Part shown: piece by piece, positions 1 to 64,000 of the stretch | How positions within the stretch are numbered: the stretch's first letter is position 1 | Layout of the letters: every line of letters starts with the position of its first letter | Source of the DNA: Arenicola marina | Taxonomy: Eukaryota > Annelida > Polychaeta > Arenicolidae | Direction: 5' to 3' | DNA length: 64,000 nucleotides | Assembly: GCA_964019135.1 (NCBI GenBank) | Contig: OZ025248.1 | Span: 15,693,574 to 15,757,573, forward strand | Notes under the pieces: model-generated | Told to the model about the DNA's origin: nothing | The model's input: the letters and a program-made list of their open reading frames with translations, nothing else | The model's database searches: none | Position numbers and translations under genes: made by a program

Positions 1-381
1 AATTTCCGATCGGTAATGGGGATTTCATTTCATCGTGAACTGGGAATGAGACATTAGATATATAAGGCCATTTGTCATTTATCGTGAACGGCGGGGATTA
101 AATTTATCGTGAATCGGGAAATTTACCGGCGTAAATCTGGAAATTTACCGTGAATCAGGAAATCGTCAATGAATAAAATTTAATTACTAACCTCCACGGT
201 GATCTACGACTGATGAATTATATATCTAACAGGGAATGGATAGGTATAAGCATACGCCGATCATCAAAGTTACGACGCAAGTATCACGACGGGTACGTGG
301 CGGTTCACGATGAAATGATTTCGTCATGCCAGTCACGGTGACGCTAGCCGACCCCTCCCCCCCCCCCCCCCCCCCCGCCCC
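1..381 (+). repeat. Degenerate dispersed repeat with recurring TCGTGAA motif and poly-C end
   Basis: Variants of the short motif TTTATCGTGAACTGGGA recur near positions 28, 78, 101 and 141, separated by 20-40 bp. Reverse-complement forms (ATCACGACGG, GGTTCACGATG) appear near 280-310. The segment runs into a poly-C tract at about 352-376. A similar arrangement in opposite orientation lies at 16855-17045 beside a LINE, so this is probably a dispersed element or a LINE 3' tail rather than unique DNA. No coding potential is seen. Family identity is unknown. Confidence 0.5.
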
Positions 382-1273
382 GGCTTTTAGCGTTCTTAAT
401 TACTGTGCAGCTCAGTATTGAGTATATATATAAATATCTGTCTGACTAAAGTAATCATAAAGAGTTAGGGAAACAAATGGTTTAACAGTAAAAGAAATTA
501 CTAATCATCAGTAAGCTTATATACAGGAAAAAATGCGGACACTTGGTAAATGGAATGATCAGTATAAGACAGTATTCCTATAGCAATTAAGAATTACCAC
601 GCTTTATTGAAACATTACTGAAACCGCCATTGACATCTGCCGTACACTGTAAGCCGGCTGGCATGTTTTAACAAGAAAAAACGACAAACTGCATGGATAA
701 AAATAAAAATAAAAATAAGCCTTCTATCATTGAAACATTCTAAATTTGGGGTCAGATCGATCGTTTGATCGAGGGTCATTGTTTAACATGAAGGATGGCC
801 ATGCATCCGCTCGTTGCTAGTTTCGCTTGCTAAAAAAAAACAATGTTTCCCACTTCATTGCATGGGACATCAAAATCAAGTTGCACGCACCGGGCCGCAT
901 GTTTTATGATATAGGCCAAAATAAATTAATGGGAGCTGAGAGATTATAGATAGCAAATCTTGGTTCGCTCGCATATAGTCTAAGTATATGTTGTGTCTTA
1001 CCGGTTTCCCGCTTCGTGTTGCGCGTGCCAAATGACGTAAGCTGCTGAATGGTGTAAAAGTCTTGCATGCACCAGACGGCAGCTCGTAACTATGGAGATT
1101 ACTGTGACCTCACATGCACCGTCATGCCCCGCGTCCTCATTTTTTCTCCACTTTGCGCAAAATAATTTCTTCGTTTTGTTTAAAACAAAACAAACAGTAA
1201 TGACATCATTTCAACTCAGAATAACATGTACGCACATTATATAGAATTGTTTTGACACGACCATATATGTCGA
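382..1273. other. Non-coding AT-rich interval upstream of the tRNA
   Basis: There is no convincing ORF or splice structure here. A short (ATAAA)n run lies near 696-718. Several short A-runs occur. I see nothing else assignable. Confidence 0.5.
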
Positions 1274-1355
1274 GGTAGCGTGGCCGAGTGGTCTAAGGCG
1301 CTGGTTTTAGGCACCAGTCTCTTCGGAGGCGTGGGTTCGAATCCCACCGCTGCCA
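1274..1355 (+). tRNA. tRNA-Leu, anticodon UAG
   Basis: The 82-nt segment folds as a class II leucine tRNA. The acceptor stem pairs GGTAGCG with CGCTGCC and leaves an unpaired A as discriminator. The anticodon stem CTGGT/ACCAG (1301-1305 and 1313-1317) closes the loop TTTAGGC, with anticodon TAG at 1308-1310 and G37 next to it. A variable-arm hairpin with a TTCG loop precedes the T arm GTGGG/CCCAC, whose loop is TTCGAAT. The internal pol III A box is TGGCCGAGTGG (1281-1291) and the B box is GGTTCGAATCC (1334-1344). The CCA end is not encoded and there is no intron. UAG decodes the CUA leucine codon. Confidence 0.97.
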
Positions 1356-1360
1356 AGAAC

Positions 1361-1369
1361 TTTATTTTT
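1361..1369 (+). terminator. RNA polymerase III T-run terminator
   Basis: The sequence TTTATTTTT begins six bases after the tRNA. The run of five Ts is a normal pol III termination signal for the tRNA-Leu gene. Confidence 0.8.
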
Positions 1370-3263
1370 GTAAAAGTATTTGCCAATTTCGCTAAATAAT
1401 TTGTTGCAGTAACGAACATAATTGCGTAAATCTAGTATAAGCACTTGTATATTTAACGTTTCCCTTACTAAAATTAAAAAAGAACATGATCAGCAGTTTG
1501 CTTAAAGCAAAATCAACGAGTCATAATGCACCCATTTAGGGTCTCACAGCTCATAAGTTTAGCACGTTCCGTTGCCCGATCGCAAAAATCAAGAACAAGT
1601 TACCGAATAATGTGGTCTCAGTGGTGGATGCCTAATGAACATCCCTTATCGGCGATTACCTAGTTAATGATTAAACTACTATTTTAATTATCGTTCTTTT
1701 AATTTTTGAACGCTTTGGAACGTGAGAAGGTCGTCAATATCCAGGATATCGTTTTCACCTCCAGCAGTTTCGCTGGTGCCCTGCCCACCCGCAGCAGGGA
1801 GCAGATTTGTTCTTGCGTGCGCATTTGATAACATCCGCTCAGTTTTCACACATTCCAAGCTGCAAAAGAGATAATAAGATTATTGAACGATAGATTAGAA
1901 CATTAGATGAGCTTCGTGATATTTCTCGTGAACATATGTAGACCTAGCAAGAATGCCTAAAGGTGACCGTTTTTCTAGATCATGATTTTTATCACTGTCA
2001 CACTGTCCCTTCTACCAGTGACTAAAATGTGTCCGTGTCTCATTGTTGTCATAATTGTCATGGACATGGTCCTGGACCATTCTCGGCTCGGGAGACCACT
2101 CCGACACTCGGACTCCACAACGGAGGAAGGAGTGGGTCTCCCGAAGCTAGGATATGGTCATGATGCAGTCTTTTCTATCGTCTATACTGGCATACACTTC
2201 ACTTGAACTGAAGACACTTGAAACTAGGCAGTCACTGCCATTGTAGCCTAATGAGTAATGTAGGCATACAACGCAGTACTACAGCCACAGGCCACATGCA
2301 ATCAAAGCTAGCCTACATAAATACTTACATTATCACTATCCGCTCATTAAAAGTTACATGCAGTTACTGCATGCCATGCTATGGGCTACATGCTATTATT
2401 AGTATTAAGTTTAATATCGATACTGGTCATATTAGCAATAAAGCTTACCATAATTGTTAATATTTTTAATATAAACTTTATAGACTCTATAACAAATAGT
2501 TACCAAGCATCAATAATTTTTATCAGTTAACAAATTATAAGTCAGCAAATATTTAATTAATAACCTAATTAATTTATTTAACTCATGTCAGCGATTATGT
2601 CTTCAATTTACTTTTAACAAAAAAAATATGATATCTTTAATTAACTGATACTTTTTATTAGTATGTAAATTATATCTCTCCATACTATATCCTGCTTATC
2701 ATACAGGATGGGTCCTTTTAACCTAGTTAAGAGGTTGTGGAGAAGGAAGGGGGGTTTACTTACATAATGATTGGGCTGAGAATTCAGAATATAAAACAAT
2801 CTGACTTGAATTTTACCAATAAAGTTAATCTTGCCCATTTACCAATATCTGAATATAGAAAGCTAGAGGGTTTATTGTATAGTTCTCTTATGTTACATAT
2901 AAACTATATTATAATGCATTAACTTTCAGCACCTCCGTTTACATATCCAGTATCTTCACTTTTCAGCCCCACTCCAACAAATATTACATAAATAATGATT
3001 TCAGACTTAAACACTGGTTCCTTTTTTATAGATTATTATTAGAATACATCTAAATGAATGAATCTTAAAATATAAAAGGAAAGATAATATAAACATATAC
3101 TATCATTGGTCTTAGTTTTTGGCAAATAGCTAATTAAAAAAGTATGAGAAAGCATCATTTGATCATACTATATGTAAGGTAAATAAATATATACATATAT
3201 ATTTTATAATATTAAATATGCATTAGTGCCTTCAACATTATTACTATTAATTTCTTCAAATAG
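1370..3263. other. Intergenic or 5' region of the KATNIP-like gene; no feature recognised
   Basis: The interval becomes strongly AT-rich after about 2400. Short open frames exist but have no recognisable domain or codon signature. The first exon(s) and promoter of the KATNIP-like gene should lie here or further upstream, since the first exon I can support starts in the middle of a codon. I could not place them. Confidence 0.4.
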
Positions 3264-3316
3264 GACGAAAGCAGTGGGATGATAATGACTTACGACTTCC
3301 GCCAAAGTCACAAGAG
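3264..3316 (+). CDS. KATNIP: KATNIP-like exon a
   Basis: The exon lies between an acceptor ending TTCAAATAG and the donor GAG/GTACGT. It begins with the last two bases of a codon and then reads RKQWDDNDLRLPPKSQE, ending in phase 0. Its entry phase shows that an upstream coding exon exists. Confidence 0.6.
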
Positions 3317-6300
3317 GTACGTAATCATTTAATATAACTGGTTAGTGACCAGGGTTACCTAATAGCATTTGTAGATCAGGGTATTAGCCAGAGACCCACC
3401 TGCCCACCAGATGGGTGGGCCGATTTTCAGGCAGGCACTCAGCTGCTGTTTACCTGCTTAAAACAAAGACCTTTTGCAATGTCACGATATCTAGAAGAAA
3501 ATCACAATGATAGTTATATGACAATGAGAACTCCTGTTGATTATTGAATTATAAATTGTGAGCTCAAAATGCAAAAACTTATTCAGCTGGCCCCCTTGTT
3601 GTCTGTGCACAGAGAACATGTTCTTTTACCAGCCAAAATGTTTGAAACTTTGGCTTCTAAAAAAAATTCTGGCTAATACCGGTACCCTGTTGTAGATTAG
3701 CTGGCAGGAATGGCATGTAGTTGTCTATATATATATGTATAGTATACTGAATAAAGCATACAATGCTGAGTAAAGTACATAAGCCCATTAATTCCACTGT
3801 AAACCATTTTCAGGAGAAGGTGACCACAGATGAAGTTAATCCAACATATGAGGATTATCTTCTGGTGTTGCAGGAAAGAAATAGGTTTGTTGTGGAATCA
3901 AATTTATACATATGATTTTATGGGTTTTTTTGTTCAATGTTTGTTCGATTGGTACCAAAAAAAATACCCCTGCAGATTCCTTTAACCTATTGCTGTTGTT
4001 ACCAGTGTATGTGTCAATTAAATCGTTATCATAACAAAAAAATATCCTAAAACTTCAATTTAACTTAGATGAAATCTTTCTTGCCAGTAGGCATGTTTGG
4101 GTGTATGACGGAAATCCTAACTTGCAAGATTCTAATAATGTCACTCTAAGGTAATGTTATATGGCTCTTTTCAGACTTATGAAACGCATGAAAGTGAAGG
4201 ATCCAGAACAAATTGAATTGGAACGAAAGGAACAAGGATTCACTCTGTATCTAAATGGTGCTAATACAGCTGGGCAGCAGACTGCAAGAGCTGGGACCAA
4301 ACCCTCCAAGATATCCCCAGGAAGGCCCAAGTTCAGGAAGACAAAGACATCATCAGGTTATTTCTGTTCCTTTGAGCTCACATGGCTCCTGGTAAAGTGT
4401 TCTTCATAATCCAATGTTCGAAGTTCCTAAAAGTATTCTATAGCTAAATGACTATAGCTGTAATTGGGTTTTTCGAATCTAAAAATTTTGATATTTTATT
4501 GTATGTAATTTGAGTGATCGTTAGATCCAGTAGCTATTTTATCAGTAACATATGCATATTAAACTGTCGCATAGCTACAAATATGCATTGTATGCACTTA
4601 CGACGAGACTCGTCTTTCGAAACTCCAACGGATCCTGTGTCTTGAAGGTCCTCGTGATGATGGCGTCTGGCGCCAAGACGACGAAGTGCGTGCCAAGACA
4701 GCCCCGCAGAAACTGCAGCGCAAGAACTGGGTGGCTGCGTCTGTGGACATCAAAACCCACCGTGGCGAAAAAGTCAAAGTCAGAGCTCCAGGTAGGGACG
4801 ACTGGGGAACGTCGGTATGTTACACAGAGGCCTGTAATATGCTATTGTCTATCTTATTCATCGTACAATCTGGTGTGTTGCGTCTGGATTGATTATTTGC
4901 CGAAGTCGATCGGTACAACTATTTGTATTTTTTGCCATTATGCGAACTATATAAAATCGCAAACATATTTCCTTATCAGTTCTTGCTTGATCGTATGGAC
5001 ATTGTACAGAGGTGGAACTTGTTTTATGCTATAAATATTTTTAGGTAGTTCTGATATTCATGTTTTTTTCAATAGAAATTCTCACTGGCAAGTACGATGA
5101 CGACTTCGATGACGTGGAGCAGAGTTATGAAGAGACAGACTCCGACAGCGACCAGGCTAGCGGCTCGGATGACGAAGCTCAGGTAGCCATTATATATGTA
5201 TACTAAAGGCAGACTTCATATGATTAGTGACTCCTTGAACCTGGAAACAGTTACAAAACAGACGTTTGATAGATATATAATGCATTCCGCTCTGTTTGTG
5301 TGGAAGTTCCATTATCAGAAGTTGGTGATTTCGACAGCGCACTTTTGGGGTAAGATAATATGGCGAGACAGAGTTTTGTGCTCATTCGTGTTGTCATGTT
5401 CGTTTAAAGCAATTGTTTTACCTAATCTAATCGCGATCTGCACCGAAAGTTTGCATCTTAAAATTAAATTGGTCAGTGTTAACGCTTCGTTTCGGCCGAC
5501 TGGTAAGGAGAAAATAATTAAGGCAGCCGGCCCCCGTCAATGTCGAGCAGCGCGCCATTTTGCCAGAGCAAGTGACATATGATCTTAGTGTTTCATCCTT
5601 TTTTTCTTGAACTGTTGGGTTTACAATCTGACTACATAGAATACATCCTTTGTACAGCAACTTATGTTATGACTATGCAATATGCGGTAGATCACAGCTC
5701 GAATGAAGCAACTGCTGGAGTCTCGAGACGCTGGCGTCGACGATGACCTTGATGATGAAGGGGTCACGGCCGCATCCGATGTGGCGGAAGGTTCCTCACA
5801 ACAAGACAAAGAGCAGCTGCTGCTCAGCATTAAAGATGTCAAGGTAGCCCCAGTGTTCGTCGCCCAACGCGTCTAAATCATGTGTAGCTGTATTTTCTGT
5901 TTAAATTATAAATTATAATGACAGAATTCATTTTGGTTTCAACGGTTCTCTTGTGTATGAGTATCTCTTCTGTATTATTTCTTTATTATCATTTTGTTTA
6001 AATTATAACTTATAACGGCAGAAATCGTCTTGGTTTCAACCTTTCTCTTGTATATGTCTTTATAAGTATCTGTTCTATAGTATGCATTATTTCCTTATTA
6101 TTATTCTATTTGTTTCAGAAACTGAGAGAGAGCCTTGAGATGAACGCCAGCATAAGAGAGAGTCTAGCGAGGCATGCGAATGATTCGGTAGGGCATCTCG
6201 TGACCGCGATGAAACAAACAAACACAATTTCTAATGATGTCGATAATACTATTGCATCTCACTTAGGGCGTGTTCGTTTTTTAATGAAGCAAAACCTGTT

Positions 6301-6770
6301 TGCCTAAATTACTGTTCGACGTACAAGCGATAGTGGTTTTCCGCCAAACTGAAACTCCGCGGTCTCGATTGTTTCGGGCGGCTAAAGCGTTAAACAAATT
6401 TGACGAAACCAGGCTTGTGTTTTTCGAACGCAGTTATATGAGACTTCTCATCAAGAAACATGAAACATAACCACAGGATCTAATCACCTTGTACCTGCAT
6501 CTCAGTGCTTATTAAATTTTAATGTAGCCGACAAGTCGAGTGAGCCAGTTTAATATGCCGTGTCGCCTCGCCTGTGTCTTCAGGATTCTGAATCCGACCA
6601 CGAGTCTCCGATCATGGAGGAGGACGAGGAGGGGGAGGACATCCCAGAGGACCTTAGCTTTCACAGTCCATCCGTAGACCACGTGATGGGTCGGGCCCCC
6701 ACCCCCACCCGCCCCCGCCCCGACGCCGATCAACTCATTGTCCTAGAGTTTGAACCTCCACCGCAGAAAG
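3264..6770 (+). CDS. KATNIP: KATNIP-like gene (katanin-interacting protein), N-terminal exons, partial
   Basis: Eight exons with GT-AG boundaries and mutually consistent phases encode about 350 residues. They match, in order, the N-terminal landmarks I recall of vertebrate KATNIP (KIAA0556). These are a YEDYLLVLQERNR segment, then DPEQIELERKEQGF and LYLNGAN, then a TAPQKLQRKNW...SVDIKT block. An acidic YDDDFDD stretch, an RESLE helix, an acidic Ser-rich linker and LIVLEFEPPP follow. KATNIP is a ciliary-base and microtubule-associated protein that binds the katanin microtubule-severing complex and is linked to ciliopathy in humans. The family is much longer (about 1,600 residues), with DUF4457 repeats that are not visible here. 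The gene is therefore missing its first exon(s) and everything after residue about 350. Identification is from memory of the family, not from a search. Confidence 0.75.
3814..3884 (+). CDS. KATNIP: KATNIP-like exon b
   Basis: The acceptor is CATTTTCAG and the donor is AATAG/GTTTGT. It reads EKVTTDEVNPTYEDYLLVLQ followed by ERN, with the next arginine codon split across the intron. The EDYLLVLQERNR motif is the clearest N-terminal family match. Confidence 0.75.
4175..4391 (+). CDS. KATNIP: KATNIP-like exon c
   Basis: The acceptor is GCTCTTTTCAG. The exon continues the split arginine codon with LMKRMKVKDPEQIELERKE and LYLNGAN, then a basic Ser/Pro-rich stretch. I prefer the donor CTG/GTAAAG at 4392 because it ends in phase 0, which fits the following exon. 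A weaker donor (CAG/GTTATT) at 4357 would break the phase. Confidence 0.75.
4608..4791 (+). CDS. KATNIP: KATNIP-like exon d
   Basis: It encodes TRLSKLQRILCLEG, then TAPQKLQRKNWVAASVDIKT and a basic GEKVKV segment, ending at CCAG/GTAGGG with one base of the next codon. The 5' edge is uncertain. Acceptor AGs at 4574 and 4607 both give the right phase and neither has a strong pyrimidine tract. An in-frame stop just before 4575 limits how far upstream it can go. Confidence 0.7.
5076..5182 (+). CDS. KATNIP: KATNIP-like exon e
   Basis: The acceptor follows a long T-run (TTTTTTTCAATAG) and the donor is CTCAG/GTAGCC. The exon completes the split codon and reads EILTGKYDDDFDDVEQ, followed by a strongly acidic Ser/Asp/Glu tail. 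It exits in phase 0. Confidence 0.75.
5691..5843 (+). CDS. KATNIP: KATNIP-like exon f
   Basis: It is exactly 51 codons in phase 0 on both sides, with acceptor GCGGTAG and donor CAAG/GTAGCC. It reads ITARMKQLLESRDAG, an acidic stretch, then KEQLLLSIKDVK, which looks alpha-helical. Confidence 0.7.
6119..6187 (+). CDS. KATNIP: KATNIP-like exon g
   Basis: It is a 23-codon phase-0 exon with a strong acceptor (ATTTGTTTCAG) and donor TTCG/GTAGGG. It encodes KLRESLEMNASIRESLARHA, a charged helix that lines up with the RRSLELSVNLQ region I recall of vertebrate KATNIP. Confidence 0.75.
6584..6770 (+). CDS. KATNIP: KATNIP-like exon h (last one found)
   Basis: The acceptor is GTGTCTTCAG and the donor is GAAAG/GTAACG. 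It encodes an acidic DSESDHESP...EEDEEGED stretch, a Pro/Arg-rich TPTRPRP segment and LIVLEFEPPPQK. One base of the next codon is left over, so the gene must continue. No following exon was found before the assembly gap or in the rest of the window. Confidence 0.75.
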
Positions 6771-7112
6771 GTAACGGAGATGTGTAGGCTGCTTTTTTCT
6801 AATCAGGTAAATGACCCGTCTAAAACGTGTTTGTTAACACTTTTAGCCAATATTTTATATGGAATATAGTCGCCTGAATGATCTGGTGGTTAACGCGAGA
6901 TCGGTCTTATCGAGTGGTCTCTGCCAGGCCAGCCGCCCTGCCGGAGTCTTGGATGTCGCAACTCTGGATGCGAATATCTACATTGCTACTAAGGATCCCA
7001 TGTTCTTCCTCGAGAGAACTAAGGTTTCGCCTGGGAACATTACTCCGTCACATCATTGGCGCATTATGACCATGGTGTTGTCCTCACATCATCTAACCGA
7101 ATGAGAGCAAGA
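6771..7112. other. Presumed intron sequence before the assembly gap
   Basis: Following the exon h donor I see no convincing acceptor-exon combination resembling KATNIP. Open frames here are short and unremarkable. Confidence 0.4.
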
Positions 7113-7312
7113 NNNNNNNNNNNNNNNNNNNNNNNNNNNNNNNNNNNNNNNNNNNNNNNNNNNNNNNNNNNNNNNNNNNNNNNNNNNNNNNNNNNNNNNN
7201 NNNNNNNNNNNNNNNNNNNNNNNNNNNNNNNNNNNNNNNNNNNNNNNNNNNNNNNNNNNNNNNNNNNNNNNNNNNNNNNNNNNNNNNNNNNNNNNNNNNN
7301 NNNNNNNNNNNN
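7113..7312. other. Assembly gap, 200 Ns
   Basis: There are exactly 200 consecutive N bases, a round number that usually marks a gap of arbitrary or estimated size. It lies just before a large minisatellite, a likely cause of the break. Confidence 0.98.
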
Positions 7313-7539
7313 GTGAATTGCGATGACACATTGGAAACGCACTTCTCCTATATAGACTGTCTCGAAAAAAAAACATTACCAGGTACGTGCAAGACTGCGG
7401 GGACCTATAAGACGTTGTTTTGAACTCTCTCCAGTATCTCCGGATATGTGCATATGCATGCCTTGCTATGGCTGCGTGGATAAATGAATTTGTATACGAA
7501 CAGGAATGCCACATGATACAGGGGCGTGACTGTCGCCGC
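7313..7539. other. Short unique stretch between gap and minisatellite
   Basis: About 230 bases with no recognisable feature. The minisatellite unit begins to appear near 7540. Confidence 0.5.
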
Positions 7540-10500
7540 CCGACTGTCAGTGTGTCGCTGCCCCCTCCCCCTCTAGCCTGACTGTCAGTGTGTCGCTAGT
7601 CTGGAAATGTCGCCGCCCCCCCCCTCTAGCCCGACTGTCAGTGTGTCGCTAGTCTGGAAGTGTCGCTGCCCCCCCCCCTCTAGCCTGACTGTCAGTGTGT
7701 CGCTAGTCTGGAAATGTCGCTGCCCCCCCCCTCTAGCCTGACTGTCAGTGTGTCGCTAGTCTGGAAATGTCGCTGCCCCCCCCCTCTAGCCCTGACTGTC
7801 AGTGTGTCGCTAGTCTGGAAATGTCGCTGCCCCCCCCCCCTCTAGACTGACTGTCAGTGTGTCGCTAGTCTGGAAATGTCGCTGCCCCCCCCCTCTAGAC
7901 TGACTGTCAGTGTGTCGCTAGTCTGGAAATGTCGCTGCCCCCCCCCCTAGCCTGACTGTCAGTGTGTCGCTAGTCTGGAAATGTCGCTGCCCCCCCCCCT
8001 CTAGACTGACTGTCAGTGTGTCGCTAGTCTGGAAATGTCGCTGCCCCCCCCCCTCTAGACTGACTGTCAGTGTGTCGCTAGTCTGGAAATGTCGCTGCCC
8101 CCCCCCCTCTAGCCTGACTGTCAGTGTGTCGCTAGTCTGGAAATGTCGCTGCCCCCCCCCTCTAGACTGACTGTCAGTGTGTCGCTAGTCTGGAAATGTC
8201 GCTGCCCCCCCCCCTCTAGACTGACTGTCAGTGTGTCGCTAGTCTGGAAATGTCGCTGCCCCCCCCCCTCTAGACTGACTGTCAGTGTGTCGCTAGTCTG
8301 GAAATGTCGCTGCCACCCCCCCCTCTAGCCTGACTGTCAGTGTGTCGCTAGTCTGGAAATGTCGCTGCCCCCCCCCCCTCTAGACTGACTGTCAGTGTGT
8401 CGCTAGTCTGGAAATGTCGCTGCCCCCCCCCCTCTAGACTGACTGTCAGTGTGTCGCTAGTCTGGAAATGTCGCTGCCCCCCCCCCTCTAGCCTGACTGT
8501 CAGTGTGTCGCTAGTCTGGAAATGTCGCTGCCCCCCCCCTCTAGCCTGACTGTCAGTGTGTCGCTAGTCTGGAAATGTCGCTGCCCCCCCCCCCCTCTAG
8601 ACTGACTGTCAGTGTGTCGCTAGTCTGGAAATGTCGCTGCCCCCCCCCCTCTAGCCTGACTGTCAGTGTGTCGCTAGTCTGGAAATGTCGCTGCCCCACC
8701 CCCTCTAGCCTGACTGTCAGTGTGTCGCTAGTCTGGAAATGTCGCTGCCCCCCCCCCTCTAGCCTGACTGTCAGTGTGTCGCTAGTCTGGAAATGTCGCT
8801 GCCCGCCCCCCCTCTAGCCCGACTGTCAGTGTGTCGCTAGTCTGGAAATGTCGCTGCCCCCACCCCCTCTAGCCTGACTGTCAGTGTGTCGCTAGTCTGG
8901 AAATGTCGCTGCCCCCCCCCCCCTCTAGCCTGACTGTCAGTGTGTCGCTAGTCTGAAATGTCGCTGCCCCCCCCCCCTCTAGCCTGACTGTCAGTGTGTC
9001 GCTAGTCTGGAAATGTCGCTGCCCCCCCCCCTCTAGCCTGACTGTCAGTGTGTCGCTAGTCTGGAAATGTCGCTGCCCCCCCCCTCTAGCCTGACTGTCA
9101 GTGTGTCGCTAGTCTGGAAATGTCGCTGCCCCACCCCCTCTAGCCTGACTGTCAGTGTGTCGCTAGTCTGGAAATGTCGCCGCCCCCCCCCCTCTAGCCT
9201 GACTGTCAGTGTGTCGCTAGTCTGGAAATGTCGCTGCCCGCCCCCCTCTAGCCCGACTGTCAGTGTGTCGCTAGTCTGGAAATGTCGCTGCCCCCCCCCT
9301 CTAGCCTGACTGTCAGTGTGTCGCTAGTCTGGAAATGTCGCCGCCCCCCCCCCTCTAGCCTGACTGTCAGTGTGTCGCTAGTCTGGAAATGTCGCTGCGC
9401 CCCCCTCTAGCCTGACTGTCAGTGTGTCGCTAGTCTGGAAATGTCGCTGCCCCCCCCCCCTCTAGCCTGACTGTCAGTGTGTCGCTAGTCTGGAAATGTC
9501 GCGGCCCCCCCCCCTCTAGCCTGACTGTCAGTGTGTCGCTAGTCTGGAAATGTCGCTGCCCCCCCCTCTAGCCTGACTGTCAGTGTGTCGCTAGTCTGGA
9601 AATGTCGCTGCCCCCCCCTCTAGCCTGACTGTCAGTGTGTCGCTAGTCTGGAAATGTCGCTGCCCCCCCCTCTAGCCTGACTGTCAGTGTGTCGCTAGTC
9701 TGGAAATGTCGCTGCCCCCCCCCTCTAGCCTGACTGTCAGTGTGTCGCTAGACTGGAAATGTCGCTGCCCCCCACCTCTAGCCTGACTGTCAGTGTGTCG
9801 CTAGTCTGGAAATGTCGCTGCCCCCCCCTCTAGCCTGACTGTCAGTGTGTCGCTAGTCTGGAAATGTCGCTGCCCCCCCCCTCTAGCCTGACTGTCAGTG
9901 TGTCGCTAGTCTGGAAATGTCGCTGCCCCCCCTCTAGCCTGACTGTCAGTGTGTCGCTAGTCTGGAAATGTCGCTGCCCCCCCTCTAGCCTGACTGTCAG
10001 TGTGTCGCTAGTCTGGAAATGTCGCTGCCCCCACCCCTCTAGCCTGACGGTCAGTGTGTCGCTAGTCTGGAAATGTCGCTGCCCCCCCCCCCTCTAGCCT
10101 GACTGTCAGTGTGTCGCTAGTCTGGAAATGTCGCTGCCCCCCCCTCTAGCCTGACTGTCAGTGTGTCGCTAGTCTGGAAATGTCGCTGCCCCCCCCTCTA
10201 GCCTGACTGTCAGTGTGTCGCTAGTCTGGAAATGTCGCTGCCCCCCCCCTCTAGCCTGACTGTCAGTGTGTCGCTAGTCTGGAAATGTCGCTGCCCCCCC
10301 CTCTAGCCTGACTGTCAGTGTGTCGCTAGTCTGGAAATGTCGCTGCCCCCCCCTCTAGCCTGACTGTCAGTGTGTCGCTAGTCTGGAAATGTCGCTGCCC
10401 CCCCCCCCTCTAGCCTGACTGTCAGTGTGTCGCTAGTCTGGAAATGTCGCTGCCCCGCCCCCCTCTAGCCCGACTGTCAGTGTGTCGCTAGTCTGGAAAT

Positions 10501-13500
10501 GTCGCTGCCCCCACCCCTCTAGCCTGACTGTCAGTGTGTCGCTAGTCTGGAAATGTCGCTGCCCCCCCCCCTCTAGCCTGACTGTCAGTGTGTCGCTAGT
10601 CTGGAAATGTCGCTGCCCCCCCCCCTCTAGCCTGACTGTCAGTGTGTCGCTAGTCTGGAAATGTCGCTGCCCCCCCCCCCTCTAGACTGACTGTCAGTGT
10701 GTCGCTAGTCTGGAAATGTCGCTGCCCCCCCCCTCTAGCCTGACTGTCAGTGTGTCGCTAGTCTGGAAATGTCGCTGCCCCCCCCCTCTAGCCTGACTGT
10801 CAGTGTGTCGCTAGTCTGGAAATGTCGCCGCCCCCCCCCTCTAGCCTGACTGTCAGTGTGTCGCTAGTCTGGAAATGTCGCTGCCCGCCCCCCCTCTAGC
10901 CCGACTGTCAGTGTGTCGCTAGTCTGGAAATGTCGCTGCCCCCCCCCTCTAGCCTGACTGTCAGTGTGTCGCTAGTCTGGAAATGTCGCCGCCCCCCCCC
11001 CCCTCTAGCCTGACTGTCAGTGTGTCGCTAGTCTGGAAATGTCGCTGCCCCCCCCCCTCTAGCCTGACTGTCAGTGTGTCGCTAGTCTGGAAATGTCGCC
11101 GCCCCCCCCCCCCCTCTAGCCTGACTGTCAGTGTGTCGCTAGTCTGGAAATGTCGCTGCGCCCCCCTCTAGCCTGACTGTCAGTGTGTCGCTAGTCTGGA
11201 AATGTCGCTGCCCCCCCCCCTCTAGCCTGACTGTCAGTGTGTCGCTAGTCTGGAAATGTCGCTGCCCCCCCCCCCTCTAGACTGACTGTCAGTGTGTCGC
11301 TAGTCTGGAAATGTCGCTGCCCCCCCCCCCTCTAGCCTGACGGTCAGTGTGTCGCTAGTCTGGAAATGTCGCTGCCCCCCCCTCTAGCCTGACTGTCAGT
11401 GTGTCGCTAGTCTGGAAATGTCGCTGCCCCCCCCTCTAGCCTGACTGTCAGTGTGTCGCTAGTCTGGAAATGTCGCTGCCCCCCCCTCTAGCCTGACTGT
11501 CAGTGTGTCGCTAGTCTGGAAATGTCGCTGCCCCCCCCCCTCTAGCCTGACGGTCAGTGTGTCGCTAGTCTGGAAATGTCGCTGCCCCCCCCCCCCTCTA
11601 GCCTGACTGTCAGTGTGTCGCTAGTCTGGAAATGTCGCTGCCCCCCCCTCTAGCCTGACTGTCAGTGTGTCGCTAGTCTGGAAATGTCGCTGCCCCCCCC
11701 TCTAGCCTGACTGTCAGTGTGTCGCTAGTCTGGAAATGTCGCTGCCCCCCCCCTCTAGCCTGACTGTCAGTGTGTCGCTAGTCTGGAAATGTCGCTGCCC
11801 CCCCCTCTAGCCTGACTGTCAGTGTGTCGCTAGTCTGGAAATGTCGCTGCCCCCCCCTCTAGCCTGACTGTCAGTGTGTCGCTAGTCTGGAAATGTCGCT
11901 GCCCCCCCCCCCTCTAGCCTGACGGTCAGTGTGTCGCTAGTCTGGAAATGTCGCTGCCCCCCCCCCCTCTAGCCTGACTGTCAGTGTGTCGCTAGTCTGG
12001 AAATGTCGCTGCCCCCCCCTCTAGCCTGACTGTCAGTGTGTCGCTAGTCTGGAAATGTCGCTGCCCCCCCCTCTAGCCTGACTGTCAGTGTGTCGCTAGT
12101 CTGGAAATGTCGCTGCCCCCCCACCTCTAGCCTGACTGTCAGTGTGTCGCTAGTCTGGAAATGTCGCTGCCCCCCTCTAGCCTGACTGTCAGTGTGTCGC
12201 TAGTCTGGAAATGTCGCTGCCCCCCACCTCTAGCCTGACTGTCAGTGTGTCGCTAGTCTGGAAATGTCGCTGCCCCCCCCCCCTCTAGCCTGACGGTCAG
12301 TGTGTCGCTAGTCTGGAAATGTCGCTGCCCCCCCCCCTCTAGCCTGACTGTCAGTGTGTCGCTAGTCTGGAAATGTCGCTGCCCCCCCCCTCTAGCCTGA
12401 CTGTCAGTGTGTCGCTAGTCTGGAAATGTCGCTGCCCCCCACCTCTAGCCTGACTGTCAGTGTGTCGCTAGTCTGGAAATGTCGCTGCCCCCCCCTCTAG
12501 CCTGACTGTCAGTGTGTCGCTAGTCTGGAAATGTCGCTGCCCCCCCCTCTAGCCTGACTGTCAGTGTGTCGCTAGTCTGGAAATGTCGCTGCCCCCCACC
12601 TCTAGCCTGACTGTCAGTGTGTCGCTAGTCTGGAAATGTCGCTGCCCCCCCCCCCTCTAGCCTGACTGTCAGTGTGTCGCTAGTCTGGAAATGTCGCTGC
12701 CCCCCCCCCCTCTAGCCTGACTGTCAGTGTGTCGCTAGTCTGGAAATGTCGCTGCCCCCTCCCCCTCTAGCCTGACTGTCAGTGTATCGCTAGTCTGGAA
12801 ATGTCGCTGCCCCCCCCTCTAGCCTGACTGTCAGTGTGTCGCTAGTCTGGAAATGTCGCTGCCCCCCCCCTCTAGCCTGACTGTCAGTGTGTCGCTAGTC
12901 TGGAAATGTCGCTGCCCCCCCCTCTAGCCTGACTGTCAGTGTGTCGCTAGTCTGGAAATGTCGCTGCCCCCTCCCCCTCTAGCCTGACTGTCAGTGTATC
13001 GCTAGTCTGGAAATGTCGCTGCCCCCCCCTCTAGCCTGACTGTCAGTGTGTCGCTAGTCTGGAAATGTCGCTGCCCCCCCCACTCTAGCCTGACTGTCAG
13101 TGTGTCGCTAGTCTGGAAATGTCGCTGCCCCCCCCCCGTCTAGCCTGACTGTCAGTGTGTCGCTAGTCTGGAAGTGTCGCTGCGCCCCCCCCCCTCTAGC
13201 CTGACTGTCAGTGTGTCGCTAGTCTGGAAATGTCGCTGCCCCCCCCTCTAGCCTGACTGTCAGTGTGTCGCTAGTCTGGAAATGTCGCTGCCCCCCCCTC
13301 TAGGCTGACTGTCAGTGTGTCGCTAGTCTGGAAATGTCGCTGCCCCCTCCCCCTCTAGCCTGACTGTCAGTGTATCGCTAGTCTGGAAATGTCGCTGCCC
13401 CCCCCTCTAGCCTGACTGTCAGTGTGTCGCTAGTCTGGAAATGTCGCTGCCCCCCCCCCCTCTAGCCTGACTGTCAGTGTGTCGCTAGTCTGGAAATGTC

Positions 13501-14123
13501 GCTGCCCCCCACCTCTAGCCTGACTGTCAGTGTGTCGCTAGTCTGGAAATGTCGCTGCCCCCCCCCCTCTAGCCTGACTGTCAGTGTGTCGCTAGTCTGG
13601 AAATGTCGCTGCCCCCTCCCCCTCTAGCCTGACTGTCAGTGTATCGCTAGTCTGGAAATGTCGCTGCCCCCCCCTCTAGCCTGACTGTCAGTGTGTCGCT
13701 AGTCTGGAAATGTCGCTGCCCCCCCCCACTCTAGCCTGACTGTCAGTGTGTCGCTAGTCTGGAAATGTCGCTGCCCCCCCCCCCCCCCGTCTAGCCTGAC
13801 TGTCAGTGTGTCGCTAGTCTGGAAATGTCGCTGCCCCCCCCCTCTAGCCTGACTGTCAGTGTATCGCTAGTCTGGAAATGTCGCTGCCCCCCCCTCTAGC
13901 CTGACTGTCAGTGTGTCGCTAGTCTGGAAATGTCGCTGCCCCCCCCCACTCTAGCCTGACTGTCAGTGTGTCGCTAGTCTGGAAATGTCGCTGCCCCCCC
14001 CCCCCCCCCCCGTCTAGCCTGACTGTCAGTGTGTCGCTAGTCTGGAAGTGTCGCTGCGCCCCCCCCCCCCCTCTAGCCTGACTGTCAGTGTGTCGCTAGT
14101 CTGGAAGTGTCGCTGCCCCCCCT
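7540..14123 (+). repeat. C-tract minisatellite: 44-nt core plus variable poly-C, about 125 copies
   Basis: Each unit has a nearly invariant core (TAGCCTGACTGTCAGTGTG then TCGCTAGTCTGGAAATGTCG) ending in CTG, followed by a C run of about 5 to 19 bases and TC. The length differences between units come almost only from the C run. Early units often read TAGACTG instead of TAGCCTG, and late units carry TATCGC, CACTCTAG or CGTCTAG variants, so the array is zoned. Short open frames arise where successive C runs happen to keep phase. They are interrupted constantly and are not genes. Confidence 0.97.
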
Positions 14124-16156
14124 ACCGTCTGCCCCTCCCCCCTCGCCGGCACCCCGACCAGCTAGCTGCACGGGCGTTGCGGCCCAGCTTATAGTCCCCC
14201 TTATTCGAGTGGGTTGTTGTTCTCTCGTGCGGCTTGCAATTATACGCACACTTTGTGATCTTAAAATAGGGCCCATCCATTTCAGCTCCTCTTCCAGGCA
14301 GGTGACAATGACTCGGAATCTCGAGTGACCGCTAAACCACTGTTCAGTGTCATACCCCGGGCAGTAGTGTGACTACTCATCACAGTTTCCGTGACGTTTC
14401 ACGTTGACTTCCCTTTCCAATACCTGCACCCTTGTTAACTCTGAACAATATTTACCATTGCCCCATGCAGCTCCATCCACCCTCAGCCCCTAGTCGGGGC
14501 ATTATCGCCCACTCCACGAGGTGCCACTTGCCATCGACCGACGGCTGCCTCGGTGGCGCCGAAAATACCTCGTCTAATGGTCGCTAGGGTAGCGCCTCCC
14601 AGTCCTAAACCTGGATGGAAGTAATTACTTGCACTATTTTCGTCCCTACGGAGTCAGGTTGACAGGGACCTTACGAACCCACGCGCTCGAAGCTAGACGT
14701 GCGCACGCAGACGGAGGAGGCTGTTGTTTTGTATTTTGTTCCCAAGATTTTCCTTTTTCATTATTCTTTCTTTTGTTTCCTGGTTTCCAAGCTCCTCGTC
14801 CGCAAAAGGAAAAGGCTTCCGGTGGGAGAGGCGTGAATGTATTAACGGGATTGCGTCACCCGTAGACGAAAAGTGTAACATCCGGATTATGTCTTCCGTC
14901 CACTACAATGAGCTTGACCGTAACAATTGACTTGACTGTGACTTTATTTGTGACGTATTTGGCCCCTCAGATCCAGATTTGACACCTTAGATCCAGACCC
15001 TGAGATCTATATTTGATACCTCAGATATATTGACCCCTCAGATCCATCAGCTCTAAAACTGTCGCTATAGTGAGCATTCTCTCAATTGTTGGCCTCATCC
15101 CAAAAGTGAAAGTCACTCTGTAGCGATTTCACTCGGTGCACAGCTAAAACCGAATTGCCCGTTTATTCAGTTTCGGTCTACATTTCTAGTTTCTACATCC
15201 CTACCATGCACGTTAGTTTCATAGCAACCAACTCAGTTATCCCCCCACCCCCACACTCACACAAACTCGCACCGCGGCAGTCGTCACCGCTCACGATCGC
15301 TCAACGCCTCGCTGTTGTTTTGATTAGCAGATTAGTGAGCCGTTATGAGATGATAAGGCATGCCGTGGTGTCTGGGCCCTGACTGTCACCAGGCATTAGA
15401 TGTCGGCCAGCTGTTCTTAATAGCTAATAGCTCTCGTAGGGTCCCATGTTAAAGATTGGACAAGACAAACCAACGTACTGATTGATAGATGCCTGAAAAA
15501 ACGAAGATTTTCCGTCATAATTATGGAATTTTTATTGCATTGTCACTGTGGTGTAAGCTGTTTATATGTATATATGGGTATATATAGGTATATATGTATG
15601 TATGAGCAATTGAGCCAGCAAGAGCAATTCACATAGGCAGAGTGCCTGTTTTTCTATTGAGAGAGAATAATCATTTATTTCGACCAGGAAAACAACAATG
15701 CACTACAACATACAGCAAAAACGAACAAAATACAATCCCTGGCCGAGGAGACCACCATTATGACATATTCGCTGGCATAGTGGCCACCTCAAAAAAAAGC
15801 AAAAAAAAAAAAAAAAAAAAAAAAAAACGGAGAACAATACTTTTATAAACAATACAATTATCGATAGACACCGTTAGAATTCAATAGAACATATGATATA
15901 AAAATTATAATTTGGGGGATTAGATAGAACGTAATATCTCTATAATTCTTTGCGGCAGACATAACAATTAACTTTGAAACAGTCAACACAGTACCTGTCA
16001 ATAAGTCTATTTTTTATTTATGTAGAGTAGCCCGCTATTGAATGGGTAAATATCTTCGTTAAAATGTTTTCTGAAGTTCGGTTTATTAAATGAGTCAAGT
16101 AATAGCGGATGCAATGTTCTGCAAATTTGTGCCTGGTTCTAGGTATAATTATATTG

Positions 16157-16237
16157 TGGGGGGGGGGCGGAGTAAGGGCGGGGGGAGGGCGGAGTAAGGG
16201 CGGGGGGGGCGGAGTAAGGGCGGGTGGGGGGGGGCGA
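16157..16237 (+). repeat. G-rich repeat cluster with G-quadruplex potential
   Basis: Four or more runs of 7-10 Gs alternate with CGGAGTAAGGGCGG units of about 20-25 bp. The runs are close enough to form intramolecular G-quadruplexes on the plus strand. Confidence 0.7.
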
Positions 16238-16376
16238 AGTGAAGTTTAGGGTTGGGCACTGGGGTGATGATAGGATAGAAATGGTGCAGATATTGGCTAG
16301 AGATGATGCGGTGATGGGCAGAGATGGGTTGAGCAAGCGTGTAGGGATATAGATCGGGTACAAATTGGGTGTAGAT

Positions 16377-16516
16377 GGGGTAGAGATGCCTTGGGGAGAT
16401 GGGATAGAGATGCCTAGGGGAGATTGCTTAGAGATGGGATAGAGATGCCTAGGGGAGATTGCTTAGAGATGGGATAGAGATGCCTAGGGGAGATTGCTTA
16501 GAGATGAGGTAGTGTA
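16377..16516 (+). repeat. Short tandem repeat, about 35-bp unit, 3-4 copies
   Basis: The unit consists of GAGATGGGATAGAGATGCCT followed by AGGGGAGATTGCTTA. It recurs three times nearly perfectly, with a degenerate copy on the left side that merges into related GATGGG-rich DNA. Confidence 0.85.
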
Positions 16517-16854
16517 AGGGTGTTTTAGCGAAGGTTGAGGTCTGCGCGTTGGTAGACCTCCCACGTCAAGCCACGTCGTCAAATAATCCGCTCTGGTAAA
16601 GACTATAGACAAAGTATAGTGATGTATTCTGAGACTTATAACGATAATTCATATTCCCTTAGTTTCGTTAAAATAAAATGAACGGTATTTTTTTTCGACT
16701 TGTATATAGGTTAATGTCATCGTGGTGAGCGATAATCGGTGTATAATCAACTCATTGGTGGATTGAGCAATTTGTGGAACGTTTGGTGTATTATTATTTT
16801 AACTGAGTTAGTCACAGCGTGGTGATACGGCAAACAACTGGATGGAATCTGAAT

Positions 16855-17043
16855 ATTGGGGGGGGGGGGGGGAGGAGCAAGGGTCGTGTTCCCATAACAC
16901 GAAGGATAAATTTCCTTATTCCCAGGTCACGATGAATTAAAAAGTTCGCATTATACATGGAAGGGTGGATACATGATATAAATTGGCGATTTCCAGACTC
17001 ACGTTACTTCATATTAAAAATCCCAGTTCACGAAAATCCTTGA
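16855..17043 (-). repeat. Second copy of the TCGTGAA dispersed repeat, at the LINE 3' flank
   Basis: Read on the minus strand, this segment contains TTTTCGTGAACTGGGA and TTCATCGTGACCTGGGAAT and ends in a poly-C tract after GCTCCT. The order and motifs resemble positions 1-381 on the plus strand. It directly follows the stop of the LINE reading frame, so it may be the 3' UTR or tail of that LINE family. Confidence 0.5.
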
Positions 17044-18012
17044 TCACGACGGTCGACTAATAAATACCCCACATCTGGTGTTATACTCATGTTGGTCTAA
17101 TATACGGGGAAAATGGAAAAAGGTAATAAAATATGCAGGGAGATCATCATGCAGCAGCCTATAATAAAACTTCAATGCCTGTAACTCATGAATGTCGACT
17201 ATTTTAAGAAGATTCAAACGCTTAAATAATGGCTCAGTGTGCGCAATATAGTGACTCTTTGTGATGATGCGAATAGCTTTTTTCTGGATTTTGTTCAACC
17301 GGTCACTTTTGTATCCCCAGGCTAATATGCAGTAGTGCAAGTGAGGTAAAATGAGCGAGTTATAAATGGTTAACAGAATATGCTGAGGAAGGGTATATTT
17401 TAGATGCTGCATGACTCCAACTACCTTAGATATTTTAAAAGCAATTTTATCACAGTGACTGGACCATTTCAGATGTTTATGTAGGGTCAATCCGAGAAAA
17501 TCAAAGTCGTCAACGCATTCCAGCTTAGTATTTTCAATATAAATTTTCGGTATCGTTACCCGCTTTTGTGGCATATAAAATAACATAAATTTGGTCTTTT
17601 TAATGTTTAGAGATAGTTGGTTAAGTTTAAGCCAATTGCTTACTAGAGACAGTTCGTGGTTTAACACTTCACTACTTTGGCGTACATTACTTTTTGGCGC
17701 TAGTGTACTTAGTGTGCTAGAAAGGGTTGTATCGTCAGCGTAAATAATTGCACTAAATATTGAACTCGCTCTTGATATGTCGTTTATATATATTATAAAT
17801 AGAAGAGGGCCAAGTATTGACCCCTGCGGTACTCCTCGGGATATCAGAACTTCTTGGGATTGAACATTGTCTATGCTTACGTACTGTTTGCGATTGTGAA
17901 GATAATTTTGTAGCAGCTTGAGCGCCAGCCCGGAAACCCCATAATGCTTTAGTTTAGTTAATAGTATGTCGTGATTAATGGTGTCAAAGGCTTTTGCTAA
18001 ATCAAGATACAT
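17044..18012 (-). pseudogene. LINE ORF2, reverse transcriptase core and C-terminal region
   Basis: The 322-codon segment starts at the catalytic motif DLAKAFDTINH. It continues with RGVPQGSILGPLLFIIYIND near 59-78 and the YADD active site at 91-94, then a thumb-like region with FDFLGLTLHKHLKW and a C-terminal Tyr/Leu-rich region. It belongs with 18164-19954. About 150 bp between them are open in a third frame, which contains the expected GFRKKNST motif. Two single-base changes, near 18170 and 18022, would account for the break. Either old decay or assembly error in homopolymers is possible. Confidence 0.88.
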
Positions 18013-18163
18013 GTTTATCGGATCTCCCCTTTATCTAGTTTATGTATGGTTCTATCAATTAATTCCAGTGTAGCTAATTGGGTTGAATTTTTTTTCCGGA
18101 AACCATACTGACCACTATTAAACAGGGTTTCGTGATCAAAGTGTTCATATATCTGATTATAGA

Positions 18164-19954
18164 TTACTTTTTCAAAACCTTAGATATGGCTGGCAAAATT
18201 GAAATTGGCCTATAGTTATCTATATTAGATATTTCCCCCTTCTTAAAAACCGGCACTACTTTTGCAAGTTTTAATTTATCCGGAAATATACCAGTAGAAA
18301 TTGATTGGTTAATGATGTGGGTAATTGGCTTGCTTAAATCTACTTTTAATAGTTTCAGCATTTTCATTGACATGTCATCATGCCCAGAACTAGCCTTAGG
18401 TTTCAGCTCATCAATTATTTTATTAGTGACATTAGGGTCAATTAAAGTGAACACCAGTTTGTTTTTACAGGGATCGCCTAAATAGCTAGTATAACTTTGG
18501 TTTGGGTCCTGATTGATTTTTCTGGCAAGTTTAGTACCAATGGTGCTAAAAAAATCATTAAAGCCATTTGCTATAGCCGAACGGTCAGATGTTGGCTTTC
18601 CATTAATATTAAAGAGCTCAGGGAATTTGTCCTTTCGGTTTGACCTATTAATAACGGATCTTATTGCTTTCCAAGTTGCCTTGATATCCCTTTTACATTT
18701 TTCGAAAGCATGATGATAATACGATCTTTTGGCCAACCGAATGCTATTTTTTAGTAGGGTTTCATACGTCTTAAAATTGGTTTTGAGAGTATCGTATTGA
18801 CAGGAGGTTGGCGCTGTCATTTTAAGTTTTTTATAAAGTTTGTCCTTAAATGCTATTGACTTAATAATACCAGTGGTGATCCAGTTTGCCTTTTTGTGTT
18901 TTCTCTTATTAAATTTTACTGTCTTGCTTGGTAAACATATATCCCTAGCATGTGTAAATATATCCTCAAAGATCTCATAGTTACTGTTAGGATCGGCACA
19001 TAGGTCTCTGTCTAGTTGACCTAATACGTCTGCGTTGGCAATTTGTGTTTGGAATTTCTCCACTGATTGTGCATCATTGTTTTTTTTATTATTATATGTG
19101 GGCGTTTTGTTTGAGCGTCGCACATCGATGTCTAAAGATAAGTAATACGGCAGATGGTCTGAGATAGCCTTCAATATAATGCCAGCTGTTGTATTTAATG
19201 AGCTAGATGTTAACTTACATAGAAAATTATCAATCAACGTACCCCTATTACGCGACAGTCTAGTCGGCAAGGTGATTTTTGGAAGAAAACTACAAGCTAC
19301 AATGGTATCAAAGTAATCGCTAATTGCTGATTTTTCACAAATCTTTAAAAGGTCAATGTTAAAATCACCTGCTAGAATGCATTCTCTATGTGGTTTACTT
19401 CTCTCAAATGAAAGTATAACCTCAGTTAATTTTTGAGAAAACGTCGCATTATTTTCATTTATGTCACATGGAGGTCGATATATGTTACCTATCAACATTT
19501 TCCTGTCAGTGGGCCGTCCAGACACTTCAATAAATTGGGCTTCCCAAATGACTGATTTTACAGGGTTTTCTATGCAGGTAAACTCATATGATTTGTGGAG
19601 ATATATCAACAGGCCTCCACGCGCACTACAGTATTTACCCTGTGATATTAATACATAGTCTTCGAGTTCATACAGGCCAGTATCATCATCATCGGATAAC
19701 CAGGTTTCCTGTAAACATATTGCACTTAACACCACATGACCAGCATGTAAGACATCAAGAAACACTTTCAGTTGGTCGATCTTGGAACGAATTGAGGCAA
19801 TATTTAAGCTGAGTATAGAGAACGGATGTCGGTTACGTTCAATGACATCAATAAACGCATCCACATCACAATAAGGTGAATGTTCAATAATAATTTCTTC
19901 CGTACAAACAATGGCAACATTTTTTTGTCGTAACGTCTCATTTAATGAATTCAA
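18164..19954 (-). pseudogene. LINE ORF2, endonuclease and start of reverse transcriptase
   Basis: The roughly 596-codon segment has the endonuclease signature from residue about 45 to 275. It reads FSILSLNIASIRSK near 45-58, CLQETWL with its catalytic Glu near 83, and GNIYRPP near 156-162. LAGDFNIDLL lies near 194-203, and an SDHLP metal/histidine motif at 265. A linker rich in basic residues follows, and the frame ends shortly after the reverse-transcriptase entry motif VVPVFKKG...YRPISILP. The frame breaks at about 18170-18176 in a T/A-rich run, consistent with a single missing base. The listed left end of the open frame has a TTG codon rather than ATG, so the true start is unknown. Confidence 0.88.
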
Positions 19955-21154
19955 GTTTATGCCCCCAATATGTTTTAAAATGTTCTATGCATAAAACCAA
20001 TTTTATATTAACAAAAATCTCCGCGAACTCAAACATCAAACAAATAAAAACATGGAACCAAACTTGCATAAAAACAGTTCTGTCAATGTTCATTACGTAG
20101 GCTAACTCCGTAGGCACATCAGGGTAGCGCAAAGACAAATTATGAGAGTGACGACATTCTTAGATACTACAGGTTACAATGGGGAAAAACCCCAAAAACA
20201 AACGTTCATTTCCCTTCACGCTTCGACGCCGTTAATAATAGCCGACGCCTGGCCAACTACCCACTCCCGGAGAAGGCCTCCGGACACTCAGGAGGCAAAT
20301 GCCACGTGGGTAGCTGACTAGGACTCCTCTCTCTAGCGGGTGGAGAGAACCCCTTCGGGAGGGAGGAATACGCGTATGAGGCGCGATAATGAAACAATGT
20401 AGGGGGTGGGAAGGTACTAAGGGCGCTTAAAGAGCGGCCAACTCAGTGTGATCAACTCAATAGCTCCCTGTACCGATTTGATATCATACATCTCAGATTG
20501 GTAACCGAGCTTGTTAAAGGCTATACAGATCATTATCCCGCCAATATCGCCCCCCCCCCCCACCAGCGGCATTGTAAAACACTAACATGTAAAGAGAAAG
20601 CAAGCTCCAAGCTGCCGGAGCGGACATAGCGTGAACAAATACAGTCTTAAGACGTTCTGAGAGATCGAGTTGCATGTCACTAACTTAATTTGTTGTCCCT
20701 AGAACCTAATTAACATGCCTCTTGAAATTACGTTTCTCGAAATCGACTCATCGACAACTTAATTGTGAGCAAAGTTAACTAGCTTACACACATAACATGA
20801 AAGCGGGCATGAATGAATGTAACGGATACATGTTCTCCATGTCAACAACAGAGCAATCTCGGAACAGCAATTAAATGTATTCTTTACATGGGAGAACGAC
20901 TCATTGTTTTACCCAGCTCCACAGAACCGTGCACAGATGGTGATTGGGGGGATGCGGTGGGGGGTCGTGCAATTGACATTGACATTGAGGTAAACATAAA
21001 CATAAACATAGCCCTTGGCCTGGGCAGGTGTTTGTTTTACAACCCATAGCAAGATAGCATTATTCTCAGGACCTACACTGCCGGGATGATGCTACACACC
21101 TGGATAATTGAACTCAATCCTGAGCCGTTGTTGTCGTTGGCGATAGTTCATAGT
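19955..21154. other. LINE upstream region and unique DNA; no supported gene
   Basis: The part next to 19955 is probably 5' UTR or unrecognised coding sequence of the LINE. A minus-strand frame (19938-20138) overlaps its start but shows no domain. Around 20260-20370 there are GC-rich inverted bits (CCTCCGGACACTCAGGAGG) without a recognised RNA family. A C-run lies near 20551-20561 and CATAAA repeats near 20995-21015. Confidence 0.4.
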
Positions 21155-21836
21155 TCATGTCGTCTGGAGCCCTCGTAGCGCGGTTGTCACGGCCGACTCC
21201 AGAAGTTTGAATCTCTCACTTCCGGATAGTCGGCTCGCGTAGCGTTTGGTGATGACGACAACGGCGTTGGTCAGATTATGTCGCCTCAGGAGGTAGCGAA
21301 CATGTCGTCCGGCGCCGAAGTCCCCGTCGTCCTGCCAGCCTTCTTGGTTGTCTGAGAGGCGATAGGCAGTGATGTTGTGCCTGGCGCCGGCCCTCACAGG
21401 GTCCATCAGTAGGCGACGGTATGCTGTGCGGACGTCCTTCAGGGTCTGAGCTTTGATAATCGTTGCGCATGCCTTCGAACCGAGGGAAGTGACAACCTCC
21501 CCCACGGTGATTTGTTCTGGGTCCAGCATCTCATCGTCCCTTTCTCTGACTGTTAAGGCGAGTATGTTGTTAGTGGAAATCACAGGTAAGGGATCGTTTT
21601 GCCTTTGGTTGTTGACATACAGGCCATCATTGGTGACGCGGGTCTGTATTCGCTGCGGAGCTGCGCGATCCCTGGCCGCCTGCGCCCTCTCGCCGTAGCC
21701 CCTGCGACGCTCCAGGATTTCAACCGGGTATTGTGGTGTAATCCTAAGGGTGTCCTTGCCTTTCGGCAGACGTATGCGGGAAAACTCTAGCATATATTCA
21801 ATGTCCTTGTAGGAGAGCAATTTCGCCACAATTGCC
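21155..21836 (-). pseudogene. L1-type ORF1p C-terminal region joined to an IMPACT-family (UPF0029) domain, 5'-truncated
   Basis: The minus-strand frame starts inside a protein with AIVAKLLSYKDIEYML. It continues with LRITPQYPVEILERRR and RIQTRVTNDGLYVN, a pattern typical of the end of the RRM and the C-terminal domain of L1-type ORF1 proteins (Transposase_22). From about residue 110 to the end it shows IMPACT N-terminal features: HNITAYR near 151-157, QDDGDFGAG near 166-174, then NAVVVITKRY and SGSERF. The usual DDGE..GTAG and WYGG..LG..R motifs appear in shortened or altered form. The frame has no ATG at its start. The codon before the AIVAK segment is TAG and lies in the adjoining 25-bp minisatellite, so the N-terminus was cut off there. 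The stop TGA is at 21155-21157. It lies 1.2 kb upstream of the LINE ORF2 on the same strand and might be its ORF1. Family calls are from motif memory. Confidence 0.6.
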
Positions 21837-24800
21837 TACAGGGGTTTAACCTCAACCAGTTGCCTGGGGTTTAGCCTCTACCTGTTGCCCAGGGTTTAAC
21901 CTCTGCCTGTTGCCCGGGGTTTAGCCTCTGCCTGTTGCCCGGGGTTTAGCCTCTGCCTGTTGCCCGGGGTATAGCCTCTGCCTGTTGCTCGGGGTTTAGC
22001 CTCTGCCTGTTGCCCGGGGTTTAACCTCTGCCTGTTGCCCGGGGTTTAGCCTGTGCCTGTTGCTCGGGGTTTAGCCTCTGCCTGTTGCCCGGGGCTTAGC
22101 CTCTGCCTGTTGCCCGGGGTTTAGCCTGTGCCTGTTGCTCGGGGTTTAGCCTCTGCCTGTTGCCCGGGGCTTAGCCTGTGCCTGTTGCCCGGGGTTTAAC
22201 CTCTGCCTGTTGCCCGGGGTTTAGCCTGTGCCTGTTGCCCGGGGTTTAACCTCTGCCTGTTGCCCGGGGCTTAGCCTCTACCTGTTGCCCGGGGTTTAAC
22301 CTCTGCCTGTTGCCCGGGGTTTAGTCTCTGCCTGTTGCTCGGGGTTTAGCCTCTGCCTGTTGTCCGGGGTTTAACCACTGCCTGTTGCCCGGGGTTTAGG
22401 CCTGTTGCTCGGGGTTTAGCCTCTGCCTGTTGTCCGGGGTTTAGCCTCTGCCTGTTGCCCGGCGTTTAACCTCTGCCTGTTGCCCGGGGTTTAGCCTCTA
22501 CCTGTTGCCCGGGGCTTATCCTCTGCCTGTTGTCCGGGGCTTAGCCTCTGCCTGTTGCCCGGCGTTTAACCTCTGCCTGTTGCCCGGGGTTTAGCCTCTA
22601 CCTGTTGCCCGGGGCTTATCCTCTGCCTGTTGTCCGGGGTCTAGCCTGTGCCTGTTGCTCGGGGTTTAGCCTCTGCCTGTTGTCCGGGGTTTTGCCTCTG
22701 CCTGTTGCCCGGGGTTTAACCTCTGCCTGTTGTCCGGGGTTTAACCTCTGCCTGTTGCCCGGGGTTTAGCCTCCACCTGTTGCCCGGGGCTTAGCCTCTG
22801 CCTGTTGTCCGGGGTTTAGCCTCCACCTGTTGCCCGGGGTTTAGCCTCTGCCTGTTGCCCGGGGTTTAACCTCTGCCTGTTGCCCGGGGTTCAGCCTCTA
22901 CCTGTTGCCCGGGGTTTAACCTCTGCCTGTTGCCCGGGGTTTAACCTCTGCCTGTTGCCCGGGGTTCAGCCTCTACCTGTTGTCCGGGGTTTAGCCTGTG
23001 CCTGTTGCTCGGGGTTTAGCCTCTGCCTGTTGTCCGGGGTTTAGCCTCTGCCTGTTGCCCGGGGTTTAACCTCTGCCTGTTGCTCGGGGTTTAGCCTCTA
23101 CCTGCTGCCCGGGGTTTAGCCTCTGCATGTTGTCCGGGGTTTAGCCTCTGCCTGTTGCTCGGGGTTTAGCCTCTGCCTGTTGTCCGGGGTTTAGCCTCTG
23201 CCTGTTGCCCGGGGTTTAACCTCTGCCTGTTGCCCGGGGTTTAGCCTCTACCTGTTGCCCGGGGCTTAGCCTCTGCCTGTTGTCCGGGGTTTAGCCTCTG
23301 CCTGTTGCTCGGGGTTTAGCCTCTGCCTGTTGTCCGGGGTTTAGCCTCTGCCTGTTGCCCGGGGTTTAACCTCTGCCTGTTGTCCGGGGTTTAGCCTCTG
23401 CCTGTTGCTCGGGGTTTAGCCTCTGCCTGTTGTCCGGGGTTTAGCCTCTGCCTGTTGCCCGGGGTTTAACCTCTGCCTGTTGCCCGGGGTTTAGCCTCTA
23501 CCTGTTGCCCGGGGCTTAGCCTCTGCCTGTTGTCCGGGGCTTAGCCTCTGCCTGTTGTCCGGGGTTTAGCCTCTGCCTGTTGTCTGGGGTTTAGCCTCTA
23601 CCTGTTGCCCGGGGTTTAACCTCTGCCTGTTGTCCGGGGTTTAGCCTCTACCTGTTGTCCGGGGTTTAGCCTCTGCCTGTTGTCCGGGGTTTAGCCTCTG
23701 CCTGTTGCTCGGGGTTTAGCCTCTGCCTGTTGTCCGGGGTTTAGCCTCTGCCTGTTGCCCGGGGTTTAACCTCTGCCTGTTGCCCGGGGTTTAGCCTCTA
23801 CCTGTTGCCCGGGGCTTAGCCTCTGCCTGTTGTCCGGGGTTTAGCCTCTGCCTGTTGCTCGGGGTTTAGCCTCTGCCTGTTGTCCGGGGTTTAGCCTCTG
23901 CCTGTTGCCCGGGGTTTAACCTCTGCCTGTTGTCCGGGGTTTAGCCTCTGCCTGTTGCTCGGGGTTTAGCCTCTGCCTGTTGTCCGGGGTTTAGCCTCTG
24001 CCTGTTGCCCGGGGTTTAACCTCTGCCTGTTGCCCGGGGTTTAGCCTCTACCTGTTGCCCGGGGCTTAGCCTCTGCCTGTTGTCCGGGGCGTAGCCTCTG
24101 CCTGTTGTCCGGGGTTTAGCCTCTGCCTGTTGTCCGGGGTTTAGCCTCTACCTGTTGCCCGGGTTTAACCTCTGCCTGTTGTCCGGGGTTTAGCCTCTAC
24201 CTGTTGCCCGGGGTTTAGCCTCTGCCTGTTGTCCGGGGTTTAGCCTCTACCTGTTGCCCGGGGCTTAGCCTCTGCCTGTTGCCCGGGGTTTAACCTCTGC
24301 CTGTTGCCCGGGGTTCAGCCTCTACCTGTTGCCCGGGGTTTAACCTCTGCCTGTTGCCCGGGGTTTAACCTCTGCCTGTTGCCCGGGGTTCAGCCTCTAC
24401 CTGTTGTCCGGGGTTTAGCCTGTGCCTGTTGCTCGGGGTTTAGCCTCTGCCTGTTGTCCGGGGTTTAGCCTCTGCCTGTTGCCCGGGGTTTAACCTCTGC
24501 CTGTTGCCCGGGGTTTAGCCTCTACCTGTTGCCCGGGGCTTAGCCTCTGCCTGTTGTCCGGGGTTTAGCCTCTGCCTGTTGCTCGGGGTTTAGCCTCTGC
24601 CTGTTGTCCGGGGTTTAGCCTCTGCCTGTTGCCCGGGGTTTAACCTCTGCCTGTTGTCCGGGGTTTAGCCTCTGCCTGTTGCTCGGGGTTTAGCCTCTGC
24701 CTGTTGTCCGGGGTTTAGCCTCTGCCTGTTGCCCGGGGTTTAACCTCTGCCTGTTGCCCGGGGTTTAGCCTCTACCTGTTGCCCGGGGCTTAGCCTCTGC

Positions 24801-27800
24801 CTGTTGTCCGGGGCTTAGCCTCTGCCTGTTGTCCGGGGTTTAGCCTCTGCCTGTTGTCTGGGGTTTAGCCTCTACCTGTTGCCCGGGGTTTAACCTCTGC
24901 CTGTTGTCCGGGGTTTAGCCTCTACCTGTTGTCCGGGGTTTAGCCTCTGCCTGTTGTCCGGGGTTTAGCCTCTGCCTGTTGCTCGGGGTTTAGCCTCTGC
25001 CTGTTGTCCGGGGTTTAGCCTCTGCCTGTTGCCCGGGGTTTAACCTCTGCCTGTTGCCCGGGGTTTAGCCTCTACCTGTTGCCCGGGGCTTAGCCTCTGC
25101 CTGTTGTCCGGGGTTTAGCCTCTGCCTGTTGCTCGGGGTTTAGCCTCTGCCTGTTGTCCGGGGTTTAGCCTCTGCCTGTTGCCCGGGGTTTAACCTCTGC
25201 CTGTTGTCCGGGGTTTAGCCTCTGCCTGTTGCTCGGGGTTTAGCCTCTGCCTGTTGTCCGGGGTTTAGCCTCTGCCTGTTGCCCGGGGTTTAACCTCTGC
25301 CTGTTGCCCGGGGTTTAGCCTCTACCTGTTGCCCGGGGCTTAGCCTCTGCCTGTTGTCCGGGGCGTAGCCTCTGCCTGTTGTCCGGGGTTTAGCCTCTGC
25401 CTGTTGTCCGGGGTTTAGCCTCTACCTGTTGCCCGGGTTTAACCTCTGCCTGTTGTCCGGGGTTTAGCCTCTACCTGTTGCCCGGGGTTTAGCCTCTGCC
25501 TGTTGTCCGGGGTTTAGCCTCTACCTGTTGCCCGGGGCTTAGCCTCTGCCTGTTGCCCGGGGTTTAGCCTCTACCTGTTGCCCGGGGCTTAGCCTCTGCC
25601 TGTTGTCCGGGGTTTAGCTTCTGCCTGTTGCCCGGGGTTTAACCTCTGCCTGTTGTCCGGGGTTTAGCTTATGCCTGTTGCCCTGGGTTTAGCCTCTACC
25701 TGTTGCCCGGGGTTTAGCCTCTGCCTGTTGTCCGGGGTTTTGCCTCTGCCTGTTGCCCGGGGTTTAACCTCTGCCTGTTGCCCAGGGTTTAACCTCTGCC
25801 TGTTGCCCGGGGTTTAGCCTCCACCTGTTGCCCGGGGCTTAGCCTCTGCCTGTTGTCCGGGGTTTAGCCTCTGCCTGTTGTCCGGGGTTTAGCCTCTGCC
25901 TGTTGCCCGGGGTTTAACCTCTGCCTGTTGCCCGGGGTTCAGCCTCTACCTGTTGCCCCGGGTTTAACCTCTGCCTGTTGCCCGGGGTTTAACCTCTGCC
26001 TGTTGCCCGGGGTTCAGCCTCTACCTGTTGTCCGGGGTTTAGCCTGTGCCTGTTGCTCGGGGTTTAGCCTCTGCCTGTTGTCCGGGGTTTAGCCTCTGCC
26101 AGTTGCCCGGGGTTTAACCTCTGCCTGTTGCTCGGGGTTTAGCCTCTACCTGCTGCCCGGGGTTTAGCCTCTGCCTGTTGTCCGGGGTTTAGCCTCTGCC
26201 TGTTGCTCGGGGTTTAGCCTCTGCCTGTTGTCCGGGGTTTAGCCTCTGCCTGTTGCCCGGGGTTTAACCTCTGCCTGTTGCCCGGGGTTTAGCCTCTACC
26301 GGTTGCCCGGGGCTTATCCTCTGCCTGTTGTCCGGGGTTTAGCCTCTGCCTGTTGCTCGGGGTTTAGCCTCTGCCTGTTGTCCGGGGTTTAGCCTCTGCC
26401 TGTTGTCCGGGGTTTAGCCTCTGCCTGTTGCCCGGGGTTTAACCTCTGCCTGTTGCCCGGGGTTTAGCCTCTACCTGTTGCCCGGGGCTTAGCCTCTGCC
26501 TGTTGTCCGGGGCTTAGCCTCTGCCTGTTGTCCGGGGTTTAGCCTCTGCCTGTTGTCCGGGGTTTAGCCTCTACCTGTTGCCCGGGGTTTAACCTCTGCC
26601 TGTTGTCCGGGGTTTAGCCTCTACCTGTTGCCCGGGGTTTAGCCTCTGCCTGTTGTCCGGGGTTTAGCCTCTGCCTGTTGCTCGGGGTTTAGCCTCTGCC
26701 TGTTGTCCGGGGTTTAGCCTCTGCCTGTTGCCCGGGGTTTAGCCTCTGCCTGTTGCCCGGGGTTTAACCTCTGCCTGTTGCCCGGGGTTTAGCCTCTACC
26801 TGTTGCCCGGGGCTTAGCCTCTGCCTGTTGTCCGGGGTTTAGCCTCTGCCTGTTGCTCGGGGTTTAGCCTCTGCCTGTTGTCCGGGGTTTAGCCTCTGCC
26901 TGTTGCCCGGGGTTTAACCTCTGCCTGTTGTCCGGGGTTTAGCCTCTGCCTGTTGTCCGGGGTTTAACCTCTGCCTGTTGCCCGGGGTTTAGCCTCTACC
27001 TGTTGCCCGGGGCTTAGCCTCTGCCTGTTGTCCGGGGCTTAGCCTCTGCCTGTTGTCCGGGGTTTAGCCTCTGCCTGTTGTCCGGGGTTTAGCCTCTACC
27101 TGTTGCCCGGGGTTTAGCCTCTGCCTGTTGTCCGGGGTTTAGCCTCTACCTGTTGCCCGGGGTTTAGCCTCTGCCTGTTGTCCGGGGTTTAGCCTCTACC
27201 TGTTGCCCGGGGCTTAGCCTCTGCCTGTTGCCCGGGGTTTAGCCTCTACCTGTTGCCCGGGGCTTAGCCTCTGCCTGTTGTCCGGGGTTTAGCTTCTGCC
27301 TGTTGCCCGGGGTTTAACCTCTGCCTGTTGTCCGGGGTTTAGCTTATGCCTGTTGCCCTGGGTTTAGCCTCTACCTGTTGCCCGGGGTTTAGCCTCTGCC
27401 TGTTGTCCGGGGTTTAACCTCTGCCTGTTGCCCGGGGCTTAGCCTCTGCCTGTTGTCCGGGGCTTAGCCTCTGCCTGTTGTCCGGTGTTTAGCCTCTGCC
27501 TGTTGCCCGGGGTTTAGCTTCTGCCTGTTGTCCGGGGTTTAGCTGCCTGTTGTCCGGGGCTTAGCCTCTGCCTGTTGTCCGGGGTTTAACCTCTGCCTGT
27601 TGCCCGGGGTTTAGCCTCTGCCTGTTGTCCGGGGTTTAGCTTCTGCCTGTTGTCCGGGGCTTAGCCTCTGCCTGTTGTCCGGGGTTTAGCCTCTGCCTGT
27701 TGTCCGGGGTTTAGCCTCTGCCTGTTGTCCGGGGCTTAGCCTCTGCCTGTTGTCCGGGGTTTAGCCTCTGCCTGTTGTCCGGGGCTTAGCCTCTGCCTGT

Positions 27801-28210
27801 TGTCCGGGGTTTAACCTCTGCCTGTTGCCCGGGGTTTAGCCTCTGCCTGTTGTCCGGGGCTTAGCCTCTGCCTGTTGTCCGGGGTTTAGCCTCTGCCTGT
27901 TGCCCGGGGTTTAGCCTCTGCCTGTTGTCCGGGGCTTAGCCTCTGCCTGTTGTCCGTGGTTTAGCCTCTGCCTGTTGTCCGGGGTTTAACCTCTGCCTGT
28001 TGCCCGGGGTTTAGCCTCTGCCTGTTGTCCGGGGCTTAGCCTCTGCCTGTTGTCCGTGGTTTAGCCTCTGCCTGTTGTCCGGGGTTTAGCCTCTGCCTGT
28101 TGTCCGGGGTTTAACCTCTGCCTGTTGCCCGGGGTTTAGCCTCTGCCTGTTGTCCGGGGCTTAGCCTCTGCCTGTTGTCCGGGTTTAGCCTCTGCCTGTT
28201 GCCCGGGGTT
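21836..28210 (+). repeat. 25-bp GC-rich minisatellite, about 255 copies
   Basis: The unit consists of TTTAGCCTCTGCCTGTTG followed by CCCGGGG, with common variants TTTAACC, CTTAGCC, CTCTACC, TGTCC and TGCTC. The period is a strict 25 bp except for a few 24-bp units and small deletions. Because 25 is not a multiple of three, no long frame survives. Rare variants recur at fixed long distances, showing higher-order structure (offsets of 1,274 and 1,675 bp). Confidence 0.97.
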
Positions 28211-30660
28211 CCCACACCCGTCATCAAACCCATCACGTGTCGCTAGTCACGCTCGCAAAGTATTGAAGTCGCCCTTACCGCACTCTATCGATGTCTATTC
28301 CACTCCGGCATGGTTCTGGTATCCCACTAAAGTCACTCTTTACCTAGCTACTGTTATCCTCGTCACCCGTCAAACACGTTTCAGCCTAATGTTACCATGT
28401 CTATGATAGGCGCGATGTCTATCACAAAAATATCGCGTGCTTCCAATTTCAATGGCGGAGCAGCGCATGAGGCGCGGTGCATGCTGCATCCGGTCACATA
28501 CAGCTGGACAATTTCAGGCCGGAAATGAAATGAGCGTCCCAATCTGCATGATATCATGCAAGCAAACCATTGATTAGATCTAGCTAAGAAAGCGCTAATA
28601 CAATGTTAATCGGGTGACTATAGTATCGCGGAAATACTTGGAAATGGCAACAGAAATGTGATTCACCCTTGGTATTTTTCGTTTTGTTTTGCGTAATTAC
28701 AGTATTACTGTCATTATTTCAGAAAAGTAGATGGGCCAAGTAAATTTCTCTTATTTTTCAACATTAGACGTTGCCCTTCATATTATTTCAAAAAGGTGTT
28801 TAACTAATACTGTCACTAATAGTTGAACAGTAGGCATCTTAACACACAATCTTCACACATATTAGTTATTCTCAGCATGCCAGGCCCGCCGCTCCACATA
28901 TAGATTAAATATAAGCCCCGTTCAATGTGTTCTGTACGGCCATGTACGTATGGAGGGCCAACCCGTCGACGACGTGGTCCAAGAGCTCTTAGTGTTGACG
29001 CCCACTGGACGCGTTCCCGGCGCGATGACGGAACTGACGCGGCGACGAAACCGAGGCCGCCATGTTGGAGAGTGTGCATCGCACTGAATTACATTCTTTT
29101 TGCTGATTGGCTGAAATGTCGACCGCGCGCCGACCGACGGTGCCGTCCCGCTGACGCGCGCAGTGGGCGTTAGCACTCAGTGTTAACAGCTACTCTCCGC
29201 TGTGTCAAGTGATTTTTTTAATGTTAGGGTTTACCTTTTTCGGGAAGCAAATGGACCAATCGGTTTTTGGACAATTTCTTTCTGTCAGTGTCAATTAATT
29301 GTCACCAAGGAGTCATCATACACCCATACTGGTAAAATGGTTGCCTTGGTCTCACACTGCATCCTGGGCCATCTCTTAATGGTCGGCCTTTGGCTTGGGG
29401 AGCCCACTCGCATGGAACCCTTCCCGAGTTCCCTGACGCGAATTGAGGTCACGGGGAACCAGGTGTGGCACAATTGGCTGGGTCCCATGGGGACTGCCAG
29501 AAGCAGTCTAAGAACCAGCGCTGATGTGGCTTTATTGGTTTACCGCCTAGTGTGCCTAGCACATGTCAATGTCAATGACCATGGCAGGTCCCATTAAGAC
29601 ATTGCTTGGAGAAGGCCTACTGCCGTCAAACGATGATAACGTGACATCTTAGAAAGCGCATTAACTCACACATAGACGGTGAAGAAAATGTGAATATTTG
29701 GTATGTATCCAGCACATTGTTACCTCGTGGCATGCAATGTTCTCATCCGTCTTCCTATATCTTCCATGAAACCATGTTAGACAATTTCTTTATGTACCTT
29801 TTACGCACGTCAAACGACTTTTATAATATTACACAGGGAATCATATTCTCAGCTCTATCGGACTTAGTTGATGACAAGGAGCGAGATTATTATTACTGTT
29901 TATATTTGTTGTCGCTAGAGATGTATATTCCTCCACCTAGACTCCTGTTTTACGATTAGTACAGTCTACGACGGCATGGTGCCCCAAGGGGACGATAATA
30001 GGGTATCTTATTCAAGTGTCCTAGCTCTGGGCTTCCATAATGATATCCATCGTTGTGTAGACTTAAGTACTACAAGTTTGGATGGTATTCAGAACATTAA
30101 GTGACGCAAAGAGTAAAAGCCAAAATGCCAGGTATATAGAAGTTGCGTTTATTAAAACGAATCATTCTTGAGCCATGCCTCTTTAGTTATCTCACAAGAT
30201 CCATATCTCACAAGATCCATATCTCACAAGATCACATCCATATCGTCATCCTTTGGTATTTTTTTTGCTCGAAATAGGGGCTTTTGGCCAATAAAATCGA
30301 CTGAACTATTGTGGAAATAAGGTAAATGCCAGATGATGAACGTAAACTTTTTACTTTTTACTCTAAATGTTGTGGACTTGGAGATGTACTGGAGAAGGAC
30401 ATCGACTCATCAAACATGCAGAGGGCGCTGAGGACCTGGAGCTGCATAAGTATCGTCAGACCAGATAATTTGTCATAAACACGGCTCTATATCTATGTAT
30501 CTGGTTTCTTATACAGTAATAAAAAACGTGTGTACCGATCTGTAACATTTGACAGGGGCAAAACATTTCATTGTTGAACGTAAAATATATTTCTGACAAA
30601 CTGGTTGCTAAACGCAAAAGGTTGATGATGTTGCAAGTTGAGCGAATTTAGTTGAAGCCT
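28211..30660. other. Mostly unique interval; no supported protein-coding gene
   Basis: Short open frames on both strands lack recognisable domains, splice context or codon signature. A CpG-rich patch at about 28920-29180 is listed separately. Three tandem copies of CATATCTCACAAGATC-like sequence lie near 30188-30240. Confidence 0.45.
28920..29180. promoter_or_regulatory. CpG-rich patch with CCAAT- and YY1-like motifs, possible promoter
   Basis: This stretch is richer in CG dinucleotides than the DNA on either side. It contains GCCGCCATGTTGG at 29056-29068, close to a YY1 consensus, and an inverted CCAAT box (GATTGG) at 29105-29110, followed by GACCGCGCGCC. No downstream gene was found on either strand to support promoter function. 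Confidence 0.25.
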
Positions 30661-31040
30661 CGGGCAAGTCTCTACAGAAAAAGAGCTTGACCTAAATAGC
30701 GGCTACGCTTGACCTAAATAGTGGGCTACGTTTGACCAAATAGCAGCCACGCTTGACCTGAATAGCGGCCCAGCATGGCCTAAACAGCAGCCACGCTTGA
30801 CCTAGATAGAGGCCCAGCATGACCTAAATAGCGGCCACCCTTGACCTAAATAACGGCCGAGCATGGTCTAAAAAGCGGCCACACATGACCTAAATAGCGG
30901 CCACGCATGCCCCAAATAGCGCCCACACTTGACCAAAATAGCAGCCACGCTTGAATCAAATAGCGAACGAGCATGACCTAAATAGCGACCACGCTTGACC
31001 TAAATAGCTACCAAGCATTGCCTAAGTAACGGCCAGGCAC
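30661..31040 (+). repeat. Degenerate 24-bp tandem repeat, about 15 copies
   Basis: Units read roughly CTTGACCTAAATAGCGGC followed by CACG, with many substitutions (CATGACC, AGCAGCC, GGCCCAG). The divergence between units indicates an older array than the neighbouring satellites. Confidence 0.85.
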
Positions 31041-32075
31041 AAATTGAACTTCCCATTCTATCCAATTGTAGCGTAATTAGCTTTCTTTCCGGTCCAGACA
31101 TTTAGACTCACTCAATGTTTAAAGACGGTTAATGAGGCTCCCAACATGTCAATGATTTCGTGATCACAATCGTGCCTGAAAATGAAAGTGAGAGAACGTT
31201 TTTTAAACTCATCCCAGACCCCTTTCCGTTTCCGCTCTTCAGCATTTGTGCATGCCATCAGCATCGTCCGCACGCATGCGCACTTCCATATCCAACCTGG
31301 GATTTTTGAAACCGCGAGAGCACAGTTCACAATGCCAATACAATTGTCATGTCGCCGTCCGCCATGTTGAAACCCGAATGGTTCAAGGAAAGTGAAAGGC
31401 ACAACGGTCAGGTTACGGTGGCCGGGCATTGTAAAGCACAGTCATATACACTGGATTGCATCTCCTTCAAGAAAACCAGGAAAACAAATCGAAGATGTCT
31501 TACAACTTGGAACTGTTTCAGCTGTCTATCCGCATGAAATGTCCAGACTCCCTCGTTAAGCGGTTTGCATCGTTGCTATTCGGTTCAGTCGCGCTATTCT
31601 TGGTGCCATGTGTATACATTGTGCTTCTGGCAGCCGCTGACTCCCCACGACCAAACCCCGCGGCTCTAAATAATAAATTATGTCGCATCTCCATAGCCAA
31701 AATCAATTGCCAAATGACAGAAAACACACAAATGACCCACCCACCCTAGAGCTTGCGCGATTTTGACAGTAATTTAATTCTAAGGTGTGCTGTCACTTTC
31801 CAATTAGCGTCAGTTGTCATCGTACGTCAACATCGGAACGTAATGTGGGAGTCGTAATTCCCAATAAACACCTGACTGTGTTTTACAGGGAATAAATGTT
31901 GCTGTTGTCAATAGCGGTGTTCTTATCAGGGTAACTTAATCATTTAAGTTCTTATTTCAAATGTGATTTCATTGTTGCAAACCTCGTTACAGAAAGAGGC
32001 AGCAACCACTAAAGAATTGATGAAACAAATTAGTGACCGAGAGAGAATGATTATGGCGCCATAACGGCCCACATA
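31041..32075. other. Unique interval before the purine satellite; no supported gene
   Basis: Overlapping short frames of up to about 105 codons occur on both strands with no recognisable motif. A second YY1-like CCGCCATGTTGAAA lies near 31359-31372. Nothing else is assignable. Confidence 0.4.
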
Positions 32076-35000
32076 AGGGCGAAGGGCGAAAGGAGAGGAA
32101 GAGAGAAGGGCGAGGGGAGAGAAAGAGAGAGGGGGGAAAGGAAGGGGAAGAGAGAAGGGCGAGGGGAGAGAAAGAGAGAAGGGTGAGGGGAGAGAAAGAA
32201 TGAAGGGTGAGGGGAGAGAAAAAGAGAAGGGGGACGGGAGAGAAAGAGAGAAGGGCGAGGGGAGAGGAAGGGAGAAGGACGAAGGGAGAGAAAGAGAGAA
32301 AGACGAGGGGAGAGAAAGAGAGAACGGCGAGGGTAGAGAAAGAGATAAGGGCGAAGGGAGAGGAAGGGAGAAGGGCGATGGGAGAGAAAGAGAGAAGGGC
32401 GAGGGGAGAGAAAGAGATAAAGGCGAAGGGAGAGGAAGAGAGACGGGCGAGGGGATAGAAAGAGAAAAGGGCGAGGGGAGAGAAAGAGAGAAGGGCGAGG
32501 GGAGAGGAAGAGAGATAGGCGAGGGGAGAGAAAGAGAGAAGGGCGAGGAGAGAGGGGAGAGAAAGAGAGAAGGGCGAGGGGAGAGAAAGAGAGAAGGGCG
32601 AGGGGAGAGAAAGAGAGAAGGGCGAAGGGAGAGGAAAAGAGATAAGCGAGGGGAGAGAAAGGGAGAAGGGCGAGGGTAGAGAAAGAGCGAAGAGCGAGGG
32701 GAGAGAAAGAGAGAAGGGCGAAGGGAGAGGAAGAGAGAAGGGCGAGGGGAGAAAAAGAGCGAAGGGCGAGGGGAGAGAAAGAGTGAAGGGTGAGGGGAGA
32801 GAAAAAGATAAGGGGGAGGGGAGAGAAAGAGAGAAGGGCGAGGGGAGAGAAAGAGAGAAGGGCGAAGGGAGAGAAACAGAGAAGGGCGAGGGGGGAGAAA
32901 GAGAGAAGGGCGAGGGGAGAGAAATGGAGAAGGGCGAGGGGAGAGAAAGGGAGAAAGGCGAGGGGAGAGAAAGAGAGAAGGGCGAGGGGAGAGGGGAGAG
33001 GAAGGGCGAGGGTAGAGAAAGAAAGAAGGGCGAGCGGAGAGAAAGAAAGGCGAGGGGAGAGAAAGAGAGAAGGGCGAGGGGAGAGAAAGAGAGGAGGGCG
33101 AGGGGAGAGAAAGAGAGAAGGGCGAGGGGAGAGAAAGGGAGAAGGGCGAGGGGAGAGAAAGAAAGAAGGGCGAGGGGAGAGAAAGAGAGAAGGGCGAGGG
33201 GAGAGAAAGAGAGAAGGGCGAGGGGAGAGAGAGAGAGAAAGACGAGGGCAGAGAAAGAGAGGAGGGCGAGGGGAGAGAAAGAGAGAAGGGTGAAGGGAGA
33301 GAAAGAGAGATGGGCGAGGGGAGAAAAAGAAAGAAGGGCGAGGGGAGAGAAAGAGAGAAGGGCGAGGGGAGAGAAAAAGAGAAGGGTGAAGGGAGAGAAA
33401 AGGAGATGGGCGAGGGGAGAGAAAGAAAGAAGGGCGAGGGGAGAGGAAGAGAGAAGGGCGAGGGGAGAGAAAGAGAGAAGGGCGAGAGGGGAGCCAGAAA
33501 GAAGGGCGAGGGGAGAGAAAGAGAGAAGGGCGAGGGGAGAGAAAGAGAGAAGGGGGAGGGGGGGGGGAGAAAGAAGGGCGAGGGGAGAGAAAGAGAGAAG
33601 GGCGAGGGGAGAGAAAGAGAGAAGGGTGAGGGTAGAGAAAGAGAGAAGGGCGAGGGCAGAGAAAGAGAGAAGGCTGAAGGGAGAGAAAGAGAGATGGGCG
33701 AGAGGAGAGAAAGAGAGAAGGGCGAGAAAAGAGAAAGGGAGAAGGGCGAGGGGAGAGGGGAGAGAAAGAGAGAAGGGCGAAGGAAGAGGAAGGGAGAAGG
33801 GCGAGGAGAGAGAAAGAGAAGAGGGCGAGGTGAGAGAAAGAGAGAGGGGCGAGGGGAGAGAAAGAGAAGGGCGAGGGGAGAGAAAGAGAGAAGGGCGAGG
33901 GGAGAGAAAGGGAGAAGGGCGAGGGGGGAGAAAGGGAGAAGGGCGAGGGAAGAGGGAAGAGAAAGAGAGAAGGGCGAGAGGAGAGGAAGGGAGAAGGGCG
34001 AGGGGAGAGAAAGAGAAGAGGGCGAGGTAAGAGGAAGAGAGAAGGACGAGGGGGGAGAAAGAAAGAAGGGCGAGGGGTGAGAAAGAGAGAAGGGCGAGGG
34101 GAGAGAAAGAGAGAAGGGCGAGGGGGGAGAAAGAAAGAAGGGCGAGGGGAGAGAAAGAGAGAAGGGCGAGGGGAGAGAAAGAGAGAAGGGCGAGGGGGGA
34201 GAAAGAGAGAAGGGCGAGAGAAGAGGAAGGGAGAAGGGCGAGGGGAGTGAAAGAGAGAAGGGCGAGGGGAGAGAAAGGGAGAAGGGCGAGGGGAGAGAAA
34301 GGGAGAAGGGTGAAGGGAGAGAAAGAGAGAAGGGCGAGAGAAGAGGAAGGGAGAAGGGCGAGGAGAGTGAAAGAGAGAAGGGCGAGGGGAGAGAAAGAGA
34401 GAAGGGCGAGGGGGGAGAAAGAGAGAAGGGCGAGGGGAGAGAAAGAGAGAAGGGTGAAGGGAGAGAAAGAGAGAAGGGCGAGAGAAGAGGAAGGGAGAAG
34501 GGCGAGGGGAGTGAAAGAGAGGAGGGCGAGGGGAGAGAAAGAGAGAAGGGCGAGAGAAGAGGAAGGGAGAAGGGCGAGGGGGGAGAAAGAGAGAAGGGCG
34601 AGGTGAGAGAAAGAGAGAGGGGCGAGGGGAGAGAAAGAAAAGGGCGAGGGGAGAGAAAGAGAGAAGGGCGAGGGGAGTGAAAGAGAGAAGGGCGAGGTGA
34701 GAGAAAGAGAGAGGGGCGAGGGGAGAGAAAGAAAAGGGCGAGGGGAGAGAAAGAGAGAAGGGCGAGGGGAGAGAAAGGGAGAAGGGCGAGGGGGGAGAAA
34801 GGGAGAAGGGCGAGGGGAGAGGGGAGAGAAAGAGAGAAGGGCGAGGGGAGAGAAAAAAAGTAGGACAAGGGGTAGAGAAAGGGAAACGGGCGAGGGGAGA
34901 CGAAGAAAGAAGGGCGAGGGAAGAGAAAGAGAGAAGAGCGAGGGGGGAGAAAGAAAGAAGGGCGAGGGGAGAGAAAGAGAGAAGGGCGAGTGGAGAGAAA

Positions 35001-38000
35001 GAGAGAAGGGCGAGGGGGAGGGGGGGGAGAAAGAAGGGCGAGGGGAGAGAAAGAGAGAAGGGCGAGGGGAGAGAAAGAGAGAAGGGTGAGGGTAGAGAAA
35101 GAGAGAAGGGCGAGGGGGGAGAAAGAAAGAAGGGCGAGGGGAGAGAAAGAGAGAAGGGCGAGTGGAGAGAAAGAGAGAAGGGCGAGGGGGAGGGGGGGGG
35201 GAGAAAGAAGGGCGAGGGGAGAGAAAGAGAGAAGGGCGAGGGGAGAGAAAGAGAGAAGGGTGAGGGTAGAGAAAGAGAGAAGGGCGGGGGCAGAGAAAGA
35301 GAGAAGGGTGAAGGGAGAGAAAGAGAGATGGGCGAGGGGAGAGAAAGAGAGAAGGGCGAGAAAAGAGAAAGGGAGAAGGGCGAGGGGAGAGGGGAGAGAA
35401 AGAGAGAAGAGCGAAGGAAGAGGAAGGGAGAAGGGCGAGGGGAGAGAAACAGAAGAGGGCGAGGTGAGAGAAAGAGAGAGGGGCGAGGGGAGAGAAAGAG
35501 AAGGGCGAGGGGAGACAAAGGGAGCAGGGCGAGGGGAGAGAAAGAGAGAAGGGCGAGAAAAGAGAAAGGGAGCAGGGCGAGGGGAGAGGGGAGAGAAAGA
35601 GAGAAGGGCGAAGGAAGAGGAAGGGAGAAGGGCGAGGGGAGAGAAAGAGAAGAGGGCGAGGTGAGAGAAAGAGAGAGGGGGGAGGGGAGAGAAAGAGAAG
35701 GGCGAGGGAAGAGAAAGAGAAGGGCGAGGGGAGTGAAAGGGAGAAGGGCGAGGGAAGAGGGGAGAGAAAGAGAGAAGGGCGAGGGGAGAGAAAGAGAAGA
35801 GGGCGAGGTGAGAGAAAGAGAGAGGGGCGAGGGGAGAGAAAGAGAAGGGCGAGGGGAGAGAAAGAGAAGGGCGAGGGGAGTGAAAGGGAGAAGGGCGAGG
35901 GAAGAGGGGAGAGAAAGAGAGAAGGGCGAGGGGAGAGAAAGGGAGAAGGGCGAGGGGAGAGAAAGAGAAGAGGGCGAGGTGAGAGAAAGAGAGAGGGGCG
36001 AGGGGAGAGAAAGAGAAGGGCGAGGGGAGAGAAAGAGAGAAGGGCGAGGGGAGAGAAAGAGAGAAGGGCGAGGGGAGAGAAAGAGAGAAGGGCGAGGGGA
36101 GAGAAAGAGAGAAGGGCGAGGGTAGAGAAAGAGAGAAGGGCGGGGGCAGAGAAAGAGAGAAGGGTGAAGGGAGAGAAAGAGAGATGGGCGAGGGGAGAGA
36201 AAGAGAGAAGGGCGAGAAAAGAGAAAGGGAGATAGGGCGAGGGGAGAGGGGAGAGAAAGAGAGAAGGGCGAAGGAAGAGGAAGGGAGAAGGGCGAGGGGA
36301 GAGAAACAGAAGAGGGCGAGGTGGGTCGAAAGAGAGAGGGGCGAGGGGAGAGAAAGAGAAGGGCGAGGGGAGATAAAGGGAGCAGGGCGAGGGGAGAGAA
36401 AGAGAGAAGGGCGAGAAAAGAGAAAGGGAGCAGGGCGAGGGGAGAGGGGAGAGAAAAAGAGAAGGGCGAAGGAAGAGGAAGGGAGAAGGGCGAGGGGAGA
36501 GAAAGAGAAGAGGGCGAGGTGAGAGAAAGAGAGAGGGGCGAGGGGAGAGAAAGAGAAGGGCGAGGGGAGAGAAAGAGAAGGGCGAGGGGAGAGAAAGGGA
36601 GAAGGGCGAGGGGAGAGAAAGAGAGAAGGGCGAGGGAAGAGGGGAGAGAAAGAGAGAAGGGCGAGGGGAGAGAAAGGGAGAAGGGCGAGGGGAGAGAAAG
36701 AGAAGAGGGCGAGGTGAGAGAAAGAGAGAGGGGCGAGGGGAGAGAAAGAGAAGGGCGAGGGGAGAGAAAGAGAGAAGGGCGAGGGAAGGGGGGAGAGAAA
36801 GAGAGAAGGGCGAGGGGAGAGAAAGAGAGAAGGGCGAGGGGAGAGAAAGAGAAGAGGGCGAGGTGAGAGAAAGAGAGAGGGGCGAGGGGAGAGAAAGAGA
36901 AGGGCGAGGGGAGAGAAAGAGAGAAGGGCGAGGGGAGAGAAAGGGAGAAGGGCGAGGGGAGAGAAAGAGAAGAGGGCGAGGTGAGAGAAAGAGAGAGGGG
37001 CGAGGGAAGAGGGGAGAGAAAGAGAGAAGGGCGAGGGGAGAGAAAGGGCGAGGGAAGAGGGGAGAGAAAGAGAGAAGGGCGAGGGGAGAGAAAGGGAGAA
37101 GGGCGAGGGGAGAGAAAGAGAAGAGGGCGAGGTGAGAGAAAGAGAGAGGGGCAAGGGGAGAGAAAGAGAAGGGCGAGGGGAGAGAAAGAGAGAAGGGCGA
37201 GGGGAGAGAAAGGGAGAAGGGCGAGGGAAGAGGGGAGAGAAAGAGAGAGGGGCGAGGGGAGAGAAAGAGAGAAGGGCGAGGGGAGAGAAAGAGAAGAGGG
37301 CGAGGTCAGAGAAAGAGGGAAGGGCGAGGGGAGAGAAAGAGAGAAGGGCGAGGGGAGAGAAAGAGAGAAGGGCGAGGGCAGAGAAAGAGAGAAGGCTGAA
37401 GGGAGAGAAAGAGAGATGGGCGAGAGGAGAGAAAGAGAGAAGGGCGAGAAAAGAGAAAGGGAGAAGGGCGAGGGGAGAGGGGAGAGAAAGAGAGAAGGGC
37501 GAAGGAAGAGGAAGGGAGAAGGGCGAGGAGAGAGAAAGAGAAGAGGGCGAGGTGAGAGAAAGAGAGAGGGGCGAGGGGAGAGAAAGAGAAGGGCGAGGGG
37601 AGAGAAAGAGAGAAGGGCGAGGGAAGAGGGGAGAGAAAGAGAAGGGCGAGGGGAGAGAAAGAGAGAAGGGCGAGGGGAGAGAAAGAGAGAAGGGCGAGGG
37701 GAGAGAAAGGGAGAAGGGCGAGGGGGGAGAAAGGGAGAAGGGCGAGGGAAGAGGGAAGAGAAAGAGAGAAGGGCGAGAGGAGAGGAAGGGAGAAGGGCGA
37801 GGGGAGAGAAAGAGAAGAGGGCGAGGTGAGAGGAAGAGAGAAGGACGAGGGGGGAGAAAGAAAGAAGGGCGAGGGGTGAGAAAGAGAGAAGGGCGAGGGG
37901 AGAGAAAGAGAGAAGGGCGAGGGGGGAGAAAGAAAGAAGGGCGAGGGGAGAGAAAGAGAGAAGGGCGAGGGGAGAGAAAGAGAGAAGGGCGAGGGGGGAG

Positions 38001-41000
38001 AAAGAGAGAAGGGCGAGAGAAGAGGAAGGGAGAAGGGCGAGGGGAGTGAAAGAGAGAAGGGCGAGGGGAGAGAAAGGGAGAAGGGCGAGGGGAGAGAAAG
38101 GGAGAAGGGTGAAGGGAGAGAAAGAGAGAAGGGCGAGAGAAGAGGAAGGGAGAAGGGCGAGGAGAGTGAAAGAGAGAAGGGCGAGCGGAGAGAAAGAGAG
38201 AAGGGCGAGGGGGGAGAAAGAGAGAAGGGCGAGGGGAGAGAAAGAGAGAAGGGTGAAGGGAGAGAAAGAGAGAAGGGCGAGAGAAGAGGAAGGGAGAAGG
38301 GCGAGGGGAGTGAAAGAGAGGAGGGCGAGGGGAGAGAAAGAGAGAAGGGCGAGAGAAGAGGAGAGGAGAAGGGCGAGGGGGGAGAAAGAGAGAAGGGCGA
38401 GGTGAGAGAAAGAGAGAGGGGCGAGGGGAGAGAAAGAAAAGGGCGAGGGGAGAGAAAGAGAGAAGGGCGAGGGGAGTGAAAGAGAGAAGGGCGAGGTGAG
38501 AGAAAGAGAGAGGGGCGAGGGGAGAGAAAGAAAAGGGCGAGGGGAGAGAAAGAGAGAAGGGCGAGGGGAGAGAAAGAGAGAAGGGCGAGGGGAGAGAAAA
38601 AAAGTAGGACAAGGGGTAGAGAAAGGGAAAAGGGCGAGGGGAGACGAAGAAAGAAGGGCGAGGGCAGAGAAAGAGAGAAGGGCGAGGGGAGAGAAAGGGA
38701 GAAGGGCGAGGGGGGAGAAAGAAAGAAGGGCGAGGGGAGAGAAAGAGAGAAGGGCGAGGGGGGAGAAAGAAAGAAGTGCGAGGGGAGAGAAAGAGAGAAG
38801 GGCGAGTGGAGAGAAAGAGAGAAGGGCGAGGGGGAGGGGGGGGGGAGAAAGAAGGGCGAGGGGAGAGAAAGAGAGAAGGGCGAGGGGAGAGAAAGAGAGA
38901 AGGGTGAGGGTAGAGAAAGAGAGAAGGGCGGGGGCAGAGAAAGAGAGAAGGGTGAAGGGAGAGAAAGAGAGATGGGCGAGGGGAGAGAAAGAGAGAAGGG
39001 CGAGAAAAGAGAAAGGGAGAAGGGCGAGGGGAGAGGGGAGAGAAAGAGAGAAGGACGAAGGAAGAGGAAGGGAGAAGGGCGAGGGGAGAGAAAGAGAAGA
39101 GGGCGAGGTGAGAGAAAGAGAGAGGGGGGAGGGGAGAGAAAGAGAAGGGCGAGGGAAGAGAAAGAGAAGGGCGAGGGGAGTGAAAGGGAGAAGGGCGAGG
39201 GAAGAGGGGAGAGAAAGAGAGAAGGGCGAGGGGAGAGAAAGAGAAGAGGGCGAGGTGAGAGAAAGAGAGAGGGGCGAGGGGAGAGAAAGAGAAGGGCGAG
39301 GGGAGAGAAAGAGAGAAGGGCGAGGGAAGAGGGGAGAGAAAGAGAAGGGCGAGGGGAGAGAAAGAGAGAAGGGTGAGGGTAGAGAAAGAGAGAAGGGCGG
39401 GGGCAGAGAAAGAGAGAAGGGTGAAGGGAGAGAAAGAGAGATGGGCGAGGGGAGAGAAAGAGAGAAGGGCGAGAAAAGAGAAAGGGAGAAGGGCGAGGGG
39501 AGAGGGGAGAGAAAGAGAGAAGGGCGAAGGAAGAGGAAGGGAGAAGGGCGAGGGGAGAGAAACAGAAGAGGGCGAGGTGAGAGAAAGAGAGAGGGGCGAG
39601 GGGAGAGAAAGAGAAGGGCGAGGGGAGACAAAGGGAGCAGGGCGAGCTGAGAGAAAGAGAGAAGGGCGAGAAAAGAGAAAGGGAGCAGGGCGAGGGGAGA
39701 GGGGAGAGAAAGAGAGAAGGGCGAAGGAAGAGGAAGGGAGAAGGGCGAGGGGAGAGAAAGAGAAGAGGGCGAGGTGAGAGAAAGAGAAGGGCGAGGGGAG
39801 AGAAAGAGAAGGGCGAGGGGAGAGAAAGGGAGAAGGGCGAGGGAAGTGGGGAGAGAAAGAGCGAAGGGCGAGGGGAGAGAAAGGGAGAAGGGCGAGGGGA
39901 GAGAAAGAGAAGAGGGCGAGGTGAGAGAAAGAGAGAGGGGCGAGGGGAGAGAAAGAGAAGGGCGAGGGGAGAGAAAGAGAGACGGGCGAGGGGAGAGAAA
40001 GGGAGAAGGGCGAGGGAAGAGGGGAGAGAAAGAGAGAGGGGCGAGGGGAGAGAAAGCGAGAAGGGCGAGGGGAGAGAAAGAGAAGAGGGCGAGGTCAGAG
40101 AAAGAGAGAAGGGCGAGGGGAGAGAAAGAGAGAAGGGCGAGGGGAGAGAAAGAGAGAAGGGCGAGGGGAGAGAAAGGGAGAAGGGCGAGGGAAGAGGGGA
40201 GAGAAAGAGAGAGGGGCGAGGGGAGAGAAAGAGAGAAGGGCGAGGGGAGAGAAAGAGAAGGGCGAGGGGAGAGAAAGAGAAGGGCGAGGGGAGAGAAAGA
40301 GAGAAGGGCGAGGGGAGAGAAAGGGAGAAGGGCGAGGGGGGAAAAAGGGAGAAGGGCGAGGGAAAAGGGGAGAGAAAGAGAGAGGGGCGAGGGGAGAGAA
40401 AGAGAGAAGGGCGAGGGGAGAGAAAGAGAGAAGGGCGAGGGGAGAGAAAGAGAAGAGGGCGAGGTGAGAGAAAGAGAGAGGGGCGAAGGGAGAGGAAGAG
40501 AGAAGGGCGAGGGGAGAAAAAGCGCGAAGGGCGAGGGGAGAGAAAGATTGAAGGGTGAGGGGAGAGAAAAAGATAAGGGGGAGGGGAGAGAAAGAGAGAA
40601 GGGCGAGGGGAGAGAAAGAGAGAAGGGCGAAGGGAGAGAAACAGAGAAGGGCGAGGGGGGAGAAAGAGAGAAGGGCGAGGGGAGAGAAATGGAGAAGGGC
40701 GAGGGGAGAGAAAGGGAGAAAGGCGAGGGGAGAGAAAGAGAGAAGGGCGAGGGGAGAGGGGAGAGAAAGAGGGAAGGGCGAGGGGAGAGGAAGGGCGAGG
40801 GTAGAGAAAGAAAGAAGGGCGAGGGGAGAGAAAGAAAGGCGAGGGGAGAGAAAGAGAAGGGCGAGGGGAGAGAAGGAGAGGAGGGCGAGGGGAGAGAAAG
40901 AGAGAAGGGCGAGGGGAGAGAAAGGGAGAAGGGCGAGGGGAGAGAAAGAAAGAAGGGCGAGGGGAGAGAAAGAGAGAAGGGCGAGGGGAGAGAAAGAGAG

Positions 41001-44000
41001 AAGGGCGAGGGGAGAGAGAGAGAGAAAGACGAGGGCAGAGAAAGAGAGGAGGGCGAGGGGAGAGAAAGAGAGAAGGGTGAAGGGAGAGAAAGAGAGATGG
41101 GCGAGGGGAGAAAAAGAAAGAAGGGCGACGGGAGAGAAAGAGAGAAGGGCGAGGGGAGAGAAAAAGAGAAGGGTGAAGGGAGAGAAAAAGAGATGGGCGA
41201 AGGGAGAGAAAGAAAGAAGGGCGAGGGGAGAGGAAGAGAGAAGGGCGAGGGGAGAGAAAGAGAGAAGGGCGAGAGGGGAGAAAGAAAGAAGGGCGAGGGG
41301 AGAGAAAGAGAGAAGGGCGAGGGGAGAGAAAGAGAGATGGGCGAGGGGGAGGGGGGGGGAGAAACAAGGGCGAGGGGAGAGAAAGAGAGAAGGGCGAGGG
41401 GAGAGAAAGAGAGAAGGGTGAGGGTAGAGAAAGAGAGAAGGGCGAGGGAAGAGGGGAGAGAAAGAGAGAGGGGCGAGGGGAGAGAAAGAGAGAAGGGCGA
41501 GGGGAGAGAAAGAGAAGGGCGAGGGGAGAGAAAGGGAGAGGGGCGAGGGGGGAGAAAGGGAGAAGGGCGAGGGGAGAGAAAGAGAGAAGGGCGAGGGTAG
41601 AGGGGAGAGAAAGAGAGAGGGGCGAGGGGAGAGAAAGAGAGAAGGGCGAGGGGAGAGAAAGAGAGAAGGGCGAGGGGAGAGAAAGAGAAGAGGGCGAGGT
41701 GAGAGAAAGAGAGAGGGGCGAGGGGAGAGAAAGAGAAGGGCGAGGGGAGAGAAAGAGAAGGGCGAGGGGAGAGAAAGGGAGAAGGGCGAGGGGAGAGAAA
41801 GGGAGAAGGGCGAGGGGGGAGAAAGGGAGAAGGGCGAGGGAAGAGGGGAGAGAAAGAGAGAGGGGCGAGGGGAGAGAAAGAGAGAAGGGCGAGGGGAGAG
41901 AAAGAGAAAAGGGCGAGGGGAGAGAAAGAGAAGAGGGCGAGGTGAGAGAAAGAGAGAGGGGCAAGGGGAGAGAAAGAGAAGGGCGAGGGGAGAGAAAGAG
42001 AAGGGCGAGGGGAGAGAAAGAGAGAAGGGCGAGGGGAGAGAAAGGGAGAAGGGCGAGGGGGGAGAAAGGGAGAAGGGCGAGGGAAGAGAAAGAGAGAGGG
42101 GCGAGGGGAGAGAAAGAGAAGGGCGAGGGGAGAGAAAAGGAGAAGGGCGAGGGGAGAAAAAGGGAGAAGGGCGAGGGGAGAGAAAGGGAGAAGGGCGAGG
42201 GGGGAGAAAGGGAGAAGGGCGAGGGAAGAGGGGAGGGAAAGAGAGAGGGGCGAGGGGAGAGAAAGAGAGAAGGGCGAGGGGAGAGAAAGAGAAGAGGGCG
42301 AGGGGAGAGAAAGGGAGAGGGGCGAGGGGAGAGAAAGAGAAGGGCGAGGGGAGAGAAAGAGAAGGACGAGGGGAGAGAAAGAGAGAAGGGCGAGGGGAGA
42401 GAAAGGGAGAAGGGCGAGGGGGGAGAAAGGGAGAAGGGCGAGGGAAGAGGGGAGAGAAAGAGAGAGGGGCGAGGGGAGAGAAAGAGAGAAGGGCGAGGGG
42501 AGAGAAAGAGAGAAGGGCGAGGGGAGAGAAAGAGAAGAGGGCGAGGGAAGAGAAAGAGAGAGGGGCGAGGGGAGAGAAAGAGAGAGGGGCGAGGGGAGAG
42601 AAAGAGAGAGGGGCGAGGGGAGAGAAAGAGAGAGGGGCGAGGGGAGAGAAAGAGAGAAGGGCGAGGGGAGAGAAAGAGAGAAGGGCGAGGGGAGAGAAAG
42701 AGAAAAGGGCGAGGTGAGAGAAAGAGAGAAGGGCGAGGGGAGAGAAAGAGAAGAGGGCGAGGGGAGAGAAAGAGAAGAGGGCGAGGTGAGAGAAAGAGAG
42801 AGGGGCGAGGGGAGAGAAAGAGAAGGGCGAGGGGAGAGAAAGAGAAGGGCGAGGGGAGAGAAAGAGAGAAGGGCGAGGGGAGAGAAAGAGAGAAGGGCGA
42901 GGGGAGAGAAAGAGAGAGGGGCGAGGGGAGAGAAAGAGAAGGGCGAGGGGAGAGAAAGAGAAGGGCGAGGGGAGAGAAAGGGAGAAGGGCGAGGGGAGAG
43001 TAAGGGAGAAGGGCGAGGGGAGAGAGAGAGAGAAGGGCGAGGGGAGAGAAAGAGAAAAGGGCGAGGCGAGAGAAAAAGAGAAGGGCGAGGGGAGGGAAAG
43101 AGAAGAGGGCGAGGCGAGAGAAAGAGAGAAGGGCGAGGGGAGAGAAAGAGAAGAGGGCGAGGGGAGAGAAAGAGAAGAGGGCGAGGTGAGAGAAAGAGAG
43201 AGGGGCGAGGGGAGAGAAAGAGAAGGGCGAGGGGAGAGAAAGAGAAGGGCGGGGGGAGAGAAAGAGAGAGGGGCGAGGGGAGAGAAAGAGAAGGGCGAGG
43301 GGAGAGAAAGAAAAGGGCGAGGGGAGAGAAAGGGAGAAGGGCGAGGGGAGAGAAAGGGAGAAGGGCGAGGGGAGAGAAAGAGAGAAGGGCGAGGGGAGAG
43401 AAAGAGAGAAGGGCGAGGGGAGAGAAAGAGAGAAGGGCGAGGGGAGAGAAAGAGAGAAGGGCGAGGGGAGAGAAAGGGAGAAGGGCGTGGGGGGAGAAAG
43501 GGAGAAGGGCGAGGGGAGAGAAAGGGAGAAGGGTGTGGGGGGAGAAAGGGAGAAGGGCGAGGGAAGAGGGGAGAGAAAGACAGAAGGGCGAGAGGAGAGG
43601 AAAGGAGAAGGGCGAGGGGAGAGAAAGAGGAGAGGGCGAGGTGAGAGAGAGAGAGAAGGGCGGGGGCAGAGAAAGAGAGAAGGGTGAAGGGAGAGAAAGA
43701 GAGATGGGCGAGGGGAGAGAAAGAGAGAAGGGCGAGAAAAGAGAAAGGGAGCAGGGCGAGGGGAGAGGGGAGAGAAAGAGAGAAGGGCGAGGGGAGAGAA
43801 AGAGAGAAGGGCGAGGGGAGAGAAAGGGAGAAGGGCGAGGGGAGAGAAAGGGAGAAGGGCGTGGGGGAGAAAGGGAGAAGGGCGAGGGAAGAGGGGAGAG
43901 AAAGAGAGAAGGGCGAGAGGAGAGGAAAGGAGAAGGGCGAGGGGAGAGAAAGAGGAGAGGGCGAGGTGAGAGAGAGAGAGAAGAGCGGGGGCAGTGAAAG

Positions 44001-47000
44001 AGAGAAGGGTGAAGGGAGAGAAAGAGAGATGGGCGAGGGGAGAGAAAGAGAGAAGGGCGAGAAAAGAGAAAGGGAGCAGGGCGAGGGGAGAGGGGAGAGA
44101 AAGAGAGAAGGGCGAAGGAAGAGGAAGGGAGAAGGGCGAGGGGAGAGAAAGAGAAGAGGGCGAGGTGAGAGAAAGAGAGAGGGGGGGGGGGAGAGAAAGA
44201 GAAGGGCGAGGGAAGAGAAAGAGAGAAGGGCGAGGGGAGAGGGGAGAGAAAGAGAGAAGGGCGAGGGGAGAGAAAGAGAAGGGCGAGGGGAGAGAAAGAG
44301 AGAACGGCGAGGGGAGAGAAAGAGAAGAGGGCGAGGTGAGAGAAAGAGAGAGGGGCGAGGGGAGAGAAAGAGAGAAGGGCGAGGGGAGAGAAAGAGAGAA
44401 GGGCGAGGGGAGAGAAAGAGAGAAGGGCGAGAGGAGAGAAAGAGAAGGGCGAGGGGAGAGAAAGAGAGAAGGGCGAGGGGAGAGAAAGGGAGAAGGGCGA
44501 GGGGAGAGAAAGGGAGAAGGGCGAGGGAAGAGGGTAGAGAAAGAGAGAAGGGCGAGAGGAGAGGAAAGGAGAAGGGCGAGGGGAGAGAAAGAGAGAAGGG
44601 TGAAGGGAGAGAAAGAGAGAAGGGCGAGAGAAGAGGAAGGGAGAAGGGCGAGGGGGGAGAAAGAAAGAAGGGCGAGGGGAGAGAAAGAGAGAAGGGCGAG
44701 GGGAGAGAAAGAGAGAAGGGCGAGGGGGGAGAAAGAAAGAAGGGCGAGGGGAGAGAAAGAGAGAAGGGCGAGGGGAGAGAAAGGGAGAAGGGCGAGGGGA
44801 GAGAAAGAGAGAAGGGTGAAGGGAGAGAAAGAGAGAAGGGTGAAGGGAGAGAAAGAGAGAAGGCCGAGGGGAGAGAAAGGGAGAAGGGCGAGAGAAGAGG
44901 AAGGGAGAAGGGCGAGGGGGGAGAAAGAAAGAAGGGCGAGGGGAGAGAAAGAGAGAAGGGCGAGGGGAGAGAAAGAGAGAAGGGCGAAGGGAGAGAAAGA
45001 GAGAAGGGTGAAGGGAGAGAAAGAGAGAAGGGCGAGAGAAGAGGAAGGGAGAAGGGCGAGGGGGGAGAAAGAAAGAAGGGCGAGGGGAGAGAAAGAGAGA
45101 AGGGCGAGGGGAGAGAAAGAGAGAAGGGTGAAGGGAGAGAAAGAGAGAAGGGCGAGAGAAGAGGAAGGGAGAAGGGCGAGGGGGGAGAAAGAAAGAAGGG
45201 CGAGGGGAGAGAAAGAGAGAAGGGCGAGGGGAGAGAAAGAGAGAAGGGCGAGGGGGGAGAAAGAAAGAAGGGCGAGGGGAGAGAAAGAGAGAAGGGCGAG
45301 GGGAGAGAAAGGGAGAAGGGCGAGGGGGAGAAAGAAAGAAGGGCGAGGGGAGAGAAAGAGAGAAGGGCGAGGGGAGAGAAAGAGAGAAGGGCGAGGGGAG
45401 AGAAAGAGAGAAGGGCGAGGGGGGAGAAAGGGAGAAGGGCGAGGGAAGAGGGGAGAGAAAGAGAGAAGGGCGAGAGGAGAGGAAAGGAGAAGGGCGAGGG
45501 GAGAGAAAGAGAGAAGGGCGAGGTGAGAGAGAGAGAGAAGGGCGAGGGGAGAGAAAGAGAGAAGGGCGAGGGGGGAGAACGAGAGAAGGGCGAGGGGAGA
45601 GAAAGAGAGAAGGGTGAAGGGAGAGAAAGAGAGAAGGGCGAGAGAAGAGGAAGGGAGAAGGGCGAGGGGGGAGAAAGAAAGAAGGGCGAGGGGAGAGAAA
45701 GAGAGAAGGGCGAGGGGAGAGAAAGAGAGAAGGGCGAGGGGGGAGAAAGAAAGAAGGGCGAGGGGAGAGAAAGAGAGAAGGGCGAGGGGAGAGAAAGAGA
45801 GAAGGGCGAGGGGAGAGAAAGAGAGAAGGGCGAGGGGAGAGAAAGAGAGAAGGGCGAGGGGGGAGAAAGAGAGAAGGGCGAGGGGAGAGAAAGAGAGAAG
45901 GGTGAAGGGAGAGAAAGAGAGAGGGGCGAAAGAAGAGGAAGGGAGAAGGGCGAGGGGAGTGAAAGAGAGGAGGGCGAGGTGAGAGAAAGAGAGAGGGGCG
46001 AGGGGAGAGAAAGAAAAGGGCGAGGGGAGAGAAAGAGAGAAGGGCGAGGGGAGAGAAAGGGAGAAGGGCGAGGAGGGAGAAAGGGAGAAGGGCGAGGGGA
46101 TAGGGGGGAGAAAGAGAGAAGGGCGAGGGGAGAGAAAAAAGTAGGACAAGGGGTAGAGAAAGGGAAAAGGGCGAGGGGAGACGAAGAAAGAAGGGCGAGG
46201 GAAGAGAAAGAGAGAAGGGCGAGGGGAGAGAAAGGGAGAAGGGCGAGGGGGGAGAAAGAAAGAAGGGCGAGGGGGGAGAAAGAGAGAAGGGCGAGGGGAG
46301 AGGAAGAGAGAAGGGCGAGGGGAGAAAAAGAGAGAAGGGCGAGGGGGGAGAAAGAAAGAAGGGCGAGGGGAGAGAAAGAAAAAAGGGCGAGTGGAGAGAA
46401 AGAGAGAAGGGCGAGGGGGAGGGGGGGGGAGAAGGGCGAGGGGAGAGAAAGAGAGAAGGGCGAGGGGAGAGAAAGAGAGAAGGGTGAGAGTAGAGAAAGA
46501 GAGAAGGGCGAGGGCAGAGAAAGAGAGAAGGGTGAAGGGAGAGAAAGAGAGATGGGCGAGAGGAGAGAAAGAGAGAAGGGTGAAGGGAGAGAAAGAGAGA
46601 AGGGCGAGAAAAGAGAAAGGGAGAAGGGCGAGGGGAGAGGGGAGAGAAAGAGAGAAGGGCGAAGGAAGAGGAAGGGAGAAGGGCGAGGGGAGAGAAAGAG
46701 AAGAGGGCGAGGTGAGAGAAAGAGAGAGGGGGGGGGGGAGAGAAAGAGAAGGGCGAGGGAAGAGAAAGAGAGAAGGGCGAAGGAAGAGGAAGGGAGAAGG
46801 GCGAGGGGAGAGAAAGAGAAGAGGGCGAGGTGAGAGAAAGAGAGAGGGGGGGGGGAGAGAAAGAGAAGGGCGAGGGAAGAGAAAGAGAGAAGGGCGAGGG
46901 GAGAGGGGAGAGAAAGAGAGAAGGGCGAGGGGAGAGAAAGAGAAGGGCGAGGGGAGAGAAAGAGAGAACGGCGAGGGGAGAGAAAGAGAAGAGGGCGAGG

Positions 47001-49844
47001 TGAGAGAAAGAGAGAGGGGCGAGGGGAGAGAAAGAGAGAAGGGCGAGGGGAGAGAAAGAGAGAAGGGCGAGGGGAGAGAAAGAGAGAAGGGCGAGAGGAG
47101 AGAAAGAGAAGGGCGAGGGGAGAGAAAGAGAGAAGGGCGAGGGGAGAGAAAGGGAGAAGGGCGAGGGGAGAGAAAGGGAGAAGGGCGAGGGAAGAGGGTA
47201 GAGAAAGAGAGAAGGGCGAGAGGAGAGGAAAGGAGAAGGGCGAGGGGAGAGAAAGAGAGAAGGGTGAAGGGAGAGAAAGAGAGAAGGGCGAGAGAAGAGG
47301 AAGGGAGAAGGGCGAGGGGGGAGAAAGAAAGAAGGGCGAGGGGAGAGAAAGAGAGAAGGGCGAGGGGAGAGAAAGAGAGAAGGGCGAGGGGGGAGAAAGA
47401 AAGAAGGGCGAGGGGAGAGAAAGAGAGAAGGGCGAGGGGAGAGAAAGGGAGAAGGGCGAGGGGAGAGAAAGAGAGAAGGGTGAAGGGAGAGAAAGAGAGA
47501 AGGGTGAAGGGAGAGAAAGAGAGAAGGCCGAGGGGAGAGAAAGGGAGAAGGGCGAGAGAAGAGGAAGGGAGAAGGGCGAGGGGGGAGAAAGAAAGAAGGG
47601 CGAGGGGAGAGAAAGAGAGAAGGGCGAGGGGAGAGAAAGAGAGAAGGGCGAAGGGAGAGAAAGAGAGAAGGGTGAAGGGAGAGAAAGAGAGAAGGGCGAG
47701 AGAAGAGGAAGGGAGAAGGGCGAGGGGGGAGAAAGAAAGAAGGGCGAGGGGAGAGAAAGAGAGAAGGGCGAGGGGAGAGAAAGAGAGAAGGGTGAAGGGA
47801 GAGAAAGAGAGAAGGGCGAGAGAAGAGGAAGGGAGAAGGGCGAGGGGGGAGAAAGAAAGAAGGGCGAGGGGAGAGAAAGAGAGAAGGGCGAGGGGAGAGA
47901 AAGAGAGAAGGGCGAGGGGGGAGAAAGAAAGAAGGGCGAGGGGAGAGAAAGAGAGAAGGGCGAGGGGAGAGAAAGGGAGAAGGGCGAGGGGGAGAAAGAA
48001 AGAAGGGCGAGGGGAGAGAAAGAGAGAAGGGCGAGGGGAGAGAAAGAGAGAAGGGCGAGGGGAGAGAAAGAGAGAAGGGCGAGGGGGGAGAAAGGGAGAA
48101 GGGCGAGGGAAGAGGGGAGAGAAAGAGAGAAGGGCGAGAGGAGAGGAAAGGAGAAGGGCGAGGGGAGAGAAAGAGAGAAGGGCGAGGTGAGAGAGAGAGA
48201 GAAGGGCGAGGGGAGAGAAAGAGAGAAGGGCGAGGGGGGAGAACGAGAGAAGGGCGAGGGGAGAGAAAGAGAGAAGGGTGAAGGGAGAGAAAGAGAGAAG
48301 GGCGAGAGAAGAGGAAGGGAGAAGGGCGAGGGGGGAGAAAGAAAGAAGGGCGAGGGGAGAGAAAGAGAGAAGGGCGAGGGGAGAGAAAGAGAGAAGGGCG
48401 AGGGGGGAGAAAGAAAGAAGGGCGAGGGGAGAGAAAGAGAGAAGGGCGAGGGGAGAGAAAGAGAGAAGGGCGAGGGGAGAGAAAGAGAGAAGGGCGAGGG
48501 GAGAGAAAGAGAGAAGGGCGAGGGGGGAGAAAGAGAGAAGGGCGAGGGGAGAGAAAGAGAGAAGGGTGAAGGGAGAGAAAGAGAGAGGGGCGAAAGAAGA
48601 GGAAGGGAGAAGGGCGAGGGGAGTGAAAGAGAGGAGGGCGAGGTGAGAGAAAGAGAGAGGGGCGAGGGGAGAGAAAGAAAAGGGCGAGGGGAGAGAAAGA
48701 GAGAAGGGCGAGGGGAGAGAAAGGGAGAAGGGCGAGGAGGGAGAAAGGGAGAAGGGCGAGGGGATAGGGGGGAGAAAGAGAGAAGGGCGAGGGGAGAGAA
48801 AAAAGTAGGACAAGGGGTAGAGAAAGGGAAAAGGGCGAGGGGAGACGAAGAAAGAAGGGCGAGGGAAGAGAAAGAGAGAAGGGCGAGGGGAGAGAAAGGG
48901 AGAAGGGCGAGGGGAGAGAAAGAAAGAAGGGCGAGGGGGGAGAAAGAGAGAAGGGCGAGGGGAGAGGAAGAGAGAAGGGCGAGGGGAGAAAAAGAGAGAA
49001 GGGCGAGGGGGGAGAAAGAAAGAAGGGCGAGGGGAGAGAAAGAAAAAAGGGCGAGTGGAGAGAAAGAGAGAAGGGCGAGGGGGAGGGGGGGGGAGAAGGG
49101 CGAGGGGAGAGAAAGAGAGAAGGGCGAGGGGAGAGAAAGAGAGAAGGGTGAGAGTAGAGAAAGAGAGAAGGGCGAGGGCAGAGAAAGAGAGAAGGGTGAA
49201 GGGAGAGAAAGAGAGATGGGCGAGAGGAGAGAAAGAGAGAAGGGTGAAGGGAGAGAAAGAGAGAAGGGCGAGAAAAGAGAAAGGGAGAAGGGCGAGGGGA
49301 GAGGGGAGAGAAAGAGAGAAGGGCGAAGGAAGAGGAAGGGAGAAGGGCGAGGGGAGAGAAACAGAAGAGGGCGAGGTGAGAGAAAGAGAGAGGGGCGAGG
49401 GGAGAGAAAGAGAAGGGCGAGGGGAGAGAAAGAGAGAAGGGCGAGGGGAGAGAAAGGGAGAAGGGCGAGGGGGGAGAAAGGGAGAAGGGCGAGGGGAGAG
49501 GGGAGAGAAAGAGAGAAGGGCGAGGGGAGAGGAAGGGAGAAGGGCGAGGGGAGAGAAAGACAAGAGGGCGAGGTGAGAGAAAGAAAGAAGGACGAGGGGG
49601 GAGAAAGAAAGAAGGGCGAGGGGAGAGAAAGAGAGAAGGGCGAAGGGAGAGAAAGAGAGAAGGGCGAGGGGTGAGAAAGAAAGAAGGGCGAGGGGAGAGA
49701 AAGAGAGAAGGGCGAGGGGAGAGAAAGAGAGAAGGGCGAGGGGAGAGAAAGAGAGAAGGGTGAAGGGAGAGAAAGAGAGAAGGGCGAGAGAAGAGGAAGG
49801 GAGAAGGGCGAGGGGAGTGAAAGAGAGAAGGGCGAGGTGAGAGA
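32076..49844 (+). repeat. 24-bp purine-rich satellite, about 740 copies
   Basis: The plus strand is almost entirely A and G with about one C per unit. The unit consists of GAAAGAGAGAAGGGCGAG followed by GGGAGA. Variants include AGAGAAGAGG, GGTGAAGG, GTGAAAG, AGGTGAGAG and a marker block AAAAGTAGGACAAGG. Since 24 is divisible by three and the consensus lacks stops, all six frames stay open for long distances. These give false proteins of up to almost 6,000 codons made of Ser/Pro/Leu/Phe or Arg/Glu/Gly/Lys. The array contains large internal duplications and is interrupted at its right end by a LINE. Confidence 0.97.
44111..49440 (+). repeat. Tandem 2,664-bp higher-order duplication inside the purine satellite
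   Basis: Diagnostic variants recur at exactly 2,664 bp. The C of GAACGGCG lies at 44305 and 46969, the C of GAACGAGAG at 45580 and 48244, and the AGTAGGAC marker at 46142 and 48806. The two copies, about 44.1-46.8 kb and 46.8-49.4 kb, look nearly identical between these marks. A G-run length difference near 44171/46836 shifts the offset by one. Outer edges are approximate. Confidence 0.85.
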
Positions 49845-49876
49845 AAGATAAGATAAGATAAGATAAGATAAGATAA
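49845..49876 (-). repeat. 3'-terminal microsatellite tail of the LINE
   Basis: About six copies of the pentamer AGATA (TTATC on the element strand) separate the LINE 3' UTR from the purine satellite. Short tandem tails of this kind are typical 3' ends of CR1/L2-group LINEs. The exact pentamer may identify the family. Confidence 0.85.
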
Positions 49877-50031
49877 AGTTTTATTTAAATTTAACATACG
49901 TCGGTATGTAAAAGTCAACAATAAACATTAGCACACGTGCTATTGACCGACAATGATAAAATGACATGAGCGGATGAGATATATATACATATGACAATGA
50001 CAATATAACAACCTTTGCATCTCATAAAACC

Positions 50032-53000
50032 TTACCCATTAGCTATGTTACATAATGTGCACGAATTACAGTGACACAAGAACACATCCGAGGTTGACAG
50101 CGTTGTTTTAAATTCCTTGGCAGATTTGGCTAACTTCGTTTCCTTGTTGAGCATGTTCCATAGCTTGCTACCTTGATACTTCAATGAATTATGGCCATAA
50201 GCTGTTGTCTTAACGCGTGGCATACATATATTTGGCCCATTTTTTAAAATGTAATTGTTTTCCTTCACGTTATACATGTCATGAAGATAACTAGGCCCAA
50301 TCTTGTTGATACTCTTGTAAACTTCTAATGATATGCAGCGCAATCGTTCAACATATAGCAATGGTCTACCCGCTCTCTTCCTCAACTCTGCGTATTCTGA
50401 TCTAAAGTCATTAAACACATACCTCAATGCCCGCTCCTGTATCTTTTCAATCTTACGCATATTTTTCATATCACAAAAATGCCATACAACGGGACAATAA
50501 TTAAAATGTGAAAGAATAAAAGCATGAAATAACGTAAGTTTGCTATCAACATCCATTAATTTAGAAACTCTAGCTAAAACATTGAGACTTTTTCCAGCCT
50601 TCTTGCATAAACTTGATATATGGTTGCCGAAAGTTAACCTGGCGTCCAGTTGAATACCTAGTAGTGTTACTTCCTGTTGTGCTGCCAGTTCTGTTCCAGA
50701 AATCGAAAACGATCTGTGCTGACTTAATTCGTTTCTCTTTTCAAACACGATTGCCTGGTACTTACTTGGGTTCGCTTTCATGTAATTGTCGACGAACCAC
50801 GTTGTTATCTCCGATAACGCCTTCTCTAGAGTTACTTTAACCTTCTTAAATTCCTTACCTTGAGCCGCCACAGTATTATCATCAGCATAATTATACTTAT
50901 CGGTTCCCCGTGCGGTGGATACAAGCAGGTCATTCGTAAATACATTATACAGATGTGGACCAAAAACAGATCCCTGTGGTGCTCCTTTCTTGAGGGTAAG
51001 CCACTCGCTCCGATTATGTCCTAGTTTTACCCTCTGTTCGCGGTTCGTAAGATAGCTTGCAACTAGCGTACATGATTGTTTACTTATGCCATAAGCGTTC
51101 ATCTTGGTAATCAATAATCTGTGTGGAAGACAATCGAATGCTTTTGAGAGATCCATTAGTATAGCTCCCATAACTTGATTATTATCTAATGCATTTTTGG
51201 AGTCTTCAACTAAGCGCATCAGTAGGCTTTGACAACTGTGTCCCTTTCTAAACCCAGATAGTCTGGGTGATAACCTGGGTTCCATAAAGGACATAAGCTG
51301 GTCACACAATATTTTTTCATATATCTTGGAGATACAGGGAAGAACACTTACTGGTCTGTAGTTTTCCTTATTTAAGTTGTCCTTCTTCTTGAAAATTGGT
51401 GTGACTTCAGCGTATTTTAGTTCTTTTGGAAACGTATTACAATTAATCGTCATATTTAACACATACCTTAATGGCTCACACAGGATGGCAGCTCCCAGTT
51501 TGATAAGCTTCGGAGGTATCTTGTCGTAGCCACTAGCCTTCGACACGTCAATGCCTTTAAGTGCATTGTATATTTCGTGGCTACTTACTGCCCGAAAGTT
51601 AAAAGTTTCCGTTATACCTTGGTTACCTTCCTTTATAGCCATAACGGATTTATGATCTTTGTGATAAAGAAGGGTTTCGTCTATTGGTTGATCATCTGGT
51701 ATGTCATCTAGTTGGCCTATGTCTTTGGCAACGTCTATGAAATATTGATTAAATATGTCACTTACCTTTGATGGATCTGATATTATTTCGTCTCGCTCTT
51801 TCAGTAACACGTTTCCGCTGCTTGCGTTTTTTCTTGATATCAGTGGTTTTACAACTTTCCAGAATTCCTTCCCGTTAGTCGTAGCTTCGCTACATTTCCC
51901 CTTTATGTACTTTTGCATGCTTACTTTCCGAAGACGTCCTATGAGATTCCTTTGCTTTCTGTATTTTTCCCAATTCTCTTGGCTACTCAATTGCTCGTAC
52001 TTCCGTCTCAGCATATTTTTTACATTTATGGCTTTGCGAAGATGGCTATTCATATAGGGCACACAGTTATTCTTAACTACCCGTTGCTTGGTTGGTGCAT
52101 GTCTATCAACGACCTCTTTGATCAATGTGCTACAAAACCAATATGAATCATCAACATCTTCAAAGACTTCACCTACATGAAAAGGTACCGATGCTAGATC
52201 GTCTTTGTATTTAATCTCATCAAAATGTTTAAAGCTTCGATAATAGACACGTTTCTGCTGCCTAATGGGAACTTCTATTTTCGTTGCTACGCAAACCATA
52301 TGGTGAAAATCGCTGAGGCCCGTATCTATACATGATACATCTCGTAAGCGCTTCGACACATTTGTAATCACAACATCAATTAAGGTCGGTATTTTACCTT
52401 TGAAACAAGTTGGTGACTTAACGATATTTTTAGTACCATAGACCTCTAATACGTCATTCAGACAATTTTTATGGTTTAACATGTTTACATTTAAATCTCC
52501 CAACAGTACAAGGTTAACCTGTTCAGCAGCGATTGCATTCAGAAGGCTATCGATCTTTGTCACAAGTAATGCGTTTTTAACCTTCGGCTGCTTGTATACA
52601 CTGAGAAAGAGCCACTTTTCAGCATTCAGCGTCACTTCTATTGCCAGGGATTCGATACGCCCCTTCTCGTCTTCATTAATTTCTATATCCTTGCGCCGCC
52701 GGTGTGGTATATCGTCTCTTACCTGCACCATTATGCCTCCAGAGCTGTCTGTATTATCATTTCGGTGGACCTTGTACCCATTTAAAGTAAATTGGCCTGC
52801 CGGAAAGCTATCGTCTAACTTAGTCTCTTGAATGAACAAGACATCTAATGCGCCTTTTCCCAGTGCTTGGCTAAGCGGTCCAAACTTATGTCGTACGCTG
52901 TTTATGTTAATGTGGGCTATCTTGAGATTTTTTACATTTCTCTGATGAAATGGCGCGAGCCCAAATAACTCTTCATCTTCGTTGGCTTCGATCGCTGCCA

Positions 53001-53424
53001 CTAAATTCTCCTGTCGTTCGCTTACCTTTTCATGATTGCGGCAGTCCTGGACAGATGTGGGGTCGTACCTTACCTCATTATTCTTGGGTGTAGCTATTAT
53101 GTCGGTAGGGGCATATGTATGATCCTCATTCATCATAAAAGGCTGATCAGGCCGGTACCTTACACTATCTGCAGCACGGCTTAAAATATCTTTTGACTCT
53201 TTTACCTTGCATGGTATCGTTAAAACATCACGTGACATGTCATCTTCCATAAAACAAAGCTCATCGTTACAATGTGCAACATCTGTGTCGGTTAGATCGC
53301 TTAAAATATGGGCTTTACTGCCTAGTTGCCCAGTAAAATCACATTGACAGCTCCCCTCATTCATAAAATGTAAATCAGACTTGCTACATAATATTAAATC
53401 GTCAGTGGAGCCATCACTTAACAT
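50032..53424 (-). CDS. LINE ORF2: endonuclease-reverse transcriptase, intact, 1,130 aa
   Basis: This is the replication protein of the nested LINE. It nicks target DNA and copies the element RNA by target-primed reverse transcription. An N-terminal extension of about 165 residues precedes the endonuclease (about 168-390), which has KIAHININSVRHK, FIQETKLDD, LLGDLNVNML and LSDFHHMVC. The reverse transcriptase follows: EVTPIFKKKD and YRPVSVLPCISK near 675-700, then GFRKGHSCQSLL near 724, MDLSKAFDCLPH near 757-768, GAPQGSVFGP near 814-823 and YADD at about 846-849. A thumb region with LLGIQLDARLTFG and a C-terminal Cys/His-containing tail follow. The start is a true ATG at 53424, 27 bp after the ORF1 stop. 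No internal stop is present. Confidence 0.93.
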   Translation of the reverse strand: MLSDGSTDDLILCSKSDLHFMNEGSCQCDFTGQLGSKAHILSDLTDTDVAHCNDELCFMEDDMSRDVLTIPCKVKESKDILSRAADSVRYRPDQPFMMNEDHTYAPTDIIATPKNNEVRYDPTSVQDCRNHEKVSERQENLVAAIEANEDEELFGLAPFHQRNVKNLKIAHININSVRHKFGPLSQALGKGALDVLFIQETKLDDSFPAGQFTLNGYKVHRNDNTDSSGGIMVQVRDDIPHRRRKDIEINEDEKGRIESLAIEVTLNAEKWLFLSVYKQPKVKNALLVTKIDSLLNAIAAEQVNLVLLGDLNVNMLNHKNCLNDVLEVYGTKNIVKSPTCFKGKIPTLIDVVITNVSKRLRDVSCIDTGLSDFHHMVCVATKIEVPIRQQKRVYYRSFKHFDEIKYKDDLASVPFHVGEVFEDVDDSYWFCSTLIKEVVDRHAPTKQRVVKNNCVPYMNSHLRKAINVKNMLRRKYEQLSSQENWEKYRKQRNLIGRLRKVSMQKYIKGKCSEATTNGKEFWKVVKPLISRKNASSGNVLLKERDEIISDPSKVSDIFNQYFIDVAKDIGQLDDIPDDQPIDETLLYHKDHKSVMAIKEGNQGITETFNFRAVSSHEIYNALKGIDVSKASGYDKIPPKLIKLGAAILCEPLRYVLNMTINCNTFPKELKYAEVTPIFKKKDNLNKENYRPVSVLPCISKIYEKILCDQLMSFMEPRLSPRLSGFRKGHSCQSLLMRLVEDSKNALDNNQVMGAILMDLSKAFDCLPHRLLITKMNAYGISKQSCTLVASYLTNREQRVKLGHNRSEWLTLKKGAPQGSVFGPHLYNVFTNDLLVSTARGTDKYNYADDNTVAAQGKEFKKVKVTLEKALSEITTWFVDNYMKANPSKYQAIVFEKRNELSQHRSFSISGTELAAQQEVTLLGIQLDARLTFGNHISSLCKKAGKSLNVLARVSKLMDVDSKLTLFHAFILSHFNYCPVVWHFCDMKNMRKIEKIQERALRYVFNDFRSEYAELRKRAGRPLLYVERLRCISLEVYKSINKIGPSYLHDMYNVKENNYILKNGPNICMPRVKTTAYGHNSLKYQGSKLWNMLNKETKLAKSAKEFKTTLSTSDVFLCHCNSCTLCNIANG

Positions 53425-53451
53425 ATCGGCCCTTCCTCCATTGCCGAATAC

Positions 53452-54999
53452 CTATTTACAAAACTTGGCCTTGTGGCCCGAGCGACCACAAGTGTAACAA
53501 GTGACGTAGTGTCCATGTCGGCAGTTGTCGGTCACATGTCCTTCCTCCGCGCAGTAGTAACACCTAGGCTGGTCGTTCGTCTTCTCTGTCGCGCGGGATC
53601 TGTCTGTCGCCTCTCGTCGGGCTCGGTGCCGTCGCTCTACATGTGTCCACTCGCCTCCGTCACGGTGCCGTCCCTCTACCTGCGTCCTCTCGCCTCCGTC
53701 ACAGTGCCGTCGCTGTCCCCGCGTCCACTCGCCTCCGTCACGGTGCCGTCGCTGAACCTGGGTCCAGTCGTCTCCGTCACGGTCCCGTTCTCCGCGGTCG
53801 ACGATGCGATACGCAGGTCTCCTGTCTACTGTCGCGTTATGTCGTCGTCCTGGTCCCGTCGCCGGTCCGTCCTGATCCGTCCGGCTGCGTCCACGTCCGT
53901 CGTGGTCCTTGGGGGTCTTACGGGGTCGGGTACAGACGTCTTTGTCCTTGTCCGCATCGTCTGTTGGTGTCAACTTGAGCAGTTGGCAGAGTCTGTTCTG
54001 GCCCTTGCACGTCAGATGTGTCGCGTCATTCGTCATGTATCCGTCGTTGAAGGATCCGTCATTAAGCCTAAACAGGGGGGAGTTGTCGGTAAAGTCGCAT
54101 CCCATGTCGTCGCATAGTCCTTGCAGGCCGGAGTTTACCATGTCGATGCGTTCCCTCATGTCCATGCCAAGTCGTGGACAGATGGCAGACACCATCACGG
54201 AGGCAGCTTTGTCCTTGGCAGCCCGGATGAGCTTACTGAAGCGCTCCACGATGGTATCCAGGGAAGCGCCGCGATTGGAGCAGTCGTTGCCCCCTCCCAC
54301 GATGACAATGCGCTTGAACGTCTTGGGGATGGCCTTCAGTCGGTCCGTCAGGGTCGGAAGTGTCGCTCCAGAGACACTGATGACGCTCGTGTCCTTCAGC
54401 TTCCTCTCGTCAACGTCTCTGATGAGGCTTGTCCCGATGAGGAGCGTCTTGTCTGGCTGTCCGGCCCGTAGTGTTGTCCATGTCGTCTTCTGGATGTTGG
54501 CAGTCAGCTTGGCGTTTTCCCGTCTCACGTCTGAAACCTCCTTCGTCAGCTTGTCGCAGCGGTCGGTCTTGTCCTTTACGTCCTTCTGCAAGCCGCTGTT
54601 TCGGTCCTCCAGTCTGGTCAGTCGCTTGTTGACTGCCGTCAGGGTGGTCGTCAGTGTTGTCACCATGGCGTGGAGGCTCATGACAACACTGGGTACCGTC
54701 CGACATGTGGGGCAAGTCCACAGGCCCGCCGCCTCTGCCTCCGTGGCCCCGACGCACAGCTGGTGGAACCACACCAGGCAGAAAAAGCATCGTATGGTGT
54801 CCAACTTGGAGTCAGTCTTCCGGCAGGCATCCACACAGAGGCCGTTGTTCGGCTGGGAGGGGGGTAGGGCTCCCCCGCAGACTGGGAAGCGAACGTCGCG
54901 GCAATGGGCGCACAGCGTCAAGTCGCCCTGTGTGAGCTCTACGCCGAGCCCGTCACGGCTGAAAGGACACGAGCCGGTGGGCAGTCCTTCGCACTTCAT
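53452..54999 (-). CDS. LINE ORF1: PHD-like finger, coiled coil, SGNH hydrolase, CCHC knuckles
   Basis: This is the RNA-binding/accessory protein of the same LINE. I start it at the first ATG (54999), giving 515 residues. The open frame extends 28 codons further upstream without an ATG. In numbering from the 5' end of that open frame, a Cys/His cluster at about 58-128 resembles a PHD finger (RCFFCLVWFHQLC...WTCPTC). A coiled-coil segment covers about 138-200. An SGNH/GDSL-type hydrolase domain covers about 212-372, with GTSLI (Ser near 218), GGGNDC near 263-268 and DATHL near 353-357. An Arg-rich linker carries four 13-residue repeats (RDGGEWTxxxRRH), and two CCHC zinc knuckles end the protein (CYYCAEEGHVTDNC and CYTCGRSGHKAKFC). 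Esterase domains are known from CR1-group ORF1 proteins. Confidence 0.9.
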   Translation of the reverse strand: MKCEGLPTGSCPFSRDGLGVELTQGDLTLCAHCRDVRFPVCGGALPPSQPNNGLCVDACRKTDSKLDTIRCFFCLVWFHQLCVGATEAEAAGLWTCPTCRTVPSVVMSLHAMVTTLTTTLTAVNKRLTRLEDRNSGLQKDVKDKTDRCDKLTKEVSDVRRENAKLTANIQKTTWTTLRAGQPDKTLLIGTSLIRDVDERKLKDTSVISVSGATLPTLTDRLKAIPKTFKRIVIVGGGNDCSNRGASLDTIVERFSKLIRAAKDKAASVMVSAICPRLGMDMRERIDMVNSGLQGLCDDMGCDFTDNSPLFRLNDGSFNDGYMTNDATHLTCKGQNRLCQLLKLTPTDDADKDKDVCTRPRKTPKDHDGRGRSRTDQDGPATGPGRRHNATVDRRPAYRIVDRGERDRDGDDWTQVQRRHRDGGEWTRGQRRHCDGGERTQVEGRHRDGGEWTHVERRHRARREATDRSRATEKTNDQPRCYYCAEEGHVTDNCRHGHYVTCYTCGRSGHKAKFCK

Positions 55000-55286
55000 A
55001 CCTGCTGTTAGGGGATTAGCACCTAGGCTTAACTCGTAACAGGCAGCAGGTGCGAGAATAAATATGTCGCCTTGCCTGTTCAATAGTCCCGAGGTATCAA
55101 GTTTATATGGTTCACAGTCACCATAAATGCAGAATTTCCGTCGTTTTGAGTATAGAAATATCTTCCTGGAGTATTCCTATAACTTATGTAGCCAAATATT
55201 TTTGAAGACTCGTCCAATTCGTAGCGAAAATCGGTTGTAAATCGAGAGCTCGTTTGCTAAGCGTGCGTGCGATCGGTTGCAGTAGA

Positions 55287-56163
55287 AACAGAGAGAAGGA
55301 CGAGGGGGGAGAAAGAAAGAAGGGCGAGGGGAGAGAAAGAGAGAAGGGCGAGGGGAGAGAAAGAGAAAAGGGCGAGGGGTGAGAAAGAAAGAAGGGCGAG
55401 GGGAGAGAAAGAGAGAAGGGCGAGGGGAGAGAAAGGGAGAAGGGCGAGGGGGGAGAAAGAGAGAGGGGCGAGGGGAGAGAAAGGGAGAAGGGCGAGGGGG
55501 GAGAAAGAAAGAAGGGCGAGGGGAGAGAAAGAGAGAAGGGCGAGGGGAGAGAAAGAGAGAAGGGCGAGGGGAGAGAAAGAGAGAAGGGCGAGGGGAGAGA
55601 AAGAGAGAAGGGTGAAGGGAGAGAAAGAGAGAAGGGCGAGAGAAGAGGAAGGGAGAAGGGCGAGGGGAGAGAAAGAGAGAAGGGCGAGGGGAGAGAAAGA
55701 GAGAAGGGCGAGGGGAGAGAAAGAGAGAAGGGCGAGGGGAGAGAAAGAGAGAAGGGTGAAGGGAGAGAAAGAGAGAAGGGCGAGGGGAGAGAAAGGGAGA
55801 AGGGCGAGGGGGGAGAAAGGGAGAAGGGCGAGGGGATAGGGGAGAGAAAGAGAGAAGGGCGAGGGGAGAGAAAAAAAGTAGGACAAGGGGTAGAGAAAGG
55901 GAAAAGGGCGAGGGGAGACGAAGAAAGAAGGGCGAGGGAAGAGAAAGAGAGAAGGGCGAGGGGAGAGAAAGAGAGAAGGGCGAGGGGAGAGAAAGAGAAG
56001 CGGGCGAGGTGAGAGAAAGAGAGAAGAGCGTGGGGAGAGAAAGAGAGAAGGGCGAGGGGTAGAGAAAGGGAGAAGGCGAGGGGAGAGACAGAGAGAAGGG
56101 CGAGGGGAGAGAAAGGGAGGAGGGCGAGGGGAGAGAAAGAGAGAAGGCTGGAGGGACAGAGAT
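55287..56163 (+). repeat. 24-bp purine satellite, right-hand portion beyond the LINE
   Basis: The same unit and variants as 32076-49844, including the AAAAGTAGGACAAGG marker at 55879. The LINE therefore split one array. The last units before 56163 are degenerate (AGAGACAGAG, GGCTGGAGGGACAG). Confidence 0.97.
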
Positions 56164-56963
56164 AAAAACATTTAGCAGGCAACGTGGGCATGATGGCGAA
56201 GGCACAGCGGTGATGTATTATAAAAAAAGCCATTAGAAGTGACAGGTCGATATCATTTTGTAGTGTCACATGACGGCCTCATACGTCCGCTCACTGCGGT
56301 ACAATGTTACCGACGTCCCTTATACATGGCGGGCCTTTGCGCACGACACGCTCCCAGCTCTCTACCGACACGCAACGCGAATAACGTCAGGACGACGAGG
56401 TCAACAGAAGGACACCGGGACGCCACGTCGACAACAGCGCCAACCACCGGTAGGACGCAAAACGCAATTAATGGTGGATGAAATGAGAGAAACTTCATCC
56501 TCTTTGCTGGTTTGGCGAGACGATGCGAAGAGAAAAGACGTGCCGACCAGGCGCGTTGAAGCGGCGCAGCTTTATGATGGGCAATCTGTATCTCAACGCT
56601 ACCGACGTCTCAGCAGACAACACAAGAGGGTGGAACTGACTAGACAGGGTTTGAAGAGGGGACCGTGTAGAGAAAAAGACATCTGCTGCCACGGCAACAG
56701 CGTCACGGAGTCGGGGTCGTGGGGGGTGGGCAGTGGGGCTGCGCTAGCAAGAACATAACGAAGCAAAACCATACCTAGGAAAAAAAGCCCTATGGTTGAT
56801 TTCACGGAATCCTTCACTCTGTCGCTGTGCATGGTTCGTCAGTAATTATATCCATGTATTAGACACCATCAGGTTTTTTTAAGCGCGTGTCCATAGACAA
56901 AGAGTAGAGATCAATACGAATTTAATGACGTCATACCATAGCTGGTGTAGCTTTCTGTTTCCC
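56164..56963. other. Unique, partly CpG-rich interval between satellites
   Basis: A 162-codon plus-strand frame (56270-56758, ATG start) and overlapping minus-strand frames occur, but no domain, homolog or splice pattern is recognisable. The composition is basic and low in hydrophobic residues, as expected from CG-rich chance frames. Confidence 0.4.
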
Positions 56964-59642
56964 GGCGTTCATTGTAAACATAATACATTAAATGTACAAT
57001 CATCGGGACCCACAGACCACAGGCGGTCATTGTAAACATAATAATGTACAGTCATCGGCACCCACAGACCACAGGCGGTCATTGTAAACATAATAATGTA
57101 CAGTCATCGGAACCCACAGACCACAGGCGGTCATTGTAAACATAATAATGTACATTCATCGGGACCCACAGACTACAGGCGGTAATTGTAAACATAATAA
57201 TGTACAGTCATCGGGACCCACAGTCCAGAGGCGGTCATTGTAAACATAATAATGTACATTCATCGGGACCCACAGACCACAGGCGGTCATTGTAAACATA
57301 ATAATGTACAGTCATCGGGACCCACAGACCACAGGCGGTCATTGTAAACATAATAATGTACATTCATCGGGACCCACAGACCACAGGCGGTAATTGTAAA
57401 CATAATAATGTACAGTCATCGGGACCCACAGACCACAGGCGGTCATTGTAAACATAATAATGTACAGTCATCGGGACCCACAGACCACAGGCGGTCATTG
57501 TAAACATAATAATGTACAGTCATCGGGACCCAGACCACAGGCGGTCATTGTAAATATAATAATGTACAGTCATCGAGACCCACAGACCAGAGGCGGTCAT
57601 TGTAAACATAATAATGTACATTCATCGGGACCCACATACCACAGGCGGTAATTGTAAACATAATAATGTGCATTTATCGGGACCCACAGTCCACAGGCCT
57701 TCATTGTAAACCTAATAATGTACATTCATCGGGACCCACAGACCACAGGCGGTCATTGTAAACATAATAATGTAAATTTATCGGGACCCACAGTCCACAG
57801 GCCTTCATTGTAAACATAATAATGTACATTTATCGGGACCCACAGTCCACAGGCGGTCATTGTAAACCTAATAATGTACATTCATCGGGACCCACAGACC
57901 ACAGGCGGTCATTGTAAACATAATAATGTAAATTTATCGGGACCCACAGTCCACAGGCCTTCATTGTAAACATAATAATGTACATTTATCGGGACCCACA
58001 GTCCACAGGCCTTCATTGTAAACATAATAATGTACATTCATCGTGACCCACAGACCACAGGCGGTCATTGTAAACATAATAATGTACAGTCATCGGGACC
58101 CACAGACCACAGGTGGTAATTGTAAACATAATAATGTACAGTCATCGGGACCCACAGACCACAGGCGGTCATTGTAAACATAATAATGTACAGTCACCGG
58201 GACCCACAGACCACAGGCGGTCATTGTAAACATAATAATGTACAGTCATCGGGACCCACAGACCACAGACGTAAATTGTAAACATAATGTACATTTATCG
58301 GGACCCACAGTCCACAGGCCTTCATTGTAAACCTAATAATGTACAGTCATCGAGACCCACAGACCAGAGGCGGTCATTGTAAACATAATAATGTACATTT
58401 ATCGGGACCCACAGTCCACAGGCCTTCATTGTAAACCTAATAATGTACAGTCATCGGGACCCACAGACCAGAGGCGGTCATTGTAAACCTAATAATGTAC
58501 AGTCATCGGGAGCCACAGACCAGAGGCGGTCATTGTAAACATAATAATGTACATTTATCGGGACCCACAGTCCACAGGCCTTCATTGTAAACATAATAAT
58601 GTACAGTCATCGTGACCCACAGACACAGGCGGTCATTGTAAACATAATAATGTACAGTCATCGGGACCCACATACCACAGGCGGTAATTGTAAACATAAT
58701 AATGTACAGTCATCGGGACCCACATACCACAGGCGGTCATTGTAAACATAATAATGTACAGTCATCGGGACCCACAGACCACAGGCGGTCATTGTAAACA
58801 TAATAATGTACAGTCATCGGGACCAACAGACCACAGACGTAAATTGTAAACATAATGTACATTTATCGGGACCCACAGTCCACAGGCCTTTATTGTAAAC
58901 CTAATAATGTACAGTCATCGGGACCCACAGACCACAGGCGGTCATTGTAAACATAATAATGTACATTTATCGGGACCCACAGTCCACAGGCCTTCATTGT
59001 AAACATAATAATGTACATTTATCGGGACCCACAGTCCACAGGCGGTCATTGTAAACATAATAATGTACATTCATCGTGACCCACAGACCACAGGCGGTCA
59101 TTGTAAACATAATAATGTACATTTATCGGGACCCACAGTCCACAGGCCTTCATTGTAAACATAATAATGTACATTCATCGTGACCCACAGACCACAGGCG
59201 GTCATTGTAAACATAATAATGTACATTCATCGTGACCCACAGACCACAGGCGGTCATTGTAAACATAATAATGTACATTCATCGTGACCCACAGACCACA
59301 GGCGGTCATTGTAAACATAATAATGTACAGTCATCGGAACCCACAGACCACAGGCGGTCATTGTAAACATAATAATGTACATTTATCGGGACCCACAGTC
59401 CACAGGCCTTCATTGTAAACATAATAATGTACATTCATCGTGACCCACAGACCACAGGCGGTCATTGTAAACATAATAATGTACATTCATCGTGACCCAC
59501 AGACCACAGGCGGTCATTGTAAACATAATAATGTACATTCATCGTGACCCACAGACCACAGGCGGTCATTGTAAACCTGATAATGTACAGTCATCGGGAC
59601 CCACAGTCCACAGGCGGTTATTGTAAACATAATAATGTCCAT
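56964..59642 (+). repeat. 52-bp minisatellite, about 50 copies
   Basis: The unit consists of GTAAACATAATAATGTACAG, then TCATCGGGACCCACAGACCA, then CAGGCGGTCATT. Two main subtypes alternate. One reads GTCATCGGGACCCACAGACC with GGCGGTCATT, and the other reads TTTATCGGGACCCACAGTCC with GGCCTTCATT. A third type with TCATCGTGACCC dominates after about 59040. A few units have small deletions. Confidence 0.96.
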
Positions 59643-60060
59643 GTTTTCACTGACAGCAGGTTAGATACCCGTTGATTAGGTTACGGCGAGGCAGTTATTG
59701 CGACTTGGTGGGTTCCGCCGACATGCCCTGCATGGTGAGCACTGATTCACCTTCTGCTTCAGACCAGATGAGACGAGTATCTGGGGAATTCATAGCCTTG
59801 TGCGTCCTCCCCCCCTATCCCTCCCCCATGTCGAATGACCTCCCCCTCCCCCGCTCCCTCCCTTCCACCCACCTCTCTCTCCCTCAGACTCTCTCTCCCT
59901 CCCTCCTACACACCTCTCTCCATCCCAGGGACAACCCTTGCCTCCCCCCCCACCCTCCATGTCCACGGTAAGTCAACACGCTAAGATGAAACGGTGCTTT
60001 AAGTATGCCCTATAACCCCCACCCACCCCCACCCTCACCTCCCGATGGGTAAGGCAATAC
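59643..60060. other. Interval with C/T-rich tract, no supported gene
   Basis: A strongly pyrimidine-rich plus strand at about 59805-59965 (CCCTCCCCC, CTCTCTCCCTC) is the main feature. A second run of CCCACC lies near 60017-60040. No exon could be supported. Confidence 0.5.
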
Positions 60061-60092
60061 TTATATAGGCAGGATTTAGTGGCATATCAGTC
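60061..60092 (+). promoter_or_regulatory. TATA-like box and initiator-like sequence
   Basis: TTATATAG at 60061-60068 is followed by TCAGTC at 60087-60092, a match to the invertebrate initiator TCAKTY with its A at 60089. The spacing, about 27 bp from the TATA box to the initiator A, is close to the usual -30. No ATG occurs between the initiator and 60169, where a 1,227-codon frame opens. Both motifs are short and could be chance. Confidence 0.35.
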
Positions 60093-60168
60093 GGCGACAA
60101 CTATAGACCTCTATAATTGAAGTCGGATTGAGCGAGCGTCGTTCTGTACAGACCGCGGTGGGGAGGGT

Positions 60169-63100
60169 ATGTCACCTCCTACCTCCTCTGGCCAGGAAGA
60201 CGGAGATCCGTCTATTGAACGCTTTGAACGCCGGGTTAGGGCTCCGGGCTATGGCTCTGAACGCCGGGTTAGGGCCCCGGGCTATGGCTCTGAATGCCGG
60301 GCTATGGCTCCAGGCTATGGCTCTGAATGCCGGGCTATGGCTCCAGGCTATGGCTCTGAATGCCGGGCTATGGCTCCAGGCTATGGCTCTGAATGCTGGG
60401 CTATGGCTCCGGGCTATGGCTCTGAATGCCGGGCTATGGCTCCAGGCTATGGCTCTGAATGCCGGGCTATGGCTCCAGGCTATGGCTCTGAACGCCGGGT
60501 TAGGGCTCCGGGCTATGGCTCTGAATGCTGGGCTATGGCTCCAGGCTATGGCTCTGAATGCCGGGCTATGGCTCCAGGCTATGGCTCTGAATGCCGGGCT
60601 ATGGCTCCAGGCTATGGCTCTGAACGCCGGGTTAGGGCTCCGGGCTATGGCTCTGAATGCCGGGCTATGGCTCCAGGCTATGGCTCTGAACGCCGGGTTA
60701 GGGCTCCGGGCTATGGCTCTGAATGCTGGGCTATGGCTCCAGGCTATGGCTCTGAATGCCGGGCTATGGCTCCAGGCTATGGCTCTGAACGCCAGGTTAG
60801 GGCTCCGGGCTATGGCTCTGAATGCCGGGATATGGCTCCAGGCTATGGCTCTGAACGCCGGGTTAGGGCTCCGGGCTATGGCTCTGAATGCTGGGCTATG
60901 GCTCCGGGCTATGGCTCTGAATGCCGGGCTATGGCTCCAGGCTATGGCTCTGAACGCCGGGTTAGGGCTCCGGGATATGGCTCTGAATGCCGGGCTATGG
61001 CTCCAGACTATGGCTCTGAATGCCGGGCTATGGCTCCGGGCTATGGCTCTGAACGCCGGGTTAGGGCTCCGGGCTATGGCTCTGAATGCCGGGCTATGGC
61101 TCCGGGCTATGGCTCTGAATGCCGGGTTAGGGCTCCGGGCTATGGCTCTGAATGCCGGGCTATGGCTCCAGGCTATGGCTCTGAACGCCGGGTTAGGGCT
61201 CCGGGCTATGTCTCTGAATGCTGGGCTATGGCTCCAGGCTATTGCTCTGAATGCCGGGCTATGGCTCCGGGCTATGGCTCTGAACGCCGGGTTAGGGCTC
61301 CGGGCTATGGCTCTGAATGCCGGGCTATGGCTCCAGGCTATGGCTCTGAACGCCGGGTTAGGGCTCCGGGCTATGGCTCTGAATGCTGGGCTATGGCTCC
61401 GGGCTATGGCTCTGAATGCCGGGCTATGGCTCCAGGCTATGGCTCTGAACGCCGGGTTAGGGCTCCGGGCTATGGCTCTGAATGCCGGGCTATGGCTCCA
61501 GGCTATGGCTCTGAACGCCGGGTTAGGGCTCCGGGCTATGGCTCTGAATGCCGGGCTATGGCTCCAGGCTATGGCTCTGAACGCCGGGTTAGGGCTCCAG
61601 GCTATGGCTCTGAATGCCGGGCTATGGCTCCGGGCTATGGCTCTGAACGCCGGGTTAGGGCTCCGGGCTATGGCTCTGAATGCCGGGCTATGGCTCCAGG
61701 CTATGGCTCTGAACGCCGGGTTAGGGCTCCAGGCTATGGCTCTGAATGCCGGGCTATGGCTCCAGGCTATGGCTCTGAACGCCGGGTTAGGGCTCCGGGC
61801 TATGGCTCTGAATGCCGGGCTATGGCTCCAGGCTATGGCTCTGAATGCCGGGCTATGGCTCCGGGCTATGGCTCTGAATGCCGGGCTATGGCTCCGGGCT
61901 ATGGCTCTGAATGCCGGGCTATGGCTCCAGGCTATGGCTCTGAACGCCGGGTTAGGGCTCCGGGCTATGGCTCTGAATGCCGGGCTATGGCTCCGGGCTA
62001 TGGCTCTGAACGCCGGGTTAGGGCTCCGGGCTATGGCTCTGAATGCCGGGCTATGGCTCCGGGCTATGGTTCTGAATGCCGGGTTAGGGCTCCGGGCTAT
62101 GGCTCTGAATGCCGGGCTATGGCTCCAGGCTATGGCTCTGAACGCCGGGTTTGGGCTCCGGGCTATGGCTCTGAATGCTGGGCTATGGCTCCAGGCTATG
62201 GCTCTGAATGCCGGGCTATGGCTCCGGGCTATGGCTCTGAACGCCGGGTTAGGGCTCCGGGCTATGGCTCTGAATGCCGGGCTATGGCTCCAGGCTATGG
62301 CTCTGAACGCCGGGTTAGGGCTCCGGGCTATGGCTCTGAATGCTGGGCTATGGCTCCGGGCTATGGCTCTGAATGCCGGGCTATGGCTCCAGGCTATGGC
62401 TCTGAACGCCGGGTTAGGGCTCCGGGCTATGGCTCTGAATGCCGGGTTAGGGCTCCGGGCTATGGCTCTGAATGCCGGGCTATGGCTCCAGGCTATGGCT
62501 CTGAACGCCGGGTTAGGGCTCCAGGCTATGGCTCTGAATGCCGGGCTATGGCTCCGGGCTATGGCTCTGAACGCCGGGTTAGGGCTCCGGGCTATGGCTC
62601 TGAATGCCGGGCTATGGCTCCAGGCTATGGCTCTGAACGCCGGGTTAGGGCTCCAGGCTATGGCTCTGAATGCCGGGCTATGGCTCCAGGCTATGGCTCT
62701 GAACGCCGAGTTAGGGCTCCGGGCTATGGCTCTGAATGCCGGGCTATGGCTCCAGGCTATGGCTCTGAACGCCGGGTTAGGGCTCCGGGCTATGGCTCTG
62801 AATGCTGGGCTATGGCTCCGGGCTATGGCTCTGAATGCCGGGCTATGGCTCCAGGCTATGGCTCTGAACGCCGGGTTAGGGCTCCGGGCTATGGCTCTGA
62901 ATGCCGGGCTATGGCTCCAGGCTATGGCTCTGAACGCCGGATTAGGGCTCCGGGCTATGGCTCTGAATGCTGGGCTATGGCTCCAGGCTATGGCTCTGAA
63001 TGCCGGGCTATGGCTCCAGGCTGTGGCTCTGAACGCCGGGTTAGGGCTCCGGGCTATGGCTCTGAATGCTGGGCTATGGCTCCAGGCTATGGCTCTGAAT

Positions 63101-63852
63101 GCCGGGCTATGGCTCCAGGCTATGGCTCTGAACGCTGGGTTAGGGCTCCGGGCTATGGCTCTGAATGCTGGGCTATGGCTCCGGGCTATGGCTCTGAATG
63201 CCGGGCTATGACTCCAGGCTATGGCTCTGAACGCCGGGTTAGGGCTCCGGGCTATGGCTCTGAATGCCGGGCTATGGCTCCAGGCTATGGCTCTGAACGC
63301 CGGGTTAGGGCTCCGGGCTATGGCTCTGAATGCTGGGCTATGGCTCTAGGCTATGGGTCTGAATGCCGGGCTATGGCTCCAGGCTATGGCTCTGAACGCC
63401 GGGTTAGGGCTCCGGGCTATGGCTCTGAATGCCGGGCTATGGCTCCAGGCTATGGCTCTGAACGCCGGGTTAGGGCTCCGGGCTATGGCTCTGAATGCTG
63501 GGCTATGGCTCCAGGCTATGGCTCTGAATGCCGGGCTATGGCTCCAGGCTATGGCTCTGAACGCCGGGTTAGGGCTCCGGGCTATGGCTCTGAATGCCGG
63601 GCTATGGCTCCAGGCTATGGCTCTGAACGCCGGGCTATGGCTCCGGGCTATGGCTCTGAATGCCGGGTTAGGGCTCCGGGCTATGGCTCTGAATGCCGGG
63701 CTATGGCTCCAGGCTATGGCTCTGAACGCCGGGCTATGGCTCCGGGCTATGGCTCTGAATGCCGGGTTAGGGCTCCGGGCTATGGCTCTGAATGCCGGGC
63801 TATGGCTCCGGGCTGTCGTTCCTGGATATGGCTCCGGGGTATGGCTCCATGA
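60169..63852 (+). CDS. 1,227-codon repeat ORF over the 33-bp minisatellite; coding status doubtful
   Basis: Starting at the first ATG after an initiator-like site, the frame begins MSPPTSSGQEDGDPSIERF and then repeats 11-residue units of two types, GYGSERRVRAP and GYGSECRAMAP, for about 110 units. It ends in CRSWIWLRGMAP and a stop at 63852. The product would be a Gly/Tyr/Ser/Cys/Arg-rich low-complexity protein with no signal peptide, membrane segment or known domain. In favour is an uninterrupted frame with no indel over 3.6 kb, behind a plausible core promoter. Against is that a 33-bp unit with no stop in this frame stays open by itself. A second frame is also open to 63211, and variation is not obviously biased to silent sites. 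I do not recognise a family. Confidence 0.2.
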   Translation: MSPPTSSGQEDGDPSIERFERRVRAPGYGSERRVRAPGYGSECRAMAPGYGSECRAMAPGYGSECRAMAPGYGSECWAMAPGYGSECRAMAPGYGSECRAMAPGYGSERRVRAPGYGSECWAMAPGYGSECRAMAPGYGSECRAMAPGYGSERRVRAPGYGSECRAMAPGYGSERRVRAPGYGSECWAMAPGYGSECRAMAPGYGSERQVRAPGYGSECRDMAPGYGSERRVRAPGYGSECWAMAPGYGSECRAMAPGYGSERRVRAPGYGSECRAMAPDYGSECRAMAPGYGSERRVRAPGYGSECRAMAPGYGSECRVRAPGYGSECRAMAPGYGSERRVRAPGYVSECWAMAPGYCSECRAMAPGYGSERRVRAPGYGSECRAMAPGYGSERRVRAPGYGSECWAMAPGYGSECRAMAPGYGSERRVRAPGYGSECRAMAPGYGSERRVRAPGYGSECRAMAPGYGSERRVRAPGYGSECRAMAPGYGSERRVRAPGYGSECRAMAPGYGSERRVRAPGYGSECRAMAPGYGSERRVRAPGYGSECRAMAPGYGSECRAMAPGYGSECRAMAPGYGSECRAMAPGYGSERRVRAPGYGSECRAMAPGYGSERRVRAPGYGSECRAMAPGYGSECRVRAPGYGSECRAMAPGYGSERRVWAPGYGSECWAMAPGYGSECRAMAPGYGSERRVRAPGYGSECRAMAPGYGSERRVRAPGYGSECWAMAPGYGSECRAMAPGYGSERRVRAPGYGSECRVRAPGYGSECRAMAPGYGSERRVRAPGYGSECRAMAPGYGSERRVRAPGYGSECRAMAPGYGSERRVRAPGYGSECRAMAPGYGSERRVRAPGYGSECRAMAPGYGSERRVRAPGYGSECWAMAPGYGSECRAMAPGYGSERRVRAPGYGSECRAMAPGYGSERRIRAPGYGSECWAMAPGYGSECRAMAPGCGSERRVRAPGYGSECWAMAPGYGSECRAMAPGYGSERWVRAPGYGSECWAMAPGYGSECRAMTPGYGSERRVRAPGYGSECRAMAPGYGSERRVRAPGYGSECWAMALGYGSECRAMAPGYGSERRVRAPGYGSECRAMAPGYGSERRVRAPGYGSECWAMAPGYGSECRAMAPGYGSERRVRAPGYGSECRAMAPGYGSERRAMAPGYGSECRVRAPGYGSECRAMAPGYGSERRAMAPGYGSECRVRAPGYGSECRAMAPGCRSWIWLRGMAP

Positions 63853-64000
63853 TATAACTCCGGGATATGGCTGCGGGCTATCGCTTCGGGATAAGGCTCC
63901 GGGCTTTGGCTTCGGGCTATGGCTCCGGGCTACGGCTCCGGGCTATCGCTCCGGGCTATCGCTCCGGGTTATGGCTCCGGTCCCAGGATTAAGACTCCGG
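60224..64000 (+). repeat. 33-bp minisatellite, about 110 copies, degenerate at its right end
   Basis: Two unit types often alternate and form a 66-bp pair: TGAACGCCGGGTTAGGGCTC and TGAATGCCGGGCTATGGCTC, each followed by a CCGGGCTATGGCT-like half. The 33-bp unit itself looks like two diverged copies of a GGGCTATGGCTC-type half. From 63853 to the window end the order breaks down into single CTCCGGGCTATGG-like units of about 15-16 bp, probably the ancestral form. The array continues past the window. Confidence 0.96.

Follow-up and report, generated by a model that had tools for sequence, protein, structure and literature searches.

Results

The window encodes the C-terminal half of a LINE ORF1 protein with a terminal IMPACT domain

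The DNA analyzed here, called the window throughout, is a stretch of 64,000 nucleotides from Arenicola marina (C1:15693574-15757573), and the 867-Mb host genome was searched along with it. The first 740 bases of the mitochondrial COX1 of this host translate free of stops if AGA codes for serine (tables 5, 9 and 14) and contain stops under table 2, in keeping with an invertebrate. A single open frame of 226 aa, followed by a stop codon, occupies 21835 to 21155 of the window's minus strand (Table 1); homology to the element begins at its residue 2 (blastn edge at 21834). Pfam returned the family UPF0029 (IMPACT, PF01205) at residues 120-220 of the translation (E value 5.3e-13, 49.3 bits, cut-off 27), as an earlier note on this DNA had anticipated, and the C-terminal half searched alone gave an E value of 1.4e-13. 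The sole PDB sequence match of the frame is an IMPACT homolog, 6bqi (E value 0.0035). As the N-terminal 65 aa searched alone produced no Pfam match and no significant PDB match, the window fragment by itself is insufficient to prove the L1 half. The frame encodes the C-terminal half of an ORF1 protein from a LINE: the end of an L1-type RRM, then a CTD-like part, then a UPF0029/IMPACT domain at the C-terminus. The fusion is real. The earlier reading, in which an L1-type C-terminal-domain pattern runs straight into IMPACT, holds as to the fusion, but the strand is the minus strand and IMPACT follows a short CTD-like part.

Table 1. Coordinates of the truncated LINE copy and of the adjoining array within the window.
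Feature	Position	Strand	Remarks
ORF1 3' part, 5'-truncated	21155..21835	-	residue 1 is the junction, residues 2-226 the element
L1-type RRM, its end	21731..21832	-	aligned to L061 residues 215-248
CTD-like part	21521..21730	-	aligned to L061 residues 249-318; helix and hairpin resemble the start of the human ORF1p CTD
UPF0029/IMPACT match	21176..21478	-	domain as aligned about 21158-21520
Spacer between ORF1 and ORF2	19985..21154	-	1170 nt; 357-1284 nt in nine relatives
ORF2 part 1, AP endonuclease and start of reverse transcriptase	18164..19984	-	82% identical to L061 ORF2
ORF2 part 2, reverse transcriptase, other frame (broken)	17044..18030	-	77% identical to L061 ORF2
End of ORF2 region, homologous to L061	15956..16157	-	about 916 nt that L061 lacks (16158-17073) separate it from the rest
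25-bp minisatellite, about 255 copies	21841..28210		adjoins the 5' cut of the LINE copy; the unit, with up to 4 mismatches allowed, occurs nowhere else in the window

The LINE ORF2 at 17044-19984 is the partner of this ORF1. Pfam recognizes PF03372 and PF00078 in it and in the four relatives scanned (4/4), and the spacer is similar in length to that of L061, where it measures 1284 nt. The window copy is damaged, being cut within ORF1, broken in the frame of ORF2 and, close to where ORF2 ends, split by a stretch of about 916 nt.

Two further repeats were noticed in the window. The stretch at 14840-15454 was considered as the 5' end of another copy and rejected, because the part of L061 that it matches is situated farther upstream than the point, about 100 nt before ORF1, at which elements usually begin; it is thus some other, unnamed repeat, 73-78% similar to the upstream flank of L061 and common to both places. 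A second LINE, which we take to be of the CR1 clade, occupies 50032-55176 on the minus strand and has an open ORF2 of 1139 aa; its ORF1 is likewise enlarged, but by PHD, GDSL esterase and CCHC parts.

Dispersed copies share one ORF1 architecture

A genome search with the window frame yielded at least 150 scored copies among 806 candidates, all with E values of 2.7e-55 or better; they are 44-100% identical to the window frame, are spread over many contigs, and many of them are stop-free open frames of about 440-480 aa. When the genome was searched for the UPF0029 family, at least 150 scored places of 289 candidates were above cut-off, one of them a host-like IMPACT exon. The full ORF1 has the order basic tail, coiled coil, RRM, CTD-like part and IMPACT, with the RRM and IMPACT halves in one frame in all nine full-length relatives compared. 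UPF0029 was matched in 9/9 relatives and lay above cut-off in 6/6 further full frames. A profile of the nine relatives retrieved five PDB sequences at E values of 1 or less, of two kinds: an IMPACT homolog (1e-8) and human LINE-1 ORF1p (best E value 3e-4). By sequence and by predicted fold, the close PDB matches are human LINE-1 ORF1p and IMPACT/YigZ; 1vi7, listed like 2cve as a hypothetical protein, is presumably YigZ. The profile matches to both kinds, with the nine single-frame copies, confirm the claim of the earlier note that an L1-type ORF1 is joined to IMPACT in one frame, and the dispersed full-length relatives with both domains and an upstream coiled coil that it had proposed to look for do exist.

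The RRM is of the ORF1p kind, one of the features by which type II (L1-type) ORF1 proteins are recognized. Before it, the predicted model has a helix at residues 108-154, and the heptad excess at residues 112-154 was reached by fewer than 5% of shuffles in nine of ten elements (15% in L063). As to the CTD, residues 1-147 of a predicted model align to human ORF1p 149-302, and the last 30 residues have a pLDDT of about 63; the first structure model of ORF1 had a mean pLDDT of 65 and a pTM of 0.33. Human LINE-1 ORF1p (2yko, 2ykp, 2ldy) has the same order of coiled coil, RRM and start of the CTD, likewise upstream of ORF2. It differs from the window family, which adds the C-terminal IMPACT domain and is 16-19% identical to it in structural alignments, and the ORF2 is not of the L1/Tx1 kind in eight of the ten elements read. 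Transposase_22, which the earlier note had also expected, was absent from the Pfam matches of the ORF1 frames scanned and from a search of the host genome (0/17 candidates); control genomes likewise gave no match. An RWD domain gave no Pfam match at an E value of 1 in 6/6 full ORF1 frames and was absent from the families reported for 9/9 further ORF1 frames, the complete match table covering one member and the 25 most frequent families covering all nine.

UPF0029 is a domain of host proteins, and the genome also has a host-like IMPACT exon of its own at C10:33245131; both would suit a single host gene (an IMPACT paralogue or retrogene) or a domesticated ORF1 with no mobile element involved. 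Against this stand the number of copies, their 5' truncations and poly-A ends, and the presence of ORF2, or its start, directly downstream of ORF1 in all ten elements read. Copy number and ORF2 linkage refute a single-copy host gene, including the single orthologous gene that the earlier note had held in reserve, and we regard this whole explanation as next to impossible.

At L019:736-2997, an ORF1 cut inside the IMPACT domain continues into ORF2 as one frame of 754 aa. Four regions (L076-L079), read from at least 150 scored RRM matches, represent a further ORF1 group with a more diverged IMPACT-like end, seen by eye in all four; the start M-D-K-W occurs in L076, L078 and L079. This end sits behind a stop codon in two of the four, L077 and L079. 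Pfam places UPF0029 just above cut-off in L076 and L078 and below it in L079, and does not call it in L077. Scans of viral contigs and other genome contigs gave no relatives of the fused ORF1.

One ORF1 type precedes three kinds of ORF2

Ten elements (L061-L070), picked for diversity, were read. ORF2 is devoid of a PHD finger in L061, L064 (interrupted after its start), L066, L067, L069 and the window copy, and carries a PHD-like finger in L062, L063 and L065, the Pfam match being below cut-off in L063 (E value 0.0014) and uncalled in L062. A Tx1/L1-type ORF2 is found in L068, with zf-RVT (PF13966, E value 5e-11), and in L070, which is 54% identical to L068 in ORF2; the name Tx1 for these two is our assumption. 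One ORF1 type precedes these three kinds of ORF2, of which one is Tx1/L1-like. The other two kinds we take to be L2/CR1 (Jockey superfamily), partly after PMC4120745.

Identities in the two frames do not run in parallel. L066 and L067 are 88-93% identical in ORF2 and 40% in ORF1, and L062 and L065 are 90% and 58% identical, respectively; conversely, L063 and L066 share 54% identity in ORF1 and 25-40% in ORF2. The ORF1s of the Tx1-type elements are 34-39% identical to the rest, comparable to L063 versus L064 (37%), and significant matches between Tx1-type and other ORF2s reach 21-26% identity over 194-458 residues. Among the seven non-Tx1 elements with ORF2, identities in ORF1 and ORF2 are uncorrelated (r = -0.06, 21 pairs), and with the Tx1 pair added r is 0.48. 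Within ORF1, the front and IMPACT parts covary (r = 0.64 in the ten elements; 8 of 10000 permutations as high). AU tests on groups chosen after the identities were known rejected L066+L067 (p-value 1e-50) and the PHD group (p-value 1.5e-4) on ORF1 data, and L063+L066 (p-value 4e-41) on ORF2 data, the ORF2 tree being built without L064.

The switch between unlike and like sequence is sharp. DNA identity between L066 and L067 rises from 3/20 to 20/20 at about 55 nt before the ORF2 frame, and between L062 and L065 from 5/20 to 19/20 at about 99 nt before it. Probes across the breakpoints (601 bases for L066) were searched against the host genome. The L066 probe gave 41 rows, of which 27 span base 301, 12 end at base 301, one begins at 302 and one is another piece; 25 of the spanning rows are nearly whole, and 23 of these are at least 97% identical, including four from one tandem array. 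With the L065 probe there were 42 rows, 22 spanning base 301 (13 nearly whole), 17 ending at base 300/301 and three other pieces. Since many rows span the breakpoint and many end at it, each arrangement has been amplified into a family and is hardly an error of assembly. At C3:6546016-6563243, four L066-type junctions recur with a period of about 5.54 kb, near the element length, probably as LINE copies arrayed head to tail.

Old vertical inheritance with unequal rates, and no exchange of ORF1, would be compatible with the partly unresolved deep branches of both the ORF1 and the ORF2 tree and with the correlation of identities once the Tx1 pair is included. It is very unlikely to have made the pattern, given that the L066/L067 and L062/L065 pairs are so much closer in ORF2 than in ORF1, that identity in the first pair collapses at one point, and that the AU tests reject each frame's grouping on the data of the other. 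The conflict between ORF1 and ORF2 histories, together with breakpoints sharp to the base just upstream of ORF2, indicates that a 5' module has been exchanged between LINEs.

The window copy is cut at the edge of a 25-bp minisatellite

With the homology edge at 21834 and the array start at 21841, the cut coincides with the edge of the array, so that the N-terminal half is missing at the array edge, as originally described. Beyond the array, in 28.2-32 kb, inspection by eye showed no frame of at least 40 aa resembling the ORF1 N-terminal half.

The earlier note had further supposed that the satellite expanded at, or was born from, a breakpoint inside the element. Several observations fit this. 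Arrays of at least three units, with units that differ between loci, terminate no more than about 15 nt from the cut in 10/21 truncated copies (L001, L007, L018, L021, L022, L032, L045, L048, L050 and L053) versus 3/27 intact 5' ends (Fisher p-value 0.008, for the loci in hand, which are not a random sample; duplicated loci were counted once among the truncated copies and kept among the intact ones, and two two-unit cases were scored as no). Within the window, the unit does not recur on the other side of the element, and the 3' side of L053 has a poly-A tail and no array. The array unit itself, however, was rejected as a derivative of ORF1, being no closer to it (15/25 matching) than shuffles (14-17 in 20 shuffles). 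Of six 3'-side pieces three were informative (L081 and L082 are still within the element and L083 is rearranged), and in two of these three the array of the cut reappears: in L045 directly after the poly-A tail, and in L050 as a piece, at the expected 3' end, that consists wholly of that array, its junction lying outside the piece. In L085 there is array alone, with no element sequence seen. Tandem arrays, moreover, make up about 61% of the window. Birth of the minisatellite at the breakpoint therefore seems improbable. Because the unit is unlike ORF1 and the same array is also present beyond the 3' end in two of the three informative relatives, the edge in the window most probably reflects 5' truncation of an element next to or within a pre-existing array; insertion into or beside existing arrays explains L045 and L050 and likely the window copy as well.

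Among the tandem repeats of the window is a further array, at 32081-49848, which spans 17.8 kb and has a 24-bp unit.

The LINE IMPACT domain is conserved, basic and altered in its loop

For the least saturated pair, L061 and L025, dN/dS of the IMPACT part is about 0.10 (dN 0.112, dS 1.10), an estimate that rests on this single pair at a dS of 1.1; in the same pair dN/dS is 0.04 for the RRM and 0.10 for the CTD part, both with higher dS than IMPACT. In the other eight pairs, where dS is saturated or undefined, dN/dS of IMPACT is 0.08-0.31 in six and undefined in two. Among six near-identical copies, amino-acid-changing differences outnumber silent ones in the RRM (9 to 3) and in the coiled coil (5 to 1). 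In the CTD part there are five silent differences and one amino-acid-changing one, and the IMPACT part has a single, amino-acid-changing difference. Mean identity over 45 pairs is 46% for the IMPACT part, 47% for the RRM and 40% for the coiled coil. The IMPACT part is basic in all ten elements (pI 8.9-10.3), compared with 5.9 for the Yih1 stretch, the control being this one protein. The R-W-Y-G-G loop of a host IMPACT-like exon (L075) is altered in the LINE versions, with G-G kept in L068.

Discussion

We consider it likely, on the evidence above, that the window frame belongs to a 5'-truncated LINE copy whose extended L1-type (type II) ORF1p bears a C-terminal IMPACT/YigZ domain with a role in packaging or target-primed reverse transcription, and whose 5' module is exchanged between LINEs. 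By analogy with L1, the coiled coil would make the ORF1p a trimer, and the RRM and CTD would coat the element RNA. The basic IMPACT domain could then act as a third nucleic-acid-binding part that helps to package the RNA or assists target-primed reverse transcription. Against this reading speak the lack of Transposase_22 matches, the modest first model, a dN/dS estimate from one pair, the excess of amino-acid-changing differences in the RRM and coiled coil of near-identical copies, a charge contrast drawn from one protein, and the sub-threshold or uncalled UPF0029 match in L079 and L077. As to the exchange, the 5'UTR-ORF1-spacer module would move between LINE lineages when reverse transcription, having started at the 3' end, switches to the RNA of another LINE just upstream of ORF2; such template switching would leave a common 3' part with differing 5' parts.

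Alternatively, IMPACT may have been kept for contact with host translation-stress factors (GCN1, GCN2, actin or stalled ribosomes), allowing the element mRNA to be translated under stress. The domain is kin to eukaryotic IMPACT/Yih1, the sole IMPACT-family PDB sequence that the profile retrieves at an E value of 1 or less, and the ORF1p of mouse L1 reportedly counters the stress response by means of PRKRA (PMC10289378). In yeast, however, it is the GCN1-binding RWD domain that, overexpressed by itself, is inhibitory, and the function of the ancient IMPACT/YigZ domain is called unknown (PMC7140605). The ORF1s scanned have no detected RWD, and the LINE versions are basic, with the host loop altered in most and G-G retained in the Tx1-type L068. 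We hold a stress contact to be unlikely. Domain content gives no support to the link to GCN2 drawn in the earlier note, as RWD was not found in the ORF1 frames scanned (9/9 and 6/6), and the link is conjectural. It is similarly doubtful that a single capture of a host IMPACT gene by an L1-type ORF1 gave rise to a 5'UTR-ORF1-spacer cassette, shared across two superfamilies, that escapes stress surveillance; under that account, several LINE lineages would acquire the cassette by template switching because IMPACT lets element RNA escape translation-stress or ribosome-stall surveillance.

The LINE domain departs from IMPACT/Yih1 and bacterial YigZ (PF01205; 6bqi) in that no RWD was found with it, it is basic and not acidic, its loop is altered in most elements, and it is borne by a retrotransposon. 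Of the LINE proteins, those of ORF1 are less well understood. Metcalfe and Casane (2014) described type II ORF1s in the L2 and CR1 lineages, Tnp22-type ORF1 in Jockey-superfamily elements and a PHD finger that probably opens ORF2 in L2 subgroup 5, and proposed reticulate evolution of ORF1 (PMC4120745). The domain table of that paper has no IMPACT/UPF0029 entry, and the word impact is absent from its main text. Beyond those L2/CR1 cases, the present breakpoints are resolved to single bases, and this ORF1 stands before a Tx1/L1-type ORF2 as well. Among the papers listed, no report of IMPACT/UPF0029 in a LINE was found by title or start of abstract, Repbase Reports and most subscription journals being outside the scope of the search; by title, none of the UPF0029 papers concerned transposons and none paired UPF0029 with a transposable element.

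A conserved IMPACT-family domain in a LINE ORF1 makes the function of the ancient IMPACT/YigZ domain testable, and natural chimeras with mapped junctions do the same for the movement of ORF1 modules between LINE lineages. If Tx1-like and L2-like elements do share this ORF1, then ORF1 evolution crosses the borders of LINE superfamilies.
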